Below are positions 1 through 64,000 of a DNA stretch of 64,000 bases, piece by piece (positions within the stretch are counted from its first letter, which is position 1; each line of letters begins with the position of its first letter). The notes under the pieces are model-generated. The model did not search any database. It saw only the letters and a list, made by a program, of their open reading frames with translations, and was not told where the DNA came from. The stretch is from contig NZ_CP066339.1 of the NCBI RefSeq assembly GCF_016406125.1, positions 1,612,001 through 1,676,000 on the forward strand. The letters are read 5' to 3'. The DNA comes from Alicyclobacillus sp. SO9. GTDB lineage: Bacteria > Bacillota > Bacilli > Alicyclobacillales > Alicyclobacillaceae. Both the position numbers and the translations under genes were made by a program.

Positions 1-2
1 AT

Positions 3-194
3 CCAAATTATATGGACGAAGTCCGACACGGGGAATTGACAAACATCAGGACTTGGCTGCATGATAAAATTCATCGTTACGGAAAGTTGCGAACGCCGTC
101 AGAACTGGTTGAGGGAGCTACAGGCAAACCTCTTGATTCGCAGCATCTGGTAGACTATTTGAAAAACAAGTTTTCAGCACTGTATGGACTCTAA
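3..194 (+). CDS. M32 carboxypeptidase, C-terminal end (partial)
   Basis: Only the last 63 residues lie in the window; the frame is open to the left edge. The segment with WL..KIHRYGKLRTPSEL, then an ATG and YLKNKF, is the conserved C-terminus of M32 metallocarboxypeptidases (Taq/Pfu carboxypeptidase type). The catalytic HExxH motif lies outside the window. The family releases C-terminal amino acids in the cytoplasm and is usually about 500 aa. The internal ATG at 12 is not a start. A hairpin terminator follows at 262-300. Family assignment is good but rests on a short piece. Confidence 0.8.
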   Translation, partial: PNYMDEVRHGELTNIRTWLHDKIHRYGKLRTPSELVEGATGKPLDSQHLVDYLKNKFSALYGL

Positions 195-261
195 GTTGGT
201 TTAAAAGCGGCCCATTGCAGTGGTTGTGATGAGCCGTAGAGGTTGTAAATGCAGTTGTCAG

Positions 262-300
262 TGCGCTCATCCGGAGAATCAGCGGATGGGCGTTTTGGTT
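262..300 (+). terminator. Rho-independent terminator after M32 carboxypeptidase
   Basis: CGCTCATCCG pairs with CGGATGGGCG (one G-T pair) around a short loop, followed by TTTTGGTT. It separates the carboxypeptidase from the thioredoxin gene. Confidence 0.6.
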
Positions 301-349
301 ACGTTAGGTGGTAAGTTTGCAGATAAACATATTCTAGGAGGTCTGTACG

Positions 350-691
350 ATGGAATTTGTTCAATCCTTGGAAGAGTATTTTACGTTGGTACGTGATGAG
401 ACTCCGACCGTAATGGTCTTTACGGCGGGTTGGTGTCCGGACTGTACCTTTTTGAAGACGTTCATTGATGATGTAAAGCAGGAATATGAAGGTAAACTGC
501 AGATGTACTGGATTGACCGAGATGAGTACGGAGACCTTTGCGAAACACTAGACATCATGGGAATTCCCAGCTTTTTGGCATACAAGGACGGTCAAGTCGT
601 CAGTCGATTTGTTAACGGAAAACGCAAGTCAAAGCAAGAAGTGAAAGACTTTCTCGACGACTTCTTGTCAAAATTAGCAGCCAACGTTTGA
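350..691 (+). CDS. Thioredoxin family protein (YtpP-like)
   Basis: A 113-aa thioredoxin fold protein with active site WCPDC at residues 28-32 and the cis-proline loop GIPSF with Pro73. It should act as a cytosolic thiol-disulfide reductant. The CPDC dipeptide differs from the CGPC of housekeeping TrxA and matches the Bacillus YtpP-like group, so the exact partner is unknown. The start is set by AGGAGG about 9 nt before ATG. It is a single-gene unit between a terminator and the acyl-CoA dehydrogenase gene. Confidence 0.85.
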   Translation: MEFVQSLEEYFTLVRDETPTVMVFTAGWCPDCTFLKTFIDDVKQEYEGKLQMYWIDRDEYGDLCETLDIMGIPSFLAYKDGQVVSRFVNGKRKSKQEVKDFLDDFLSKLAANV

Positions 692-756
692 GTTTCCATA
701 CCCGCATCTTGAGGCGCTGTGCTGCGGACGTCTACTAATCGCAATGGGGGGATTTG

Positions 757-1932
757 ATGCCGGGAGACCAGTGGTTTGTTCGAAATCGGGAAGAACAAGA
801 CCGTCATGGATTGATTCAGCAGGTTGCAACAGAATTCAGCAAAACGGCACCGCAGTATGATGAGGCAGGTACATTTCCTCATGAGCACATCAACCGGTTG
901 CGAGAAATTGGCTATGTCAGTTGGACTACACCGCGAAAATACGGGGGCAAGGAGATTAGCCTCTATGAAATGCTGTTACACCAGGAGCAGCTTGCCCGAG
1001 GGGATGGTTCGACCGCCCTTGCGATGGGCTGGCACATGGGAATGATGCTGAATCTGCGAGCCAGCCTTGCTTTTCCTGAAGAAATTTTTGCGGAAGTGGC
1101 GAGGAGTGTTGTGGAGAAGGGAGCTCTGATTAACAGTTGTGCTTCTGAACCCGCAACCGGGAGTCCGAGCAGAGGGGGGCGCCCTCAGACCACTGCTCGC
1201 AAGGTGGATGGAGGATACATCATCAACGGCCGCAAGACCTTCAGTACACTGAGCCCAGCTTTGGACTGGATTTTGGTAACAGCCGGTCTTGAAGGGGAGA
1301 CGGGTATCGGCGAGTTTCTGCTGACAAAGAAGGACATCCGAATTGTTGAAACCTGGAATGTACTGGGTATGCGCGCAACCGGGAGTCACGATATTGTCAT
1401 GGAAGAGGTCTTTGTACCGGACGACTACCTAATATCCACATTGGAAGCCGGAGAGCCGAAAAAACGCAACCAAGACGGCGGCGGATGGCTGTTGCATGTT
1501 CCCGCGTGCTACATGGGCGTAGCCCTAAATGCACGGGATATTGCTGTGAGATATGCGGCTAGTTACCAGCCGAACAGTCTACCTCACCCGATTTCCGAGG
1601 TCGACCACATTCAATCTAAACTTGGCGCCATGGAACTGAAACTGCTTTCTGCCAGAACCTTGATGTACGATTTGGCCAGTCGTTGGGATGATGCAGGAGA
1701 AGCAGAGCGCCGCAGCCTTCGCCCGCAATTCGGCGCAGTTAAGACGTTTACAACCAACGCTGCTATGGAAGTCGTGGACCTTGCCATGCGCGTGGTTGGT
1801 GCGCGGAGCTTGTGGAAAGATATGACTTTGGAACGGTTGTATCGGGATGTTAGAGCGGGCCTGCATAATCCGCCAATGGACGATGTAGTATACAAGTCAC
1901 TCACAAAGGAAGCCATTCGCGAGTTGACGTAG
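757..1932 (+). CDS. Acyl-CoA dehydrogenase family protein
   Basis: A 391-aa flavoprotein of the acyl-CoA dehydrogenase superfamily: N-terminal helical domain (about 1-115), middle beta domain with the FAD/substrate-contacting segment [17 protein letters not shown], and C-terminal four-helix domain. The C-terminus ([14 protein letters not shown]) resembles the Acyl-CoA_dh_2 type found in flavin monooxygenase-like members and lacks the usual EGTSEI-like segment, so it may not be a classical beta-oxidation enzyme. The ATG at 757 directly follows an in-frame TTG at 754; GGGGGGA precedes both. A terminator follows. The acyl-CoA ligase gene next door suggests a role in acyl or branched-chain acid metabolism (inference). 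Confidence 0.85.
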
Positions 1933-1972
1933 CAGCGAATATCAGACGAGGAATTGAGACGAATGCTGATTT

Positions 1973-2025
1973 GAGGGAGTTGCAGACACGGTTTGGCAAC
2001 CGCTGTCCGACTCCCTCGTTGTCGG
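1973..2025 (+). terminator. Terminator after acyl-CoA dehydrogenase
   Basis: GAGGGAGT and ACTCCCTC form the outer stem with an inner hairpin (CAGACACGGTTTGGCAACCGCTGTCCG region), followed by GTTGTCGGTT. The T-run is weak. Confidence 0.5.
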
Positions 2026-2156
2026 TTGACCCAAAATGTCGGATTTTTCTCAATACTAATTTGTCATTGTATTCTCTGAATGTTTCATACCATGTTATGA
2101 TAAGTGACATATAGAAGACAGGTTGCACTTTTACATTTGCTCAAGGGGGAATCTTA

Positions 2157-3713
2157 GTGGGATACAATTTCGCGGCTGAAGTGGATAAAATTTCTCATTC
2201 AACGCCGGACAAGCGGGCCGTCCTTTGTGTGGACGAACAAGGAAACAAATCGGAACTAACGTACTTACAATTGCGGCATGAGACAAATCGACTGGCCAGA
2301 GGTCTGATGGCGGATGGTATTCAAAAAGGCAGCCGTGTTATCGTACTGCTTCCGCGGGGCATAAATCCCTATATTGTCTACTTGTCACTGTGGAAGATTG
2401 GTGCGACGGTTATGCCAGGTTCTGAGATGCTGCGCGGCGGAGACATTCGCTACCGGGTCAACCATGCGCAGGCAAACGTCGTCATTGCAGACCATACCTT
2501 GACCGAACAGGTGGATAAGATTCGTCAGGAATGTCCAAGTCTCGAAAAGTTTTATACATCAGGCGGTGAAGTAGACGGATGGGAGCCGCTTTTTCGTCTC
2601 AGTGACAATCAATCGACAGAGGACGTATTAGTGGAAACCAAGGATGAGGACATTGCAATCTTGTCTTATACCAGCGGTACAACCGGAGGTCCAAAAGGTG
2701 TGGTCCACAGCTACGCATGGCCACGCGAACACCTGGCTGTTGCCGGTACCTACTGGTTTGACGCGGTTCCCGACGATGTTGCATGGGCTACGGCGGGACC
2801 TGGCTGGGCCAAGTGGATTTGGAGTCCGTTCGTATCCATTCTCGGCAATGGTGCCACTGCTTTTGTATACCAAGGACGGTTTAAACCGGAAACGTATTTG
2901 ACGCTGATGCAGGACAACGGGGTCTCCCTGTTGTGTGCTACACCGACTGAATACCGTTTGATGGCAAAAGTAAAGGACTTAAGTGCGTACAGCTTGTCTC
3001 TTCGCTCCGCTGTTTCTGCCGGGGAGCCGCTCAACCGTGAAGTGATTGATACCTTCCGTCGAGAATTTGACGTTACAGTCCGAGACGGCTACGGTCAGAC
3101 TGAAAACAGTCTGCTGGTTGGTACCTTGCGAGACATGGAAGCAAGACCGGGATCGATGGGGACACCGTTCCCAGGCACCAGAGTCAGTATCGTACGGGAT
3201 GACGGTACGGAAGCAGATGTAGGAGAAATTGGACACATTGCTGTTCACAAGTCATTTCCGGCTTTGTTTAAAGGCTATCTTGAAGACGAAGCGCGGACAC
3301 AGAAAGCGTTCATTGGAGAATGGTACATTACGGGGGACAAAGGCAGAAGGGATGATGACGGCTACTTTTGGTTTGAAGGGCGCTCTGACGACATTATTAT
3401 CTCGTCTGGATATACGATTAGACCTTTTGAGGTCGAAGACGCGCTTGTAAAGCACCCCAAAGTGGCAGAGTGTGCGGTAGTTGCCAGTCCGGATTCAGAG
3501 CGGGGGCACATCGTAAAAGCCTATGTCATTCTGCGTGATGCAGACGATGCAAAAGACCCCAATCTTGTTGAAGAACTTCAAAATCATGTGAAGACGACTA
3601 CGGCTCCCTACAAGTACCCGCGTTCAGTAGTTTTTGTCGACTCGCTGCCGAAGACGACCAGCGGTAAAATTCGGAGAATTGAACTGAGACAAATGGAAGA
3701 TGCAAACAAGTAA
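2157..3713 (+). CDS. Acyl-CoA synthetase (AMP-forming), medium/branched-chain type
   Basis: A 518-aa ANL-superfamily ligase that activates a carboxylic acid with ATP to the acyl-AMP and then the CoA thioester. The P-loop-like A3 motif YTSGTTGGPKG begins at residue 171, DGYGQTE gives the A5 motif, ITGDKGRRDDDGYFWFEGR the hinge region, and PKTTSGKIRR carries the C-terminal catalytic lysine. The segment around GPGWAKWIWSPF is typical of medium-chain acyl-CoA synthetases, including the methylbutyryl-CoA synthetase (MbcS) group of Bacillales. The start is GTG, set by AAGGGGGA eight bases upstream. Exact substrate is not readable from sequence. Confidence 0.85.
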   Translation: MGYNFAAEVDKISHSTPDKRAVLCVDEQGNKSELTYLQLRHETNRLARGLMADGIQKGSRVIVLLPRGINPYIVYLSLWKIGATVMPGSEMLRGGDIRYRVNHAQANVVIADHTLTEQVDKIRQECPSLEKFYTSGGEVDGWEPLFRLSDNQSTEDVLVETKDEDIAILSYTSGTTGGPKGVVHSYAWPREHLAVAGTYWFDAVPDDVAWATAGPGWAKWIWSPFVSILGNGATAFVYQGRFKPETYLTLMQDNGVSLLCATPTEYRLMAKVKDLSAYSLSLRSAVSAGEPLNREVIDTFRREFDVTVRDGYGQTENSLLVGTLRDMEARPGSMGTPFPGTRVSIVRDDGTEADVGEIGHIAVHKSFPALFKGYLEDEARTQKAFIGEWYITGDKGRRDDDGYFWFEGRSDDIIISSGYTIRPFEVEDALVKHPKVAECAVVASPDSERGHIVKAYVILRDADDAKDPNLVEELQNHVKTTTAPYKYPRSVVFVDSLPKTTSGKIRRIELRQMEDANK

Positions 3714-3763
3714 CAGGAGTGATAGTGCAGCATAAATCTCTCTGGTTATCATGACCATTTCTA

Positions 3764-3793
3764 TTGACAGTACAAAAAGAACGATGCTATAGT
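3764..3793 (+). promoter_or_regulatory. Sigma-A-type promoter of the S-box metY-hom operon
   Basis: TTGACA at 3764-3769 and TATAGT at 3788-3793 are separated by 18 bp, about 30 bp before the riboswitch. Consensus match and position support it. Confidence 0.65.
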
Positions 3794-3824
3794 GTTAGGA
3801 ATTCAATTGAATAGTTACTGGCAA

Positions 3825-5365
<1,541 letters not shown>

Positions 5366-5410
5366 CGGAAAGTGACGAAAAAGTACGACGCTAGACAAAG
5401 GAGAGAAATC

Positions 5411-6430
5411 GTGAAGCCAATTCGAATTGGATTATTGGGCTGCGGCGTTGTCGGAACCGGTGTCGTCCGAGTTTTGCAGCAAAATCGTGAGCGGATTGAA
5501 GCAGTATTTGGGAGGCCCGTTGAAATTGAGAAGATAGCTGTAGCCGACTTAACTCGTCCGCGCATGTCCTTTGTACCTGTAGCTAAGTTGTGTGATGACT
5601 GGAAGCGTGTTTGTACTGATGACAACATTGACGTAATCATCGAAGTCATGGGCGGCCAGACTGCGGCCAAAGACGCTGTCTCCGTTGCATTACAGCACGG
5701 GAAACATGTGGTGACCGCGAATAAGGAACTGCTTTCAACCCAAGGCGGGGCTCTTTATGAGCTTGCAAGAAGCCGAAATGTGAGATTGGAATGCGAAGCC
5801 AGTGTTCTCGGCGGGATTCCGGCTCTGCACACTTTAGAGACTTATTTTCGTGTGAATCAGATTCGCAAACTGCGGGGAATTGTGAATGGAACATCGAATT
5901 ACATCTTGACGAAAATGCACGCCGACGGGACAGAGTTTGCAGAGGCGCTGGCTGAGGCACAAGAGTTGGGATACGCTGAGCCGGATGCGACCATGGACAT
6001 CGAAGGGTTGGACGCGTCATTTAAATTGCAGATCTTGGCGAAGTACGTGTCCAAAACGGTGACTATTGCAGAATTCAAAGCACAACCGTCAGGTATTTCA
6101 CAAGTCACACAGCAGGACATTCAGCAAGCTCTGGCGCAAGGCAAAAGGATAAAACACGTTGTCAGCGCTGAATTTGCTGCAGACGGCTGCATTACCTCAA
6201 TGCATGTCGGACCGCAGCTGCTATCGTCAGATGATGTGCTGTATCACGTGAACGGAGTGCAAAATGCGCTGGAACTGTCGGGAGACATTGTCGGTGACAT
6301 ACTCCTCTCAGGTCCAGGAGCGGGTGCATTACCCACAGCCAGCGCTATTGTCGAAGACCTCGCGAAAGTCTATCCAACCCACCTGCGGTGCTTAGGGAAT
6401 TCTTCTGTCATGAGTGTCGGCAGTCGTTAG
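5411..6430 (+). CDS. hom: Homoserine dehydrogenase without ACT domain
   Basis: A 339-aa protein with the NAD(P) motif GCGVVG at residues 10-15, the catalytic-domain segment GGIPALHTLETYF, and GIVNGTSNYILTKM, all diagnostic of homoserine dehydrogenase. It reduces aspartate semialdehyde to homoserine. The usual enzyme of Bacillota is about 430 aa with a C-terminal ACT domain for threonine feedback; here the protein ends just after the catalytic domain. The GTG start follows AAAGGAGAG closely; an in-frame GTG at 5372 lacks a good site. It lies 45 bp after metY in the same S-box operon, so it is probably a methionine-dedicated isozyme (inference). Confidence 0.88.
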   Translation: MKPIRIGLLGCGVVGTGVVRVLQQNRERIEAVFGRPVEIEKIAVADLTRPRMSFVPVAKLCDDWKRVCTDDNIDVIIEVMGGQTAAKDAVSVALQHGKHVVTANKELLSTQGGALYELARSRNVRLECEASVLGGIPALHTLETYFRVNQIRKLRGIVNGTSNYILTKMHADGTEFAEALAEAQELGYAEPDATMDIEGLDASFKLQILAKYVSKTVTIAEFKAQPSGISQVTQQDIQQALAQGKRIKHVVSAEFAADGCITSMHVGPQLLSSDDVLYHVNGVQNALELSGDIVGDILLSGPGAGALPTASAIVEDLAKVYPTHLRCLGNSSVMSVGSR

Positions 6431-6451
6431 CAGTCTCATGCTTCCACGTTG

Positions 6452-6868
6452 TCATCCCGACGGTTGTCTCGAAGCATTGATAAATGTGATGAAACCAGAC
6501 CTGCCGTCGGGATTGACATGGATGATGGATGCATTGTAGGTCTTTGCGCCAAACTCAGCTTTTCCGGCAGTGGAAAAATCCTGTCCGGAAGCGCTGCTGG
6601 CTATTTTGGTGCCAGCATCGAACTTGCCCTTGATTTGTCCTTTGTATCGAACGAAAACTTCATATGTGTGATGTTTCGTTTGCACCAGACTCCAACTCGG
6701 GGAATTGGCAGTTAGCGGTGCGCCTGTGGCAACCGGAAGCCTAATCTGTTGTCCGTGGATGTACTGTTGCAAAGGTGCGGGCAAGATAACTGGCGCACGA
6801 TGCCGCAAGACAGCAAATGCCGCAATCACCAGCGCCATTAACACAATTTGCTTAAGGAATTTGGTCAT
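6452..6868 (-). CDS. Membrane-anchored protein of unknown function
   Basis: A 138-aa protein with one N-terminal membrane segment (about 5-21, IVLMALVIAAFAVL region) and an extracytoplasmic part rich in Ala, Ser and Lys. I recognise no family. Its ATG at 6868 lies 17 nt inside the 3' end of the upstream DJ-1-like gene, so the two are probably translationally coupled. The frame stays open further upstream through the DJ-1 gene, but that part is a shadow. Confidence 0.6.
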   Translation of the reverse strand: MTKFLKQIVLMALVIAAFAVLRHRAPVILPAPLQQYIHGQQIRLPVATGAPLTANSPSWSLVQTKHHTYEVFVRYKGQIKGKFDAGTKIASSASGQDFSTAGKAEFGAKTYNASIIHVNPDGRSGFITFINASRQPSG

Positions 6869-7379
6869 CAACCTTCGCCCCAATTCGCCGGCACACTTCA
6901 AGTGTAAATTCAACGTGTGCCATGCCTTTTGCCGTAATGAAGTTGCCGTCGGTGCAGACGTCTTCGTCCACCAGCATACTCTTGCTGAAAACAGACAACC
7001 ATTCATCGACTGTTTCACGTTCGGCCGCAAAACGTCTTCCGCCGAGGAGACCTGCTGCCCCTAAATAAACAGATGCAGAACAGCTTGCCGCAATCCAGCC
7101 GCCTTGACCGTCAAATTGCCGCAGAAATCTATGGAGACCTGCGTTTGCAACCGTTGTCGGTTGAATTTCTCCTCCGGCTATAAGGAGAAGGTCGAAGTCG
7201 CGGGGAGCGACTGAAGTCAGTCCTGCATCAGCAGCCAAGGCAATGCCTCCGTCGCTGTGTACCGGTCTCCCGTCCAGTGTTACTGTCCGCCATACCCAAC
7301 CGTCATCATGCAGCAGCTTTTGTAATAATGCAACTTGCCACAACGCGGCTCCGTCTATAGCGAGAAAAGCAGCCTTCAT
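6852..7379 (-). CDS. DJ-1/PfpI family protein
   Basis: A 175-aa class I glutamine amidotransferase-like protein. The fold is indicated by FDLLLIAGGE and by the nucleophile-elbow segment GGWIAASCSASVYLGAAGLL with its reactive cysteine. Members include chaperone/deglycase-like DJ-1 proteins and the N-domain of GlxA regulators; no DNA-binding domain is present here. The ATG at 7379 is preceded by GGAGGA; an upstream in-frame TTG overlaps that site. Function cannot be specified beyond family. Confidence 0.75.
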   Translation of the reverse strand: MKAAFLAIDGAALWQVALLQKLLHDDGWVWRTVTLDGRPVHSDGGIALAADAGLTSVAPRDFDLLLIAGGEIQPTTVANAGLHRFLRQFDGQGGWIAASCSASVYLGAAGLLGGRRFAAERETVDEWLSVFSKSMLVDEDVCTDGNFITAKGMAHVEFTLEVCRRIGAKVDDQIP

Positions 7380-7501
7380 ACAGACATCCTCCAATTTACT
7401 TTTTGTTCATCTTACCACGTTTCATGCAGCCATCATGCAGAGTCGCAGCTATCTCACAGCCAAGTAAAAACTATGAATAGATTAGTTTGAAAAATCCATT
7501 A

Positions 7502-7530
7502 TTGACGAAGTGTCATTCTGCTGGTACGTT
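7502..7530 (+). promoter_or_regulatory. Putative promoter of acyl-CoA ligase gene
   Basis: TTGACG at 7502-7507, 17-bp spacer, TACGTT at 7525-7530, about 70 bp before the start codon. The -10 is imperfect. Confidence 0.4.
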
Positions 7531-7598
7531 AGAGGGGATAAGAAAGCGGATTCACCCTATTCCGGACTAGTCCACATGGGTTTGAAAGGAGATGCGCC

Positions 7599-9443
7599 AT
7601 GAGGAAGCACCGCAACTTGCTGGAAATGACAGCGAATACAGTGGAGCGTTACGGAGACAAAACCGCGTTCTGGAACCCGCGGAAAGAGGACGGTTACCAA
7701 ACGTGGACTTACAGCGAATTCTGGAACGACATTCGTAAGGTCGCAGGCAGGTTGCATGAAATGGGCGTTGAACCGGGCGATAAAATCGGCTTGATATCCG
7801 AAAGCAGAGCCTGGTGGCCCATTACTGATTTGGCTGTCATGAGTCTTGGTGCAGTAACTGTCCCTGTGTTCCCCAATGTGCAAGCAGAACACGTTTTTGA
7901 CATCCTGAATCATGCAGAGGTGAAAGGAATTTTTCTGCAGGACGGTGCTCAAATCGAAAAAGTACTGGCTTTGCAGAACGAATGGACCACGAATATCACA
8001 TTTATCTGTGCTTTTGAGACGGCTCTTGACGGTAACAAGGACCTTGAACGGCGAATTTCAGATGCAGGCTGGGCCTATTACCATTTCTTTGATTGGTTGG
8101 ATAAACCTCATGTATTGGAAGCTGCTGCATGGATGCAAACGTGGCAACGCCTTGACAGAGATGATTTGGCTACCCTTGTTTATACGTCTGGTACGACAGG
8201 GAAGCCAAAGGGCGTCAAACTGACCCACGGGAATCTGTTGGCGAATGTCGAAGGAATCAGCACCCTCATCAAGATTCACCCTACTGACCGCTCTATTTCC
8301 TATCTTCCACTCTCACATATTTTTGAAAGAACAGCTTCACAGTGGTACCAGATATACAACGGGGCAAGTATTGTCTACTCGCGCGGCATCAACGAGATAG
8401 TAAGCGAGTTTGCCGAGATGCCGCCCACTGTTTTCACGACGGTTCCACGACTTTTGGAGAAGGTGCATGAGGGCGTATATCATAAAATCAAGACCGCTCC
8501 CCTCATTCAGCGCTGGCTCTTTCGGAGGGCCGTAAAGGCAGGTATCAAGGCTCGTGTGGAGAAACGCTTTGCCCCCTTTCTTTCGCTCTATGACGCACTG
8601 GTATTTCGGAAAATTAGACAACTGCTCGGTGACCGTCTGCGTCTCATTGTTGTGGGCGGGGCACCGCTGGCACCGCATATTTTTGAGTTTTTTACTGCAT
8701 TGGGCATCGCTGTGGTTGAAGGCTATGGCTTGACAGAAACATCCCCCGTCATTGCCGCAAATCCGGTGTCAGATTCACGTAAAGGCACAGTCGGGAAGGT
8801 GCTTCCGAATGTGGAATTAGAGATTGCTGACGACGGTGAAATTGTGGTCAGGGGTGACAGCATTTCCTCCGGTTACTACAAAAATGAAAAGGCAACGGAA
8901 GAATCATTTTTGGACGGAGGGTGGTTTCGCACTGGTGATATTGGGCTCTTGACCGACGATAGGTACCTTAAGATAACGGATCGGAAGAAGAATCTGCTGG
9001 TACTGTCTACGGGAAAGAATGTTGCACCTGCCCCGGTAGAGTCAGCAATTCTGGGCACTTCGCTCATAGAACAGGTACTGTTGGTTGGAAATGGGCGCAA
9101 ATTCGTGAGCGCTATTGTCGTCCCTGACGCTGTTGCTGTTCGACGCAAATATCAGCGACAGCATTCGGGTGCGAGGCCGCTTGACTGGCCCGATGAAGAA
9201 GAACTTCGCCAGATGTTAATGCATCAAATCAAGAAACGTACTGTGGAATTTGCAGAATACGAGCAACCAAAAGCTGTTATTCTTGCGCGCGAGCCTTTTA
9301 CCATCGAGAATGAACTCTTAACTCCGACTTTGAAGGTGCGGGCAAAAAAAGTGCTGGAAGTCTATGCAAACGAAATCGATGCGTTGTACAGTGGCGCACA
9401 AAAGGATAGTAAACAGACAGGATCAAAGGCTGCGGGGGCATAA
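7599..9443 (+). CDS. Long-chain acyl-CoA synthetase (AMP-forming)
   Basis: A 614-aa ANL ligase of the FAA1/COG1022 type, which activates long-chain fatty acids. LVYTSGTTGKPKGVKLTHGN is the A3 motif, followed by SYLPLSHIFERT, VEGYGLTETSPV (A5), FRTGDIGLL and ITDRKKNLLVLSTGKNVAP. The spacer segment between A3 and A5 with the MPPTVFTTVPRLLEKV stretch is typical of long-chain enzymes. AAAGGAGATGCGCC precedes the ATG. It stands 115 bp before pcrA and divergently from the DJ-1 gene. Confidence 0.9.
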   Translation: MRKHRNLLEMTANTVERYGDKTAFWNPRKEDGYQTWTYSEFWNDIRKVAGRLHEMGVEPGDKIGLISESRAWWPITDLAVMSLGAVTVPVFPNVQAEHVFDILNHAEVKGIFLQDGAQIEKVLALQNEWTTNITFICAFETALDGNKDLERRISDAGWAYYHFFDWLDKPHVLEAAAWMQTWQRLDRDDLATLVYTSGTTGKPKGVKLTHGNLLANVEGISTLIKIHPTDRSISYLPLSHIFERTASQWYQIYNGASIVYSRGINEIVSEFAEMPPTVFTTVPRLLEKVHEGVYHKIKTAPLIQRWLFRRAVKAGIKARVEKRFAPFLSLYDALVFRKIRQLLGDRLRLIVVGGAPLAPHIFEFFTALGIAVVEGYGLTETSPVIAANPVSDSRKGTVGKVLPNVELEIADDGEIVVRGDSISSGYYKNEKATEESFLDGGWFRTGDIGLLTDDRYLKITDRKKNLLVLSTGKNVAPAPVESAILGTSLIEQVLLVGNGRKFVSAIVVPDAVAVRRKYQRQHSGARPLDWPDEEELRQMLMHQIKKRTVEFAEYEQPKAVILAREPFTIENELLTPTLKVRAKKVLEVYANEIDALYSGAQKDSKQTGSKAAGA

Positions 9444-9558
9444 GAGCAGAGAAATGTCGCCCGTGCATACGAAAAGACTTTCTTTCGGGTTGATTGCTTC
9501 GCCTGTGCTCTTTATCATGATAAGCATGCAACTTCATGATAATAAGGTGGATGACAGC

Positions 9559-11715
9559 ATGACCCATTCCTCAGAATCCAACGACCTTTCAACACTGTCG
9601 CGGCAGTTGCTGAAAGGTCTCAACCCGGAACAGCGCATGGCTGTTGAAACGACGGGCGGACCAGTTCTTGTTGTGGCCGGCGCAGGAAGCGGGAAAACCA
9701 GCGTACTGACCCGTCGCATTGCATACCTCATTGATGTAGAGAACACTCCAGTGCACCACATTCTGGCGATTACATTTACAAATAAGGCAGCAAAGGAAAT
9801 GCAGTCTCGAATTCGCGCACTCATCGGCCAGCGAGCTGAGAACTTGTGGATGGGGACCTTCCACAGCATCTGCGTTCGCATCCTTCGAAGAGAAGCTGAA
9901 AAACTCGGGTATACTCCTTCCTTCAGCATTGTGTCCGGAGATGACCAACAAGCACTGGTACAGCAGTCCATGCTTGACGCCAATTACGATTTAAAGAAGT
10001 TTGACTCACGGGCCGTACAGGCTCAAATCTCAAAGTGGAAGAATAGTTTGTCATCTCCAAAACAAGTGGTGCGAGGCAAAGTATCTTCGCAGGCTGAAGC
10101 AGTGGCGCGAGACGTCTACGATATCTATCAGTCACGGCTGTTTGGGGCAAACGCGATGGATTTTGACGACTTGATTGGAAATACGGTGGCGCTTCTAAAA
10201 AAAGATGGCGAAGTACTTGAGAAATACCAGGAAAAGTTTCGGTATTTACATGTAGACGAATACCAGGACACCAATCATGCACAGTATCAACTTGTTCGGG
10301 TGCTGGCTGAGAAGCACCGCAATATCTGCGTTGTCGGAGATTCGGACCAAGCTATTTATGCTTGGCGAGGTGCGGATATCAGCAACATTCTTAATTTCGA
10401 AAGTGACTATCCCGATGCCAGCGTTATCGTATTGGAGAGAAATTACAGATCGACACAAAACATCCTGGAGACAGCCAACCACGTGATTCGAAACAATCGC
10501 CGCAGAAAAGACAAAAGGCTGCAATCGACACGGGGTGAGGGAGTACCCGTACGCGTCTGCGGACTGACAGAGGGAGAAGACGAGGCCAAGTATGTCGTGG
10601 ACCAAATTCAAGCTTATGTGAAGGACGGAGGTAAATACGGCGATTGCGCCGTCCTGTACAGAGCGAACGCACAATCACGAGTTCTCGAAGAAGCTTTCAT
10701 GGGAGAAGCTGTGCCCTATACGATTGTCGGCGGATGGACTTTCTACGACAGACGAGAGATTAAAGACATTCTGGCATATTTACGGGTACTGACGAATCCA
10801 AAAGACGAAATTTCTTTGCTTCGGATCATTAACACTCCTAAGCGCGGTCTCGGCTCGCAGACAGTAGACAAGCTGTTGAATTATGCGCATACAGAAGACA
10901 TGACTCTGCTGGAGGCGCTCAATTCGGGGCGGGAAGCCGGGCTGTCGGAAAAGGCGGCTGAAGCCGCCAAGCAGCTGCATGATATTTTTCAAGAACTTGT
11001 CATGTGGATGGAAGGAATGCCTGTATCTGAATATGTCGCTGAAGTGCTTCACGCAACGCGGTACAGGGGAATATACGAAAACAGCAATAAGGAAGAAGAC
11101 AAACAGCGGCTCGAGAACATTGAAGAGCTATTTACTGTCACCAAGAGGTTTGATGAACGGCGTCAGGGAACGGTAATGGAATTCCTCGCGGAAGTGTCAC
11201 TCCTCAGTGACGTGGATAAGGAAAAGGGACAGACCGACGAATCAGTTCGGATGATGACCCTTCACTCCAGCAAAGGACTGGAATTCCCGGTGGTCTTTCT
11301 TATCGGACTTGAAGAAACACTGTTTCCTCATTCGAGATCGATGGATGACGAAGCTGGAATTGAAGAAGAGAGGAACCTCTGCTACGTGGGTATCACCCGC
11401 GCGCAGAATGCCCTGCACTTGACGTACTGCTCGGAACGGACCTTGTATGGTCAAAGCAGCTTTCGGCAACCGTCTCGCTTTCTCGCGGAGTTGCCCGAGC
11501 ACACGATACAGCGGGTGAGTTTACTGAACGAGGACATTTACGACTGGAAACCTGGCGATCACGTTCGGCATTTCCAACATGGAGAAGGCGTGGTCCTTGA
11601 GATCCGAGAGAAACCGATTGGTCAAAGCGAGGAGACAGAAACAGTCATGCAAGTCATGTTTCATCCTTCTGTTGGACTCAAGGAATTTCCTAAGCGCTAC
11701 GCAAAGCCTGTATGA
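9559..11715 (+). CDS. pcrA: ATP-dependent DNA helicase PcrA
   Basis: A 718-aa UvrD/Rep-type SF1A 3'-5' helicase. Motif I is GAGSGKT at 41-47, then TFTNKAAKEM (Ia), DEYQDTN (II), VVGDSDQAIYAWRGAD (III), ERNYRST (IV), LHSSKGLEFPVVFLIGLEE (V) and EERNLCYVGITRA (VI). The C-terminus KPGDHVRHFQHGEGVV is the Tudor-like RNA-polymerase-binding tail of PcrA. Length matches Bacillus PcrA. The ATG at 9559 follows AAGGTGG; the open frame extends upstream into the ligase gene but without support. It acts in repair and in clearing replication/transcription conflicts. No ligA partner follows, unlike in Bacillus subtilis. Confidence 0.92.
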   Translation: MTHSSESNDLSTLSRQLLKGLNPEQRMAVETTGGPVLVVAGAGSGKTSVLTRRIAYLIDVENTPVHHILAITFTNKAAKEMQSRIRALIGQRAENLWMGTFHSICVRILRREAEKLGYTPSFSIVSGDDQQALVQQSMLDANYDLKKFDSRAVQAQISKWKNSLSSPKQVVRGKVSSQAEAVARDVYDIYQSRLFGANAMDFDDLIGNTVALLKKDGEVLEKYQEKFRYLHVDEYQDTNHAQYQLVRVLAEKHRNICVVGDSDQAIYAWRGADISNILNFESDYPDASVIVLERNYRSTQNILETANHVIRNNRRRKDKRLQSTRGEGVPVRVCGLTEGEDEAKYVVDQIQAYVKDGGKYGDCAVLYRANAQSRVLEEAFMGEAVPYTIVGGWTFYDRREIKDILAYLRVLTNPKDEISLLRIINTPKRGLGSQTVDKLLNYAHTEDMTLLEALNSGREAGLSEKAAEAAKQLHDIFQELVMWMEGMPVSEYVAEVLHATRYRGIYENSNKEEDKQRLENIEELFTVTKRFDERRQGTVMEFLAEVSLLSDVDKEKGQTDESVRMMTLHSSKGLEFPVVFLIGLEETLFPHSRSMDDEAGIEEERNLCYVGITRAQNALHLTYCSERTLYGQSSFRQPSRFLAELPEHTIQRVSLLNEDIYDWKPGDHVRHFQHGEGVVLEIREKPIGQSEETETVMQVMFHPSVGLKEFPKRYAKPV

Positions 11716-11971
11716 TCCCCATTTGCAACGAGGCAGGATGGATTAGACTCGGGTGCTGTTGCTGTTCCGCTTTGCTGTGCACGACGCCTGCAGCGTCTGC
11801 CAAGGGAATTTGTATGAGAGAACTTATTGCGTCATACTTTTAGAGTAGATGGTTTATTGCTACAATGGACAGCAGCCAACTTATTTCTCTGCTTGCTTCG
11901 ATGTGGTCTCTGTACACAACACAGAGTAAAGCACTGGAGTCGGGCGGACCGTCTGTCTGGAGGAAAAGACA

Positions 11972-12490
11972 TTGAAATCTTGGATCATACTAGGGATTGT
12001 GACAGTAGTACTGATTGCTGCGTACATCGTTGTGTTCATTTGGGCTCGCAGGCGCCAGCGGACCTTTGACCAGCAGTACAATGCAGCGAAGGAACGCCAT
12101 GATATTTTTGTGCTTAATAAAAAGATGGTTCGTGAACGCCCAAAAACGGGAATGTTACGGTACATGAAAGTAAAGACCTATCAAGTGATTGGTCGTGTCA
12201 ACCTCTCACAAACCGTAAAGGGCATCCAAATGAGCCGCATGCAAACCGTTACCTTTCAGACGTCAAAGGAGCAGTATCAGAAGATAGAACCCAACCACAA
12301 ATACAAGGTTGAGATAGCGGGCAACTATATTGGAAATGTCTACGCACCCCCTGTGCAGAAAAAGAAGACAGCGAAAAAAGATGCTGCTAAGGGGAGTGCA
12401 GGTAAGAAGGATGCCCAAAAAGGGAAGGTTGCCAAAGGCGGCAGAGGCAGCAAGCAGGATAAGAGTAAAAAATCCAGAGCGTCCAAGTGA
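11972..12490 (+). CDS. Single-pass membrane protein with lysine-rich tail
   Basis: A 172-aa protein: one N-terminal membrane helix (about 4-24), a soluble region (25-125) and a tail from about 128 that is mostly Lys, Ala, Gly and Ser, likely to bind nucleic acid or anionic lipid (inference). TTG start after TGGAGGAAAAG. I do not recognise the central region. It sits 100 bp before a GNAT gene whose product also begins with a basic, Lys/Arg-rich extension. Confidence 0.65.
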   Translation: MKSWIILGIVTVVLIAAYIVVFIWARRRQRTFDQQYNAAKERHDIFVLNKKMVRERPKTGMLRYMKVKTYQVIGRVNLSQTVKGIQMSRMQTVTFQTSKEQYQKIEPNHKYKVEIAGNYIGNVYAPPVQKKKTAKKDAAKGSAGKKDAQKGKVAKGGRGSKQDKSKKSRASK

Positions 12491-12594
12491 CCTGTCGGTC
12501 AGTGAATAAGATGAATGAATGACATTCGCCCGAACACTCGCATAGGCTGTGTAAGAACATGCAATTTGTGCGGGAATAGAGGAGGCGTGTCAGC

Positions 12595-13176
12595 ATGCAT
12601 CAAAAAAGTTCACTTCGACCAAGAACGCGCAGAGCGGGAACAAAGCCCCCGCGCGGAAAGAGCAAGGCCAAAGCAACGAAGACCAAAAAGCCAGAACTAC
12701 AGTTCCGTCCTCGTGTCGTGGAGGATGACACTTACATTTTGCAGTTAACGGAAGAGCAACTTGGTCAGATTCACCAACAGACTTTTGGGGAACCGTTCCC
12801 AAGAGAACAATTTATGTCGTTTATTCAGTCAGGAGCCCCTGTCACGGTTTTCGAATCTGATGGAAAACGGATTGGATATTACTCGTATTTGGTTGGACCT
12901 GACCAGAAAATGCATATCAGTTCCTTGGTCATTGACAAAGCATTTCAGTCCAAGGGTGTGGGAACTGCAGTAATGAAGCACTTGGAGCAAGAGGCAGTAC
13001 AGAGAGGCGTGCAAACGATGGAAGTGTTTGTGCAAGCGGCAAATGAGCGTAGTGTGCAGTTTACAAAAAGCCTGGGCTTTCTCGAGGCATTCCGTGTTCC
13101 GCCGAATACCATAGCATTTCAAAAGCAAGTGCAGGTGCAAGTGGCCAAGAGCACAGGATACAGGTACAAGGCATAA
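12595..13176 (+). CDS. GNAT family N-acetyltransferase
   Basis: A 193-aa acetyltransferase. The N-terminal 35 residues are very basic and probably disordered. The GNAT core follows: MHISSLVIDKAFQSKGVGTA carries the acetyl-CoA pyrophosphate loop (QSKGVG, of the Q/RxxGxG/A type) and FVQAANERSVQFTKSLGF the C-terminal motif. The substrate is unknown. A near-perfect AGGAGG lies 10 nt before the ATG. Confidence 0.85.
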   Translation: MHQKSSLRPRTRRAGTKPPRGKSKAKATKTKKPELQFRPRVVEDDTYILQLTEEQLGQIHQQTFGEPFPREQFMSFIQSGAPVTVFESDGKRIGYYSYLVGPDQKMHISSLVIDKAFQSKGVGTAVMKHLEQEAVQRGVQTMEVFVQAANERSVQFTKSLGFLEAFRVPPNTIAFQKQVQVQVAKSTGYRYKA

Positions 13177-13297
13177 AAATTCTTTTGGCAAATGAAGATA
13201 GTCATTTACGGAGCTGAGGTGCGGGTACGAGCCGCACCGTTTTGCTGTACAATGATAGGACAGGCAAAAGCTGAAACTCGGAAACAGGTGACGAGAT

Positions 13298-13825
13298 GTG
13301 GAGAGCATTGATGTGGTTGACTTAAAACGATGTGCTTGGGCAAATGATGCCCAGTTGATTGAGTATCACGACACGGAATGGGGCGTGGCGCCTGCTTCTG
13401 ATGCAGAGTGGCTGGAAAAAGTAGTTTTAGAAACATTTCAGGCCGGATTAAGTTGGAAGACCATTCTGCATAAGCGGGACAATTTTCGACTTGCTTTTCA
13501 TGAGTTTAGTCCCCGAAGCGTTGCTGCAATGACCGGTACGGATATTGTGAATTTAATGCAGAATGCAGGTATTATACGGCATCGTAAAAAAATTGAAGCT
13601 GCAGTAGCCAATGCTCAAATTGCACTTCAATTAAGCGAACAACACGGCTCACTGTCTCGGTTCTTTGAACTGTTACAAAGGAAGCCCGCTGAGGAAATAC
13701 GTGCGAGTTTGCAGTCAACCTTTCGGTTTACAGGTCCAACCACAGCCGAGAGCATCGCGTTTGCTACAGGCCTGCTGCCTGCGCCCCATGAACCAGGCTG
13801 TTGGAAGTCTGAACCAGACTGTTAA
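13298..13825 (+). CDS. tag: DNA-3-methyladenine glycosylase I
   Basis: A 175-aa helix-hairpin-helix glycosylase that excises 3-methyladenine from alkylated DNA. RCAWAND, YHDTEWGV, the AGLSWKTIL segment and FRFTGPTTAESIAFATGLL match the Tag family. The zinc ligands are visible: the early Cys, the His of YHDTEW, and HEPGC near the C-terminus. GTG start with AGGTGA seven bases upstream; a later in-frame GTG at 13313 is possible. A bidirectional hairpin follows. Confidence 0.9.
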   Translation: MESIDVVDLKRCAWANDAQLIEYHDTEWGVAPASDAEWLEKVVLETFQAGLSWKTILHKRDNFRLAFHEFSPRSVAAMTGTDIVNLMQNAGIIRHRKKIEAAVANAQIALQLSEQHGSLSRFFELLQRKPAEEIRASLQSTFRFTGPTTAESIAFATGLLPAPHEPGCWKSEPDC

Positions 13826-13836
13826 AGTGAAAGATA

Positions 13837-13865
13837 ACAGGTGTGCGGCATCTGCGCACACCTGT
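13837..13865. terminator. Bidirectional terminator between tag and DUF378 gene
   Basis: ACAGGTGTGCG and CGCACACCTGT are perfect 11-bp arms with a short loop, followed on the plus strand by TTGCTGCC. Genes converge here. Confidence 0.7.
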
Positions 13866-13892
13866 TTGCTGCCTCTGCTGTTGTAATGTGTC

Positions 13893-14093
13893 TTACCTGG
13901 CTTCCCGCCTGTAATCAGTAAAGAGCATGGAAATAGAATAAAGACCAGCGATTCCGACAATCACGTACACAATCCGGCTGATAGGTGCTGCTGTGCCGCC
14001 AAAGATGGCAGCGACCAAGTCATAGCGGAACAGTCCCACTAAAAGCCAGTTCAGTGCACCAATTATCATGATGGTTAGTGCAGTTTTATTCAA
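13893..14093 (-). CDS. DUF378 family small membrane protein (YuzA-like)
   Basis: A 66-aa protein with two membrane helices and the DUF378 pattern IIGALNWLLVGLF...DLVAAIFG followed by IVYVIVGIAGLYSI. Function is unknown. TTG start preceded by GGGGGGA. It is the next gene downstream of the interrupted gene at 14129-14653 and may be co-transcribed with it. Confidence 0.8.
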   Translation of the reverse strand: MNKTALTIMIIGALNWLLVGLFRYDLVAAIFGGTAAPISRIVYVIVGIAGLYSISMLFTDYRREAR

Positions 14094-14128
14094 CTCACAT
14101 CCCCCCTGCTGGGAGTATGCTCTATTTC

Positions 14129-14653
14129 TCAGGAGTTATGCGGCTCACTGTGATTTTGGCGTTGGCTGCTTTGACTGGATTGGTTTAATTCCTGTGCGGG
14201 ACTCACCTGCTTTTGAAAGTTCGGTCGATTTGGTTGACCTGGAGTGGCCAGACCGTCCGCATCAGAGTGAGTCTCCAGTTTGTCAAACAGATTGACAAGC
14301 TTTTCGTCCAGGTTTTTCTGCATTTCCGTCAGTTGCGTATGGATGGATTCAAGGCGGTTTAGCTTTTTCCTTGTTTCGCGCAGTTCGTGGAGCACGGAAC
14401 GGTAGCTTTGTTGAGAATACTGACTTGACGGTCTGACCGGTTTGCTCCCGGAGCTGTGCCCCTGGGTTCCGTGCTTCTGATGTGCAGAACGTTTATGTCC
14501 TTTCGTCTTCACACTGCGCACTGCAGCTGACGGTCCTGTCAATCGTCCTCCTGTAGAATTTTGTTTTGCTGCACCTGCAGGACCCGACGCTGTCGCATTG
14601 TCTTCCTGACGAAGTCTGATCTCCTGTTGTAATCTGGCATCGCTGTATGCTTT
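14129..14653 (-). pseudogene. 3' part of a gene interrupted by the 14.35-kb element
   Basis: The frame runs from the recombination core at 14645-14653 to a stop at 14129 (174 codons). A weak internal TTG at 14542 with AGGAGG four bases away might allow some translation. The sequence is hydrophilic: a charged helix (SDARLQQEIRLRQEDN), a Gly/Ala/Ser linker, a basic His/Lys/Ser stretch, a coiled coil (about RSVLHELRETRKKLNRLESI onward) and a Gln/Ser/Asn-rich tail. Its missing first 14 residues are found at 28995-29048 on the same strand, beyond the element. Joining at the shared core restores one frame of about 188 aa. I do not recognise the protein; a spore-coat-like or regulatory role would be a guess. 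Confidence 0.8.
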
Positions 14654-14660
14654 AGCTTAC
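14645..14660. other. Left attachment site of the 14.35-kb element
   Basis: GTATGCTTT at 14645-14653 is repeated exactly at 28998-29006 in the same orientation. On the element side the core is continued by AGCTTAC. The circle joint would read GTAAGCTAAAGCATAC (minus strand), an imperfect dyad GTAaGCT-aa-AGCaTAC with outer TTTG/CAAA, as expected for a serine recombinase attP. Confidence 0.75.
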
Positions 14661-14680
14661 ATATGCAAATGGCCACAGAC

Positions 14681-16078
14681 TCATGCAAAAGCAATGGATA
14701 CCTGTGTGACAGAGTAAACGGTAATGGACCGCACCAATAGGTTCACAACTTGCTTTTTTTCGTGCATATTTGCTTCTTGCCAAATTCGAGAGAAGCTCTT
14801 CAATAACTTCAGTTCCACTTCGCTATAGTCGATTTCCTTGGCTACTGGTTCACGCTGAGCACGGAGTTCCAATTCTTGTTCCTGAAGAGCATCCAGGCGT
14901 TCTCTCATTTCTACGGCCTCAATGAGTCCTTCTTCAAAGGCGTCTTTCCACCGACTTCGCCTACGTTCGATTTCTTCTAGCTTTGAATCCATGGATTGTT
15001 TGAGGTTTTTCAATTCCATCCTTTTTGGTTTATCTATATTATCTTGTTCTTCGTAAATATTTTGAATTTCTTTACGTATCATGGCATTGAGTATGAATTC
15101 TCGTATATATGGGAGATCACAGGTTCTCGATGAGTTTCGTTCTGAGCACATATAGTAACGTCTTCCTGTTTTATGGCCCTTGGCCTTCCCGATCATCGGT
15201 GCGCCACACCGACCACATCTAAGGACACCAGTCAGCGGATAACTTCCTGTGCCAGATCTCGACGGGCTCGACTTTTTCTTCTGTCGCAGCTTTTGAATAT
15301 GCTTCCACGTGGCCTTATCGATGAGTGGTTGATGGTCTCCAGGCTCAATAATTGTTTCTCCTTTACTGCGACTCCCGAACCCATATCTTACATAACCAGC
15401 GTACACATCATTATCTAGTAAATATCTCAATGTATTTTGTGACCATCGACCACTTATGGGGGTCAATTTCGGATCGGTTGTATCATTCAACCACCTCAAG
15501 AGACGCATTGTTCCCCATCCCTGAAGATACTTTGCAAAAATATCCTGTACCAATTGAGCTGCCGGTCCGTCTGGCACCAATTCCCCCCCCTCATATCTAT
15601 AGCCAAAAGGAGCGTGTGCGCCCGTACGCTTCCCTTGTTGAATTTTCTCTACTTGTCCCATTCGCACACGTTCCCCAAGGTTTTCACGCTCCCACTGAGC
15701 CAATGCGGCAACAATAGTGATGAATAAACGTCCCATTGCCGATGTGGTATCAAATACCTCTGTCGCACTTTTGAAAGAGACATTGTGCTTCTCAAGCTCC
15801 TGAATGAAATTGTGAAGGTCTACGACGTTTCTTGTAAGCCTGTCTAGTCTGTAGACCAATACAATGTCTAAATGATGCTCCTGTATGTGCGCCATCATTC
15901 GTTGTAGTCCAGGTCGCTGAAGATTTTTAGCGCTTTCCCCTTCGTCAGTGTAGATGTCGTATATCTCCCAAGCCTGTGATTCACAATAGGCACGTAGACG
16001 ACTTAACTGAGCATCAAGTGAAAATCCTTCTTCAGCCTGTATGTCTGTTGATACACGCGTATAGAGTGCGGCTTTCAT
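14681..16078 (-). CDS. Large serine recombinase (site-specific integrase)
   Basis: A 465-aa recombinase. N-terminal resolvase domain with YTRVST and catalytic Ser10, GESAKNLQRPGLQRM and LVYRLDRLTRNVVDL; recombinase domain from about 150 (PFGYRYEGGELV); zinc beta-ribbon with CGRCGAPM and MCSERN..RTC; then a coiled coil (about 335-420). The ATG at 16078 lies eight bases after AGGAGG; an in-frame TTG two codons earlier is too close to that site. The 3' end is 28 bp from the left att core, the usual position for an integrase. It should catalyse integration and, with a directionality factor, excision of this element. Confidence 0.93.
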   Translation of the reverse strand: MKAALYTRVSTDIQAEEGFSLDAQLSRLRAYCESQAWEIYDIYTDEGESAKNLQRPGLQRMMAHIQEHHLDIVLVYRLDRLTRNVVDLHNFIQELEKHNVSFKSATEVFDTTSAMGRLFITIVAALAQWERENLGERVRMGQVEKIQQGKRTGAHAPFGYRYEGGELVPDGPAAQLVQDIFAKYLQGWGTMRLLRWLNDTTDPKLTPISGRWSQNTLRYLLDNDVYAGYVRYGFGSRSKGETIIEPGDHQPLIDKATWKHIQKLRQKKKSSPSRSGTGSYPLTGVLRCGRCGAPMIGKAKGHKTGRRYYMCSERNSSRTCDLPYIREFILNAMIRKEIQNIYEEQDNIDKPKRMELKNLKQSMDSKLEEIERRRSRWKDAFEEGLIEAVEMRERLDALQEQELELRAQREPVAKEIDYSEVELKLLKSFSRIWQEANMHEKKQVVNLLVRSITVYSVTQVSIAFA

Positions 16079-16375
16079 CTTCAATGCCTCCTATACCGCC
16101 AAAGTGTTCCTGATAGTCTTAAAGGGAAGCCAGATTGATGCTGTACATGATTTTGTGTTATGACACTAAAAAAGGGTATGAGATAGAGCTGGTATAAGCA
16201 ATCTTTGCCGAAGAATGCATTCTTCAGAGATAGATACTTGAACTCGAGAACCCCTGCTGATAAATGCGTTGGACGAAAATTCTGCGTGTTGGGCAAGGTT
16301 CGTGCATACGGTTCATGCACCAGCGCATGAATAAAGTCGGCGGATTCGTCCACGGGAAGCGCTTATGGGCCAGTC
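16079..16375. other. Leader region between small ORF and recombinase
   Basis: 297 bp without a convincing gene. A 90-codon frame overlaps the recombinase start by a few bases but lacks protein-like composition. The recombinase promoter presumably lies here; I see no clear consensus. Confidence 0.3.
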
Positions 16376-16585
16376 TCAGACTGTCTCATCAGGCTGATTG
16401 CATGGCCTAATTCTTCTTAAGTGTTGCTCCGCCTCCTGCTCGTTTTTGAGCAGGGCGCGCGCGGCTTCTACGCTCCCCATTGTTTTAACCAATTCGATTG
16501 CTTGCCGGCGCGCTATGCTCTGGACCACATTCATGAATGCACTTCGCGCTTCCTCGCTCGGTTTATTAAGTACTTTGACCTCCAA
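16376..16585 (-). CDS. Small protein upstream of the recombinase (candidate directionality factor)
   Basis: A 69-aa hydrophilic, helix-rich protein beginning MEVKVLNKPSEEAR. A TTG start at 16585 is set by AGGGGGTGA five bases upstream, better than the GTG at 16594 that overlaps the site. It lies upstream of the recombinase on the same strand. The skin element at 50.6 kb has a comparably placed small ORF that also opens with a Val/Met-Lys beta strand and then a helix containing R..F. I do not recognise a family; a recombination directionality factor role is inference. Confidence 0.6.
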   Translation of the reverse strand: MEVKVLNKPSEEARSAFMNVVQSIARRQAIELVKTMGSVEAARALLKNEQEAEQHLRRIRPCNQPDETV

Positions 16586-16841
16586 TTCCGTCACCCCCTG
16601 TGTATTCTATGAACTCATGGCTTGGTCAGTTGTCATTGCCACAGGATTTCTTGTTTTATTAGGAAATCTCTGCTTGCGTAGATTTTGTCTCTGTAATGGA
16701 TGACATCATTCATGGGCTCTATTAAATAAAGTGTCGCTATCGGTCGATATGAGAAATATTGTCTTGACCTATTCAAAATAATATGTTAATTTCACATTAG
16801 TTAGTTATGAGACCAAACCAACATGTTTGAGGGGATATTTA

Positions 16842-18032
16842 TTGGAACTCATTAAAGAGACGTTATCCGATTTGAGACATAAGAACAGACTGCGAATCCT
16901 TGAAATTATTAAACGATCTGAGCCAACATCTAGAGCTTACATAGCAAAATTACTTAATATGAGTCGTTCTAATGTTTCTGAAATCGTGCAGATACTTATC
17001 GAAGAGGGACTAATTACTGAAGAAGGCGTCGGTGATTCGACTTCTCAAGGGGGACGCAGACCTACCCAACTAAAGTTTGCTCCGAATTCCAAATATGCCC
17101 TGGGCATCGACATTGGAGGGAGCAAAACCATTGCAGTTGTCACCAATTTAAGAGGAGAGTGCATAGCGAGAACGAAATTCGCCTCACACCCGGCCGGAGA
17201 CGGGTCAGCACTTCAACATATTCGGGAAACCGTTGCAAAGTTTCTCGATGAATCCGAGATTTCTGTCGACAAAATCGTTGCTACGGGCGTTGGTATCCCT
17301 ACAATTGCCAACTATGAGACTGGAGACGTGAAATTTGCCCCAGGGCTTTCCGAGGGCGATGTCAACATTCGAAATCTATTTTTAACTGAGTTGCCTGAGC
17401 CAGTTTACGTTGACAATGATGTCAATATGGCTGTGATTGGAGAAAGATGGATTGGTAACGCGACGGGCTGCAAGGATGTAGCGTTTGTGGCAGTTGGTAC
17501 AGGCGTTGGAGCTGGACTGATTGTTAACGGTAAAGTACTTCGAGGAATGTCTGGGATGGCTGGCGAGATTGGCTACTTCCACATGGACCCATTTGTTGAC
17601 AAGCCGGATACGCAGTTAGCTACATATGGAGTCTTGGAGTCGACGGCTTCTGGTCGGGCAATTGAGCAACAGATACAGTACTATAAGCCAAAATTTCCAG
17701 ATTCAAAATTGGAGGATGGAATGGGCATGGCGGAGATTTTCGAACAAGCTAGGGACAACGATCCCCTTTCATTGTATTTGATAGACAAAATGACGAAGTC
17801 TATTGCCTTCTCCATATCGCATTTAGTTTTGATTTTAAATCCCGAACGAGTGTTGTTGGGCGGAGGAGTTGCTCAGGTCGGCGAGAGTTTTGTTGGTCCC
17901 ATTCGTGACAGGGTTCAATCTCTCGTTCCAATGAAGATTGCAGTTGAAAGGGGCCAACTAGGAGAGGATGCCGCTGCGTACGGCGCCGCCGCTATGGCTT
18001 TACTGGAAACGGAAAATTTAGTCCTCGACTAA
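16842..18032 (+). CDS. ROK family transcriptional regulator
   Basis: A 396-aa NagC/XylR-type regulator. The N-terminal winged helix (about 12-65, RAYIAKLLNMSRSNVSEIVQ) is followed by a ROK sugar-kinase-like domain with the ATP loop GIDIGGSKT at 88-96, GVGIPTIANYETG, VYVDNDVNMAVIGE, and GTGVGAGLIVNGKVLRGMSG. The usual ROK cysteine cluster (CxCGxxGC) is absent. The start is the TTG at 16842 after GAGGGGATA. It heads the catabolic cluster in the same direction and most likely represses it until a sugar inducer binds (inference from family). Confidence 0.9.
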   Translation: MELIKETLSDLRHKNRLRILEIIKRSEPTSRAYIAKLLNMSRSNVSEIVQILIEEGLITEEGVGDSTSQGGRRPTQLKFAPNSKYALGIDIGGSKTIAVVTNLRGECIARTKFASHPAGDGSALQHIRETVAKFLDESEISVDKIVATGVGIPTIANYETGDVKFAPGLSEGDVNIRNLFLTELPEPVYVDNDVNMAVIGERWIGNATGCKDVAFVAVGTGVGAGLIVNGKVLRGMSGMAGEIGYFHMDPFVDKPDTQLATYGVLESTASGRAIEQQIQYYKPKFPDSKLEDGMGMAEIFEQARDNDPLSLYLIDKMTKSIAFSISHLVLILNPERVLLGGGVAQVGESFVGPIRDRVQSLVPMKIAVERGQLGEDAAAYGAAAMALLETENLVLD

Positions 18033-18163
18033 CTCGACATTGGCCATTTCATGTTACTGAGCTTGAGTGAGTCTTAAGGAGGTGGTTGGAAAACGTGTCT
18101 ATTGTGTTAGTTCGCAACTGCAACCTAGAACGAGCTAAAAAATATCAAACAGGGGGCATTCTA

Positions 18164-19477
18164 ATGAAAATCAAAGCTGGAAAGAAAGCGTTTGCGTTTG
18201 TCGCAATAGCATCCGTAGCAACCACCATTGTGGCTGGGTGTGGGAGTCCTAGTGCCAACAGTGCCAATGGCTCTGCCAGTACGAACAAGACCTCATCACA
18301 GAAGGCCGTGACTCTTAGTATTCTCTGGTTTAACAATGGAAATGAAGGTAAGGTTCTAAAGAAGATAACCAAGCAGTACCAGCAACTTCACCCAAATATA
18401 CATTTCAATATTATTACTGTTCCATACAGTAATGAAAACACCAAATTGAAAACGATGATTGCTGGTGGGCAGCCTCCAGCGCTGGCTCGCATAACAGACC
18501 CAGGCGAGTTTGGAAGTTCTCTGCTTAATTTATCTAAATATTTGAACGGAACTGCTTTTTACAATAGTTTTTTAGATGCAGCGAAACCAGACACAACTGT
18601 CAGCGGTAGGCTCGTAGCAGCACCAATCGATGTAACCGCAAACGGTTTGTTTTATAACAAGACGTTATTTGCTAAAGCTGGCGTCAAAGTTCCAACATCA
18701 CCCAACAACGTCTGGACATGGACACAGTGGGAAAATGCTATTAAAACCGTCATGAAAAAGAGTGGAGCCCGTGTAGGATTAGCTTACGACAAGAGTCCAT
18801 TTCGGTTCTCCACACTTATTTACGAAGCAGGCGGATCTATTTTCACAAAGAACGGAAAGCATATGGCGATTAATTCGACTAAAGCGACCCAAGCTTTTAC
18901 GTTTTTTAATCAACTGAATCAATCGGGTATTATTCCAAAATCTATTTGGTTAGGCAATGAGAACCCGAATGCGCTGTTCCGAACCGGCACGACCGCTATG
19001 GATTTTTCGGGAAACTGGATGATTCAAAATTATAAGAGCCTCCCGTTTAAGTGGGGGGCAACCTACTTGCCGAAGAAAGCGATACGTTCTACTGTGCCCG
19101 GAACGGACCAAATAGCAGCTTTCAAGGGAAGTGGTGTAGAAAAGCAGGCAGTGGCTTTCCTAAAGTATTTCATGTCTCCAAAGATTAACGCAGAATTCTG
19201 CGAACAAGCGTTTCTTCTCAGTTCTCTGAAAGCTAATGGGGATCTCAAATATCCCGGAGCGACACCGACTGTGACAGATGCAATGAAAGTCTTTGAAAAT
19301 GAGTTGGCCGCTACTCCGCCCACTCCAGGAAGAGATTGGGCTAATCCAGCCATGCAACAGTTTCAGACACCATTGAAGCAATACGTGATTAAAATGCTTC
19401 AGAAGAAATTAACGCCACAACAGACTACTAATGCGTTGCAGAAAATTGGGACAAAAATTCTATCTCAAACTAAATAA
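18164..19477 (+). CDS. ABC transporter sugar-binding lipoprotein
   Basis: A 437-aa extracellular solute-binding protein (family 1, UgpB/MalE type). The signal peptide ends in lipobox IVAGC with Cys26 as the lipidated residue, followed by a Ser/Asn linker. ITDPGEF, APIDVTANGLFYNKTLF and the PGTDQIAAFKGSGVEKQAVAFLKYF region are typical of this family. ATG with AGGGGG upstream; an in-frame extension to TTG 18086 exists behind another good site, but would bury the signal peptide. It presumably delivers oligosaccharides containing unsaturated uronate to the two permeases downstream. Confidence 0.92.
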   Translation: MKIKAGKKAFAFVAIASVATTIVAGCGSPSANSANGSASTNKTSSQKAVTLSILWFNNGNEGKVLKKITKQYQQLHPNIHFNIITVPYSNENTKLKTMIAGGQPPALARITDPGEFGSSLLNLSKYLNGTAFYNSFLDAAKPDTTVSGRLVAAPIDVTANGLFYNKTLFAKAGVKVPTSPNNVWTWTQWENAIKTVMKKSGARVGLAYDKSPFRFSTLIYEAGGSIFTKNGKHMAINSTKATQAFTFFNQLNQSGIIPKSIWLGNENPNALFRTGTTAMDFSGNWMIQNYKSLPFKWGATYLPKKAIRSTVPGTDQIAAFKGSGVEKQAVAFLKYFMSPKINAEFCEQAFLLSSLKANGDLKYPGATPTVTDAMKVFENELAATPPTPGRDWANPAMQQFQTPLKQYVIKMLQKKLTPQQTTNALQKIGTKILSQTK

Positions 19478-19499
19478 TGTCCCTCAGTGAAAAATGCAT

Positions 19500-19525
19500 C
19501 GGGTGCCCCCTGAACAGGGCACCCG
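19500..19525 (+). terminator. Hairpin between binding protein and permeases
   Basis: CGGGTGCCC and GGGCACCCG form a perfect 9-bp stem. Such stem-loops after binding-protein genes commonly give partial termination or protect the 3' end, so the binding protein is made in excess. Confidence 0.65.
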
Positions 19526-19588
19526 AAAGGAACCCTTTTTGTTAACAGTTATGGCATTCCAACATGGGAAATGAGGGGGTCTAACATC

Positions 19589-20491
19589 ATGCAACAAATG
19601 ACTGGAAATACACGGTTAAGGTACAAAATTATGAAGGGCAGCACTCCTTACGTCCTCATATTCCCAAATTTACTTTTGTTTTTTGTCTTTATCATTCTTC
19701 CTGCGATTTTTGGACTAATTGATTCTTTTGCAAGGTGGAACGGAATTGAACCACTACACTTTATCGGGCTAGGTAACTATGTTGCTCTATTAACTTCGCA
19801 TTCCTTTTGGACCATGTTGTGGAGAACATTTAGATTCATTCTTATAGCTGTCCCTCTAACATTTTTTGTATCGTTGTGGCTGGCTTACTTACTGAGCAAA
19901 GATATACGGGGCCGTTCATTCTTCCGAATGGTATTCTACGCACCAGCAGTTATTTCCGCGATTGTTACCGGGGTAGCGTGGAAATGGATCTTGAGCAGTC
20001 AGTTTGGTGTTCTGAATTACGCACTTCATACGGTAGGAATCAGGCCCGTTGATTGGCTTGTCAGCGGCTTTTTTGCAAGTTTGTCTGTGGTAGTCGTGAG
20101 TGTATGGAGTTGGGCCGGTTTCTATATGCTGATTTTCATTGCAGGTTTGCAAAGCATACCGATTCAATATTACGAGGCAGCCGCGTTGGATGGAGCGTCC
20201 CCATTTAGGAGGTTCTGGAGTGTTACATTCCCTTTATTGCGTCCAACTAGCTTACTTGTGGTTATTTTGAATACGATACAGGCGTTCCAAACATTTGCAT
20301 TAGTATATGTCTTGACTGACGGGGGTCCGGGGAATACTACCCGGTTCTTCGTTCAAGATATCTATGAAACTGGCTTCAATACGGGGCGTTTCGGGTATGC
20401 CAGTGCTCTATCGGTCATGCTCTTCGTGATTTTGGCAGTATTGACAGTAATTCAATTACGTCTTGGTCGGCAGGGAGAGAATGATTTATGA
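19589..20491 (+). CDS. ABC sugar transporter permease (UgpA/MalF type)
   Basis: A 300-aa membrane protein with about six helices and the EAA loop YEAAALDGASPFRRFWSVTFPLLRPT that contacts the ATPase. GAGGGGG precedes the ATG at 19589; an earlier in-frame ATG at 19571 overlaps this site. Overlaps the next permease by 4 nt. No ATPase gene is in the element, so a shared MsmX-type ATPase elsewhere is probably used (inference). Confidence 0.92.
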   Translation: MQQMTGNTRLRYKIMKGSTPYVLIFPNLLLFFVFIILPAIFGLIDSFARWNGIEPLHFIGLGNYVALLTSHSFWTMLWRTFRFILIAVPLTFFVSLWLAYLLSKDIRGRSFFRMVFYAPAVISAIVTGVAWKWILSSQFGVLNYALHTVGIRPVDWLVSGFFASLSVVVVSVWSWAGFYMLIFIAGLQSIPIQYYEAAALDGASPFRRFWSVTFPLLRPTSLLVVILNTIQAFQTFALVYVLTDGGPGNTTRFFVQDIYETGFNTGRFGYASALSVMLFVILAVLTVIQLRLGRQGENDL

Positions 20492-21309
20492 GGGAACACA
20501 GACTTAATCACGTCGGATCGTACGCTGTATTGACTGTTTTTACGTTGTTCTTTGCTCTCCCCATATATTGGACTGTCATTTCGGCCTTCAAGCCACTGCA
20601 AGAGTTGTTCACATGGCCGCCACTTTTATGGCCAAACCATTTCACAATCAAGAATTTCATTGTTGTACTACGCTCGACAGATTTTGTTCGATATTTTTTA
20701 AACAGTACCTTTGTAACTATAACTTCAACAATTATTACCTTGTTTCTAAGCCTAACCTCAGGTTACGCACTAGCAAAATTCAAATTTCGAGGCAGTACGT
20801 TCATTCTGATTTTGATACTTGGAACTATCATGTTCCCGCTAGAAGTCATTATGATACCTATGTTTCAAGTTCTCAAGGACCTCCATCTCTACAATTCTCT
20901 ATGGGGAATTATCATTCCGCCAGCTGCCACACCAACGGGAGTATTTTTAATGAGACAATATCTACTCTCCATTCCCAATGATTTGTTAGAGGCAGCTAGA
21001 ATCGACGGGGCTAGCGAATGGTGGATCTTTCTACGGATCATTACGCCATTGGCAAAACCAGCTATCGCTGTCTTGGCCATTTTTTCGTTTATGTGGCGAT
21101 GGAATGATTATCTGTGGCCATTACTCGTGATAAGCAATCCACATAAATATACGTTGGGATTGGCTATTGCAAATTATGCTGGCGAATTCAGCGTTAATTG
21201 GACAAGTCTGTTAGCGATGACCGTAATCACCATGATACCAGTGATAGTGGTATTTCTAAGTTTGCAACGATTCATTGTCAAGGGCTTGTTTCTCTCTGGT
21301 ATGAAATAG
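20488..21309 (+). CDS. ABC sugar transporter permease (UgpE/MalG type)
   Basis: A 273-aa membrane protein with the EAA loop LLEAARIDGASEWWIFLRIITPLAKPAI and C-terminal QRFIVKGLFLSGMK typical of the second permease of CUT1 importers. ATGA overlap with the preceding gene indicates translational coupling. Confidence 0.92.
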   Translation: MREHRLNHVGSYAVLTVFTLFFALPIYWTVISAFKPLQELFTWPPLLWPNHFTIKNFIVVLRSTDFVRYFLNSTFVTITSTIITLFLSLTSGYALAKFKFRGSTFILILILGTIMFPLEVIMIPMFQVLKDLHLYNSLWGIIIPPAATPTGVFLMRQYLLSIPNDLLEAARIDGASEWWIFLRIITPLAKPAIAVLAIFSFMWRWNDYLWPLLVISNPHKYTLGLAIANYAGEFSVNWTSLLAMTVITMIPVIVVFLSLQRFIVKGLFLSGMK

Positions 21310-21335
21310 AAAAGTACTGAAGGAGTTCGGTATTC

Positions 21336-23837
21336 ATGAAACACCAGACATACTCTCTTTATTACAATACGATGAATCGTTGGTTAGTCACTAATGTGGA
21401 TACCACGGAAGTGAAACTTCCGATGAGCACCCATACCTATGACGGGAACCTAAACGATTGGCTTGTAAAGGGGTTTGCCCTGTTTGAAAATCCTGAGCGA
21501 GAAGCCTTTATAAACCGCAGGCGCCGACGTCGAATATCTTATCCGAATTTGCTGTCGGTACCTCAACCTGGACAGGTGTTTAGTGACATGAATGTTGAAA
21601 GAACTTGGGAAATTTACATTCCTTGGAATAATCGAAATGTAGAGTCTTCAGGATTTTGGCGCAACCCGACTCTACTAAGTCAGTGGGCGTACACACGGGT
21701 ATATAGCGACGATCCACAATTGATACGACTTAGAATAAGAACGTGCGGAGGGGTGTGTCTGTGGTTGAACGGAGCGGAAATACTGAGGTTTGAGCCTTAC
21801 ACTCGCAACGAAGATAGCGAGATAGAGGTTAACGTGACCCTCGACGGGGGACTAAATGATTTTATAGTCTACCACGAGGACCTAGCTGAAAGAGATACTT
21901 TATTCAAATTCCGAATTGATGCATACGCTACATGTCCACTCTCAATTCATTTGCCCATCGGAGATGTGAATGGTGACAATTTGAGCCAACTAGAGTTAGC
22001 GGTCAACAATGCATATTTCAGAAGAGATACTTTGCGGTCCGGTGACGTTGAATTGAGGATGAGCAATCCTCTGAAGGAAGACTTGACAGTTCATGTAGAC
22101 AACCAGATTGAATGGGGCAAGAGACGGTCTCAAGAGCTTTTATGGCGCAAGCAATCGAGTTCATTGGTGCTTGGGACGGTAGACGATTTTGATGTTGGTG
22201 TTAACTTTTTTGGCCTAGAATTCTCCAATGGTTCAGTTCGGCTAAAGCGTCAGTGGATGATTCAAATCTATCCATCTTGGTGGAGTACGCTTGAAGCTCC
22301 AAGTGTTTCTCAGCGTAAGTCAATCTTGCTCAAAGAAATTTCTCGGCATGGGCGTCGGGATGCACATCATGCTTATGCGATGCTGGTAAGCCACGGTTCT
22401 AGGGAAGAGATTGAGGATATCATGGGAAACGAGCTGAGTCTGATTGACCAACGGTCCGACTGCAGTGATTTCTCACTTATAGTAATGTTTCGATTTTATC
22501 TATTTTCCCTTGATAACCCGGATTGGAACAATTTAAGGCATCGGATAAAGCAAAGTATCTTGGGGTTCAGATATTGGTTTGATGAGCCTGGAAATGATGT
22601 AATGTGGTTCTTCAGCGAAAATCACGCATTGTTGTTTCATACGTGTGAGCTGCTAGCAGGACAATTGTTTCCAGATGAGACGTTTTCCAACTCAGGTCTC
22701 TTGGGTCGGGAACATGTTGAACTCGCCAAGGAACGACTTTTCAATTGGTTCTCACGGTTCCGTACAGAGGGTCTAGCTGAATGGAATTCAGCTCCCTACA
22801 TACCAATAGACGTTATGGGGCTGCTTGAACTAAGAGACTTAACCCAGGACCCCGCTCTCAAACAACAGGCGAGTCAAGCTCTAGACAATATTTTTGAACA
22901 TATTTGCGCTAACAGTCTGGATGGGATTCTATCATGCTCTCAGGGGCGTACTTACGAAAAGGATCTAAAGGCTACAACCACTGGTGCCATTGCTGCTTTA
23001 TTATGGCTGTCCTACGGAATAGGAGCACCAAATCCGTCGTCGTTTGGCGTGGTTTCTCTATGTGTTTCAGATTACAAACCGCCACACGAACTACAGAAAC
23101 TAATTGTCACTGATAAACAAAGTATCGTTTACCAATGTCACCAAGGCCCTGATAAACACGCAGACTTGTATACTTTCAAAATCTTCGGTGCCATTTTGTC
23201 AACCGCACCATCCTTCCGAAGAGGAAAGAATGGTTACTCGGAACATGTATTACATGCGGCACTTTCCTCGGAAGCAATGGTTTGGGTCAATCATCCAGGG
23301 GAGTCAGATCCAAATGGCACAGGACGACCTGGGTATTGGGCTGGTAATGGAACTCTACCTCATGTAGGACAATACCGAGGTGTCGCTGTAGCCTTGTATC
23401 AAATTGGGGAATGTCAGGATATTAGCTATACACATGCTTATTTCCCCAAATTCGCTTTCGATAGTGTGGTAGCACGAGGTCAATGGGTATTCGGTCAAGT
23501 AGGGCACCGTTACATTGCCTTATGGGTTGCTAATGGGTTCGAGTGGATACGAACTGGGGCCGGAACAGAAAGAGAATTGGTTTCCAGTGGACGAAAAAAC
23601 ACATGGGTTTTGGCAGTAGGAAGCGACTCTGATTTTACTAACTATAATGATTTTATGGATAAGTACAGTTCAATCGCCTTTACTGATACCCCTGGGGAGC
23701 AAATTTCCTTTCGTGATCCCCGTTATGGATTTGTCAATTTTGGATGGAAATCCAATTTCGAAATAAATAATCAGAGGGTACGGTATAGTGGCTTCGGCCC
23801 TCATCCGCGAATTGAACACTACATAAAGGAGGGCTAA
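21336..23837 (+). CDS. Large cytosolic protein of unknown function in a uronate locus
   Basis: An 833-aa protein without signal peptide or membrane helices. The N-terminal part (about 1-300) looks beta-rich, with a carbohydrate-domain-like stretch (LRIRTCGGVCLWLNGAEI). The middle part (about 330-560) is helical with conserved-looking W, H and E residues: WFDEPGNDVMWFFSENHALLFHT, WFSRFRTEGLAEWNSAPYIP, and GRTYEKDLKA. This resembles an (alpha/alpha) toroid as in polysaccharide lyases and GH105/GH88-like enzymes. The C-terminal third is beta-rich again. It sits 26 bp after the permease and is nearly fused (2-bp gap) to the GH105 gene. I recognise no named family. A lyase or hydrolase acting on imported uronate oligosaccharides is the best inference. 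Confidence 0.8.
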   Translation: MKHQTYSLYYNTMNRWLVTNVDTTEVKLPMSTHTYDGNLNDWLVKGFALFENPEREAFINRRRRRRISYPNLLSVPQPGQVFSDMNVERTWEIYIPWNNRNVESSGFWRNPTLLSQWAYTRVYSDDPQLIRLRIRTCGGVCLWLNGAEILRFEPYTRNEDSEIEVNVTLDGGLNDFIVYHEDLAERDTLFKFRIDAYATCPLSIHLPIGDVNGDNLSQLELAVNNAYFRRDTLRSGDVELRMSNPLKEDLTVHVDNQIEWGKRRSQELLWRKQSSSLVLGTVDDFDVGVNFFGLEFSNGSVRLKRQWMIQIYPSWWSTLEAPSVSQRKSILLKEISRHGRRDAHHAYAMLVSHGSREEIEDIMGNELSLIDQRSDCSDFSLIVMFRFYLFSLDNPDWNNLRHRIKQSILGFRYWFDEPGNDVMWFFSENHALLFHTCELLAGQLFPDETFSNSGLLGREHVELAKERLFNWFSRFRTEGLAEWNSAPYIPIDVMGLLELRDLTQDPALKQQASQALDNIFEHICANSLDGILSCSQGRTYEKDLKATTTGAIAALLWLSYGIGAPNPSSFGVVSLCVSDYKPPHELQKLIVTDKQSIVYQCHQGPDKHADLYTFKIFGAILSTAPSFRRGKNGYSEHVLHAALSSEAMVWVNHPGESDPNGTGRPGYWAGNGTLPHVGQYRGVAVALYQIGECQDISYTHAYFPKFAFDSVVARGQWVFGQVGHRYIALWVANGFEWIRTGAGTERELVSSGRKNTWVLAVGSDSDFTNYNDFMDKYSSIAFTDTPGEQISFRDPRYGFVNFGWKSNFEINNQRVRYSGFGPHPRIEHYIKEG

Positions 23838-23839
23838 GA

Positions 23840-24928
23840 ATGACTGCACAAGGCTCTGGACTGGATTCTGTGTTAAGAAAAATCGTAGAAGCGACCATCG
23901 CTCTGCATGGTAACGCTGAAGAGGAACCATTTCCAATTGGATTGGTCGATATAAACAACTGGGAGTGGCCTCAAGGAATTGGCCTATATGGACTCTTTCA
24001 ATATGCTAAAGCCACAGAAGACACTCGCATTATGGCCTTTCTCGAGGGATGGTTTGAACGGCACTTTCATAATGGTCTGCCAGCTAGAAACATTAACACC
24101 ACGGCTCCACTTCTAGCTCTGATATCGTGGTATGAGTTCACGCAATCGGCCGAGCAAAATTTTGGCGAAAAATACCTGTCATTATGCCATGATTGGGCCA
24201 ATTGGTTAGTAACTACTTTGCCAAGAGCCGGTGAAGGAGCTTTCCAACATACTATAACCGGTGACTCTAATGACGGACAAATTCTTATCGATACCCTCGT
24301 CATGGCGACACTATTCCTTGCAAAGTTAGGTAAGATATCGAATCGTAGCGATTTAGTGGATGAGGCTCTGTATCAGTGGTTGGTACATATCAAGTACTTA
24401 ATTGATCCAAAAACAGGACTATTCTTTCACGGTTGGACATTTCGAGAGCGTCATCACTATGGTGCCGTTCGCTGGGGAAGAGGTAACAGTTGGTTTACCA
24501 TCGGTGCTGTTGAGCTATTTGAACTATTAGATTCCACCAGTGGTTCAACTCTCCGGCTGATCCAAGAGACATGGAAACGTCACATAGCAGCCCTATCAGC
24601 ATTGCAAGAGAGAGATGGCATGTGGCATACCGTGTTGGATGATCGATCGTCCTACCTTGAGAGCTCATCGACAGCCGGATTCGCTTACGGAATTTTGAAA
24701 GGCGTTCGACTGGGGTATCTAAGTGAAGAATGGAAACCTCTAGGCGAACGAGCTATTTCAGGCCTTGTCAATAGGGTACAGAGTGATGGAGTACTCAGAG
24801 ATGTCTCCTACGGAACTCCCGTTGGTGAAACAGTGGAATTCTATAAAGCGATCTCTGTCAAACCCATGACATATGGCCAAGCATTAGCAACTCTGGCGCT
24901 GTCTGAGGGATTGTACCTCGAGCTTTAG
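23840..24928 (+). CDS. Unsaturated uronyl hydrolase (GH105/GH88 type)
   Basis: A 362-aa (alpha/alpha)6-barrel glycoside hydrolase. The NINTTAPLLALISWYEF, GQILIDTLVMATLFLAKLG (candidate catalytic Asp151) and VRWGRGNSWFTIGAVELF segments match YteR/YesR-type unsaturated rhamnogalacturonyl hydrolases. These hydrate the 4,5 double bond of the terminal uronate made by lyases and release 5-keto-4-deoxyuronate. No signal peptide, so it acts on imported oligomers. Its product feeds KduI. Substrate (rhamnogalacturonan versus glycosaminoglycan) is not settled by sequence. Confidence 0.88.
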   Translation: MTAQGSGLDSVLRKIVEATIALHGNAEEEPFPIGLVDINNWEWPQGIGLYGLFQYAKATEDTRIMAFLEGWFERHFHNGLPARNINTTAPLLALISWYEFTQSAEQNFGEKYLSLCHDWANWLVTTLPRAGEGAFQHTITGDSNDGQILIDTLVMATLFLAKLGKISNRSDLVDEALYQWLVHIKYLIDPKTGLFFHGWTFRERHHYGAVRWGRGNSWFTIGAVELFELLDSTSGSTLRLIQETWKRHIAALSALQERDGMWHTVLDDRSSYLESSSTAGFAYGILKGVRLGYLSEEWKPLGERAISGLVNRVQSDGVLRDVSYGTPVGETVEFYKAISVKPMTYGQALATLALSEGLYLEL

Positions 24929-24971
24929 GAAGAACAGCGATTTTGCTAAAAAATACTGAAAGGTGATGGAA

Positions 24972-25799
24972 ATGAAAATACGCTATGCATCCCACCCGGA
25001 AGACGTAAAACATCTCTCTAGTCGCGACATATACGACAGATTTACCATCCGTAACTTGTTTGTTGAACACCAGATTAATACCGTTTTTTCGCATCATGAT
25101 CGTGGAGTTGTATTGGGAATTGTACCGATTTCACCGCTAACACTCGAAGAAGAGCCAGCACTGCGAGCAAGTTATTTTTTAGAACGGCGGGAGATGGGAT
25201 TGATCAATATTGGAGGGGACGGGACTGTCCAAGTCGATGGTGAGACATACACCTTACACTCTAAGGATGGAATGTATATTGGTAGAGGCGCAAAGCAGGT
25301 GACTTTCAGCAGTTTAGACAGTACCAATGCGGCTAAATTTTACGGGCTGTCTGGTCCTGCACATAAGTCACTTCCTACCACTCTCATACGCTTTCATGAC
25401 ACGATGTCCTTTGATCTAGGATCGGAGGAACATTCTAACAAACGAGTTTTGCGCCGATACATACATGAAGACGGAGTTCAGGGCTGCTCGCTAGCGATGG
25501 GAATGACAGTCCTAAGTGAGGGTAGTGTATGGAATACAATGCCACCCCATGTTCATGATCGACGCTCGGAAGTCTATATGTATTTTAATGTAGCAGATGG
25601 TCAGAGAGTATTTCATTTCATGGGGGAGCCAAACGAAACTCGGCACGTCATCATTGGAAATGAAGACGTTGTGATTTCGCCGAGTTGGTCAATACACAGT
25701 GGGGCGGGAACATCGAATTATAGCTTTATCTGGGGCACCATAGGAGAGAATGTCACGTTTAGTGACATGGACAATTTAAACCTTGCGGATCTTAGATAG
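24972..25799 (+). CDS. kduI: 5-dehydro-4-deoxy-D-glucuronate isomerase
   Basis: A 275-aa cupin that isomerises 5-keto-4-deoxyuronate to 2,5-diketo-3-deoxygluconate. It opens with the family sequence MKIRYASHPEDVKHL; metal ligands are seen in PPHVHDRRSEVYMYF (two His and Glu) and in SWSIHSGAGTSNYSFIWG. Length equals E. coli KduI (278). The ATG at 24972 lies eight bases after AAGG; GTG 24963 and ATG 24966 are in frame just upstream. Confidence 0.95.
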   Translation: MKIRYASHPEDVKHLSSRDIYDRFTIRNLFVEHQINTVFSHHDRGVVLGIVPISPLTLEEEPALRASYFLERREMGLINIGGDGTVQVDGETYTLHSKDGMYIGRGAKQVTFSSLDSTNAAKFYGLSGPAHKSLPTTLIRFHDTMSFDLGSEEHSNKRVLRRYIHEDGVQGCSLAMGMTVLSEGSVWNTMPPHVHDRRSEVYMYFNVADGQRVFHFMGEPNETRHVIIGNEDVVISPSWSIHSGAGTSNYSFIWGTIGENVTFSDMDNLNLADLR

Positions 25800-25843
25800 T
25801 CCCTTTTAGGGTATTTCCAGATGGCGATTGGGAGGAGTTACGC

Positions 25844-26602
25844 ATGTTAACGGATCTGTTTTCTCTAAAGGGAAAGACTGCTCTAGTAACTGGAGTTAGT
25901 CGAGGATTAGGTAAGGGTATTGCCTGCGCGTTGGCGGAATATGGAGCAGACATTGTGGGAGTCGGGATTAGTAATATGAACGAAACTTCAAAATGTGTAG
26001 AGGAGTTAGGCGGTCAATTTACTTCGGTACATGCAAATCTCATGGACCCAACGAGTGTGAGACAGTTGCCAGCTAAGGTTTACCAAGTTGCTGAGAGAAT
26101 TGACATATTGGTAAATAATGCAGGGATTATTCGGCGTTCACCTGTAGAGGATTACAGTAATGAGGACTGGCAGGATGTGCTAGACGTAAATCTCAACGCT
26201 GTATTTTATCTGTGCCGCGAATTTGGCACAAAGATGGCTCTTCGTGGTTTTGGAAAAATAATTAACGTTGCTTCAATGCTTTCCTTTCAGGGTGGACTGC
26301 GTGTCCCGGCATACGCAGCTAGTAAGCACGGTGTAGTTGGGTTGACACGTTCACTATCCAATGAGTGGGCTGGCCGTGGGGTTAACGTAAACGCCATCGC
26401 TCCGGGATACATGGTGACGGATAACACTGATGAATTGCGGGCAAATACCGAAAGATCCAAAGCGATTTCAGCCCGGATTCCGTCGGGTCGCTGGGGTACT
26501 CCAGATGATTTAAAAGGGGCAGCAATTTTCCTGGCCTCAAAGGCCTCCGATTATGTCCATGGACATACAGTATGTGTTGATGGTGGTTGGATGTCGTCGT
26601 AA
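25844..26602 (+). CDS. kduD: 2-dehydro-3-deoxy-D-gluconate 5-dehydrogenase
   Basis: A 252-aa short-chain dehydrogenase. TGVSRGLGKG (about 16-25) binds NAD(H), NNAG at 91-94, and Ser144-Tyr157-Lys161 form the catalytic set (NVASML, YAASK). It reduces 2,5-diketo-3-deoxygluconate to 2-keto-3-deoxygluconate. Placement right after kduI makes the KduD assignment firm. GGGAGGAG precedes the ATG. Confidence 0.93.
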   Translation: MLTDLFSLKGKTALVTGVSRGLGKGIACALAEYGADIVGVGISNMNETSKCVEELGGQFTSVHANLMDPTSVRQLPAKVYQVAERIDILVNNAGIIRRSPVEDYSNEDWQDVLDVNLNAVFYLCREFGTKMALRGFGKIINVASMLSFQGGLRVPAYAASKHGVVGLTRSLSNEWAGRGVNVNAIAPGYMVTDNTDELRANTERSKAISARIPSGRWGTPDDLKGAAIFLASKASDYVHGHTVCVDGGWMSS

Positions 26603-27104
26603 CTTAGGCATCGGCGCTCGAGTTAGTGAACTACGTGCGACATACCTTGGTAAGACGCGTAAACCATATTGTTACAATACTGAACATAGTCTATATCTCG
26701 CTATCCTTATTAAACGAACTAGTTGTCATGCGGGGCTGCTGCTGAAGCCGGTCATGTCTCGATTTGCTGAACACGAGATTGCAGAAAGTGAAGAGTGCAA
26801 TTCTGTTGAAAACTCGGGTAGAGAATAGGGGTGTAGTGCTTCATGGTGCTTTTGAGGTCGACACATGTAGCAGAAACGCGGGTAGTCCGCATGCCCCTCA
26901 TGGCCGGTACTAAGTCTAGCTGATGTGATGACTTACGCAGGAGACTCGATGGGTTAACGGTATGTTACTGGGAGGGCCAATGGGAGATTGTTTACGTGTC
27001 GAGACAGTAGTTGGATCGCGCTTTGATAGTCATTGGGATTTTTGAAGCGTATCCAACTTGAAAGAGGTCCAGCGGGTACTTGACGAGACAAGTGAGGTTT
27101 TTTA
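26603..27104. other. 502-bp gap where a KDG kinase gene would be expected
   Basis: I find no convincing coding frame. A 63-codon minus-strand frame (26954-27145) and an extension past kduD look non-coding. Pathways of this type normally include a 2-keto-3-deoxygluconate kinase (kdgK) near kduID and the aldolase; none is in the element. The gap may be a deletion scar, but I cannot identify any kinase motif in it. Confidence 0.4.
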
Positions 27105-27734
27105 ATGAGGGGAGAAGAAATCAGTTTCATGCGTCGTTCGCGCATTATAGCGATTTTACGGAGAATCCCTTTGGAGTCGGCTGTTCAGATTACTGATGCT
27201 GCCATAGAGGGGGGTATCAGGGTGGTCGAGGTTACACTCGAAGGTAAGGATGGCCTTAAGGTACTTTATACTCTTCGGGACAAGTACGAAGACCAACTCT
27301 TACTTGGCGCGGGAACCGTAATGAGTTGTGAACAGATTAAGGAGGCTAGTAAAGCGGGAGCACAGGTTTTATTTAGTCCTTATCTAGATGTAAAACTGTT
27401 AGACTGCGCACAAGAGAATGACATTTTATTAGTACCAGGTGTTACCACACCAACAGAGATTGTGAGGGCTAACCAAGCTGGTGCAAAAGTACTTAAACTG
27501 TTTCCGGCAAACTCGCTGGGAGTGGAGTACTTGAAGAGCCTTTTAGGACCATTTCCCGAAATTTCAGTGATACCAACTGGAGGTATTACGCGAGCCAATG
27601 CGAGGTCATATCTTGAAACTGGTGCGCTTGCCGTTGGTATGGGAAGTGAATTGTTTCCAAGAACCGACGTGGAACAGGGGAATTGGTCTGAGATCATAAG
27701 ATTAATCAGCAATACGTTGGAGTCGTTGTCGTAG
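27105..27734 (+). CDS. eda: KDPG/KHG aldolase
   Basis: A 209-aa class I aldolase that cleaves 2-keto-3-deoxy-6-phosphogluconate to pyruvate and glyceraldehyde-3-phosphate. IIAILR, VVEVTLEG (catalytic Glu42), LLGAGTVMSCEQIKEA, LVPGVTTPTEI and KLFPAN with the Schiff-base Lys131 match the family. It completes the route from unsaturated uronate to central metabolism. An alternative ATG is at 27129. Confidence 0.93.
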   Translation: MRGEEISFMRRSRIIAILRRIPLESAVQITDAAIEGGIRVVEVTLEGKDGLKVLYTLRDKYEDQLLLGAGTVMSCEQIKEASKAGAQVLFSPYLDVKLLDCAQENDILLVPGVTTPTEIVRANQAGAKVLKLFPANSLGVEYLKSLLGPFPEISVIPTGGITRANARSYLETGALAVGMGSELFPRTDVEQGNWSEIIRLISNTLESLS

Positions 27735-27868
27735 CATCTTTGGTGGACTCAAAGTGGTGGGGGCGAGCGTATCGGTACTGATTTTGATTTTGCACATGAA
27801 AGGAGGCTCCGTATCGAATGTGATGTTGAGAGGAAAAGAATTTGTTGAAGTGAGGGGGATAGGGAAAT

Positions 27869-28600
27869 TTGCAGATTCGTAGATTTGACACTGCCACTGA
27901 AGCAGGTTTATATGCCGCCACAATAGTCGAACAGGTCATGCTGAATCGGCGTCGCCCTGTTCTTGGGCTCGCAACAGGAGCAAGTATGTTACCTGTCTAC
28001 GACTCGTTGATAGGATTCCATAGAGAAGGTCTGGATTTTGCCAGTGCGGTATCTATAAATCTGGATGAATACGTTGGACTACCGCGTGAGTGCGAGCAAA
28101 GTCTGCATGCCTATATGGACAGACATCTAATGAGATACGTTAACGTCTCAAAAAACAATATGTATATTCCAAATGGAGATGCGAAAGATCTCGATTCGGA
28201 ATGCGCCCGATACGATGAGGTGCTCAGAGCTAATCCAAGAGACGTTCAACTTCTAGGAATTGGGGTCAACGGTCACATTGCGTTTAATGAACCGGATGAT
28301 TCTCTTTCCACACGTACACACGTAGTTAGTCTAGCGAATGAGACCATAACGAGCAACTCGAGGTTTTTTGATGATGCTTCACGTGTTCCGAGGCGTGGCA
28401 TAACAATGGGACTACAATCTATTATGCAGTCAAAAAAGATAGTACTATTGGCCTTCGGGCAAGAAAAATCCCATGCGGTGAGATTGGCCCTCTCCGGTAA
28501 AGTAACTACAGATATTCCGGCAAGTATGTTACAGCTACATCCAGACGCCACTGTCGTGTTAGATGCTAACAGTGCCGAATTGTTATCTTCCAGACAGTAG
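27869..28600 (+). CDS. nagB: Glucosamine-6-phosphate deaminase
   Basis: A 243-aa enzyme converting glucosamine-6-phosphate to fructose-6-phosphate and ammonia. LATGASMLPVYDSL, INLDEYVGL (Asp66-Glu67), and LGIGVNGHIAFNEP with the catalytic His follow the family. TTG start after AGGG. Its presence with uronate genes suggests a substrate that contains both uronic acid and hexosamine, such as a glycosaminoglycan-like polymer (inference). No nagA is in the element. Confidence 0.92.
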   Translation: MQIRRFDTATEAGLYAATIVEQVMLNRRRPVLGLATGASMLPVYDSLIGFHREGLDFASAVSINLDEYVGLPRECEQSLHAYMDRHLMRYVNVSKNNMYIPNGDAKDLDSECARYDEVLRANPRDVQLLGIGVNGHIAFNEPDDSLSTRTHVVSLANETITSNSRFFDDASRVPRRGITMGLQSIMQSKKIVLLAFGQEKSHAVRLALSGKVTTDIPASMLQLHPDATVVLDANSAELLSSRQ

Positions 28601-28628
28601 CACAACCTTGTTGGTCAAAGGAGGCGAC

Positions 28629-28712
28629 ATGTCTGTTCGGTCAATACAAATAATTGACCCTGTGGAGGTCCCTCTTAAGCCCATTAACCCACGAACACCG
28701 TATTCTTTTTAA
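28629..28712 (+). CDS. 27-codon ORF, possible gene remnant
   Basis: A short frame beginning MSVRSIQIIDPVEVPLKP and ending PYSF is preceded by a strong AAGGAGG. The good ribosome site and gene-like opening suggest the 5' remnant of a larger cargo gene, cut off before the right end of the element; a true small peptide is possible. No family recognised. The 280 bp to the att site hold nothing else that I can support. Confidence 0.3.
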   Translation: MSVRSIQIIDPVEVPLKPINPRTPYSF

Positions 28713-28994
28713 ACATTCATAGTTAAAATAAGAATTTTGGGTGAAGGTAGCTCCGTGCGTGTGTCTCCACCCTTTGTCAGATCGACTTAGGTAAGATTCG
28801 AGTGTCATGAAGAACTATCTCCCGTGCATTTGGTAGGGGTATGGCCCAGGTGGTTGATATGAGGGTTGGTGTCCTCTTTCTGACCATGGGCTTAAAGACC
28901 CCATGAATGAGAGGAAGGTGCATCGGCGTGCACGCACTCATAGAATGCCTTACGGTAGAGGTCAAGATTCTTAGGTTTAGGGAGGGTCTTTGAT

Positions 28995-29048
28995 CTAGTA
29001 TGCTTTTACGATCATCGGGATCCATCTAAACCTTTGTAATTTTTTCAC
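28995..29048 (-). pseudogene. 5' part of the interrupted gene
   Basis: GTG at 29048 starts a 17-codon frame, MKKLQRFRWIPMIVKAY (GTG read as Met), then TAG from element DNA. GAGGGG upstream is a plausible ribosome site. The last three codons (AAA GCA TAC) are the shared core; in the left fragment the same codons continue in frame with SDARLQQ. The rejoined product is about 188 aa. Confidence 0.75.
28998..29006. other. Right attachment site of the 14.35-kb element
   Basis: GTATGCTTT, identical to 14645-14653. To the right lies the 5' end of the interrupted gene; to the left, element DNA puts a TAG immediately after the core, ending the fragment. Confidence 0.75.
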
Positions 29049-29173
29049 ACGAATCCCGCCCCTCTGTACGTTCGCCAAATGATTTAGTACAGTGTATTAT
29101 GAGTAATTAGCGCTTGAGCAGGATAGCCACCTAGTATGAAGGGGTAATTCCCACCCCATCTCTTCGTTGTATC

Positions 29174-29203
29174 TTGCCAAAGTTGAATTTTTTAGGGTAT
29201 GCT
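29174..29203 (+). promoter_or_regulatory. Putative promoter of the NifU-like gene
   Basis: TTGCCA at 29174-29179, 18-bp spacer, TATGCT at 29198-29203, 21 bp before the start codon region. The -10 overlaps a sequence resembling the element's attP dyad. Confidence 0.4.
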
Positions 29204-29223
29204 ACAGCTAACGGAGGGGTTGT

Positions 29224-29454
29224 ATGAAGATAGAAGAACGTATTGGAGAAGCCTTGGACTCAATCCGTGAGGCGATACAACAAGACGGCGGCGACGTCGA
29301 ATTTGTATCTTATGATGGCTTTACAAAGACCGCTTTTATCGCACTGACGGGTCAGTGTGTAGGCTGCCCGGCCAGTACCTTGACTTTAAAAATGGGTGTT
29401 GAGCGGGCTATCAAGCAAGTTGTTCCTGAAGTAGAGCACGTAGAAGCATACTAA
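29224..29454 (+). CDS. NifU C-terminal domain iron-sulfur scaffold protein
   Basis: A 76-aa Nfu-type protein. The metal-binding pair is Cys45/Cys48 in GQCVGCPAS. It carries and hands over Fe-S clusters in the cytosol. Size equals YutI of Bacillus subtilis. GGAGGGG precedes the ATG. A terminator follows. Confidence 0.9.
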   Translation: MKIEERIGEALDSIREAIQQDGGDVEFVSYDGFTKTAFIALTGQCVGCPASTLTLKMGVERAIKQVVPEVEHVEAY

Positions 29455-29508
29455 GAATTGTGGGCCAAACGGACGTTCTACGCAATTACACAGAAAAAAT
29501 ACATTGCG

Positions 29509-29531
29509 GCGGTGCGAGTGCACCGCTTTTT
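29509..29531 (+). terminator. Terminator after NifU-like gene
   Basis: GCGGTGC and GCACCGC flank a 4-nt loop, followed by TTTTTCC. Confidence 0.85.
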
Positions 29532-29613
29532 CCATGCATATGGATATACTGCGTAGTAGGTACTTGTCGTATGTAGAACAAGCGTCACTAAATGAAGCAT
29601 CGCGGGTGAGAAT

Positions 29614-30480
29614 ATGGGGATATCAACCAAAAAACCAAAAAGCCCTTTTGTGAAGTTTGTCATCCACCTGTTTAACGGCGTGGTCGATCACGACATTGCT
29701 TCACTAGCGGCCACGATTGCATTCTATGCGTTTTTCTCGCTGTTTCCACTGCTGCTGCTGGTTATTTACGCAGGTTCTTTTCTGCTCCCGCATGTGCAAA
29801 CCGAACAAGTACTGCTAAAGGTACTGCAGCCGTATTTTCCGGCATTAAGCGGCACACGGGAGTTCATTCAGCATAATCTCGACAATTTGAGTGTACAAGG
29901 ACGCAACATCAGTTTGATTAGTGCGGTCACTTTGACCTGGTCTGCTACCAGCGGCTTCATTGCTTTGCAGCAGGCCTTGGACGTAATCTGGAAGTCACAG
30001 CAGCGTTCATTTTTGGCTCGTCGTCTGATCTCGTTTCTGATGCTGATTATTCTCCTGCTGCTTGCACTGTCCACTGCTGTGATTACATCGCTCTATCCGT
30101 TGGTACAGCACATTCCCGTGTTACAGCACGGGATTCTGGCACGGCTTTCCGCCAAGCTTTCCGTGATTAGCGGCTTTTCCAGAATCCTCTTTCCTCTCTC
30201 CCTGTTTATCGGCTGTCTTGTGATATACCGGTTTCTGCCGTCGAAGAAAGTTGATTGGACCTACTTGCTGCCTGGAGCCTTGTTAACAATGGTAAGTGTC
30301 GACGTTGGCCGTGCCTTATTTACGTGGTATGCTTCACACTTATCGCGTTATCATATCATCTACGGTACTTTTACAGTCGTCATGCTGGTGGTCTTGTGGA
30401 TGTATCTGGCCAGCATTGCCATGCTGTTTGGCGCTGAAGTATCCGCCAGTCTGTTTGCCCTGCAGGAAGAAACAGATTAG
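29614..30480 (+). CDS. YihY/BrkB family membrane protein
   Basis: A 288-aa integral membrane protein with about six helices. LAATIAFYAFFSLFPLLLLVIY, the SATSGFIALQQALDVIWKSQQR stretch and FTWYASHLSRYHIIYGTFTVVMLVVLWMYLASIAMLFGAEVSA are the family signatures. The old name ribonuclease BN is not supported for this family; its function is not established. Convergent with the osmC gene. Confidence 0.9.
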   Translation: MGISTKKPKSPFVKFVIHLFNGVVDHDIASLAATIAFYAFFSLFPLLLLVIYAGSFLLPHVQTEQVLLKVLQPYFPALSGTREFIQHNLDNLSVQGRNISLISAVTLTWSATSGFIALQQALDVIWKSQQRSFLARRLISFLMLIILLLLALSTAVITSLYPLVQHIPVLQHGILARLSAKLSVISGFSRILFPLSLFIGCLVIYRFLPSKKVDWTYLLPGALLTMVSVDVGRALFTWYASHLSRYHIIYGTFTVVMLVVLWMYLASIAMLFGAEVSASLFALQEETD

Positions 30481-30507
30481 TCCCAAAGCCTTCTTCAAAC
30501 TCCTTGG

Positions 30508-30531
30508 TCATCAAGTCATCAAGTCATCAAG
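30508..30531. repeat. 8-bp tandem repeat at the osmC stop codon
   Basis: TCATCAAG occurs three times in tandem. The stop codon of the OsmC gene lies within it. Confidence 0.85.
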
Positions 30532-30976
30532 GTTTCACGGCAGGCGCAACGATTGTCGGCCGCACGGTGACAGCCACATTCCCGCGCAGTGCGCTTGAAA
30601 CCATACAGGTGTGCTCGGCATGGTTAGCCAAGTTGATAATCTCGTTCTCGTCTATCTGCTCGCTGAAATAGATGGTAGGTTGATGTTCAATTTTATCGTA
30701 ACGCAATACGTCTTCGTCCACAGCGTATCCGGATGACTTCAAATCAATCCTGGTGTATGGAATCTGGCGATTTGACAACAATGTGGAAAGCGTCATCATG
30801 TAGCAACTGGCAGATGCAGCCAATAGAAGTTCTTCTGGAGTCGTTCCCTGTCCTGGGCCCCCGCGTTCAAGGGACATGCTGACATCAGTGCTGAAAGCAG
30901 AGAAATGAATCGTGCCAGTTTCTGTTTGTGGTCCTGACCATAGACCTTGGATGGTATACGTATGACTATTTTCCAT
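30527..30976 (-). CDS. OsmC family peroxiredoxin-like protein
   Basis: A 149-aa protein with the two redox cysteines of the OsmC/Ohr family, one in LAASASCYMMTLS and one in HAEHTCMVSSAL. Members reduce organic hydroperoxides or handle related thiols. The ATG at 30976 follows AAAGGGGAACG; longer in-frame starts have no ribosome site. Subgroup (OsmC versus YhfA-like) is not settled. Confidence 0.85.
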   Translation of the reverse strand: MENSHTYTIQGLWSGPQTETGTIHFSAFSTDVSMSLERGGPGQGTTPEELLLAASASCYMMTLSTLLSNRQIPYTRIDLKSSGYAVDEDVLRYDKIEHQPTIYFSEQIDENEIINLANHAEHTCMVSSALRGNVAVTVRPTIVAPAVKP

Positions 30977-31141
30977 GATAGCGTTCCCCTTTCTTGACTG
31001 TTCAGAAAAATTCCAATTGTCAACAGTTATTGTAACGCCGACTGTTGGTCCATTACCAGTATGTTCGTTAAAATTTTGAGAAGTTCCCAACGGAGTATGA
31101 TAAGCTAGACAAGGATTTTGCACAGAGAAAGGACGTACACG

Positions 31142-31513
31142 ATGGATTTCATCTCATTGACGGGGCTTCAATTTTACGGATTTCACGGTGCGCTAAGTGA
31201 GGAAACACACCTCGGACAGCGATTTATCGTTCACTTGAAACTGTACCTAGACCTGCAGGACGCAGGACAGACAGATTCTCTCTCTGCAACCGTGGATTAC
31301 GCGCAAGTCTATAAATGTGTTCGCAATGTCGTAGAAGGAGCCAGTGTTCGACTTATAGAACGCTTGGCAGAGCAGATAGCTCGCAATGTATTTGAAGAGT
31401 TCCCGTTGATTCAACAAATTGATGTTGAGGTGGAAAAGCCGGGGGCACCTATTCCTGGAGTGTTTGGGAATGTGGCCGCACATATCCATCGCCACCGAAA
31501 GGAGTTGCCGTAA
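31142..31513 (+). CDS. folB: Dihydroneopterin aldolase
   Basis: A 123-aa tunnelling-fold enzyme of folate synthesis that converts dihydroneopterin to 6-hydroxymethyldihydropterin and glycolaldehyde. LTGLQFYGFHGALSEET, VDYAQVY, LIERLAEQIA and VEVEKPGAPIPG are the family motifs. The ATG at 31142 follows GAAAGGA. It stands alone here; folP and folK are not adjacent, unlike in Bacillus. Confidence 0.9.
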   Translation: MDFISLTGLQFYGFHGALSEETHLGQRFIVHLKLYLDLQDAGQTDSLSATVDYAQVYKCVRNVVEGASVRLIERLAEQIARNVFEEFPLIQQIDVEVEKPGAPIPGVFGNVAAHIHRHRKELP

Positions 31514-31515
31514 AG

Positions 31516-31542
31516 CCTGTTCATTGAAAGCCAATGAACAGG
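31516..31542. terminator. Hairpin between folB and ytpB-like gene
   Basis: CCTGTTCATTG and CAATGAACAGG are perfect 11-bp arms. No long T-run follows, so strength is uncertain; the genes converge here. Confidence 0.55.
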
Positions 31543-31590
31543 TCTCGGCGGATGGCGAATGGCCAGGTGAATGGTGTATCGAATAAGTCG

Positions 31591-32631
31591 TTAGCGAACG
31601 ATTCTATACACAATACATGCACCATAAAACAGCCAGGTTGTCGGCCCTGAGCTCCAGACCAGTTTGCGGGCAGGTTGAACCTTTGCCTGTCGGCCCACTT
31701 TGTTGTCTGACAAATACATCGCTAACAACCCATTTACGACGTGACGATGGATATTCGTGTTTGCTTCGATGCCTTGCACGTGCTGCAAGGCTTCTGCTTT
31801 GAAACGGCGCAAGCGGGAGTAGGCCTGTCCCATCGATGGATAGGATTGGACAAAATTAAAATCTCCCTCTTGAATGTCTTCTTCCAGGTCAATCAGGTAG
31901 TCCAGCAAAATGTGAAGTCCGCACAACCACGGAAAGTATCCCTTCCAAATCGCTTCAGCCTGTTCCTTAGAGAGAGCATTTTGAGCAGCTGCGAACAAAG
32001 CAAACGTCCCTAACGTCGATCCCGTTGCCGCCGCAAACTCCCACCACGACAACTCTGGAAATTGTTCTTCGTACCCTTTTGCCCATTCAATCAGGCGCGG
32101 CTGTCGCTGTGACGGCTCAATATGTTTATACTCCTGGAGCTCACAGTACCGCTGTGTCAGCCACTCCACGTAGGGCTTGGCTGCATCGTATCCAGGCAGC
32201 TGCCGGATTTCCGACTGACACGCAGTAACGAGATCCGCCAGATAACCGCCGTCGTCAGGATATCCGCGCAAAGCATAATAGGGGCGCAAAGGGGCATCCG
32301 GATTAACAGCGTCGCGCATGGCGTGATGTAACTGATGAAAATCCCGTTCGTCATAGGTCTCGCATCTGTCGCAGAGGTTGTCCAAGTAATCGCTGATGGT
32401 CTGCAATGCCACTATCAGACGAACCAATTGACGCGTTCCTGCTATCTGCTGTGCGGCGTATACGCTGCCTCCGTCAGAGTGAAAGCGTTTGGTCGTGAGG
32501 CTCGCTAAAGCCTGCTGGCGCAGAACATCGTCCGGGATGTTGGAAGCTTTTTGCGTCCATCGTCGGATTTCGTTCCGCGCCACCGGCATCACTCTGAAAA
32601 AGAGACGGTACAGAAATCGAGGAGAGTTCAT
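31591..32631 (-). CDS. Tetraprenyl-beta-curcumene synthase family (YtpB, DUF2600)
   Basis: A 346-aa all-helical terpene synthase of the large YtpB type, which lacks the classical DDxxD layout but has an acidic ISDYLDNLCDRCE segment and LDYLIDLEEDIQEGDFNF. The enzyme cyclises tetraprenyl diphosphate to a C35 curcumene, a precursor of spore-associated sesquarterpenes. The first ATG (32631) has no ribosome site; a strong GGAGG lies 9 nt before an in-frame CTG at 32649, so initiation at CTG is possible. The C-terminus ends close to the shared hairpin with folB. Confidence 0.85.
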   Translation of the reverse strand: MNSPRFLYRLFFRVMPVARNEIRRWTQKASNIPDDVLRQQALASLTTKRFHSDGGSVYAAQQIAGTRQLVRLIVALQTISDYLDNLCDRCETYDERDFHQLHHAMRDAVNPDAPLRPYYALRGYPDDGGYLADLVTACQSEIRQLPGYDAAKPYVEWLTQRYCELQEYKHIEPSQRQPRLIEWAKGYEEQFPELSWWEFAAATGSTLGTFALFAAAQNALSKEQAEAIWKGYFPWLCGLHILLDYLIDLEEDIQEGDFNFVQSYPSMGQAYSRLRRFKAEALQHVQGIEANTNIHRHVVNGLLAMYLSDNKVGRQAKVQPARKLVWSSGPTTWLFYGACIVYRIVR

Positions 32632-32689
32632 CTTGATGGATGAATACAGGGTGTTACACCTCCGCAGGGGATTATAGTGTTGCAAAACT

Positions 32690-33055
32690 CTATTTCATGA
32701 GAAACTGACCGAGATCGCCCGCCATTTTCAACGCCTTCTTTGCATTATCGGCGGTTAAATACTTTCCCAAACTTCCTGGAACCGCTGCTCCTGGTCCTTG
32801 GGGTGTCGGAGTCTTTGCAGCAGTGCCAGGAGAGAATGGAATTGGGTGAGACTGCGCTGCGGGTTGAGCCATTTGGCTTTGCGCCGGCGGATTCGATTGT
32901 GCACTCGGACTTTGCTGCAGGTAACCCTGCTCATTATTAATGAATCCTCTGCGTTTGGCCCCTTTATGGACCATCGTCAACAATTCCCTGACTTTTTCGT
33001 CCTGAGCCACGTTAAAGGCGAGAGAGCCGAGTCGAATGAATGTGTTAAACTGCAT
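32690..33055 (-). CDS. Hypothetical protein with Pro/Gln/Ser-rich centre
   Basis: A 121-aa protein: a helical N-terminus (MQFNTFIRLGSLAFNVAQDE, then RELLTMVHKGAKRRGF), a low-complexity middle of Pro, Ala, Gln and Ser (about 50-95), and a short helical end. GGAGGTGGGG lies before the ATG. It is just upstream of the terpene synthase gene in the same direction. I recognise no family. Confidence 0.7.
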   Translation of the reverse strand: MQFNTFIRLGSLAFNVAQDEKVRELLTMVHKGAKRRGFINNEQGYLQQSPSAQSNPPAQSQMAQPAAQSHPIPFSPGTAAKTPTPQGPGAAVPGSLGKYLTADNAKKALKMAGDLGQFLMK

Positions 33056-33203
33056 TGTCCCCACCTCCACGTTGAGGCACCGAAAGGTTTCAGTCCCTTG
33101 ACATCGTCATGTACTGATACAATTACAATATGTGAAGGCGAGTAAACCGGGACAGACACATGTCATTGTTGGCATGCGGAATTTACGAATTTCCTCTCGA
33201 GCA

Positions 33204-34283
33204 TTATTCCATGACAAGAGGCGACTGGACATACGCCAATAAAAGCTTAAACGTATTATCAAGTGCGGCAACATGGGTTCGCTCATAGGCGTGTGAATTG
33301 GCTACGCCAGGTCCAATCAAACCGTGTTTGACGTCGACACCGGCTCGCATGGCCATGGATGCGTCGGAATTGTAGTACGGATACACATCTACCGCATATG
33401 TCAGGCCTGCCTGTTCTGCCAGAGAGACCAAGTGCCTTCTGAGTCCCAGATGGTAGGGGCCCGAAGAGTCTTTAGCGCAGATGGAGACACAGGACTCGGA
33501 AGTGGTTTGACCATCCCCGATGGCCCCCATATCGACGGCAAGATACTCCCATGTCTCCGGTGGAATGTTGGAATTTCCGCCGTACCCGATTTCCTCGTTG
33601 TTGCTAATAAGAAAATGTACTGGATGTGGGAGCTTTATGGACTTCTGCTGAATTTCGCGTAACAAGCCGAATAAAATCGCAACACTTGCCTTATCGTCCA
33701 AGTGTCTGCTTTTAATGTACCCGGAGGGAGTAATGGTTGAGCGTGCATCAAAGTACACAAAATCCCCAACAGAGACTCCTAGGGCTTCTGCTTCTTTTTT
33801 TGTATCTGACTTTGCATCAAGCACAACTTCGATATTGTCCTGGGTACGTTCTGTTTTACCGATTTCCCGGTTTACATGGACTGCCGTATTGTGCAGGATA
33901 ACTGTACCCGTTATGGTCTGGCCGGACTCGGTATGTACCTCGCAGTACTCTCCTTCAATTGTATTCCATGCATATCCGCCGACCTGGGTCAGACGTAACC
34001 GACCGCTTGGCAGAATTTCCTTTACCATTCCGCCAAGTGTATCGACATGACCCGTAAGCAGACGTGCTTTGCTTGCATCTTCGCCAGGTACAGTGAAGAG
34101 GAGAGCTCCTTTTCTAGACGTTGTTGATGTAATACCAAAACTCGACACTTCTTCTGTCAGACGCCGAATAATCGTTTTTGTGTCACCTGTCGGACTGGGT
34201 GTCTTCAAGAGTTCCAACAAAAGGGTTTGTATGTATTCCACATGTTCTGGTGTGCCTGCTACAGTCGTTGATGAATTGTTCAA
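33204..34283 (-). CDS. M42 family metallopeptidase (glutamyl/leucyl aminopeptidase type)
   Basis: A 359-aa dinuclear-zinc peptidase. LLTGHVDTLGGMV, SRHLDDKASVAILFGLL, ISNNEEIGYGGNS, and the DARSTITPSGY segment give the ligands and catalytic Glu of the M42/M28 fold; YERTHVAALDNT carries the last His. It trims peptides in the cytoplasm, often as a dodecameric shell. TTG start after AAGGAGG; an earlier in-frame TTG overlaps that site. Divergent from the dynamin genes. Confidence 0.9.
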   Translation of the reverse strand: MNNSSTTVAGTPEHVEYIQTLLLELLKTPSPTGDTKTIIRRLTEEVSSFGITSTTSRKGALLFTVPGEDASKARLLTGHVDTLGGMVKEILPSGRLRLTQVGGYAWNTIEGEYCEVHTESGQTITGTVILHNTAVHVNREIGKTERTQDNIEVVLDAKSDTKKEAEALGVSVGDFVYFDARSTITPSGYIKSRHLDDKASVAILFGLLREIQQKSIKLPHPVHFLISNNEEIGYGGNSNIPPETWEYLAVDMGAIGDGQTTSESCVSICAKDSSGPYHLGLRRHLVSLAEQAGLTYAVDVYPYYNSDASMAMRAGVDVKHGLIGPGVANSHAYERTHVAALDNTFKLLLAYVQSPLVME

Positions 34284-34451
34284 TGAATAGACCTCCTTCA
34301 GCAACCCCTATTTTAACACTGTCTGCGTCTAACGTGTAACGACTCCGTCGGACACCTTTATTTGACAGTGTTCATCTGTTACTGTTCATTTGCCTTTACA
34401 GGCCTGTGACAGGTAAGCTTGAACAAGCACTTTATAGAAGGAGCGCTATCG

Positions 34452-36020
34452 ATGCCTACAAATTTGATGCAGACAGAAGACAAGGTGTTTCTAACGCAGA
34501 TTTCCCAGCTTGCCAAATCCTTTCAAGACTCAGGAGACAGTGCTGCGGCAAACAAGTTGAGGGATCTCATAGACCGCGCCCAAACAGATGAGGGCAGCGC
34601 GTATGCAGCTTTTGTCGGATTGTTTTCTGCAGGAAAATCAAGTTTGTTAAATACACTCTGTGGCAGTGATTTGAAGACGGGGGCAGTGCCGACAACTGCC
34701 GAGGCCACCCAAGTGAGGCTTTCCGACAGGAATTCGAATGTGGTGTTACTGGATACCCCGGGAGTGGACTCGACGGACGATGCTCATCAGGAAGCAACGG
34801 AGAAAGCACTGCACTTAGCCGATGCAATTGTGCTTGTCATGGATTATCAACATGTTGAGGCCGAAGAAAATCTGGAATTGGCTCAACAGTTTGGTGAAGG
34901 TCAGAAACGACTGGCTATCGTCGTCAACCAGATTGACAAGCATTTGGATTTTGAACTACCGTTTGAAGATTTCCGGCAACGTGTTGTGACAACCCTTGAT
35001 GACTGGGGAATTGAATATGATAAGCTCTTTTTCACCGCCAATACAGATAGTCCATACAATCAGTTAGACAGTTTGTCCCAGTGGCTGTTGGAGCTTGCGA
35101 TACCGCAGGTGAACGAGGGCACGGAAGAAGCACAGCAACCAGAGGACGCATTGGAAGCTCATGGCAGCACTCAACCCATTCCTGCACGCACCGATATGCT
35201 GATGCTTCGAGTCGAAGAAGTGGTAGATGAGCATGTGAGGTGGCTCTTTCAAGCAGACTGGCAGAAAGAATCTGAGCGTGTCGAACAGTTGGCAGGATTT
35301 CAACTTGACACAGTTGCAGACATCAAGCAGGAATTTGCCGATATAACGCGGCGAGTCGACGAGAACAGACGATACTTGGAGAAGGCCGCAGAGCAATTGC
35401 ACCACGTTCATGACACCATCTCTGAAAAGATGTTGAGAAGCATTGATTCGGCTCAAATTGCACCTTACGAGACCACGGGAAAGGGCAAGGCCTTCATTGA
35501 AAGCATGAAACCGGGGTTTCATGTTGGATGGATACGAAAAGAGGAGAAAACGAGGGACGAACGTCAGACCAGGCTGCAACGCTTTGTCGAAGACTTGCGC
35601 TCGAAGTCAACGCAGTTTTTGCTTTGGCCGACGCAAAGTGAACTTCGCCAGATGCTTGCAGAGCAGAAATGGCTGTTCACCGAAATCGAAGACGAAATTT
35701 CCCATATGGAGTTGTCGGTGACTGAGGAATTGTGCAGCAGGTTAGTGGAAGAGGGAGCGCTGGTGTCCGACAGCTACTCTCACCAGTATGTTGCAGATGT
35801 AGCTTCCGCAATCAGGGCTCAATGTTCGAGGCAGGTCAAGCGAATCCTTGAGAAGGTCAGAGAAGTTACCGAGGAACATCACACTATGGAGTTGTCTGGT
35901 GAAAGACAAGCCTTGGAGCGTTTGAAGGAGATTCAATCAGCACTTGCTGACATGATTCGTTTGAACGAAGATATGGAAAGAGACAAGGAACAGTACATGA
36001 GTTATGTCCTAAGCCAATAA
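34452..36020 (+). CDS. Dynamin-like GTPase, first half of a split DynA
   Basis: A 522-aa large GTPase. G1 is GLFSAGKSS (about 56-64), G3 is LLDTPGVDS, and NQIDKH gives G4. Helical stalk follows (TVADIKQEFADITRRVDENRR and on). Bacterial dynamins remodel membranes; Bacillus subtilis DynA is a single 1193-aa protein with two dynamin halves. Here this gene and the next (522 + 666 = 1188 aa) stand in tandem with a 28-bp gap. GAAGGAGCG precedes the ATG at 34452. Confidence 0.88.
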   Translation: MPTNLMQTEDKVFLTQISQLAKSFQDSGDSAAANKLRDLIDRAQTDEGSAYAAFVGLFSAGKSSLLNTLCGSDLKTGAVPTTAEATQVRLSDRNSNVVLLDTPGVDSTDDAHQEATEKALHLADAIVLVMDYQHVEAEENLELAQQFGEGQKRLAIVVNQIDKHLDFELPFEDFRQRVVTTLDDWGIEYDKLFFTANTDSPYNQLDSLSQWLLELAIPQVNEGTEEAQQPEDALEAHGSTQPIPARTDMLMLRVEEVVDEHVRWLFQADWQKESERVEQLAGFQLDTVADIKQEFADITRRVDENRRYLEKAAEQLHHVHDTISEKMLRSIDSAQIAPYETTGKGKAFIESMKPGFHVGWIRKEEKTRDERQTRLQRFVEDLRSKSTQFLLWPTQSELRQMLAEQKWLFTEIEDEISHMELSVTEELCSRLVEEGALVSDSYSHQYVADVASAIRAQCSRQVKRILEKVREVTEEHHTMELSGERQALERLKEIQSALADMIRLNEDMERDKEQYMSYVLSQ

Positions 36021-36048
36021 GCCGTTGCTTTGAAAGGTGAAAACATCC

Positions 36049-38049
36049 ATGAAGTCAATGTCTATTGAAGAATTGCAAACTAGCGTAACTACGGCCGTCA
36101 ACCGTCTCCAGGAGTTGCCTCACAGTTCACACTGGGACAGACCGTTGCTGCGCTTACAGCAGCGTCTTGACAACAATCAAAAACTCGTTGCCGTCTTTGG
36201 AGCATTTTCGGCAGGAAAGTCGTCCTTAATCAATGCCCTTGTTGGAGACAATGTACTGTCAGTGTCTCCCAATCCGACAACAGCCAGTATCTCACAGGTT
36301 CAGTATGGAAGCGTGCCCGGCATAGAAATCACCGCCAAAACAGAAGAGCAGGTGCAGCGGGACGTCGATGCCGCAATGACACAGTTACACAAAGCACCGG
36401 CACCTCTCACAGAAGCCCAACAGGCGGCGACAGCTATGAAACTGCCGAAGTTTTCACCTGCGCAGAGGAAATACGTCTCCTTCCTAAAGAGCTTTGCACG
36501 GGGTTTTGCAGACATGCGGGACCGTTTGGGTCACACTTGGCAGGATGAATGGGACCAGCTTCAGCGCTATACGGCCGATGAGCATATTGCAGGGTTTGTT
36601 GACAGTGTTGCACTGTCCTTTGCTGCGCCCGTATTAGAGGAAGGACTCGTACTCGTTGATACACCAGGGGTCGATTCCATACACCGCAGACATACGGACG
36701 TCGCGTTTCGGTACATTCAGGAAGCCGATGTGGTTATCTTTGTGTTGTATTATACCCATGCGTTTTCCCGGGCAGACAAGAATTTCTTGCAACAACTGGC
36801 AGGTGTACAGGATGTTCTCGGCGAAAACAAGCTCATTGTCGCAGTAAACGCCGTCGATTTGGCCTCATCCGAAGCAGAAAAAGAAGATGTCCTGGCACGT
36901 GTGCGGGATGAGTTGACCAAGCTTGGATTGCCCCATCCCGTCGTTATCCCTGTTTCCAGTCAGTTGGCCCTGGCAGCAAAACAGTGGCAAGCAGGCGCAC
37001 TGAGTGAACAGATGGAGGCAGTGGTTCGAAAGCGCATCGGTTTGAATGACACAGATTCGTTACCAGATGCAGATGAAGTCTTTGCACTGTCTGGGTTTGC
37101 AGGGCTGGAGACGCAAGTAGAGCAGTTTGCGAAGGAACACGTCTACAGTAGTCTGCTTGACAGTGTTCAAAGGATCTTTGCCGATACACTAGGACACATT
37201 TCAGAGCACATCGATTTACTTGAAAAAAGACAATCGGCCACAGATGAAGAGAGGTCGCGGCTGCGTGAGATGCGCAATGAATCTGTTGTGCAGCTGAGCG
37301 ACCTTATATCTGCCCTCAACAATGGACAGTTGTCAGAGGAAGTTGTGGAAACATCAGATTGGAACGAGCTTGGTTTCCACGCAGCGCAGCGCATTCGATT
37401 AAAGTTTTCTCAGTTGTTTCGGGAGGCATTTTATCCCGGCAGGTTTCGTCAGGAAGCAAAAGCAAAAATTCAATTGCAGGACGCCGCGGCTGAGTTGGCT
37501 ACATCTATCGCAATGCAGTTGGATATCGAGTCGAGAACCCTCTGGCTTCGCTTTCAATCATCCTTGATGCGAGCTCATGCTGAACTGAGAGACAAGGTTG
37601 GCCAGTTGTTATACAGCTGTCAAATAGAACGTAGTGAACTTCTGGACACTGAATATACTATGAGGGACAGTGAAATGCCAATCAACGAGGCGCAAGTGTC
37701 AATTGATACATTTACTCCGGTGCTCCGTCACTACAGGTCAGCAAAGCAGTTTTTTGAAGGGGGAGGAAATCAGGCTGCACTGCAACAGGCTGAAGAGTTA
37801 GTTCAACCTTTGCTTCAGGAAAAAATACAGTCTTTCCAAAGACAGGCAGAGGACAAGTTGCGTAAGGGGTTCAGAATTGAATCCGAAAGCCTGTGCCAAA
37901 GTGCTGTCGCGATGATTCAGCAGAGCATGTCAAAATCTGAGTCCGGGGACTCAAAGGGCGGCGTTGATTCAGATTTGAGAATGTGGCGGGAGTTATACCA
38001 ACAGTTTGCTACAGAACTGGAGTTATTGAAGTCAAGCCGCATTAGCTGA
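36049..38049 (+). CDS. Dynamin-like GTPase, second half of a split DynA
   Basis: A 666-aa large GTPase with G1 GAFSAGKSS (about 51-59), G3 LVDTPGVDSIHRRH and G4 VNAVDL, followed by a long helical region with a coiled coil (DLLEKRQSATDEERSRLREM). It is a paralogue of the preceding gene and likely forms a hetero-oligomer with it (inference from the fused DynA). ATG at 36049 with AAAGG upstream; GTG 36037 is an in-frame alternative. Confidence 0.88.
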   Translation: MKSMSIEELQTSVTTAVNRLQELPHSSHWDRPLLRLQQRLDNNQKLVAVFGAFSAGKSSLINALVGDNVLSVSPNPTTASISQVQYGSVPGIEITAKTEEQVQRDVDAAMTQLHKAPAPLTEAQQAATAMKLPKFSPAQRKYVSFLKSFARGFADMRDRLGHTWQDEWDQLQRYTADEHIAGFVDSVALSFAAPVLEEGLVLVDTPGVDSIHRRHTDVAFRYIQEADVVIFVLYYTHAFSRADKNFLQQLAGVQDVLGENKLIVAVNAVDLASSEAEKEDVLARVRDELTKLGLPHPVVIPVSSQLALAAKQWQAGALSEQMEAVVRKRIGLNDTDSLPDADEVFALSGFAGLETQVEQFAKEHVYSSLLDSVQRIFADTLGHISEHIDLLEKRQSATDEERSRLREMRNESVVQLSDLISALNNGQLSEEVVETSDWNELGFHAAQRIRLKFSQLFREAFYPGRFRQEAKAKIQLQDAAAELATSIAMQLDIESRTLWLRFQSSLMRAHAELRDKVGQLLYSCQIERSELLDTEYTMRDSEMPINEAQVSIDTFTPVLRHYRSAKQFFEGGGNQAALQQAEELVQPLLQEKIQSFQRQAEDKLRKGFRIESESLCQSAVAMIQQSMSKSESGDSKGGVDSDLRMWRELYQQFATELELLKSSRIS

Positions 38050-38121
38050 CGTCTAGCAGTACAAATCCAAGCTTTCAGAGCCTGGACGGTTGCGGTATCA
38101 TGAATCCAAGGAGGGGTTCGG

Positions 38122-39306
38122 TTGGCATCCAGATGGAACGATGATTTTGACAATTGGAGCAGCGGCCGACGGCGCAGTCAGTTATGGGTCGTTGTTGTCG
38201 TTGTCGGTGTAGTTCTATACATAGCCGGAGTATTCAGCGGGATGTGGATCCGCCCACAGTCAGTACAAACAGCTCCGGCGCCTGCGAATGCTACGCAGGA
38301 CAACTCTCAAAACGCTGGGGGGCAATTGCCTGCTGGCGGGGTATCCTCGAACGTGGTTACCAGAGTCTACAAAGCATCTCTTCCGAGTATTGTAACCATT
38401 ACTTCGATTCCACCCAACTCGAAGAATGGGTCTCAGGCAGATATCGGAACCGGATTTCTCGTCGATACAAAAGGAGACATTGTCACAAACAATCACGTCG
38501 TAGCAGGGCAGCCAACGGTTCAAGTGACAACAGGTGGGCATACCTACAAGGGCTCTGTTGTGGGTACGGATCCGCTCGATGACTTAGCGGTTGTCAGAGT
38601 GGCAGAATTAGTCGGGAAAAAACCTCTTCCGCTAGGCTCTGCCAAGCATTTGGTGCCTGGACAGACCGTCGTGGCCATTGGTAATCCCTTTGCTTTAACG
38701 GGATCGGTCAGTTCTGGCATTGTGAGCGGCTTAAACCGCTCCATGCCCACTAAAAGCGGGCGTGTTATGAGCGGTCTGGTGCAAACAGATGCAGTTCTGA
38801 ACCCTGGCAATTCAGGCGGTCCACTGTTGAACAGCAAGGGCCAAGTCGTTGGCATCAATACAGCGATTGAGAGTCCAATCGAAGGTTCTGTTGGAATTGG
38901 GTTCGCAATTCCCATCGATCGCTTTCGTTCCGTGATGCCAAAACTTGTTGCCGGAAAGACAATTCAGCATCCGTATCTGGGCATTTCTGCCCTTCCAATT
39001 GACCCGGTCATTCAACAGAAGTATCAGTTGCCTGTCAGCGAGGGCGTGTTGGTGATTAGTGTTAAGAAAGGTGGTCCGGCAGCGAAAGCAGGAATTCGTG
39101 GAGACACGGGGACCACAAAGAAGATTAAAGGTGACGGCGATGTGATTACACAAATCAATGGCAAGCCTGTCACAAGTGTTGCCAGCTTGACAGCTGCCAT
39201 CAGCGATTACAGCGTTGGCAGCAAAGTCACAGTCACGCTCCTCAGACATGGAAAAACCATGCATGTGCAGGTTGTGCTGGGAAAATGGCCGAAGAGCCTG
39301 TCGTAA
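38122..39306 (+). CDS. HtrA-type membrane-anchored serine protease
   Basis: A 394-aa protein: cytosolic N-terminus, one membrane helix (about 21-42), S1C trypsin-like domain with His125 (TNNHVVAG), Asp154 (LDDLAVV) and Ser231 (GNSGGP), then one PDZ domain (from about 285, LGISALPIDP). It degrades misfolded proteins outside the membrane. Size and layout match HtrA/HtrB/YyxA of Bacilli. TTG start behind AAGGAGGGG. The stop codon lies in the loop of the terminator. Confidence 0.92.
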   Translation: MASRWNDDFDNWSSGRRRSQLWVVVVVVGVVLYIAGVFSGMWIRPQSVQTAPAPANATQDNSQNAGGQLPAGGVSSNVVTRVYKASLPSIVTITSIPPNSKNGSQADIGTGFLVDTKGDIVTNNHVVAGQPTVQVTTGGHTYKGSVVGTDPLDDLAVVRVAELVGKKPLPLGSAKHLVPGQTVVAIGNPFALTGSVSSGIVSGLNRSMPTKSGRVMSGLVQTDAVLNPGNSGGPLLNSKGQVVGINTAIESPIEGSVGIGFAIPIDRFRSVMPKLVAGKTIQHPYLGISALPIDPVIQQKYQLPVSEGVLVISVKKGGPAAKAGIRGDTGTTKKIKGDGDVITQINGKPVTSVASLTAAISDYSVGSKVTVTLLRHGKTMHVQVVLGKWPKSLS

Positions 39307-39320
39307 ACCCGACAGGCTTT
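39295..39320. terminator. Terminator overlapping the htrA stop
   Basis: AGCCTGTCG and CGACAGGCT are perfect 9-bp arms followed by TT; the htrA TAA is in the loop. It may also serve the convergent yfhO-like gene. Confidence 0.65.
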
Positions 39321-39343
39321 GAAAGACGACTTGAGCGTTTGAA

Positions 39344-41905
39344 CTAGTTTCTTCGGGGTGTCGATTTGTTCTTAAATGAAACCATGTTTCGGACAGAGCT
39401 GCCATCGAGAAGAAGGATGACTGAAAACAGCAGTGTAATCAAACTGATGCCGAGCCCCGCTTGAAACGAGCGGGGCTTGTAGTTCAGAGTGATGACGTGC
39501 TTGCCGCGGGAAACGTGAACCGCCGTCAGCATTGAGGATATCCGGGTTACAGGTGTCTTTTTGCCGTCAACCGTCGCTTCCCAGTTTGGGTCATAGGTTT
39601 GCGAAAGAACGAACTCTCCGCTGTGCCCTGCGTTTACGGTCCAGCTTTGTTGGTTCGGAGTCCACGCTTTCAGTTTGGCAGTTCCATAGTCTGGATGCAA
39701 AGGGTCGTTGGGAGAGGTGACCCAGGCTGCATACAGCGGGTTTGGATTCTTCCAAACAGTAACCCCATTAAAGTCGGCTACCTTCTTCCAGACACGGGCG
39801 CCGAAGGTCCGATTCACGTTATAGCTAACGGTTCCATGGCTGGTAAACAGCTGGACGGTCTTGACATTGAATGTTCCTTGCCAACTTTGACTTGTAATCG
39901 TCACTTTCGTGGCTGCAGTTTTTGGCCAAGTCTTTGGAATAGGGATCACGTACGAGGGTGCCGGCCACCCAGAAATTTGCTCAGTATAGTAATGCGAACC
40001 GCTTTGCAGCGTGACAGAGAACAGTGGTGCGTAGGCATCAATGACTGTATGATGTGCACCCATCACAATGCGAAGTGAGGACGTATTTTTCAGTCGCGGC
40101 AACCAGTGCATCCACTTTGCCACCCCCTGACTGCTAGAGGTAAGACCTCCGGCGTCAGCGCCTGTTACGATGTACTCCACACCCAAAGCATTAATGAACT
40201 GCCGTGGTTCAGAGAGGAACGTGCGGTCCCGCCACGTGAGATTAACATCTCGTACATACCAGTCGGCCACGAGAGAATCATAGCCGTTGATAGAGGGGAT
40301 GCGATTGATTGCCGACCGGTCCAGCATCAGCGAGTTGGTTCCCAGTGAGGCAACCCGCGAAAAGGGGTAGGGGCCGGACAAATGAGTGGAAATGAACTTT
40401 TGCAAAGGCGTCGGCTGCCGAAAGTGGCCCTGTTCCCACTCGACAAATTGGGACATGGAGTAGGTCTGAGAAACGAGATCGACCACTGCAATCACCGCTA
40501 ATCCGTAGCCCAGCCACGATTTGGCGCGGTCTGGGACGGCAAAGCTCACAACGATGATAAGCAGGAGCAGTACCAGCAGGGTTAGAGGCACCCAGAAGCC
40601 GGCGGGAGTCATCTTTACATACGGACCTATCCACCGCACACCGAGCAGCACAACAATCAGCACTGACACTGTTGAGGTAATGAGAACACGAAGAGTTCGC
40701 TGTGAGCTTGCCTGAAGCAGTTGTGCAAATCCGATTGCAGCTAAAATCGCTAACGAGAAGTCGGTTAATCCTACATACCGCGCGGGTACGCGAAAGAGAT
40801 TGAAAACCGGAACGTCAGTCAGGATGTGAGAAAACACGGTGTTGGAACCAAGTGCCAGAAGCAATGTGAACACCCCAATGACAGCTAGGGTCCTTACCGT
40901 CCGGTCTTTAATAAATTTCCAACATGCTGTGGCGATGGCGGCAATCAAAAAGACAATCCCGGCGTATGAGAGAAATTCCCAAAAGTTGGGTATGTAGTAC
41001 AGGGTTTCGAAATGGTTCACTGTAAAAGGCTGGCTGGTATATCCGCCTCCAGCAGCAAACGGGAGCAGCAGTTGGAGCAGCCCGGACCATGGCAAAGACC
41101 CGAGCAACAGAAAACTCTTACTTACATCTGCTCTATCCGAATAGCTTACGAGTTGAAGGGTAGGAATTAACTGAGCGGAAGCCAACAGACCACCCAATGC
41201 AAAGGCCGTCAAAGTAAAAAACCAACGTTTCAGTGCTTGAAAACTTGGACTCCAAAGCCACATCAGCGCCGCATACAGAACCACGAACAATGCGGTGTAA
41301 AACGTAATTTGAGGATGGCCTGCAAAGACTTCCATAGCGAACGCCAGACCGAGGAAGACAAATCTTCGCCTTGTGAAGCGCTCATGCAGGCGCAGAAACA
41401 GTAGAAAAATAAGCGGTAACCAGCTCATCGCATCGAACATCTGCGTATGAATCTGATGACCGACCAGAAAGCCGCTGTCGGCAAAACATACAGCCCCGAG
41501 GACCGCTGCAACGCGATGCCGTGACACGTGCCAGGACAAAGCGTACATACCTACAGCTAGAAGAATTTCATGAAGCACGTATGAGAGTTTCGTCGCAAAG
41601 ACGATTGGAAACAGCACAAAGACAATATTGGGCAAATACAACGGTCCTGATTGCCCAGCTGCCAATAAGGGTTGTCCGCCAAAGTTAAAAGGATTCCACA
41701 GCGGCCAGCGGCCATTGTCGTAGAACCACTTTAATAGTTGTCTCTGCGGTATATTCAGGTTAGATAAATCATCAGTTCCAGGCACGCCTGTATGTATCCA
41801 TGCTGGGTAAGACAGGACGACCAGCACGATTGTTATCAACAGAAAAAAACCGTGGCGCCGTCCGAAACGTGCACAGCGTGAGGCCCACGTTGTCAATGAA
41901 CTCAA
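39344..41905 (-). CDS. YfhO family membrane protein
   Basis: An 853-aa polytopic protein: about a dozen membrane helices in the first 500 residues with PGTDDLSNLNIPQ, PLWNPFNFGGQPLL and GHPQITFYTALF, an extracytoplasmic domain (about 500-820) and a last helix near the C-terminus. YfhO-type proteins are GT-C-like glycosyltransferases; in Bacillus, YfhO decorates lipoteichoic acid. Start is a TTG with GAGGG nearby; a second TTG three codons on is possible. Confidence 0.85.
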   Translation of the reverse strand: MSSLTTWASRCARFGRRHGFFLLITIVLVVLSYPAWIHTGVPGTDDLSNLNIPQRQLLKWFYDNGRWPLWNPFNFGGQPLLAAGQSGPLYLPNIVFVLFPIVFATKLSYVLHEILLAVGMYALSWHVSRHRVAAVLGAVCFADSGFLVGHQIHTQMFDAMSWLPLIFLLFLRLHERFTRRRFVFLGLAFAMEVFAGHPQITFYTALFVVLYAALMWLWSPSFQALKRWFFTLTAFALGGLLASAQLIPTLQLVSYSDRADVSKSFLLLGSLPWSGLLQLLLPFAAGGGYTSQPFTVNHFETLYYIPNFWEFLSYAGIVFLIAAIATACWKFIKDRTVRTLAVIGVFTLLLALGSNTVFSHILTDVPVFNLFRVPARYVGLTDFSLAILAAIGFAQLLQASSQRTLRVLITSTVSVLIVVLLGVRWIGPYVKMTPAGFWVPLTLLVLLLLIIVVSFAVPDRAKSWLGYGLAVIAVVDLVSQTYSMSQFVEWEQGHFRQPTPLQKFISTHLSGPYPFSRVASLGTNSLMLDRSAINRIPSINGYDSLVADWYVRDVNLTWRDRTFLSEPRQFINALGVEYIVTGADAGGLTSSSQGVAKWMHWLPRLKNTSSLRIVMGAHHTVIDAYAPLFSVTLQSGSHYYTEQISGWPAPSYVIPIPKTWPKTAATKVTITSQSWQGTFNVKTVQLFTSHGTVSYNVNRTFGARVWKKVADFNGVTVWKNPNPLYAAWVTSPNDPLHPDYGTAKLKAWTPNQQSWTVNAGHSGEFVLSQTYDPNWEATVDGKKTPVTRISSMLTAVHVSRGKHVITLNYKPRSFQAGLGISLITLLFSVILLLDGSSVRNMVSFKNKSTPRRN

Positions 41906-41947
41906 ATCTGTCCCTCACATTCCACCAGAGTCGCTTGTTACGGCTGG

Positions 41948-42412
41948 TTATGACTTTTGTTTAATTGCACTCAAGACCGGTGATGAAGATGCCTTAAACA
42001 ATCTCCCATTATATTGTAGATAGAGCTGATTGGGAAGAGAAGCCTGCAAAAGACGCAAGTGCCAGGACTTTGATTTGAACTCTATATAGAGGTTGCCAAT
42101 AACTTTTTCTTCGCTCTGTTTAAGCTTGACTGCAGTTGGCTGTGCAGACGCCAAGGCTTCCAATACTTTTACAATCTTGTTGTGAGCGGTAATAAAGTAG
42201 ATGTTTGGTTTTGTATTGGTAGGGTTGTTGGGCTTCGGTTGAACCAGCAACTGCCGAATGTTATGCGCATCTATAGATTGTCCAAACACCATAAAGCTGC
42301 GGTGTTGTTGGCGGAAATCAACATACAGTGCCGCAAACACAATTAACACAATGAACAACGGTATCAACCAAGCCGTTACAGGGAATTTTTGCCGTCTCGA
42401 ACGCAGGTACAT
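41948..42412 (-). CDS. Membrane-anchored hypothetical protein
   Basis: A 154-aa protein with a basic start (MYLRSRRQKF), one membrane helix (about 14-33) and an external domain. GGAG lies about 9 nt before the ATG at 42412; longer in-frame starts overlap intergenic DNA. Not recognised. It lies between yfhO-like and yknZ-like genes on the same strand. Confidence 0.6.
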   Translation of the reverse strand: MYLRSRRQKFPVTAWLIPLFIVLIVFAALYVDFRQQHRSFMVFGQSIDAHNIRQLLVQPKPNNPTNTKPNIYFITAHNKIVKVLEALASAQPTAVKLKQSEEKVIGNLYIEFKSKSWHLRLLQASLPNQLYLQYNGRLFKASSSPVLSAIKQKS

Positions 42413-42576
42413 AGCAGCCACTCCGGATCGAAAAGTAGTGTGATAGAGCTCATGTTGAAAGGGTTTGGGAAAGTCCAAAACAACTCCCACATTATCAGAC
42501 GATTGAAACATCAATTTTGTTACAGCAACGATGAAATAACGTTCAAGACAATGTGTAACGACTTATTCATAACAAC

Positions 42577-43794
42577 TTATTCATATCGAAGAGACTCAAT
42601 TGGATTGAGGCGCGAAGCACGACTCGCGGGATACAGCCCGCAAATGATGCCAATGATTGCAGAGAACAGAAAACTGCCGACAACAGACTGCCAAGACACA
42701 AGCGCAGAGAGGTGAAAGGAAGCTGAGACAATGACAGCAGTGAGCCAACCTAAGACAATACCGATGCCGCCGCCCAGGGTTGTTAAAACCATTGCTTCAA
42801 CCAAAAATTGCCATAAAATGGTGGTTCGAGTGGCACCGAGAGACATACGTATGCCAATTTCCCGGGTTCGCTCGGTGACGGATACCAGCATGATATTCAT
42901 CACGCCAATGCCGCCTACAAGCAGGGCGATACCTGCAATCGCACCTATAATGACCGTAATTGTAGTCGTGACTTTTCCAATCAAATTTGTAACGCTGGTA
43001 ATGTAGCTGGAGGCGTCCGTAAATGCGTTCGAATGGTATTTTGCATTCAGGACTGCAATCACACGTGCGGAGATTGCTTTCTTATTTTGCCCCGTTTGGG
43101 TTCGAATGTCCATGGTATAAATCGGTTTTCCAGGATACAAATCTGAGAACGTGGACGTGGGAACATAGACATTCTTGTTCGGAACAAGATTTGCCAAGGG
43201 GGAAGAGTTGGTCGATTTCGAAATACCAATTACCTGCAATAATTGTCCTTGCAACGACACAAAGTGTCCAACAGCGTCTTGCGGCTTGTTTTTGTTAAAC
43301 AAGTCTTTGGCAACTTGTGTCGATAAGACCGCTACGTGGCGATGTGCTGTATTGTCCATCGGCAAATACATTCTTCCCGCGGAAATTTTAAACTTGTCTA
43401 AAGATGGTAAGTAACTTGGCCCGGCTGTCACGGTAATACTCTCTCGTTTACCGGCGTATGAAAGCGTGTCGCTGGTTTGAGGTGTGGTGTAGACGTCCTT
43501 CACCCCTGAAAATCCGCGCACCAGCTGGAAGTCCGAGGGGCTAAACGACCGAATTTGACTTGGATTCGCTTGACCTTGCGCCGATAACAGGCTCTTTGGA
43601 ATGATTTCAACTGTGTCTTGCGGATTGGCACTTTGAATCTCATTTAAAATCGCGCTTTTTCCACCCTGTCCAATTGCCACAATCGTGATGATAGAGCCGA
43701 CGCCTACGATAATCCCAATCATTGTAAGGACAGAACGGAGTTTATTGACAAGCAATGAGTCAAATGCACTTCTCCACAGCTCTATGTTAAACAT
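42577..43794 (-). CDS. yknZ: ABC transporter permease (MacB/YknZ type)
   Basis: A 405-aa MacB-fold permease: N-terminal helix (SVLTMIGIIVGVGSIITIV), a large external domain (about 50-270), and three C-terminal helices with ERTREIGIRMSLGATR. Such proteins transduce force rather than form a channel. It overlaps the ATPase gene by 8 nt. Together with the next three genes it has the yknWXYZ order known from Bacillus subtilis, where the system protects against the SdpC toxin. Confidence 0.88.
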   Translation of the reverse strand: MFNIELWRSAFDSLLVNKLRSVLTMIGIIVGVGSIITIVAIGQGGKSAILNEIQSANPQDTVEIIPKSLLSAQGQANPSQIRSFSPSDFQLVRGFSGVKDVYTTPQTSDTLSYAGKRESITVTAGPSYLPSLDKFKISAGRMYLPMDNTAHRHVAVLSTQVAKDLFNKNKPQDAVGHFVSLQGQLLQVIGISKSTNSSPLANLVPNKNVYVPTSTFSDLYPGKPIYTMDIRTQTGQNKKAISARVIAVLNAKYHSNAFTDASSYITSVTNLIGKVTTTITVIIGAIAGIALLVGGIGVMNIMLVSVTERTREIGIRMSLGATRTTILWQFLVEAMVLTTLGGGIGIVLGWLTAVIVSASFHLSALVSWQSVVGSFLFSAIIGIICGLYPASRASRLNPIESLRYE

Positions 43795-44473
43795 CTGCCT
43801 GCCCCCCTGTGTCGTCTTCTATGGTCCCGTCTCGCATTCTCACAATTCGCTGTGCGTAGGAGGCAACCTGCGTGTCGTGCGTTATCAGAACGACGGTCGT
43901 ACCCGCTTGATTCACTTCCACCATTGTTTGCAGGATTTGACCACTGGTGACAGAGTCCAGCGATCCCGTTGGTTCATCCGCCAACAGGACGGGCGGATTG
44001 TTTGCCAGTGCCCGGGCGATAGCCACGCGCTGCCGCTGGCCGCCGGACAGTTCTGTGGGGCGGTGATGAATACGGTCAGCAAGCCCCATTCTGTCCAGCA
44101 GTTGCTCTGCCCGCTGTCTCCGCTCAGCCCGTGGTACATTCGCGTATACCATCGGGAGCTCTACGTTTCGCACGGAGCTCATACGCGGTAAAAGATAGAA
44201 GTTCTGAAAGATGAATCCGATGTGCCTGTTGCGTGTCTCGGCGGCACTAGTATTGGAAAGTGCATTGACCTCTTGGCCGTCCAAGACATACCGACCGGTT
44301 GTTGGCACATCCAAACAACCAATAATATTCATAAGCGTTGTCTTGCCTGAACCAGAGGGACCAAGAATAGCAACGAATTCACCGGCTTTGATAGACAAAT
44401 CAATATGCTTTAAGGCATCAAAGCTGTTTTGCCCCATTTGGTAGGATTTTGAGATGTCCTCCAACAAAATCAT
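43787..44473 (-). CDS. yknY: ABC transporter ATPase (MacB/YknY type)
   Basis: A 228-aa ATPase with Walker [10 protein letters not shown] (about 38-46), signature [10 protein letters not shown], Walker [13 protein letters not shown] and the His of THD. It powers the MacB-type permease. ATGA overlap with the upstream adaptor gene indicates coupled translation. Confidence 0.92.
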
Positions 44474-45579
44474 TTTGCAGACACATCCTGACCTGTGACC
44501 AGGCCGCTGGGCGGATTCACAATGACTTTCTCTCCCGCCGACAAGCCATCCGTCACCTGTGCAGCCTTGTTTCCCGTGACGCCAAGCTTAATGTTGACGA
44601 GTTTGGCTTTTCCGCTCTTGTCAACCCAGACCTGACTTCCATTCCCGTTCTCAACTAACGCAGAATATGGAATCGTTAGACCTGAGACGGTTTTGGCGTT
44701 AATGGTCAGATTTACATTGAAACCGGGGTGCACGGGAAATTTGCTTGGGACGGATACCTTCACGTTCACATTAGCAGAGCCGCCGCTGTTAACCGTTGCA
44801 ACAGGAGAGACGATTTTCACTTTGCCGCTCCAGGACTTTCCTGGGAAAGCCGTAGACGTTATTTTTACTTGCTCTCCTTTAGAAATGAGCGCTGCATTGG
44901 CTTGGGACAGAGATGCATCCACTTCGAGGCGCTTTAAGTTCAATACTTTAACTAAAGCACCCGACGATCCGTTTCCGCCGGCAGACCCGGTATCGCTGGA
45001 GGACACTTCTATAACGGTTCCGGAAATAGGGCTTTTTAGCGTCGCTTGTTGTACGTTGTCCTTCGCTTGTTTTAGACTCGACAACGCGTTTTGATACTGA
45101 ATTTCATCTCCTTGAACCGCCTGTTCCAGCTGAATGTATGCTGAGGAGGTATGTGACGCCCCGGCTTTGTCGGCATTGTCGCGGAGTTTTTTGGCATTAC
45201 TCAGAATTGCGCTTTGGGCGTTTAGTACAGATTGAGCAGTATCCACTTTGTCTTTTAGTGTTGTATCCGGATAGGTGACAAGCGTCTGCCCCTTGCTCAC
45301 GTGCTGACCGAGAGATACATGAATGGAAGGCCTGCCGGAGATTCCCGCAACGGGATAGACCGCCGCAGTGGATGAAGAAGCAACAGAACCTGTGGAGAAT
45401 ACTTGCTGCGTTATTGTTCCGTTTTTGACGGTTGTCGTATGGACGGACAGGCCCTTGGTTGTCGTGTTATGATGCACCAAGATATAGGCGCCGGTAGCAA
45501 TTGCAATACCAGCGACTACAATTATCCAGCCGTACCGTTTCAGGCCGCTCCGTCTGTCCTGACGAGCTTCTGCTTGCAT
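44470..45579 (-). CDS. yknX: Membrane fusion (adaptor) protein, YknX type
   Basis: A 369-aa protein: N-terminal membrane anchor (about 16-38), barrel-sandwich hybrid domain, short helical hairpin (DTAQSVLNAQSAILSNAKKL) and beta-barrel domains. It joins the permease to its external substrate in YknXYZ systems. GAGAGGAG precedes the ATG at 45579. Confidence 0.88.
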   Translation of the reverse strand: MQAEARQDRRSGLKRYGWIIVVAGIAIATGAYILVHHNTTTKGLSVHTTTVKNGTITQQVFSTGSVASSSTAAVYPVAGISGRPSIHVSLGQHVSKGQTLVTYPDTTLKDKVDTAQSVLNAQSAILSNAKKLRDNADKAGASHTSSAYIQLEQAVQGDEIQYQNALSSLKQAKDNVQQATLKSPISGTVIEVSSSDTGSAGGNGSSGALVKVLNLKRLEVDASLSQANAALISKGEQVKITSTAFPGKSWSGKVKIVSPVATVNSGGSANVNVKVSVPSKFPVHPGFNVNLTINAKTVSGLTIPYSALVENGNGSQVWVDKSGKAKLVNIKLGVTGNKAAQVTDGLSAGEKVIVNPPSGLVTGQDVSAK

Positions 45580-45608
45580 TGTCAGTCTCCTCTCCATCTC
45601 ACGGTCTT

Positions 45609-46289
45609 CTACTTAACGCGCAAATATATGAGGATAAGACCTAAAATCGTGACAATAAGAACCGGACCCGATGCCTTCCCTTTGCTTGAGCCTGTGACTT
45701 CTGCAACACCCGCAATGGTGATATACAGCATCCACAGCCAGAAGATGGACAGAGCACTTAATAAGGCTCCCGTATGACTGGTGGGGCTGGCCTGGACTAA
45801 CATGTTCAGGGAGAGAAATCCCTTTGTCATGGTTCCAGTAGAAACTATCACAATCCCTGTCACGACGGCTTCAAGGGCTGCGATGATATGTGCGTTGGAG
45901 AGAATACCCAATGTATTGCGATAACTAAGATTCATACCAAATAATTTCGTCAGGACCCACAGAATCAGACCGCCTAGTAAAACAGAAATCCATGGACCAA
46001 TAAAACCGGCTATTACAAGTCCGCCTTCAGTGATTGACTTCACCAGGGCTGCAGCGCCTGGCGCTTTGGCACTGGCCTGCTGCAGAGTCTGTTGGAACAC
46101 CGCAGAATGCATGAGCGTCGGTAACTCAGCGATAGCCATGATTCCGGTAACAACGGAGACGATGATTAAAGGCAACACCCACGGGACCCGCGTTCGCCTG
46201 GTTCTGAAGAACTCACTTGGGCTGGAAATGAGAGAAAACCAACTAGATTTCGCCTGGTCTTCAATTGGTTGCTGAGGAGACGTATCCAT
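45609..46289 (-). CDS. yknW: Yip1 domain membrane protein, YknW type
   Basis: A 226-aa protein with about five membrane helices and a Yip1-like domain (NTLGILSNAHIIAALEAVVTGIV region). In Bacillus subtilis YknW is needed for function of YknXYZ. First gene of the four-gene operon; TTGGAGGT lies just before the ATG. Confidence 0.8.
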   Translation of the reverse strand: MDTSPQQPIEDQAKSSWFSLISSPSEFFRTRRTRVPWVLPLIIVSVVTGIMAIAELPTLMHSAVFQQTLQQASAKAPGAAALVKSITEGGLVIAGFIGPWISVLLGGLILWVLTKLFGMNLSYRNTLGILSNAHIIAALEAVVTGIVIVSTGTMTKGFLSLNMLVQASPTSHTGALLSALSIFWLWMLYITIAGVAEVTGSSKGKASGPVLIVTILGLILIYLRVK

Positions 46290-46661
46290 TTACTAACCTC
46301 CAATAGAACTATTTGGGTTTTGTTGTAATGATTGCAGTCCATTCTATACTTTATATTACAATTTTCGCTATGTAAACGCACTGGAGAATATAAAGTCCCA
46401 CTCCTCAGAAATGGAGATAACACCCATAATTAGAGCCGCTCGTACGAATGTCTCTCCTGCGTCTTTTTCGAGCATGTCCTGTGGAGTATCGCTTCGGCAT
46501 CGTCCAGAGGTGCCTGAGACTACGGGCATGAGCTTTCAAGATTGCTGTTATATGCAAATAATTGGTATACGTACTCGGTCATGTGATAAATCAAGTGACA
46601 GATAGGGAGGTAGCTGTTCAACAGGTGATTTACAAACTGATTGTCTGTGTCAAATGTGGAA

Positions 46662-46686
46662 GATAAACAGGATTATCCTGTTTATC
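46662..46686. repeat. Perfect 11-bp inverted repeat
   Basis: GATAAACAGGA and TCCTGTTTATC flank TTA. It could be an operator or a short terminator; no gene assigned. Confidence 0.7.
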
Positions 46687-46759
46687 ATTATATTGAACCG
46701 ATGAACCTGCCTATACCATTAGTCTACTAGCGATCCTGTGACAAGCTTCGGAACCCCGG

Positions 46760-46797
46760 CCACGCCAAAAATACCCATTAGGGGTATTTTGGCGTGG
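46760..46797. repeat. Long hairpin, 17-bp arms
   Basis: CCACGCCAAAAATACCC pairs with GGGTATTTTGGCGTGG with one bulged base. It lies about 50 bp before the IS left end. Confidence 0.7.
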
Positions 46798-46847
46798 GTG
46801 ACCGCAATTTTCGGGGGTAACGGCAACTATATAGAGATTCCATAGAG

Positions 46848-48682
46848 ACTGTCGATGAACTAGATAGGATAAGAGTCTCCAATTTTTGAATTTAACTCGT
46901 TATATCTTGATATTTATCCATAATTCGCTTGTTTTCGTGTATAATTGAATTATCAAAAAACAAGCGGGAGTTGGAGATATGAGCGGGGTTAAGTACAAGA
47001 ACTTTGAGCAGGCTTCCTTCGAAGACCTAATGGTGTACTCGGCGATACCACCTCACCCATTCTGGGATATGGTGGCGAAACACATTGACTTTTCCTTCGC
47101 AAATAAGCTGTGTGCTCCTTTGTACTCGCCGCTCGGCCAGCACCCCTACGCCCCGTCGTTGAAACTGAAAATCCATCTCATACAGCGATACTACAATATT
47201 TCCGACCGAGAGATGGAATTAAAGATCGTCGGTGACATCTTTATCAAGCGATTCTTGGGTGTTCCGGTTTCGCTCGCCAAATTTGACCATAGCACAATTG
47301 CATTAGACAGGAGTCGACTTGGGGCGGACATATTTCATGCCTGTCATATGAACATCCTTGCTCAAGCCCTAAACCACGGTATGTGGGGCCAAGACGATGA
47401 CCGTTGGTTGGTGGATGCGTTCCACACCTATGCCAATGTTGCCGCGCCAAGTACATACGAGCTTATTCAACAGGCTGCCCAAAAGCTTGTACGTCACCTG
47501 AAACGTAGGAGCCCAGCACATTATGCACAACTGAAAGCAGACATGGATGTGGGGGTGTTCTTCCGCAAGCTCAAACGTGATGTTCGGGGGACTGAAAGGA
47601 ATCTCGCCTTCAGTAACCTATGCGTTTTAGGGTTTGGATTGGTGGCATGGATGAAACGCACAGAGGCTGACGAGGGGGTTACAAAATGGGAAGACCCCAG
47701 TGAACAGGAGACGGCAGAGCAACAATGCGAGGTGATGCTGCGCATTTTGCGTGAAAATGTGGACTCAAAGGAACAGGATGAGGACTCATCCGGTTCATCT
47801 GACAGCAGTGGACCACAGAATAGAGGCTTTCAATACGCTGAACTGGGTCAAAAGGAGAAACCCGCCGACCGCGTAGTCAGTGCCCATGACCCAGAGGTAC
47901 GTATAGGGCACAAATCCAAGAAGCTGGCGTTTCTGGGTGACAAGACGCAAGTAGTGGAATCTGCAAGCTCTCACTTAGTCCTCAATGCAGAGCCGATCCC
48001 TGGTAATGAAGCGGATGGGGTTACACTGGAAAACGTGGTGAAGACGGTCGTGGAGCAGTTCGACAAACGCCCCAAGGAAGTGGTGGCAGACGCAGCTTAC
48101 GGAAGCGGGGAGAATCGCGATAAACTTGTCAACGGGTTACACATTCATCTGACCGCACCATTGGCTAAAGTCACCAACCCTTCTGGCAAGGCATTTCGAA
48201 CGGAGGACTTCACATATTTACCGGAAGATGACGTGGTCGTGTGTCCTGAAGGGCAGAGATCGGTTCGCAGGACTCACATTAAGAAATCTAAGGGTTCGCA
48301 ATATGGATTTGCCGAACAAGTTTGTGGACAATGTTCTCTACGTGGGCAGTGTACCGACCATGCCAAAGGTCGCACTGTATTTGTAAGTGACTATTGGGCA
48401 CTGCTGCAAGAGGCAAAGAAGTATAATGCGAGCGCGCAAGGGCAAGAGGCGTTACGAGCTCGGTACGAAATTGAGCGCACCAATAACGAGATGAAACGCC
48501 ACCACGGGCTCGAAAGACCGCGAACCCGTGGCCGAAAGAAATTGCGAATTGACGTCAAAATTACGTCCATGGTCGTCAACGTCAAAGTCATGGTAAAGAC
48601 CCTGGTGGAACGTTGTAAACCGTTAGAGGCCCCCGTCTGCTCTTAGAAGAAAGCGAGAGTAAAAAATGGAGGGATTGACAGT
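46848..48682 (+). mobile_element. IS1182-type insertion sequence (ends tentative)
   Basis: Contains the IS1182 transposase. Candidate terminal repeats ACTGTCGAT (46848-46856) and ATTGACAGT (48674-48682) match in 8 of 9 positions as an inverted repeat; no clear target duplication is seen. The total of about 1.8 kb fits the family. The ends are uncertain. Confidence 0.55.
46979..48646 (+). CDS. IS1182 family transposase
   Basis: A 555-aa DDE transposase. The N-terminal DUF772-like region reads YAPSLKLKIHLIQRYYNISDREME; the DDE core includes WLVDAFHTYANVA, VVADAAYGSGENRD, and C-terminal RYEIERTNNEMKRHHGLERPRTRG with the catalytic Glu. A cysteine cluster (VCGQCSLRGQC) is also present. Full length with no frameshift, so it may be active. 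Confidence 0.92.
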   Translation: MSGVKYKNFEQASFEDLMVYSAIPPHPFWDMVAKHIDFSFANKLCAPLYSPLGQHPYAPSLKLKIHLIQRYYNISDREMELKIVGDIFIKRFLGVPVSLAKFDHSTIALDRSRLGADIFHACHMNILAQALNHGMWGQDDDRWLVDAFHTYANVAAPSTYELIQQAAQKLVRHLKRRSPAHYAQLKADMDVGVFFRKLKRDVRGTERNLAFSNLCVLGFGLVAWMKRTEADEGVTKWEDPSEQETAEQQCEVMLRILRENVDSKEQDEDSSGSSDSSGPQNRGFQYAELGQKEKPADRVVSAHDPEVRIGHKSKKLAFLGDKTQVVESASSHLVLNAEPIPGNEADGVTLENVVKTVVEQFDKRPKEVVADAAYGSGENRDKLVNGLHIHLTAPLAKVTNPSGKAFRTEDFTYLPEDDVVVCPEGQRSVRRTHIKKSKGSQYGFAEQVCGQCSLRGQCTDHAKGRTVFVSDYWALLQEAKKYNASAQGQEALRARYEIERTNNEMKRHHGLERPRTRGRKKLRIDVKITSMVVNVKVMVKTLVERCKPLEAPVCS

Positions 48683-49211
48683 GGAAATCCCACGATTTCT
48701 GTTACTGACAATCAAAATTATACCATTTGCATCCAATTCCTTTGAAAAAATTCCCTAACGAAGGAAAACAGGAGCCTTACAGCTCCTGTTAATAGACTGT
48801 CTCCCATAGGAGCTTATTTGCCGTTTTCTGTTCTGAAGCGCTTGAATAAGCTCCTGCGAGGAGCTTAAGTGGCACCCAGAGGTCTGTTTTGGGGTGAATT
48901 TGAGGGATTAAGCTCTTCTGGGGAGTCTATTTTATAAGAGGAACTCTCTAAATCCGAATAAGCTCTTTTGGGGCTCTTATTTTAGCCAACCGGTCAGCCA
49001 GCCGGCCAGCCAGTCCTCAGCCGGTCAGCCTCGCCAGCAGCTTGCTGGTCACAGCTTTCGCGGGGCCATGTGCTGCTTTGGTTAATGCCGTGATTGAAAT
49101 GATTTAAATGATTGAACAGAAGCCATGAACGCAGTAGGTATTTCCGAAGGGACGTAGGTGTTTCCAAATGGATGTAGTTATTTCCGAATGGAAGTAAGTA
49201 TTTCTGTAAAT
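48647..49211. other. 565-bp repeat-rich intergenic region
   Basis: No gene supported. It holds the IS right end, a hairpin at 48767-48790, an inverted pair GGAGCTTATT/AATAAGCTCC near 48810-48857, several further AAGCTCYT words, a CCGGTCAGCC-rich stretch near 48990-49040, and a 20-bp tandem repeat from 49134. Confidence 0.6.
48767..48790 (-). terminator. Terminator-like hairpin, minus strand
   Basis: AACAGGAGC and GCTCCTGTT are perfect arms; on the minus strand TTTTCC follows. It could end transcripts of the deacetylase gene 420 bp upstream. Confidence 0.5.
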
Positions 49212-49213
49212 TC
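49134..49213. repeat. 20-bp tandem repeat, four copies, at the deacetylase 3' end
   Basis: Unit GTAGGTATTTCCGAATGGAA (consensus) at 49134, 49154, 49174 and 49194, the last degenerate and overlapping the deacetylase stop codon. Confidence 0.85.
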
Positions 49214-49928
49214 ATGCTTTCTGAGTCCGCTTTGAAGCTTGATACAGAATGCCGGGCAATTTCTTTGAGGTGATTGGTAAGGTGGAAAATACATAACCTT
49301 TGCTTCGATAATAGTGAATGATGTTCGGCAATGCCTGGATTGTATAACGACTATTAGAAACGCCGTCATGGAACAGCACAATGGAGTTAGGTCGAGCATG
49401 CTGTGTTACATTGTCATAGATTTTCTGTGATGAAGCTGTTTTCCAGTCTTCAGAGTCAACTGTCCACAGCGCTATGCGGTGTCCGTGAGCTAAAATGTGC
49501 TTGATTTCTGACTCATTAATCACTCCTCCAGGAGGTCTGTAGTACAATGGCTTCTTGTGACATATTTTTTCGATGATCTTATCTGTCTTTATGATGTCTG
49601 ATACTGTAGGTTGAGTTTCTTGATTCGGAAATTCAAAAGATGGGTGAATAAATCCATGGTTCCCGATTTCATGTCCTTCGTTGGACATCCTTTTTATAAT
49701 TCCAGGCAGTTCCAACACTCGATTACCAATAACAAAGAACGTTGCTTTCGCATGTTCTCGCTGCAGGATATCAAGTATTTTGGGGGTATAAATAAAACCG
49801 GGCCCGTCGTCAAAGGTTAAGTAAAGCACTTTGGGAACGCGATCATTGGCCTTGGCAGGTTGTGCCACAAAATAAACCAATAAAAGACTCGTTGTGAAAG
49901 TGATACACATTAATTTGAACCGATTCAT
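49212..49928 (-). CDS. Secreted polysaccharide deacetylase (NodB domain)
   Basis: A 238-aa protein with a signal peptide (about 1-28, cleaved near AKA-ND). The NodB domain has LTFDDGPG (catalytic Asp and metal Asp), HEIGNHGFIHPSF (two metal His), YRPPGG, LWTVDSEDW and VLFHDG. It removes N-acetyl groups from a cell-wall or spore polysaccharide. PdaA/PdaB-type enzymes are common next to sporulation genes; it lies just downstream of sigK on the same strand. Exact substrate unknown. Confidence 0.9.
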   Translation of the reverse strand: MNRFKLMCITFTTSLLLVYFVAQPAKANDRVPKVLYLTFDDGPGFIYTPKILDILQREHAKATFFVIGNRVLELPGIIKRMSNEGHEIGNHGFIHPSFEFPNQETQPTVSDIIKTDKIIEKICHKKPLYYRPPGGVINESEIKHILAHGHRIALWTVDSEDWKTASSQKIYDNVTQHARPNSIVLFHDGVSNSRYTIQALPNIIHYYRSKGYVFSTLPITSKKLPGILYQASKRTQKA

Positions 49929-50060
49929 TATGAAGAGCCCCTTATTTCGTTTTACGAAACTTAGTTTGGATTAAAGTCCGCTGTTTTATGAGAGGGGCGC
50001 TTCTAATTCGTGATTTGTGGTGTGAGGCTAATATGGGTGTAAAGAATATGAGCAAGATGA

Positions 50061-50091
50061 GGCAGGGTACCCGCTGATAGGGTACCCTGCC
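50061..50091. terminator. Hairpin downstream of sigK
   Basis: GGCAGGGTACCC and GGGTACCCTGCC are perfect 12-bp arms around GCTGATA. It separates sigK from the deacetylase gene. Confidence 0.75.
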
Positions 50092-50147
50092 ATGTCTTTG
50101 AGGCTTGTTGAGCGGCCGAAAGACGAGATGACATTGACACAAAACTT

Positions 50148-50179
50148 TGCTGTGGCTCGATTATGCTGTGGCTCGATTA
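50148..50179. repeat. 16-bp tandem duplication at the sigK stop codon
   Basis: TGCTGTGGCTCGATTA occurs twice in tandem; the second copy contains the sigK stop codon. Confidence 0.9.
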
Positions 50180-50593
50180 TGGTGTGTCTTGATTCTTCGG
50201 CCGGTACACAAACGGTTTTCGCTTGCGTTCACCTGCATAGGCTTGGTGGAACATCTTGAGCAGGGCCCGTTTTTCTAAGCGAGACACATAAGAACGGGAT
50301 ATCTTTAAATAATCGGCCACTTCATTCTGTGTCCAGTCCTTCCCGTCCTTTAAGCCAAAGCGAAGCTCAATGACGGTTCGTTCGCGGCCGTCAAGGACGT
50401 TCATCAATTTGTGCATATTGCCAATTTCAATTCTTTTATTGACTTCGTTCTCCGTCTGGTCTGCGTCGGACCCAAGAATATCAGATATGGTGATTTCGTT
50501 GCCTTCCTTATCGGTGCCAATTGGGCTGTAGAGAGAAATATCCTTTTTGGTTTTCTTTTGAGTACGTAGTTGCATTAGGATCTCATTCTGAAT
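50177..50593 (-). pseudogene. sigK: sigK 3' part (regions 2.4-4), separated by the skin element
   Basis: Codons from IQNEILMQLRTQKKTKKD to the stop encode sigma-K regions 2 (end), 3 and 4, including the helix-turn-helix WTQNEVADYLKISRSYVSRL. This corresponds to the classical spoIIIC fragment. The open frame continues 15 codons into element DNA, which is not sigK. Joined at the core to 55272-55616 it gives a 247-aa sigma factor (Bacillus subtilis SigK, 241). Sigma-K drives late mother-cell transcription in sporulation. Confidence 0.95.
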
Positions 50594-50603
50594 GTCAGAA
50601 GGC
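50581..50603. other. Left attachment site of the sigK element
   Basis: Core TCTCATTCTGAATG at 50581-50594 is repeated at 55277-55290. The arm TGAATGTCAGAAGGC (50589-50603) is the inverted partner of 55260-55274 (14 of 15 bases). Confidence 0.92.
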
Positions 50604-50679
50604 AGCGTAATAAATCTCCAATTGCATTGATAGGACAATCCCGTACTTGCGTAAAGTTTCTCTGAGGGGGAACTTCCGG

Positions 50680-50868
50680 GTGAAACTAACGATTCACGAA
50701 GGTGCAGGTGCGGACGAGTCGCGGCGAAACTTCTTTAAGCTGTTGCTTGACATGTACGAGAAGGGGATGCTGACTTCTCATGATAGCGATTTATGCGAGA
50801 GTATCCACGGAGGAACAGGCGAAACACGGATTCAGTCTGAACGACCAGATTCGGGAGGGGAGACGTAA
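50680..50868 (+). CDS. Small ORF overlapping the SpoIVCA-like recombinase (candidate directionality factor)
   Basis: A 62-aa frame with GTG at 50680, nine bases after GAGGGGG. The first 30 residues look protein-like (VKLTIHEGAGADESRRNF, then a Leu-rich helix); the last 30 overlap the recombinase frame. The layout, a good ribosome site just inside the left att site, supports expression. In C. difficile, skin excision needs a small factor encoded in the element; whether this ORF is its equivalent is inference. Confidence 0.5.
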   Translation: MKLTIHEGAGADESRRNFFKLLLDMYEKGMLTSHDSDLCESIHGGTGETRIQSERPDSGGET

Positions 50869-52333
50869 AGCGGAGGCACTGTCCGGTGAACTTGTGGAGT
50901 ATGTAGATGAGGGCGTTTCGGGTGAGCTCTTGGACCGACCGGCCTTGTCCAAGCTTCGTCAGGATTTGCATCGAGGTCTGATTGACACGGTCATTTGTCT
51001 TGACCCAGACAGGCTCTCTCGCAAGTTGATGAATCAGTTGATTCTCTCCGATGAAATTGAATCGCGTGCCAATTTGATGTTCGTGAACGGGGATTATGCT
51101 CATACACCTGAAGGGCAGCTCTTCTATCAGATGCGAGGAGCTATCAGCCAGTTCGAGAAGGCGAAAATCAATGAGAGAATGTCGCGTGGCCGACGGGAGA
51201 AAGCTCGTCAAGGCCGGGTGCTGCGTGACTTTCATATTTATGGATACGATTATCAGCAGACTACTGGACAATTCGTGGTGAACCCAAGAGAGGCATCTGT
51301 CGTACAACTGATTTTCAACTTGTTTACGAAACCGCCGGCAGATGTGCAAGGAATCAGTGGAATTGCGAACTATTTGAACCGCAGGGGCATCTTGGCGAAG
51401 CGCGGCGGTCCGTTTCACCGCCAGGTTGTACGTCAGATGTTGATGAATCGGGCCTACATTGGAGAGTTTTATCAAAACAAATGGAACACGGAAGGAATGT
51501 TCGCAAACAAGTATAAGAAGCCCGATGAACGTGTCCGTCAAAAGAAGAGACCTAAAGAGGAATGGATTAAGCTTCCCATACCAGCCATTATTACTGATGA
51601 GCAGTTCTATCATGCGAGTCGATTGCTGGAGCAAGCGAGACGGCGTTTTGCCGGGATCAGTCGCCACGTATACATCCTAAGCGGACTGCTTGTATGCGGT
51701 GATTGTGGAAATACATTGATGGGTCGGAAAGTGCGAAACTGGGGAAAAGAGGTCTATGTATACACAGATAGAAAGAGCGGATCAGCAGTACGGACAGAGA
51801 ATCTAGGCTGTGGCACAGTTCTTCCCTGCACTACTCTCGACGACATCGTCTGGGATGAGGTGATAAACTGGGTAGGGCTGAAGACAATGAACGGAACAGA
51901 ATTGAAGGCAACGAACGGAACAGCCGATGAGGCTGTCTTATGGGAGGACCTTGAATCTTCTCGCCACGAGATTGAGGAACAAATCCAGCGGATAAACCAT
52001 GATTTGCAGCGGACGCAACTTGCTACGGAGCGTCTGTTGTCATTTCTGTATGACCCGGACTTGGACAGCGAAGCAGTGCGCAGAAAATTGAAGGAGTTCA
52101 AAGTGCAATACCAAAAGTTGCTTGACCAAAAGACAACTCTAGAGTTAGACCTGAAGACCTCACATGCTGCGACAAGTGAGGAGCGCCGCCGTACTATGGA
52201 ACAGATTTGGCGGCGCCTCAGGGCACCTGATGAGGCGATAAATCCGGAACACAAACGCCAACTGGTCCGAACCGTTGTCAAGAACATCTACATTTCAAAT
52301 GGAGGGGAGGCGGTGGATATCTACACATTCTGA
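50780..52333 (+). CDS. spoIVCA: SpoIVCA-like serine recombinase of the sigK element
   Basis: A 517-aa large serine recombinase. MIAIYARVSTEEQA with catalytic Ser9, YVDEGVSGELLDRPAL, DPDRLSRKLMNQLILSDE and GQLFYQMRGAISQFEKAKI are very close in wording to SpoIVCA of Bacillus subtilis; HRQVVRQMLMNRAYIGE and the ribbon CGDCGNTLMG follow, then a coiled coil (about 390-470). In Bacillus the gene is turned on by sigma-E in the mother cell. The ATG at 50780 has only a distant AAGGGGA, and translation may be coupled to the small ORF that overlaps it. Confidence 0.95.
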   Translation: MIAIYARVSTEEQAKHGFSLNDQIREGRRKAEALSGELVEYVDEGVSGELLDRPALSKLRQDLHRGLIDTVICLDPDRLSRKLMNQLILSDEIESRANLMFVNGDYAHTPEGQLFYQMRGAISQFEKAKINERMSRGRREKARQGRVLRDFHIYGYDYQQTTGQFVVNPREASVVQLIFNLFTKPPADVQGISGIANYLNRRGILAKRGGPFHRQVVRQMLMNRAYIGEFYQNKWNTEGMFANKYKKPDERVRQKKRPKEEWIKLPIPAIITDEQFYHASRLLEQARRRFAGISRHVYILSGLLVCGDCGNTLMGRKVRNWGKEVYVYTDRKSGSAVRTENLGCGTVLPCTTLDDIVWDEVINWVGLKTMNGTELKATNGTADEAVLWEDLESSRHEIEEQIQRINHDLQRTQLATERLLSFLYDPDLDSEAVRRKLKEFKVQYQKLLDQKTTLELDLKTSHAATSEERRRTMEQIWRRLRAPDEAINPEHKRQLVRTVVKNIYISNGGEAVDIYTF

Positions 52334-52340
52334 CAGTGGT

Positions 52341-52430
52341 TGCAGTTACCATCATAACCGCCGCTGTTACCATCCATATCCCCGCCGCAGTGATCGTTCA
52401 TATGACGGCTGCAGTTACCATTCACATGAG
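52341..52430. repeat. Degenerate 21-24-bp tandem repeats after the recombinase
   Basis: Four copies of a unit with GCAGTTACCATYCAT (starts near 52342, 52363, 52387, 52411). They fill the gap between the convergent recombinase and rhodanese/MBL genes and may include their terminators, though no stem with T-run is clear. Confidence 0.65.
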
Positions 52431-52439
52431 CTCATCACG

Positions 52440-53564
52440 CTAGTGCTTGACAGCACAACGATTTGGACCTATTTCCAGTTCTGATTCCTCGTCCGCGGAG
52501 ACTTGTTTATGATCCCGGTTGATGGAGATGATGGTTTCGTGATTTGGGGGTGTAACACCTGTATTGCCAACGGCAATCTGAACGAACACATCTTTGTCGG
52601 TCAGGTGCAGCATTGGATTCTTAGACCGAATTTCGCTTAGCGGTTCCCCTACATAGCCAGAGGAGTTGATTTCCCGAAAATCCGAATAATGACCTGGTAG
52701 TATCATCAATTGGTCAGACCAGTTCGCAATTGTTCTGCGAAGGGTCGCAAACATTTCTTCGGCCATCTCCCTGGCTCTTCCTTTTAAGTCTGAGCGCCCC
52801 AGACCGCTCACGAAAAGCGTGTCACCGGACAGTATATATTTCTCGTTAATTAGAAAGCATGTACTCGCTGCTGTATGACCGGGAGTACGAATACTTTTAA
52901 TTCGCACATTGTCTTGCCCAAGGGAAAACGTCTTGTCATTTGGCACTGGGTTGAACGAAAAATTGGCGTCCTTGGCTTCTTCCGCTGCTATGAAGTAATT
53001 TGCCCCTGCTTGTTGTGCAAGCCTTGGCCCTCCTGAAATATGATCGGCGTGCAGGTGTGTATCAAATACAGATTTAATGTGCAGATTTAGTTGACGTGCA
53101 AAATCCAGATATTTGTCTGTATGACGCCCAGCGTCAAAGACAGCGGCATCCTTGCCGTCCGTGACGATATATGATAAACACCCCTTGGCCAATCGCATTA
53201 CCTGGTAGATGGCAAAGCTGCTCGATGTAACGACAGGAAGCAACTCGTAAAATTCTGACCAGGCAGTCATGCCTCCGCTCAGAAACACGGCCTTGTAACC
53301 CTTATTTTCAAGCAACTCCGCAGCTTCTTGAGCAGAAATACCTTTGGCACAAACTGTAACGACTTCACGGTCTTTCGGGATTGCAGAAAAGGCCTCAACG
53401 CCATAGTGTCTCAACTTGCTGTTTTGGATATTTATGGATTGGACTTTCTCCCCTTCGATTTTCCAATCAGCGTAGGCATCTGCAGCTCGTACATCAAGCA
53501 CCACAGCCCCCTCTTCAGAATCCATCCGTTCTTTTAGCTGTTCAGGCGTGATGGATTTCGGCAT
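52440..53564 (-). CDS. Rhodanese/metallo-beta-lactamase fusion, persulfide dioxygenase-like
   Basis: A 374-aa two-domain protein. N-terminal rhodanese domain (about 5-110) with catalytic Cys72 in VCAKGISAQEA; C-terminal MBL domain with metal site THLHADH (169-175), TPGHTAAS, LSGDTLFVSGLGRSD and LPGHYSD, as in ETHE1-type glutathione or CoA persulfide dioxygenases. The family handles sulfane sulfur. The ATG at 53564 follows AAAGGAGTG; the longer open frame has none. It is cargo of the sigK element and would be lost from the mother-cell chromosome after excision. Confidence 0.85.
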   Translation of the reverse strand: MPKSITPEQLKERMDSEEGAVVLDVRAADAYADWKIEGEKVQSINIQNSKLRHYGVEAFSAIPKDREVVTVCAKGISAQEAAELLENKGYKAVFLSGGMTAWSEFYELLPVVTSSSFAIYQVMRLAKGCLSYIVTDGKDAAVFDAGRHTDKYLDFARQLNLHIKSVFDTHLHADHISGGPRLAQQAGANYFIAAEEAKDANFSFNPVPNDKTFSLGQDNVRIKSIRTPGHTAASTCFLINEKYILSGDTLFVSGLGRSDLKGRAREMAEEMFATLRRTIANWSDQLMILPGHYSDFREINSSGYVGEPLSEIRSKNPMLHLTDKDVFVQIAVGNTGVTPPNHETIISINRDHKQVSADEESELEIGPNRCAVKH

Positions 53565-53808
53565 TCGGCTCACTCCTTTGTGAATCACTAAACAAGAATT
53601 CAAGTAGTTCCTTCGTAGCCTGTCCAAAACACAGGAATAGCCATTCAGGAAAGAATGGGTGCGAAGCAAATAAATTAAAGCAAGGGCGAGTGGAGAAGGG
53701 GGACTCGAAGCAGCTGCATTAGAAGCAGACAAATGAAATGAAAGGTGCATACACAATTCTACCCAAGAATTGTGTATGCACGAATGCAGCGGGTGCCAGG
53801 CACATCGG

Positions 53809-54165
53809 TTAACTGGAGTGTTTTTTCATATACGAAGCTAAGTCTGTTTTAAAATCATCGACACTGAAGTCATATTTGTTTGCAGCATCCTTTAATGTGG
53901 TGGATGCTTTCGTTTCAGTTGGCAACTTGGCAATTGTGTACAACTGGTCAATGGATACATGGGTGTGTTTTGAGACTTCTTCGAAGGTCATCCATCCCTT
54001 GATGTCCGTCTCGACTTGCTCCGTAGAGATTTGCTGTTCAGCAGGCACGGCGGGCACTCGTGTGATCCATGTACCGGTAAGCATTGCGGCTAAGATTGTG
54101 CCCCAGAACGTAATTAGGACCAGCACCATATAACCGTAGGGAGAAATTTTGATTTTAGGAATCAA
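53809..54165 (-). CDS. Small single-pass membrane protein with polyferredoxin
   Basis: A 118-aa protein: short cytosolic start, one membrane helix (about 11-31), then an external domain with MTFEEVSKHTHVSIDQLYTIAKLP, resembling a small helical module, and a C-terminal helix. TTG start 6 bp after the stop of the polyferredoxin gene with GGAGATG upstream, so the two are a unit. No family named. It may be a subunit or stabiliser of the redox protein (inference). Confidence 0.7.
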   Translation of the reverse strand: MIPKIKISPYGYMVLVLITFWGTILAAMLTGTWITRVPAVPAEQQISTEQVETDIKGWMTFEEVSKHTHVSIDQLYTIAKLPTETKASTTLKDAANKYDFSVDDFKTDLASYMKKHSS

Positions 54166-54171
54166 TGGTCT

Positions 54172-54993
54172 TCATCTCCGTTTCGTCTCCAACGAGAGCG
54201 CGCCATCTAACGGGCACGACTGGATGCAGTTCAGGCACTTAATACATTGTCCGTCACTGAGGACATTTGCTTGAGCCACATTCAGTCCCATGGGGCAGGA
54301 GCGGTTGCAAAGGTTGCATGATTTACACGAGTCGGGATTTCTCTTGAGTTTAAACAAGCTCAATCTGGAAAACAGTGAGAAGAAGGCCCCAAGAGGGCAG
54401 AGGTACTTACACCAAAACCGTTCCGACAGAATTGACAGGACAACGAATCCGGCAATCAGGAAGATTGGCAGCAGGGTTTCGAAGGAGAAGTGAAATATCG
54501 CTTTAAAAGGGTCGTAATCTGCAAACCAGAGTGAACCAAGTCGTATTGTGAAATACAAAATTAACAACAGAGAAGCAAAGCGTAAGTGGCGCAAGTATTT
54601 GTCCAAACGGGGACTGGGCAAAAAAGTTCTGCCAAAGATTTTCTTTCCGAATCCCGCCAGCACATCTTGAATCGTTCCAAGAGGGCAAATCCAGCTGCAA
54701 AAACTGGCACCTGTAAGGAGGGTCAAAAGCACAACTGAGACTAGAAGGACAATGTTGGAGAGGTTGGTTTTTGCCAAAAATGTACCGGTGGTGATGAATG
54801 TCCAGAATGTTTCGAGACCTCCAAAGACGCAATAGCTGTCGATGGGTGCAGACCCGCGGGGGCCCCCTCCCGTGGCCTGGTGACGAAGTCCCAGGTAAGC
54901 AATAACCAGGACTACAATCCCTTGGGAGACGTACCGCAGCAAGCGTAAACGTCTGGACGGGTGGAGCATGTGTGTCCGTTTCACTGGCATCAT
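54172..54993 (-). CDS. NapH/YccM-like membrane polyferredoxin
   Basis: A protein of about 273 aa with several membrane helices and cysteine motifs: GASFCSWICPLGTIQD, WCKYLCPLGAFFS, then two 4Fe-4S clusters CKSCNLCNRSCP and CIKCLNCIQSCP near the C-terminus. Such proteins pass electrons between the quinone pool and periplasmic or cytosolic partners. The start is uncertain: ATG 54993 or 54990, GTG 54984, or a TTG at 55068. It is cargo of the sigK element, on the same strand as the persulfide dioxygenase-like gene. Confidence 0.85.
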   Translation of the reverse strand: MMPVKRTHMLHPSRRLRLLRYVSQGIVVLVIAYLGLRHQATGGGPRGSAPIDSYCVFGGLETFWTFITTGTFLAKTNLSNIVLLVSVVLLTLLTGASFCSWICPLGTIQDVLAGFGKKIFGRTFLPSPRLDKYLRHLRFASLLLILYFTIRLGSLWFADYDPFKAIFHFSFETLLPIFLIAGFVVLSILSERFWCKYLCPLGAFFSLFSRLSLFKLKRNPDSCKSCNLCNRSCPMGLNVAQANVLSDGQCIKCLNCIQSCPLDGALSLETKRR

Positions 54994-55259
54994 CCCTTGC
55001 GATTCAGTTTTCACAATATCACGATGACTGCTCCGACGTGTGTCAGTAGGCGTTTCCAGGAATGTCAACTGGGTTGGTAAGATAATTATCAGATAAATAC
55101 GCTGGCAATGGCAGATGAAATGGCACTACAATCCGAAATACCCTGGATGGTATTTTCTTGCCTTATTAACTATATTGTTTAGTCTCTGTGATGGATTTTG
55201 TTTATTTTTCATTTGCGCTGGGAATGTAAGGTTAAGAAGATATCCAATATGTTCCGAAT

Positions 55260-55290
55260 GCCTTATGACATTCAATTCTCATTCTGAATG
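55260..55290. other. Right attachment site of the sigK element
   Basis: Contains the 14-bp core at 55277-55290 and the inverted arm GCCTTATGACATTCA at 55260-55274. Confidence 0.92.
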
Positions 55291-55616
55291 CACCGTGCGG
55301 CATAAGTTGCAAATTTCGTTCCCTTTGTTGGCTGGTAGGTTTCTACCGCTTTGATGAGGCCAACGGTGCCGATGGAAATTAAATCATCGTGATCAATCCC
55401 GGACGTATCAAACTTCTTTGCGACGTGTGCTACGAGACGCAGATTATGCTCTATCAGTTCCTGATAGGCGTCACGGTCTCCATTCTGCCATCGTTCAAAG
55501 CATTCACGTTCTCGTTCCTTACTGAGGGGCTGAGGAAAAGACTGATGGACGTAACCGGTCACAAGGGTAATATCCTGAAACAACGCTGCAATGCCGAGAG
55601 CCATGGGTGATAGCAA
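55272..55616 (-). pseudogene. sigK: sigK 5' part (regions 1.2-2), separated by the skin element
   Basis: Encodes the pro-sequence-like start (MALGIAALFQDITLVTGYV), FPQPLS, then sigma region 2 with LIEHNLRLVAHVAKKF, DLISIGTVGLIKAVETY and KFATYAARCIQNE, where the element begins; one Asn and a stop from element DNA follow. Equivalent to spoIVCB of Bacillus subtilis. TTG at 55616 lies seven bases after GGAGGTGA and gives the right pro-sequence length; ATG at 55604 is the alternative. The ribosome site lies in the arm of a strong hairpin (55621-55677). Confidence 0.95.
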
Positions 55617-55620
55617 ATGC

Positions 55621-55677
55621 CTTTCACCTCCGGGAAGCAAAGGTCAGTATAGACCAGCGTATGCTTCCCGGTGAAAG
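55621..55677 (-). promoter_or_regulatory. Leader hairpin that includes the sigK ribosome binding site
   Basis: On the mRNA, CTTTCACC pairs with GGTGAAAG and CGGGAAGCA with TGCTTCCCG, with an inner GGTC/GACC pair. The 3' arm holds GGAGGTGA, the sigK Shine-Dalgarno. It could block initiation or, alternatively, be a terminator-like or RNA-stability element. Confidence 0.65.
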
Positions 55678-55735
55678 ATGGTGTCGGCTTTCTCACCGAG
55701 GGTTCATCGTACTTGAGAGCGACTTGTTTTAACGG

Positions 55736-56383
55736 TTAGGATGCAAGAATCGGCGCTAAGTTGCTTGCGATTACACGATGCCCCAGGTTGTTTGGATGAA
55801 TAGGCGCCTTGTGCCGCACTAACACATCCTCAAGTTTCCCGGTTGTGTAGCCGGCAATCAGTTCTGGTTGACGTCCTTCAAACCATGCGTCCGCCGGCGC
55901 TAGTCCAGTGCCAAGCTTTGCACTGACCTCTCTCGTAACACTGTTTAAAGCAGCAATTGCTTCAACAGCCATCGGGCTGTTCGGAAAGGGGTTGTATTGG
56001 GTACACAGCACGACAGGAGTTCTGCTCACACCTTTAATTGCAGCCGTCATAGCGGCAATGTCCTTTCCGTACTGAACCAATGTGGTCTTAATAATGGATC
56101 TTGACGATCCGCTTAAAATTGCAAATCCTGCATCAACCAAATCGTCCCCGCCTACCCAGATGGTAATGGCACTTGACTGAGTGAGCGGCAGAGCGGAGTT
56201 GGCTGTCAGGGCGGAGAGCAGCGCTTCACTGTTCCAACCCGCTTCTGCAAGAATCTGATTGGACGCAAATGCCCTTCGTACTGCGGCAGTTTCTTTTACG
56301 ACTAAAGCCGGATAAGCCAAAGTCGGACTTGAAGCTCCGAACCCAGCCGTAATGGAATCACCCAGCGCTGTATATCGAAACAT
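55736..56383 (-). CDS. SGNH/GDSL-type esterase
   Basis: A 215-aa SGNH hydrolase. Block I is ALGDSITAG with the nucleophile Ser, block III WVGGDDLVDA (GGDD in place of GxND), and block V IHPNNLGH with catalytic Asp-like/His. No signal peptide is evident, so it is probably cytosolic. It hydrolyses an ester or carries out a related lipase/acyltransferase reaction; substrate unknown. AAGGAAGGTGA precedes the ATG. Confidence 0.85.
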   Translation of the reverse strand: MFRYTALGDSITAGFGASSPTLAYPALVVKETAAVRRAFASNQILAEAGWNSEALLSALTANSALPLTQSSAITIWVGGDDLVDAGFAILSGSSRSIIKTTLVQYGKDIAAMTAAIKGVSRTPVVLCTQYNPFPNSPMAVEAIAALNSVTREVSAKLGTGLAPADAWFEGRQPELIAGYTTGKLEDVLVRHKAPIHPNNLGHRVIASNLAPILAS

Positions 56384-56590
56384 GAGGAGTCACCTTCCTT
56401 GGCTGCAAGTTCGCCGTCCGTCCGCTGAATGGAAGACGAGTGATGGGAATCTGGAACTGATTTCATTGAATGCAGGCAAGGGACGAAGTGACCGGGGTAG
56501 ATAACTACGGCATCTAAATTAGGCTGTACGGGTGAGGAACAGATGGCCAGCTGTGAGCAATTCGTATGGGGAAGCGTGCCCACGGCGGTT

Positions 56591-57520
56591 TCAAGGCTTT
56601 TGCGCAACTGGAACGATGAGGCCGTCTGCAGCTATCGTGACGTGAGGAAAGTTTTGTTCAGCTTGTGATTTTAGCATAGAAACGGTTTTGCTGTCGTATC
56701 GCTGACTGATGTGCGTGAGGATCAAATGCTTGACTTTGGCCTGATTTGCAACTTTGCCTGCATCAGAAGCAGTGGCATGCATGTACTTGGCAGCCAGTTG
56801 TGCTGCTTCATCACCAAAGGTGGATTCGTGGACTAAAACATTGGCTTTGTTCGCCAACGCAATGGACGTTTCTGTGTAACTTGTATCTCCGAGGATAGTG
56901 ACCACCTGTCCCGGATGTGGCGGTGAGACTACATCCTTGGACAAAATTGTTCTGCCGTCAGGCAGGGTCACATTATGACCTTGTTTGAGCAGACCATACT
57001 CCGGTCCAGGTTTTAACCCCAGTTCCTTCAGGCGGTCTGCCTGAAGACTTCCGAGCTGCGGGCGTTCCTCGACACGGTAGCCGAGACATGGTACGTTGTG
57101 CTGAAGAAAGTCCGCCGTGACAATAGCGTGATGGTCTTCAGTTACGATACCAGATGTCGTGATTTCGTGAACATCAAGGTCGTAACCAAGATGGCTAAAG
57201 CTTGTTTCCATAGCTGTTTGGATAAAGGCCTTGATGCCCTCTGGCCCGTAAACGGTCAAAGGTGACACCGCACCTTGTGAGGAGCGGCTGGTGAGCAGGC
57301 CTGGAATGCCAAAAACGTGATCGCCGTGCATATGGGTCACAAACAGTTTTTCCAATTGATGAAGTTTGACAGGATACTTCAGGATTTGTTGCTGTGTTCC
57401 CTCGCCGCAGTCAAACATCCAAATACTCTGACGTTCTTGGGGCATGCGTAACACAATGGATGTTACATTCCGAGTTGGCGAAGGTATTCCTGCTCCGGTT
57501 CCAAGAAAAACCAAATCCAT
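56591..57520 (-). CDS. rnz: Ribonuclease Z
   Basis: A 309-aa MBL-fold tRNA 3' endonuclease. FLGTGAGIPSPTRN, FVTHMHGDHVFGIPGLL (the HxHxDH zinc motif), the flexible-arm stretch with GPEYGLLKQGHNVTLPDGR, ILGDTSYTET and LTHISQRY are diagnostic. It cuts tRNA precursors lacking the encoded CCA. Length matches Bacillus RNase Z (307). Confidence 0.95.
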   Translation of the reverse strand: MDLVFLGTGAGIPSPTRNVTSIVLRMPQERQSIWMFDCGEGTQQQILKYPVKLHQLEKLFVTHMHGDHVFGIPGLLTSRSSQGAVSPLTVYGPEGIKAFIQTAMETSFSHLGYDLDVHEITTSGIVTEDHHAIVTADFLQHNVPCLGYRVEERPQLGSLQADRLKELGLKPGPEYGLLKQGHNVTLPDGRTILSKDVVSPPHPGQVVTILGDTSYTETSIALANKANVLVHESTFGDEAAQLAAKYMHATASDAGKVANQAKVKHLILTHISQRYDSKTVSMLKSQAEQNFPHVTIAADGLIVPVAQKP

Positions 57521-57567
57521 GAGGTGTTCCTCCTCAATGAGGATAAATAGGACAAGGGGGACTTCAC

Positions 57568-58539
57568 TTGAATGACAGTGTATACCTTACCCGTAAACTT
57601 CCGCAAACCATCGTGGATTTTTTATCCCGGCACTACAATGTCCGCACCTATCCAAAGGAAGAAACTGCTGTACCTTATTATCAACTGATTGAGGATGTGA
57701 AAGGCACAAGTGCAATTCTCAGTCTGCTCACAGACAAAATTGATGACACTGTGATGGATGCAGCAGGTCCGTCCTTAAGCATCATTGCAAACATGGCTGT
57801 GGGGTATGACAACATCGACCTGCAGGCTGCAAAAGAGCGAAGTATTGTTGTTACGACCACACCGGACATTTTGACTGAGACCACCGCCGATCTCGGTTTT
57901 GCACTCCTCCTTGCCGCTGCCCGCCGCATTCCGCAGGCAGAAAGGGTGCTGCGTGAAGGCCGGTGGCAGACGTGGAGTCCAATGTTTTTGACGGGTCAAG
58001 AGGTCTATGGCAAGACCATTGGCATCATCGGTCTGGGCAGAATCGGTGAAGCAGTGGCACGGCGTGCCAAAGGTTTTGGAATGCGTCTGTTGTACCACAA
58101 CCGCAGTCGGAAAATAGCTGCGGAACGAAGTTTGGGAGCCGAGTATACAGACTTGATGACACTCATGTCTGAAAGTGACTATGTCGTGGTGCTGGTACCT
58201 CTCACCAATGAAACCAAAGGACTGATTGGCAAAAAGCAGATTAATGCCATGAAGGCCAATGCGGTTTTTGTAAACATCGCGCGCGGAGACGTGGTTGATG
58301 AAACCGCTCTTTATGAGGCGCTCTCAGAAAACAAAATATGGGGAGCAGGATTGGACGTCTTTACAGATGAGCCCATTTCCACTCAGCATCCTTTTCTGAC
58401 GCTGGATAATGTAGTGTTAGTTCCGCATATTGGATCGGCTGGTATTGAGACGCGCATGAAAATGGCCATGCTTGCGGCTCAGAACATTCATGCCGTGTTA
58501 AGCGGCAAACCGCCTTTGACACCGCTGCAGCTATCCTAA
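57568..58539 (+). CDS. D-2-hydroxyacid dehydrogenase (glyoxylate/hydroxypyruvate reductase type)
   Basis: A 323-aa NAD(P)-dependent dehydrogenase. GIIGLGRIGEAVARR is the Rossmann loop; NIARGDVVDETAL holds the catalytic Arg, DVFTDEP the Glu and VPHIGSAG the His. The sequence resembles GyaR-type glyoxylate reductases. TTG start with AAGGGGG upstream. Divergent from rnz with a 47-bp gap. Confidence 0.9.
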   Translation: MNDSVYLTRKLPQTIVDFLSRHYNVRTYPKEETAVPYYQLIEDVKGTSAILSLLTDKIDDTVMDAAGPSLSIIANMAVGYDNIDLQAAKERSIVVTTTPDILTETTADLGFALLLAAARRIPQAERVLREGRWQTWSPMFLTGQEVYGKTIGIIGLGRIGEAVARRAKGFGMRLLYHNRSRKIAAERSLGAEYTDLMTLMSESDYVVVLVPLTNETKGLIGKKQINAMKANAVFVNIARGDVVDETALYEALSENKIWGAGLDVFTDEPISTQHPFLTLDNVVLVPHIGSAGIETRMKMAMLAAQNIHAVLSGKPPLTPLQLS

Positions 58540-58544
58540 CTTAG

Positions 58545-58574
58545 AGCGCAGCCAAATCACGCGGGTGCGCTTTT
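58545..58574. terminator. Weak terminator between convergent genes
   Basis: AGCGCA and TGCGCT with a 15-nt loop, followed by TTT. Confidence 0.35.
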
Positions 58575-58644
58575 CGAATGAAGACAGACCTGACGTGTGG
58601 GAGACCCAATGTACAACACAACTGGGCTCACAAAGTCCGGCGCT

Positions 58645-59994
58645 TCAACAGCAGTAGTTTCGAGAACGGCTTTTGTGCTGGCGTTCGTCCATGTCCGGAA
58701 AATCATCGGGATCGTCCTCTTCCGAGTCGAGCATGGTCCGTCCTCTGTCCTTGTCTTCCTTGCCTGCCTCACTCTTGCTTCCCGGTGAGCCGGGTACCGT
58801 ATGGACATTTTCGTAGGTACCAAAAACAACTGGCTTACCGTCTTCAACTACCAGGCGGCCTTTGGCAAAGACGTGTTGAATTTGAAACTTGTCATCGGTC
58901 AGCATTAGGTCTGCGTCCATTCCTTTTTTCACAGCTCCCTTGTGTCCAAGTTTCAGAAGTCGTGCCACGTGTTTGGTTACAATTGAGACGGCCGTTTCAA
59001 TGTCAATTCCTTCCTCAACAATGGTGTCCCGCGTCTCCTCCCAGAGCGTTGCAATGGAACCAATCCCCATTGCAACCAGCTTTCCAGAGTCATCAAAGAT
59101 GGGTGAACTGCCATTGCTGTCTGAACTCATGGTAATGTGGTGCGGGGGGACCCCGTTTTCAAGGAGCTTTTTGATAGCTTTTGAGGGCTTCACGGAAATA
59201 TTGTCGTGTTTGTCAGGACGGATGCCTGAAGTGACATCGACAATACCTCCGGCTTGGCCCCAGCGCACTGCGTCTTCCAGCAAGTCTGGATTGCGGTTGA
59301 CATGGGTTGGAACAAACATGGTCTTCGGCAGTTCTGTTCTTTTCGCCAGTTCAAACAGAATCGATAACTTCGTGTCATCGTCTCCGACATGAAGGTGCAG
59401 CACTCCGGCCTTTCCGCCCAGGAGGCCTCCAACTCTAGCTTCACTGGCCAGTTCAGCCAACTCCTGCTCGCTAGGATGACTGGAGCGCGTATCCGCAATG
59501 GCGATTTCACCGACACCAATCACTTTGTCGATTAACACAATATCCGATCTCGGTGTCCCCGTAATGGTTCTCGTAGGCACCTGATAGGCACCACAGTAGA
59601 TGTATGTAGTAACTCCCTCAAAATCGAGTCCATTGGCTTTTGCCAACAATTCGCTTGTGGCCCGGGTCACGCCATCGGTACCCAGAACACCAACGAGCGT
59701 CGTCACACCCGCCGTTGTAATGTGCGACAGAGCAATTTCCGGTGTCCGATAGTGAAACCCGCCTTCTCCGCCGCCGCCCGCCATGTGTACGTGCTGGTCA
59801 ATCAAACCGGGGAAGAGGTACATGCCCTTTGCATCGAACACTTCAATATCGAGGTCAGCACCATATCCCTCTGTGAGGAAACCTAAATTATCGTCAATGA
59901 CAGCAATCTGCCGCCCGACCACAAGTACGTCTTTCTTACCTAGGTGTTTTGGTGCGTATACATCCGCATTTCTAATTAATGTAAACATAGCCAT
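58645..59994 (-). CDS. iadA: Isoaspartyl dipeptidase (beta-aspartyl-peptidase)
   Basis: A 449-aa amidohydrolase. FPGLIDQHVHMAGGGGEGGFHYRTPE has the HxH metal site, TLVGVLGTDGVTR, VGEIAIADTRSSHPS, GVLHLHVGDD and ITMSSDSNGSSP (metal Asp) match IadA, which splits beta-aspartyl dipeptides from damaged proteins. The usual length is about 390; here a 60-residue acidic/basic tail (from about 388, rich in Asp, Glu, Lys, ending in CC) is added. GGGGAGGT precedes the ATG. Confidence 0.92.
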   Translation of the reverse strand: MAMFTLIRNADVYAPKHLGKKDVLVVGRQIAVIDDNLGFLTEGYGADLDIEVFDAKGMYLFPGLIDQHVHMAGGGGEGGFHYRTPEIALSHITTAGVTTLVGVLGTDGVTRATSELLAKANGLDFEGVTTYIYCGAYQVPTRTITGTPRSDIVLIDKVIGVGEIAIADTRSSHPSEQELAELASEARVGGLLGGKAGVLHLHVGDDDTKLSILFELAKRTELPKTMFVPTHVNRNPDLLEDAVRWGQAGGIVDVTSGIRPDKHDNISVKPSKAIKKLLENGVPPHHITMSSDSNGSSPIFDDSGKLVAMGIGSIATLWEETRDTIVEEGIDIETAVSIVTKHVARLLKLGHKGAVKKGMDADLMLTDDKFQIQHVFAKGRLVVEDGKPVVFGTYENVHTVPGSPGSKSEAGKEDKDRGRTMLDSEEDDPDDFPDMDERQHKSRSRNYCC

Positions 59995-60135
59995 CCGAGT
60001 TTAACCTCCCCAAAATTCACGCAGTAACAGTTGATGCAACGATTGTCTGATTCAGAAACAGTTTCATGCCGTACTAGGATACGGTTTTTGATGTTTGTTT
60101 ATGTAAAAGAAAAGCCTGCGTGAAGACTGTGATTT

Positions 60136-60193
60136 GAGGAGGAAGGGGGGCAGAGGAGGAGGAAGGGGTGCAGAGGAGGAGGAAGGGGTGCAG
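60136..60193. repeat. 20-bp purine-rich tandem repeat, three copies
   Basis: Unit GAGGAGGAAGGGGTGCAGAG; period 20. Confidence 0.85.
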
Positions 60194-60363
60194 GTGGTAA
60201 GGAGCAAAGGGATGGTACACCAGCGAGCACGCGAATCAATACGCCTGATTGAATGGCTGCATCACGGTGTGCGTCGCAGTGGATGCCGAATTTATATAAT
60301 TTTAGGGATTTAATTGAAATTAAAGTTTATAAATGGTAGTTAACCGCTTGCTTTTCGTTCGAT

Positions 60364-60440
60364 CCCGTTGACCGCCCGTTGACCGCCCGTTGACCGCCCG
60401 TTGACCGCCCGTTGACCGCCCGTTGACCGCCCGTTGACCA
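60364..60440. repeat. 11-bp tandem repeat, seven copies
   Basis: Unit CCCGTTGACCG repeated head to tail seven times, last copy with one change. No spacers, so not a CRISPR array. Confidence 0.97.
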
Positions 60441-60574
60441 ACCGGGCTTCTCAGTCGGCCGGGACTGGCTGTGAGGCTGCTATCAGGCCGTTATCAGGCT
60501 GTTAGTGTCTGAAAGGATCCCTATTTCCAGAGTGGGGGTGCGATAATGATCGCAATGATCCCTAATGCCACCGT

Positions 60575-60614
60575 GCCGAAGAGATTAGTGTCATAAATGG
60601 GCACTAATCTCGGC
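60575..60614. repeat. Inverted repeat, about 14-bp arms
   Basis: GCCGAAGAGATTAGTG and CACTAATCTCGGC form a stem with small bulges around TCATAAATGGG. Confidence 0.7.
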
Positions 60615-60636
60615 AGCGTCAAAATGCAACGTGGGT

Positions 60637-60744
60637 CATAGGGATCAAAGGGATCACTATTTCAGACGGCCGGTTGATGATAGGGATCGAATCGATCACT
60701 ATCATGTGGCAGGCATGATGATAAGGATCAAAGGGATCATTAAT
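60637..60744. repeat. Three spaced modules with paired GATC words
   Basis: ATAGGGATCAAAGGGATCAC at about 60638, ATAGGGATCGAATCGATCAC at about 60680 and ATAAGGATCAAAGGGATCAT at about 60721, spaced roughly 40 bp. They look like a repeated binding motif. Confidence 0.65.
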
Positions 60745-60794
60745 CAACCACATGAATAAGCTGCTACAATGTCGACAGATGAAAAATGTTGAAA

Positions 60795-62435
60795 TTAGTG
60801 GTGCTCATTTGGAATAAATTCCTTCCAGTTCCCTGAATTTTCAACTTGGAAATACAAGTTGGCTTCATTTTGATTGCCGTCTGGTTTGGATCCCGAAAGA
60901 TCATGCCCGGCCATAACCTCACTTGTCCAATCACCCAACTTGATGGGGTATTTTTTCATGGAAGAATAATTTAACATATACTGGTTGCCTTGGTAGTACT
61001 GCATCTTGGGCGGGATAAGAGACCGCTGTCCCCAGTATATGGTTTGGTCTCCGACGGCTACCCAGCCTTTAACGTTTTGCGTATTTTCTACCGAACAAAT
61101 CGGCATCAATGCTTCGTGTTGCTCATTCCAAAAATATGTCCATGACCCAGTCTCACCAGAAGACTTTGTCATCACTTGAATTATCGCGCCGCCCGTCACC
61201 TGATACAATCCCTGAATTACCAAGTGAACACCGCTGGAACTGGTATCAGAAATCGTCTGAAACCTCGGCTGAGACTGGCCTGTTGCAGTGGTCTGAAACG
61301 AGTTCATTTGAAACGAAGTATTCTTTACACTTCCAGTGGTATTGCTTGTACTGTTGACGGTGTTATTTCCAGTTTTGGTGCCGTTTCCAGCATTGCCAGT
61401 CTTCGTGCTGTTGCTAGTGTTGTTGGTTGTACTGTTGGTTGTACTGTTGGTTGTACTGTTGGTTGCGGATTGCGTCATTATATTCGCCTGCATCTTTACG
61501 GTCGCAGAAGAAGTTTTATTGGTAGTGTTTGCAGCACTGTTGTTGTGTGTACTGTTGCCAGAACTTTGTACTAGCTTGGCGGTAGTTATCCCATTTCCAG
61601 CGCCGTTACCGTTAGCGTTCCCTTGGGAAGGCTGTGGACTGTTCCCTGGGTGATACCAGTTGCTGTCGATTTTGCTGGCTGAAGCAGTCGTTGTTGGTAT
61701 AGTCCCCAGCAACTGGGCATTGGGTGACAGGGTAACACTTGTACCGGCTTTATTGTATTTCGTATAGTAGAGCGGACTTGCAGAGGCATTTCCTGTCGCG
61801 CCTTGTTCAGGAACAATTGACCAAAGTACGCCGGCTTGTAATGGTACCGCCACAATCCTGTTCTGCGATATATGCATTGCCGAAGGAAATTTCAGATTCA
61901 CGGTAATTCCGTAGTACAAATTAAAATTGCCCGGACTGAAAGTCGTCACCGGATACGAGCCGTACTGCGTCACTACTGAAGAAAAAGGTTGGGCCACATT
62001 CAACTGCGCCGGGTCGGGAGATGGTGTCAGCTTTCCTCCAGTTACGGGAGAAAACCCTTGGTTCCCGCTGGGCTGTGATGGATGACTGTTGCCCTTTGAG
62101 TTGGACTTCTTCGTAGTGTTACCGTCAGAATTTGATTCCTTGTTTGGTTTTGTCGTAGATTTTGAGTTTTTTGCCGAATTACTGGTACTCTTGGACTTTG
62201 CCGTAGAGTTAGCGGTACTTGGATTCGTACCGTTAGCTTCGCTCTTTATTTGATGTCCGGTATAGTTCTGAGTCGACACAGTATTGAGGGCCCCAGGGTG
62301 CTGCAAAGAAACGGTGTTCTGCTGTTTTTGGTGAATCAAGAATGCCTCAGTTAAAATGAAAGCAGACGCACCCACTGTTAGTATTGGTGGTAAAGTAAGG
62401 CGTAGAATGCGAATGGCTTTCTTTCGGTTATTCAC
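60795..62435 (-). CDS. Anchored low-complexity Asn/Ser/Thr-rich protein
   Basis: A 546-aa protein with a basic start and one membrane segment (about 15-34) that anchors or exports it. Residues about 65-125 are Ser/Asn/Lys/Thr-rich; a folded beta-rich part follows (about 140-255), then a second low-complexity region with 12-bp-repeat-encoded NSTTNSTTNSTTN (about 325-370), then a C-terminal folded domain (about 385-546) with W-rich motifs. GTG start with GGGGAGA upstream. Surface or spore-surface role is a guess; no family recognised. Confidence 0.7.
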   Translation of the reverse strand: MNNRKKAIRILRLTLPPILTVGASAFILTEAFLIHQKQQNTVSLQHPGALNTVSTQNYTGHQIKSEANGTNPSTANSTAKSKSTSNSAKNSKSTTKPNKESNSDGNTTKKSNSKGNSHPSQPSGNQGFSPVTGGKLTPSPDPAQLNVAQPFSSVVTQYGSYPVTTFSPGNFNLYYGITVNLKFPSAMHISQNRIVAVPLQAGVLWSIVPEQGATGNASASPLYYTKYNKAGTSVTLSPNAQLLGTIPTTTASASKIDSNWYHPGNSPQPSQGNANGNGAGNGITTAKLVQSSGNSTHNNSAANTTNKTSSATVKMQANIMTQSATNSTTNSTTNSTTNNTSNSTKTGNAGNGTKTGNNTVNSTSNTTGSVKNTSFQMNSFQTTATGQSQPRFQTISDTSSSGVHLVIQGLYQVTGGAIIQVMTKSSGETGSWTYFWNEQHEALMPICSVENTQNVKGWVAVGDQTIYWGQRSLIPPKMQYYQGNQYMLNYSSMKKYPIKLGDWTSEVMAGHDLSGSKPDGNQNEANLYFQVENSGNWKEFIPNEHH

Positions 62436-62535
62436 ATCAACATCTCCCCGAAGGCTCCAAATAGGGTAATTTTCTATCTAACATATTAGACGAAATAGAA
62501 CCGAAAATGTTACAAGATTTTAGGAGGAAATTATT

Positions 62536-63165
62536 ATGAATAGTGTGTTTCTAGCGTTACTCCATCGACTTCGTTCGACAAATAGGTGGAGTGGTATGGT
62601 GTCTGTGCAATCCGAAGACGTAGCACAGCATTCATTTGGGGTTGCAGTGATTGCGCATATGTTGTGTGAAATTGAAAAAGAGGTCTTCGGAAACCGCCTC
62701 AAAACAGAGGATGTTCTGGCTGCTGCATTACTTCACGACGCGACAGAAGCCATTTTAACGGATGTCATTGCACCCGTAAAAAAATACAGTCCGGAGGTGG
62801 AAGACGCGTTTCATCATCTTGAATCCGTGGCACAGGTTCAAATGATAAAGTCTTTACCGAAGGAACTTCAGTCCGTGTATCAGCAACATATGTCACGTAA
62901 TGACGCGGAGATAGATGCATATGTTCATGCAGCAGATAAACTGGACGCACTGTGCAAATGTAAAATGGAATTGCGTCGCGGCAATCCAGACTTTCGTATC
63001 GCTGCCGAACAAATTGAGCAATCACTAGAGACCTACGCCGAGAGGATGCCATCCGTTCGCTATTTTATGGATATTTTTCTACCGGCTTTCGACTACAGCA
63101 TTGATGAATATCGCTATCTGCAGGGGCGGGACGGTGATGCAAGTCTGTCCAGGGGCGAGGATTGA
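62536..63165 (+). CDS. HD-domain 5'-deoxynucleotidase (YfbR-like)
   Basis: A 209-aa HD phosphohydrolase. SVQSEDVAQHSFGVAVIAHML holds the first His, LLHDATEAI the HD pair and HAADKLDALCKCKMELRRGN the last Asp. YfbR-type enzymes dephosphorylate deoxynucleoside 5'-monophosphates in the cytosol. TAGGAGG lies before the ATG. It is divergent from the low-complexity protein gene. Confidence 0.88.
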   Translation: MNSVFLALLHRLRSTNRWSGMVSVQSEDVAQHSFGVAVIAHMLCEIEKEVFGNRLKTEDVLAAALLHDATEAILTDVIAPVKKYSPEVEDAFHHLESVAQVQMIKSLPKELQSVYQQHMSRNDAEIDAYVHAADKLDALCKCKMELRRGNPDFRIAAEQIEQSLETYAERMPSVRYFMDIFLPAFDYSIDEYRYLQGRDGDASLSRGED

Positions 63166-63353
63166 ATCTGTCACGAGACGAGATGTGGATTCCTTAAATG
63201 AGGCAGGTGCAGGGGGCGTGGTTGGACAAGCGGCCCAAAGTTCCGTCAAAATAGAGGCAACGACATGAATCGCAGGCTTCGACCAAGGTCTGATAGGGTG
63301 AAACGAGTCGCTTGAAATAGGTGTGGATTGATTACTGCAAACATGTTTGTGTA

Positions 63354-63393
63354 CGGAAGGCAGTCGGAAGGCAGTCGGAAGGCAGTCGGAAGG
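63354..63393. repeat. 11-bp tandem repeat providing a ribosome site
   Basis: Unit CGGAAGGCAGT three times plus a partial fourth copy. The fourth copy runs into AAGGGG, the ribosome site of the lapA-like gene. Confidence 0.93.
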
Positions 63394-63405
63394 GGATTGA
63401 TAGTC

Positions 63406-63888
63406 ATGAGGTGGAAAGTCATCGGTTTGATTGTTTTTGCAATTATTATTGCAGTTTTTACGCTGGATAACACAACATCAGTAGATGTAAATTTCATTTT
63501 TGTCACGGCCACAACCAAACTGATTTTTGTTATCCTGCTGTCTGTATTATTGGGTATGATCCTGATGGCCATTCTGTGGTCCCTGCGCGCGTGGAAACTT
63601 AGGAGTCAGATGGTTGCTCTCAAGAAACAGTTGGCCAAGGCGGAAGATGAACTGAAAGGTCTGAAACAAGGAGAAACAGAAAAGCTTGGAGAAAAGCAGG
63701 TGAGTGCTGAGGGTACTCATCAGGGCGACAATGAACAGAGAGCTGATGAAGATGAAACTGAAGTACGGACGGCGTCCGAGCAGGAAGACGAGAAGAAGGA
63801 CAATGACACGTCTGTCCTTCCCAACAACCAGTCTTTGAACAAGGAATCCTCGTCTGACGCGGACTTTGACAATGACAATCGGCCATAA
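63406..63888 (+). CDS. LapA domain (DUF1049) membrane protein
   Basis: A 160-aa protein with two membrane helices (about 5-24 and 40-62, VIGLIVFAIIIAVFTLDNT and the ILLSVLLGMILMAILWSL region), the LapA/DUF1049 pattern, a coiled coil (about 68-90) and a long acidic tail. The family is linked with lipopolysaccharide assembly in Gram-negatives but its role in Gram-positives is unknown. ATG at 63406 follows AAGGGG. Confidence 0.85.
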   Translation: MRWKVIGLIVFAIIIAVFTLDNTTSVDVNFIFVTATTKLIFVILLSVLLGMILMAILWSLRAWKLRSQMVALKKQLAKAEDELKGLKQGETEKLGEKQVSAEGTHQGDNEQRADEDETEVRTASEQEDEKKDNDTSVLPNNQSLNKESSSDADFDNDNRP

Positions 63889-63925
63889 ACTTCAAGAAAA
63901 GCAAACGACACAGTGAACCCCCAGT

Positions 63926-63958
63926 GAAACCACAAAGAAACCACAAAGAAACCACAAA
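63926..63958. repeat. 11-bp tandem repeat, three copies
   Basis: Unit GAAACCACAAA repeated three times just after the lapA-like gene. Confidence 0.93.
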
Positions 63959-64000
63959 AGAAAAGGCTGCCCAATGCCTTTGTCCAAACATGAATGCTGC

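Follow-up and report, generated by a model that had tools for sequence, protein, structure and literature searches.

The interrupted gene and its cores

The window analysed in this work is a stretch of 64,000 nucleotides from Alicyclobacillus sp. SO9, in which an element of 14.35 kb is bounded by two exact copies of a 9-bp core and separates the two parts of one minus-strand gene, here called the host gene:

14645-14653, no strand: left 9-bp core, GTATGCTTT
28998-29006, no strand: right 9-bp core, GTATGCTTT
28998-29048, minus strand: host gene, 5' part; 17 codons with a GTG start and the core at its end; profile positions 2-17
14129-14653, minus strand: host gene, 3' part; 171 codons and a stop; profile positions 12-177

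Joined together, the left flank, the core and the right flank form a minus-strand frame that stays open for 188 codons from its GTG start at 29048; it reads MKKLQRFRWIPMIVKAY and continues as SDARLQQ. With the element in place, a TAG within it closes the 5' part of the gene immediately past the core, and an in-frame TAA lies just ahead of the core of the 3' part. The two cores and the in-frame join had been proposed in a sequence-only reading of the window; both copies proved exact and the frame open across the join. The same reading expected an uninterrupted gene in relatives, and a profile search found the gene unbroken, in one place, in 32 of the 58 other genomes of the order. In this genome the profile, which was built from 24 homologues plus the joined frame of the window (25 sequences in all), gave two matches, positions 2-17 at 28998-29045 and positions 12-177 at 14177-14662. 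Because the profile splits there, the break in the host gene can be located at the two cores, and a chance in-frame join is ruled out, since the profile of the relatives breaks precisely at them. As judged from these sequences, the element interrupts a real, conserved gene which is continuous in related bacteria. Within 1.5-kb flanks of the host gene, a NifU-like neighbour is retained in 12 and a GNAT gene in 13 of the 24 homologue-bearing genomes. The joined ends of the element form an imperfect palindrome centred at the TT which ends the core (P 0.013 for this attP palindrome, one among four sites tested).

No match to the host gene was found by the profile search in 26 of the 58 genomes, so the gene is not indispensable across the family. 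Could the element then be an ordinary serine-recombinase genomic island, whose attB lies in a coding sequence by chance and whose insertion inactivated a dispensable gene, with excision being rare, unregulated or limited to occasions when the island moves? The genomes which have no match are consistent with this, coding sequences are common targets of serine integrases, and the motif ahead of the window's own host gene, described below, is weak. However, the 171 codons of the 3' part are still open, and a promoter-type motif is conserved both at homologues of the host gene and at the small-gene family. We regard an ordinary island as a serious possibility, though not the likely one.

The cargo of the element

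Between the recombinase region and the right core, the element carries the following genes:

16827-18032, plus strand: ROK-family regulator (NagC-like)
18086-19477, plus strand: sugar-binding protein of an ABC importer
19571-20491, plus strand: ABC permease
20488-21309, plus strand: ABC permease
21336-23837, plus strand: 833-aa cargo protein; no Pfam or NCBIfam match, homologues exist
23840-24928, plus strand: glycoside hydrolase family 88 protein
24963-25799, plus strand: KduI (5-dehydro-4-deoxy-D-glucuronate isomerase), above the NCBIfam cut-off
25844-26602, plus strand: KduD (2-dehydro-3-deoxy-D-gluconate 5-dehydrogenase), above the NCBIfam cut-off
27105-27734, plus strand: Eda (KDPG/KHG aldolase), above the NCBIfam cut-off
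27869-28600, plus strand: NagB (glucosamine-6-phosphate deaminase), above the NCBIfam cut-off

This cargo is a coherent uronate/amino-sugar locus. The sequence-only reading had called it complete, which goes too far, as neither KDG kinase nor NagA was identified among the scanned ORFs of the element. No convincing gene was seen in the approximately 500 bp at 26603-27104; a KDG kinase concealed in this interval found no support (16 stops in one frame and no convincing ORF). Nor is a prophage supported: genes for structure, packaging or lysis were absent from the element ORFs scanned, 12 with Pfam and 9 with NCBIfam, the PHROGs scan covering the small ORF alone. The same holds for an SCC-type cassette, the scores for CcrB (210.7 of 900 bits), CcrC (163.4 of 900) and CcrA (142.7 of 700) being under the curated cut-offs.

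The recombinase, the small gene and mother-cell-type motifs

The features which bear on excision are these:

14681-16078, minus strand: large serine recombinase; ORF from 16084, likely ATG start at 16078; Resolvase, Recombinase and zinc-ribbon domains
16376-16585, minus strand: small gene, candidate recombination directionality factor; 69 aa from TTG at 16585, 72 aa from GTG at 16594
16603-16611, minus strand: motif CATAGAATA upstream of the small gene; AC at sigma-K-like -35 spacing
29090-29098, minus strand: host-gene motif AATACACTG, about 50 nt before the GTG; one mismatch to CATAnnnTR, weak alone

The recombinase is full length, its three domains all score above the Pfam cut-offs, and 27 bp lie between the end of its ORF at 14681 and the left core, beside which the earlier reading had placed it. 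The likeness which that reading saw to skin and SP-beta is borne out, in that a real conserved gene is split and a serine recombinase lies near one end of the element. Of 397 other genomes of the class, 4 hold a relative of the recombinase at E 1e-130, and all four belong to the same family. A search of genome contigs gave one distant match and a search of viral contigs none, and identity in the phage collection reached 41% at best.

Directly upstream of the recombinase, on the same strand and about 300 bp away, lies the small gene. A single-sequence search with it found no match in any of the 58 other genomes, and a profile search gave 11 strong matches in 41 genomes. Nine of the ten matches outside the window lie within 0.15-5 kb of a recombinase, although six of these nine had themselves gone into the profile. 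Nothing convincing was found among viral contigs, phages, plasmids, PHROGs or solved structures. The pairing with recombinases, together with the motif described below, points to the small protein as a candidate directionality factor.

The motif scored, CATAnnnTR, is a -10 element of the mother-cell type (sigma-K/E). A first extraction of regions upstream of the host gene showed it in 16 of 26; a second gave 18 genomes with the motif out of 28, the other 10 having none. In the shuffle test it occurred in 13 of 20 regions against a shuffled mean of 0.55, and none of 32 neighbouring-gene regions contained it. Upstream of dpaA, our yardstick, it was found in 24 of 29 cases; spoIVA, another sporulation gene, had it in only 1 of 30 and is hence a poor yardstick. 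The conservation of the motif at its homologues suggests that the host gene is probably a mother-cell sporulation gene. Several of these homologues score low on the dpaA matrix, and the window's own copy, with its one mismatch and a rank of 192 of 127936 on that matrix, is not significant alone. Distances in the shuffle test and the matrix ranking were counted from 29049 and are shifted by 1 nt from the true start at 29048.

Of the 10 members of the small-gene family that were examined, 8 have the motif, 25-32 nt ahead of the gene; among 7 representatives it was found in 6, where shuffling gave a mean of 0.066. At this sequence level, the motif at both gene families and the pairing of small gene and recombinase are supported statistically. 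The motif stands very close to the small gene, so its leader would be very short. The recombinase gene itself showed no motif, its best rank on the dpaA matrix being only 1025.

It may also be that the element was formerly excisable and is now fixed, the cargo being retained for use and the host gene lost. The interval of about 500 bp which holds no convincing gene would fit such decay, as would the orientation of the window's small gene, which differs from that of its nine recombinase-paired relatives. The recombinase, by contrast, is full length with its three domains, the cores are identical and the frame is preserved, and we consider a stranded element improbable.

Proposed excision and comparison with known elements

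We lean, with modest confidence, towards an element inserted by its own recombinase and excised in the sporulating mother cell by means of the small factor, which rebuilds the host gene. Developmental excision is favoured by the promoter-type motifs and by the candidate directionality factor. The island has no recognised phage genes, and its large serine recombinase would have integrated it into a family gene, at the conserved WIPMIVKAY stretch; transcription of this gene probably takes place in the mother cell during sporulation. As long as the cells grow, the island would remain integrated, carrying its genes for sugar uptake and its uronate/amino-sugar locus. In sporulating cells the small gene ahead of the recombinase would be transcribed through a sigma factor of the mother cell (K or E), and its product would serve as the recombination directionality factor. 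The recombinase would then join attL and attR inside the 9-bp core, the probable exchange point being the AA/TT dinucleotide. This would restore the 188-codon gene in the mother cell, and the element would persist in the spore. The role of the small protein, the timing of excision and the cell type are what we infer in this scheme. The same window contains a second split gene, sigK-like, with another recombinase of its own, which we count in favour of the scheme. Removal of the island during sporulation may restore the host gene, as in a few other spore formers. The sequence-only reading had linked the restoration of the protein with loss of a carbon-source locus, which is probably a misreading. 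Skin excision is reported as confined to the mother cell (PMC6957869); were it so here, the element would be lost just from the dying cell and the spore would retain its copy.

Among the closest parallels is gin, in gerE of Bacillus cereus ATCC10987, whose excision was demonstrated in vivo and in vitro (PMC5595907). As described there, gin resembles the window element in having no phage genes, a serine recombinase, a 9-bp core within a coding region and a predicted AA exchange point at one core end; its excision requires a small factor, for which the window element has a candidate. It differs in size and content (28.6 kb and 31 genes, with three recombinases, restriction-modification and recJ, against 14.35 kb, one recombinase and catabolic cargo) and in its target, gerE (PMC5595907), the window element occupying another gene. 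In skin, within sigK of Bacillus subtilis, skr (64 aa) lies immediately upstream of the recombinase gene on the same strand with a mother-cell promoter, similarly to the candidate factor gene and its motif in the window, and non-phage cargo (the ars operon) is also present (PMC6957869, PMC12607644). Skin is a prophage remnant, unlike the window element. The likeness to Skr drawn here is one of position; skr and spoIVCA overlap by 101 nt (PMC6957869, PMC12607644), and the two genes of the window are about 300 bp apart. SP-beta lies within a sporulation gene, spsM (PMC6957869, PMC4191935), as the window element probably does. Its factor gene sprB has a sigma-E/K promoter and its recombinase gene a promoter of its own; unlike the window element, it is an active phage with an additional stress-inducible promoter, and its factor and recombinase genes are at opposite prophage ends rather than adjacent (PMC6957869). 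Alicyclobacillus phage MMB025 is likewise inserted in a sporulation gene, possibly in the same bacterial family, but it is a 105-kb infectious phage in sigK, and its authors left excision during sporulation open (PMC13141910). The papers listed in our literature searches included no element with such cargo within a sporulation gene.

The mother-cell motif stands at a nearly fixed distance in 8 of 10 elements from different genomes and places, and we therefore put forward, quite tentatively and as a rather doubtful generalization, that the bacterial family harbours a clade of serine recombinase and small-factor units wired to a mother-cell sigma factor. Some of these would have swapped phage genes for metabolic operons, and the window element would be a compact domesticated case whose catabolic locus travels within a sporulation gene. 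If such wiring is clade-wide, many elements would share sporulation as their general signal to excise. Should the excision proposed for the window element prove real, the few developmental DNA rearrangements known from bacteria would be joined by one with a new target gene and a new kind of cargo, along with a candidate family of directionality factors. The small-gene family with its motif beside serine recombinases would offer a search route to more of them, and a gene that is uncharacterised, yet conserved across much of the family, would be marked as a probable sporulation gene.

The interrupted gene and its relatives

The element lies between two exact copies of the core GTATGCTTT, at 14645-14653 and 28998-29006, and joining the flanks at this core gives, as the sequence-only reading had proposed, a single minus-strand frame of 188 codons; it starts with GTG at 29048. 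In the integrated state the 5′ part of this host gene is ended by a TAG immediately after the core, and an in-frame TAA stands just ahead of the core of the 3′ part. The features concerned are:

28998-29048, minus strand, 5′ part of the host gene
14129-14653, minus strand, 3′ part of the host gene
14681-16078, minus strand, large serine recombinase of the element
16376-16585, minus strand, small ORF upstream of the recombinase

At the level of sequence the host gene is a real gene. Searching with the joined protein turned up homologues in 24 genomes out of 60 others; a 25-sequence profile, made of the joined frame from the window plus 24 homologues, matched 32 of 58 other genomes belonging to the order. 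The best match in each of these 32 begins at profile position 1-5 and crosses the junction at one place, whereas the window's own genome gives two pieces (positions 2-17 at 28998-29045 and 12-177 at 14177-14662); the uninterrupted gene expected in relatives does exist. Four of the 32 rows were scored with internal stops (G039, G041, G051 and G061), and in the first three the joined-protein search matched an open frame at that position. The insertion point falls in the best conserved stretch of the protein, around W-[ILV]-P-M...A-Y, and the protein has no matching family in NCBIfam. Of the genes flanking the window copy, both named by eye, the NifU-like gene is kept within 1.5 kb of the homologue in 12 and the GNAT gene in 13 of 24 genomes.

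Since its genome contains matches to sigK, spoIVA and dpaA, the bacterium is very probably a spore former. Over transposase genes, part of its second contig shares 96.8% identity with an Alicyclobacillus plasmid, which hints at the genus or family without proving it. We slightly favour a reading in which the recombinase would excise the element in the mother cell, under regulation, with the small protein acting as directionality factor. If only the mother cell excised the element, the catabolic locus would not be lost to the progeny. No profile match at threshold was obtained in 26 of the 58 other genomes. The main rival explanation, possible but less probable, is an ordinary island whose host gene is dispensable.

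Promoter motifs of the mother-cell type

Could the host gene be expressed in the mother cell, as regulated excision would suggest? CATAnnnTR is the −10 consensus of sigma-K/E promoters. It occurs 37-49 nt before the host-gene start in 16 of 26 regions; a shuffle test gave 13 of 20 regions against a shuffle mean of 0.55 and a maximum of 4 (500 shuffles), and a second extraction 18 of 28 genomes, with only 2 of 8 in the largest genus. Before the neighbouring genes it was absent (NifU 0/13, glycosylase 0/8, DUF378 0/10, one further gene 0/1). Our yardstick dpaA, a sigma-K gene in B. subtilis, has the motif in 24 of 29 regions, with CACC at −35 spacing in 20 of the 27 sites listed; spoIVA has it in 1 of 30. 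Ranked among 127936 positions with a dpaA-derived matrix, AATACACTG, some 50 nt upstream of the host-gene start in the window, comes 192nd and CATAGAATA of the small gene 39th, each of modest weight taken alone; the best site upstream of the recombinase ranks 1025, and a site before the 5′ part of the window's sigK-like gene ranks 3. The window holds three copies of AC-N17-CATAnnnTA where 0.94 would be expected, and CATAnnnTA alone is not enriched there (21 against 18.4).

The recombinase and a candidate directionality factor

Resolvase, Recombinase and zinc-ribbon domains, all above cut-offs, bear out the assignment of the serine recombinase. Of the relatives found, the nearest shares 61% identity with it and is encoded at another place in this genome. 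Joining the element ends produces an imperfect palindrome (13/23 positions, P 0.013) with its centre on the TT at one core end; attB, attL and attR show none (P 0.78, 0.31 and 0.53).

As a single query the small protein had no relative in 58 other genomes. Among 3021 small ORFs from recombinase loci its best relative reached E 5e-5; six of these ORFs could be aligned with it about an N-x-P-S motif, and the profile built from them gave 11 strong matches (E < 1e-9) in 41 whole genomes. Nine of the 10 outside the window sit 0.15-5 kb from a recombinase, a count in which six of the 10 are rows of the profile, chosen for that position; among the four new matches three lie beside a recombinase (G034, G062 and G035). 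The remaining match, on the second contig, has no recombinase within the 13 kb looked at. In all nine outside pairs the two genes are divergent, unlike the small gene of the window, which is co-oriented with it, as is skr upstream of the recombinase gene in the part of the skin literature cited here (PMC6957869). In the small-gene family CATAnnnTR precedes the start by 25-32 nt in 8 of 10 cases. Among seven representatives six have it, where 1000 shuffles gave a mean of 0.066 and a maximum of 2. A weakness is the very short leader which so small a distance would leave.

The window's genome has a second recombinase element (locus L060, 14570-15967 and 19014; G000:C1:2432575 and 2437017). It carries the 61% identical recombinase, a small-gene relative with CATAGGCTA, a stretch resembling the window's upstream region, and repressor-like genes; its position is beyond genes resembling rny and ymdB (named by eye). 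Related recombinases are found about 10-12 kb from spoIVA in five genomes (G031:C16, G035:C208, G063:C1, G064:C1 and G022:C7; loci L194-L197 and L201).

Cargo, known elements and a second split gene

The cargo comprises a ROK regulator, an ABC sugar importer, an 833-aa protein (21336-23837), a GH88 protein (408.1 against the 420 cut-off of the BglB model) and KduI, KduD, Eda and NagB, each over an NCBIfam cut-off. The 833-aa protein matches nothing in Pfam or NCBIfam; among 397 other genomes of the class, eight hold homologues, 38-41% identical and none in this family, and its sequence possibly represents an unrecognised carbohydrate-active family. In the three of these eight genomes that were looked at, the cargo order recurs: G307 (ROK, binding protein, permeases, 833-aa protein, NagB), and G153 and G203 (binding protein, permeases, 833-aa protein, GH88). 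The 20 kb read in each contain no match to the recombinase, so the cargo is a coherent locus, probably acquired. The sequence-only reading had called this uronate/amino-sugar locus complete; its coherence stands, and "complete" overstates the case, since neither KDG kinase nor NagA was identified inside the element.

The passages of the literature cited here report gene-intervening elements in sigK, spoIVFB, spoVR, spsM, gerE and kamA (PMC6957869) and in yabG (PMC10747680), a non-phage cargo in skin, the ars operon (PMC12607644), and, in Alicyclobacillus, an infectious phage in sigK (PMC13141910). Of these, gin comes nearest to our element in its non-phage nature and 9-bp core (PMC5595907). 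As far as the literature searched goes, three things are new: the host gene, a cargo of catabolic genes, and the candidate factor family along with its motif.

The window also holds a split sigK-like gene, its parts covering sigma regions 2 and 4:

55272-55640, minus strand, 5′ part (TIGR02846 positions 7-116)
50177-50638, minus strand, 3′ part (TIGR02846 positions 109-225)
50780-52333, plus strand, second serine recombinase, inside the split

The 14-bp repeat TCTCATTCTGAATG occurs at 50581-50594 and 55277-55290, about 4.7 kb apart, and the interval also encodes a rhodanese/metallo-beta-lactamase-fold protein and a 4Fe-4S protein. The split site looks similar to the one used by skin in B. subtilis. 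Elsewhere in the genome lies a sigK-like gene that is intact and exceeds the TIGR02846 cut-off (G000:C1:3274366-3275034, L145), and the split copy is therefore not the sole one. A 62-aa ORF without a Pfam match (50680-50868, plus strand) shares, in a different frame, the first part of the second recombinase gene, resembling the overlap of skr and spoIVCA reported for skin in the passages cited (PMC6957869).
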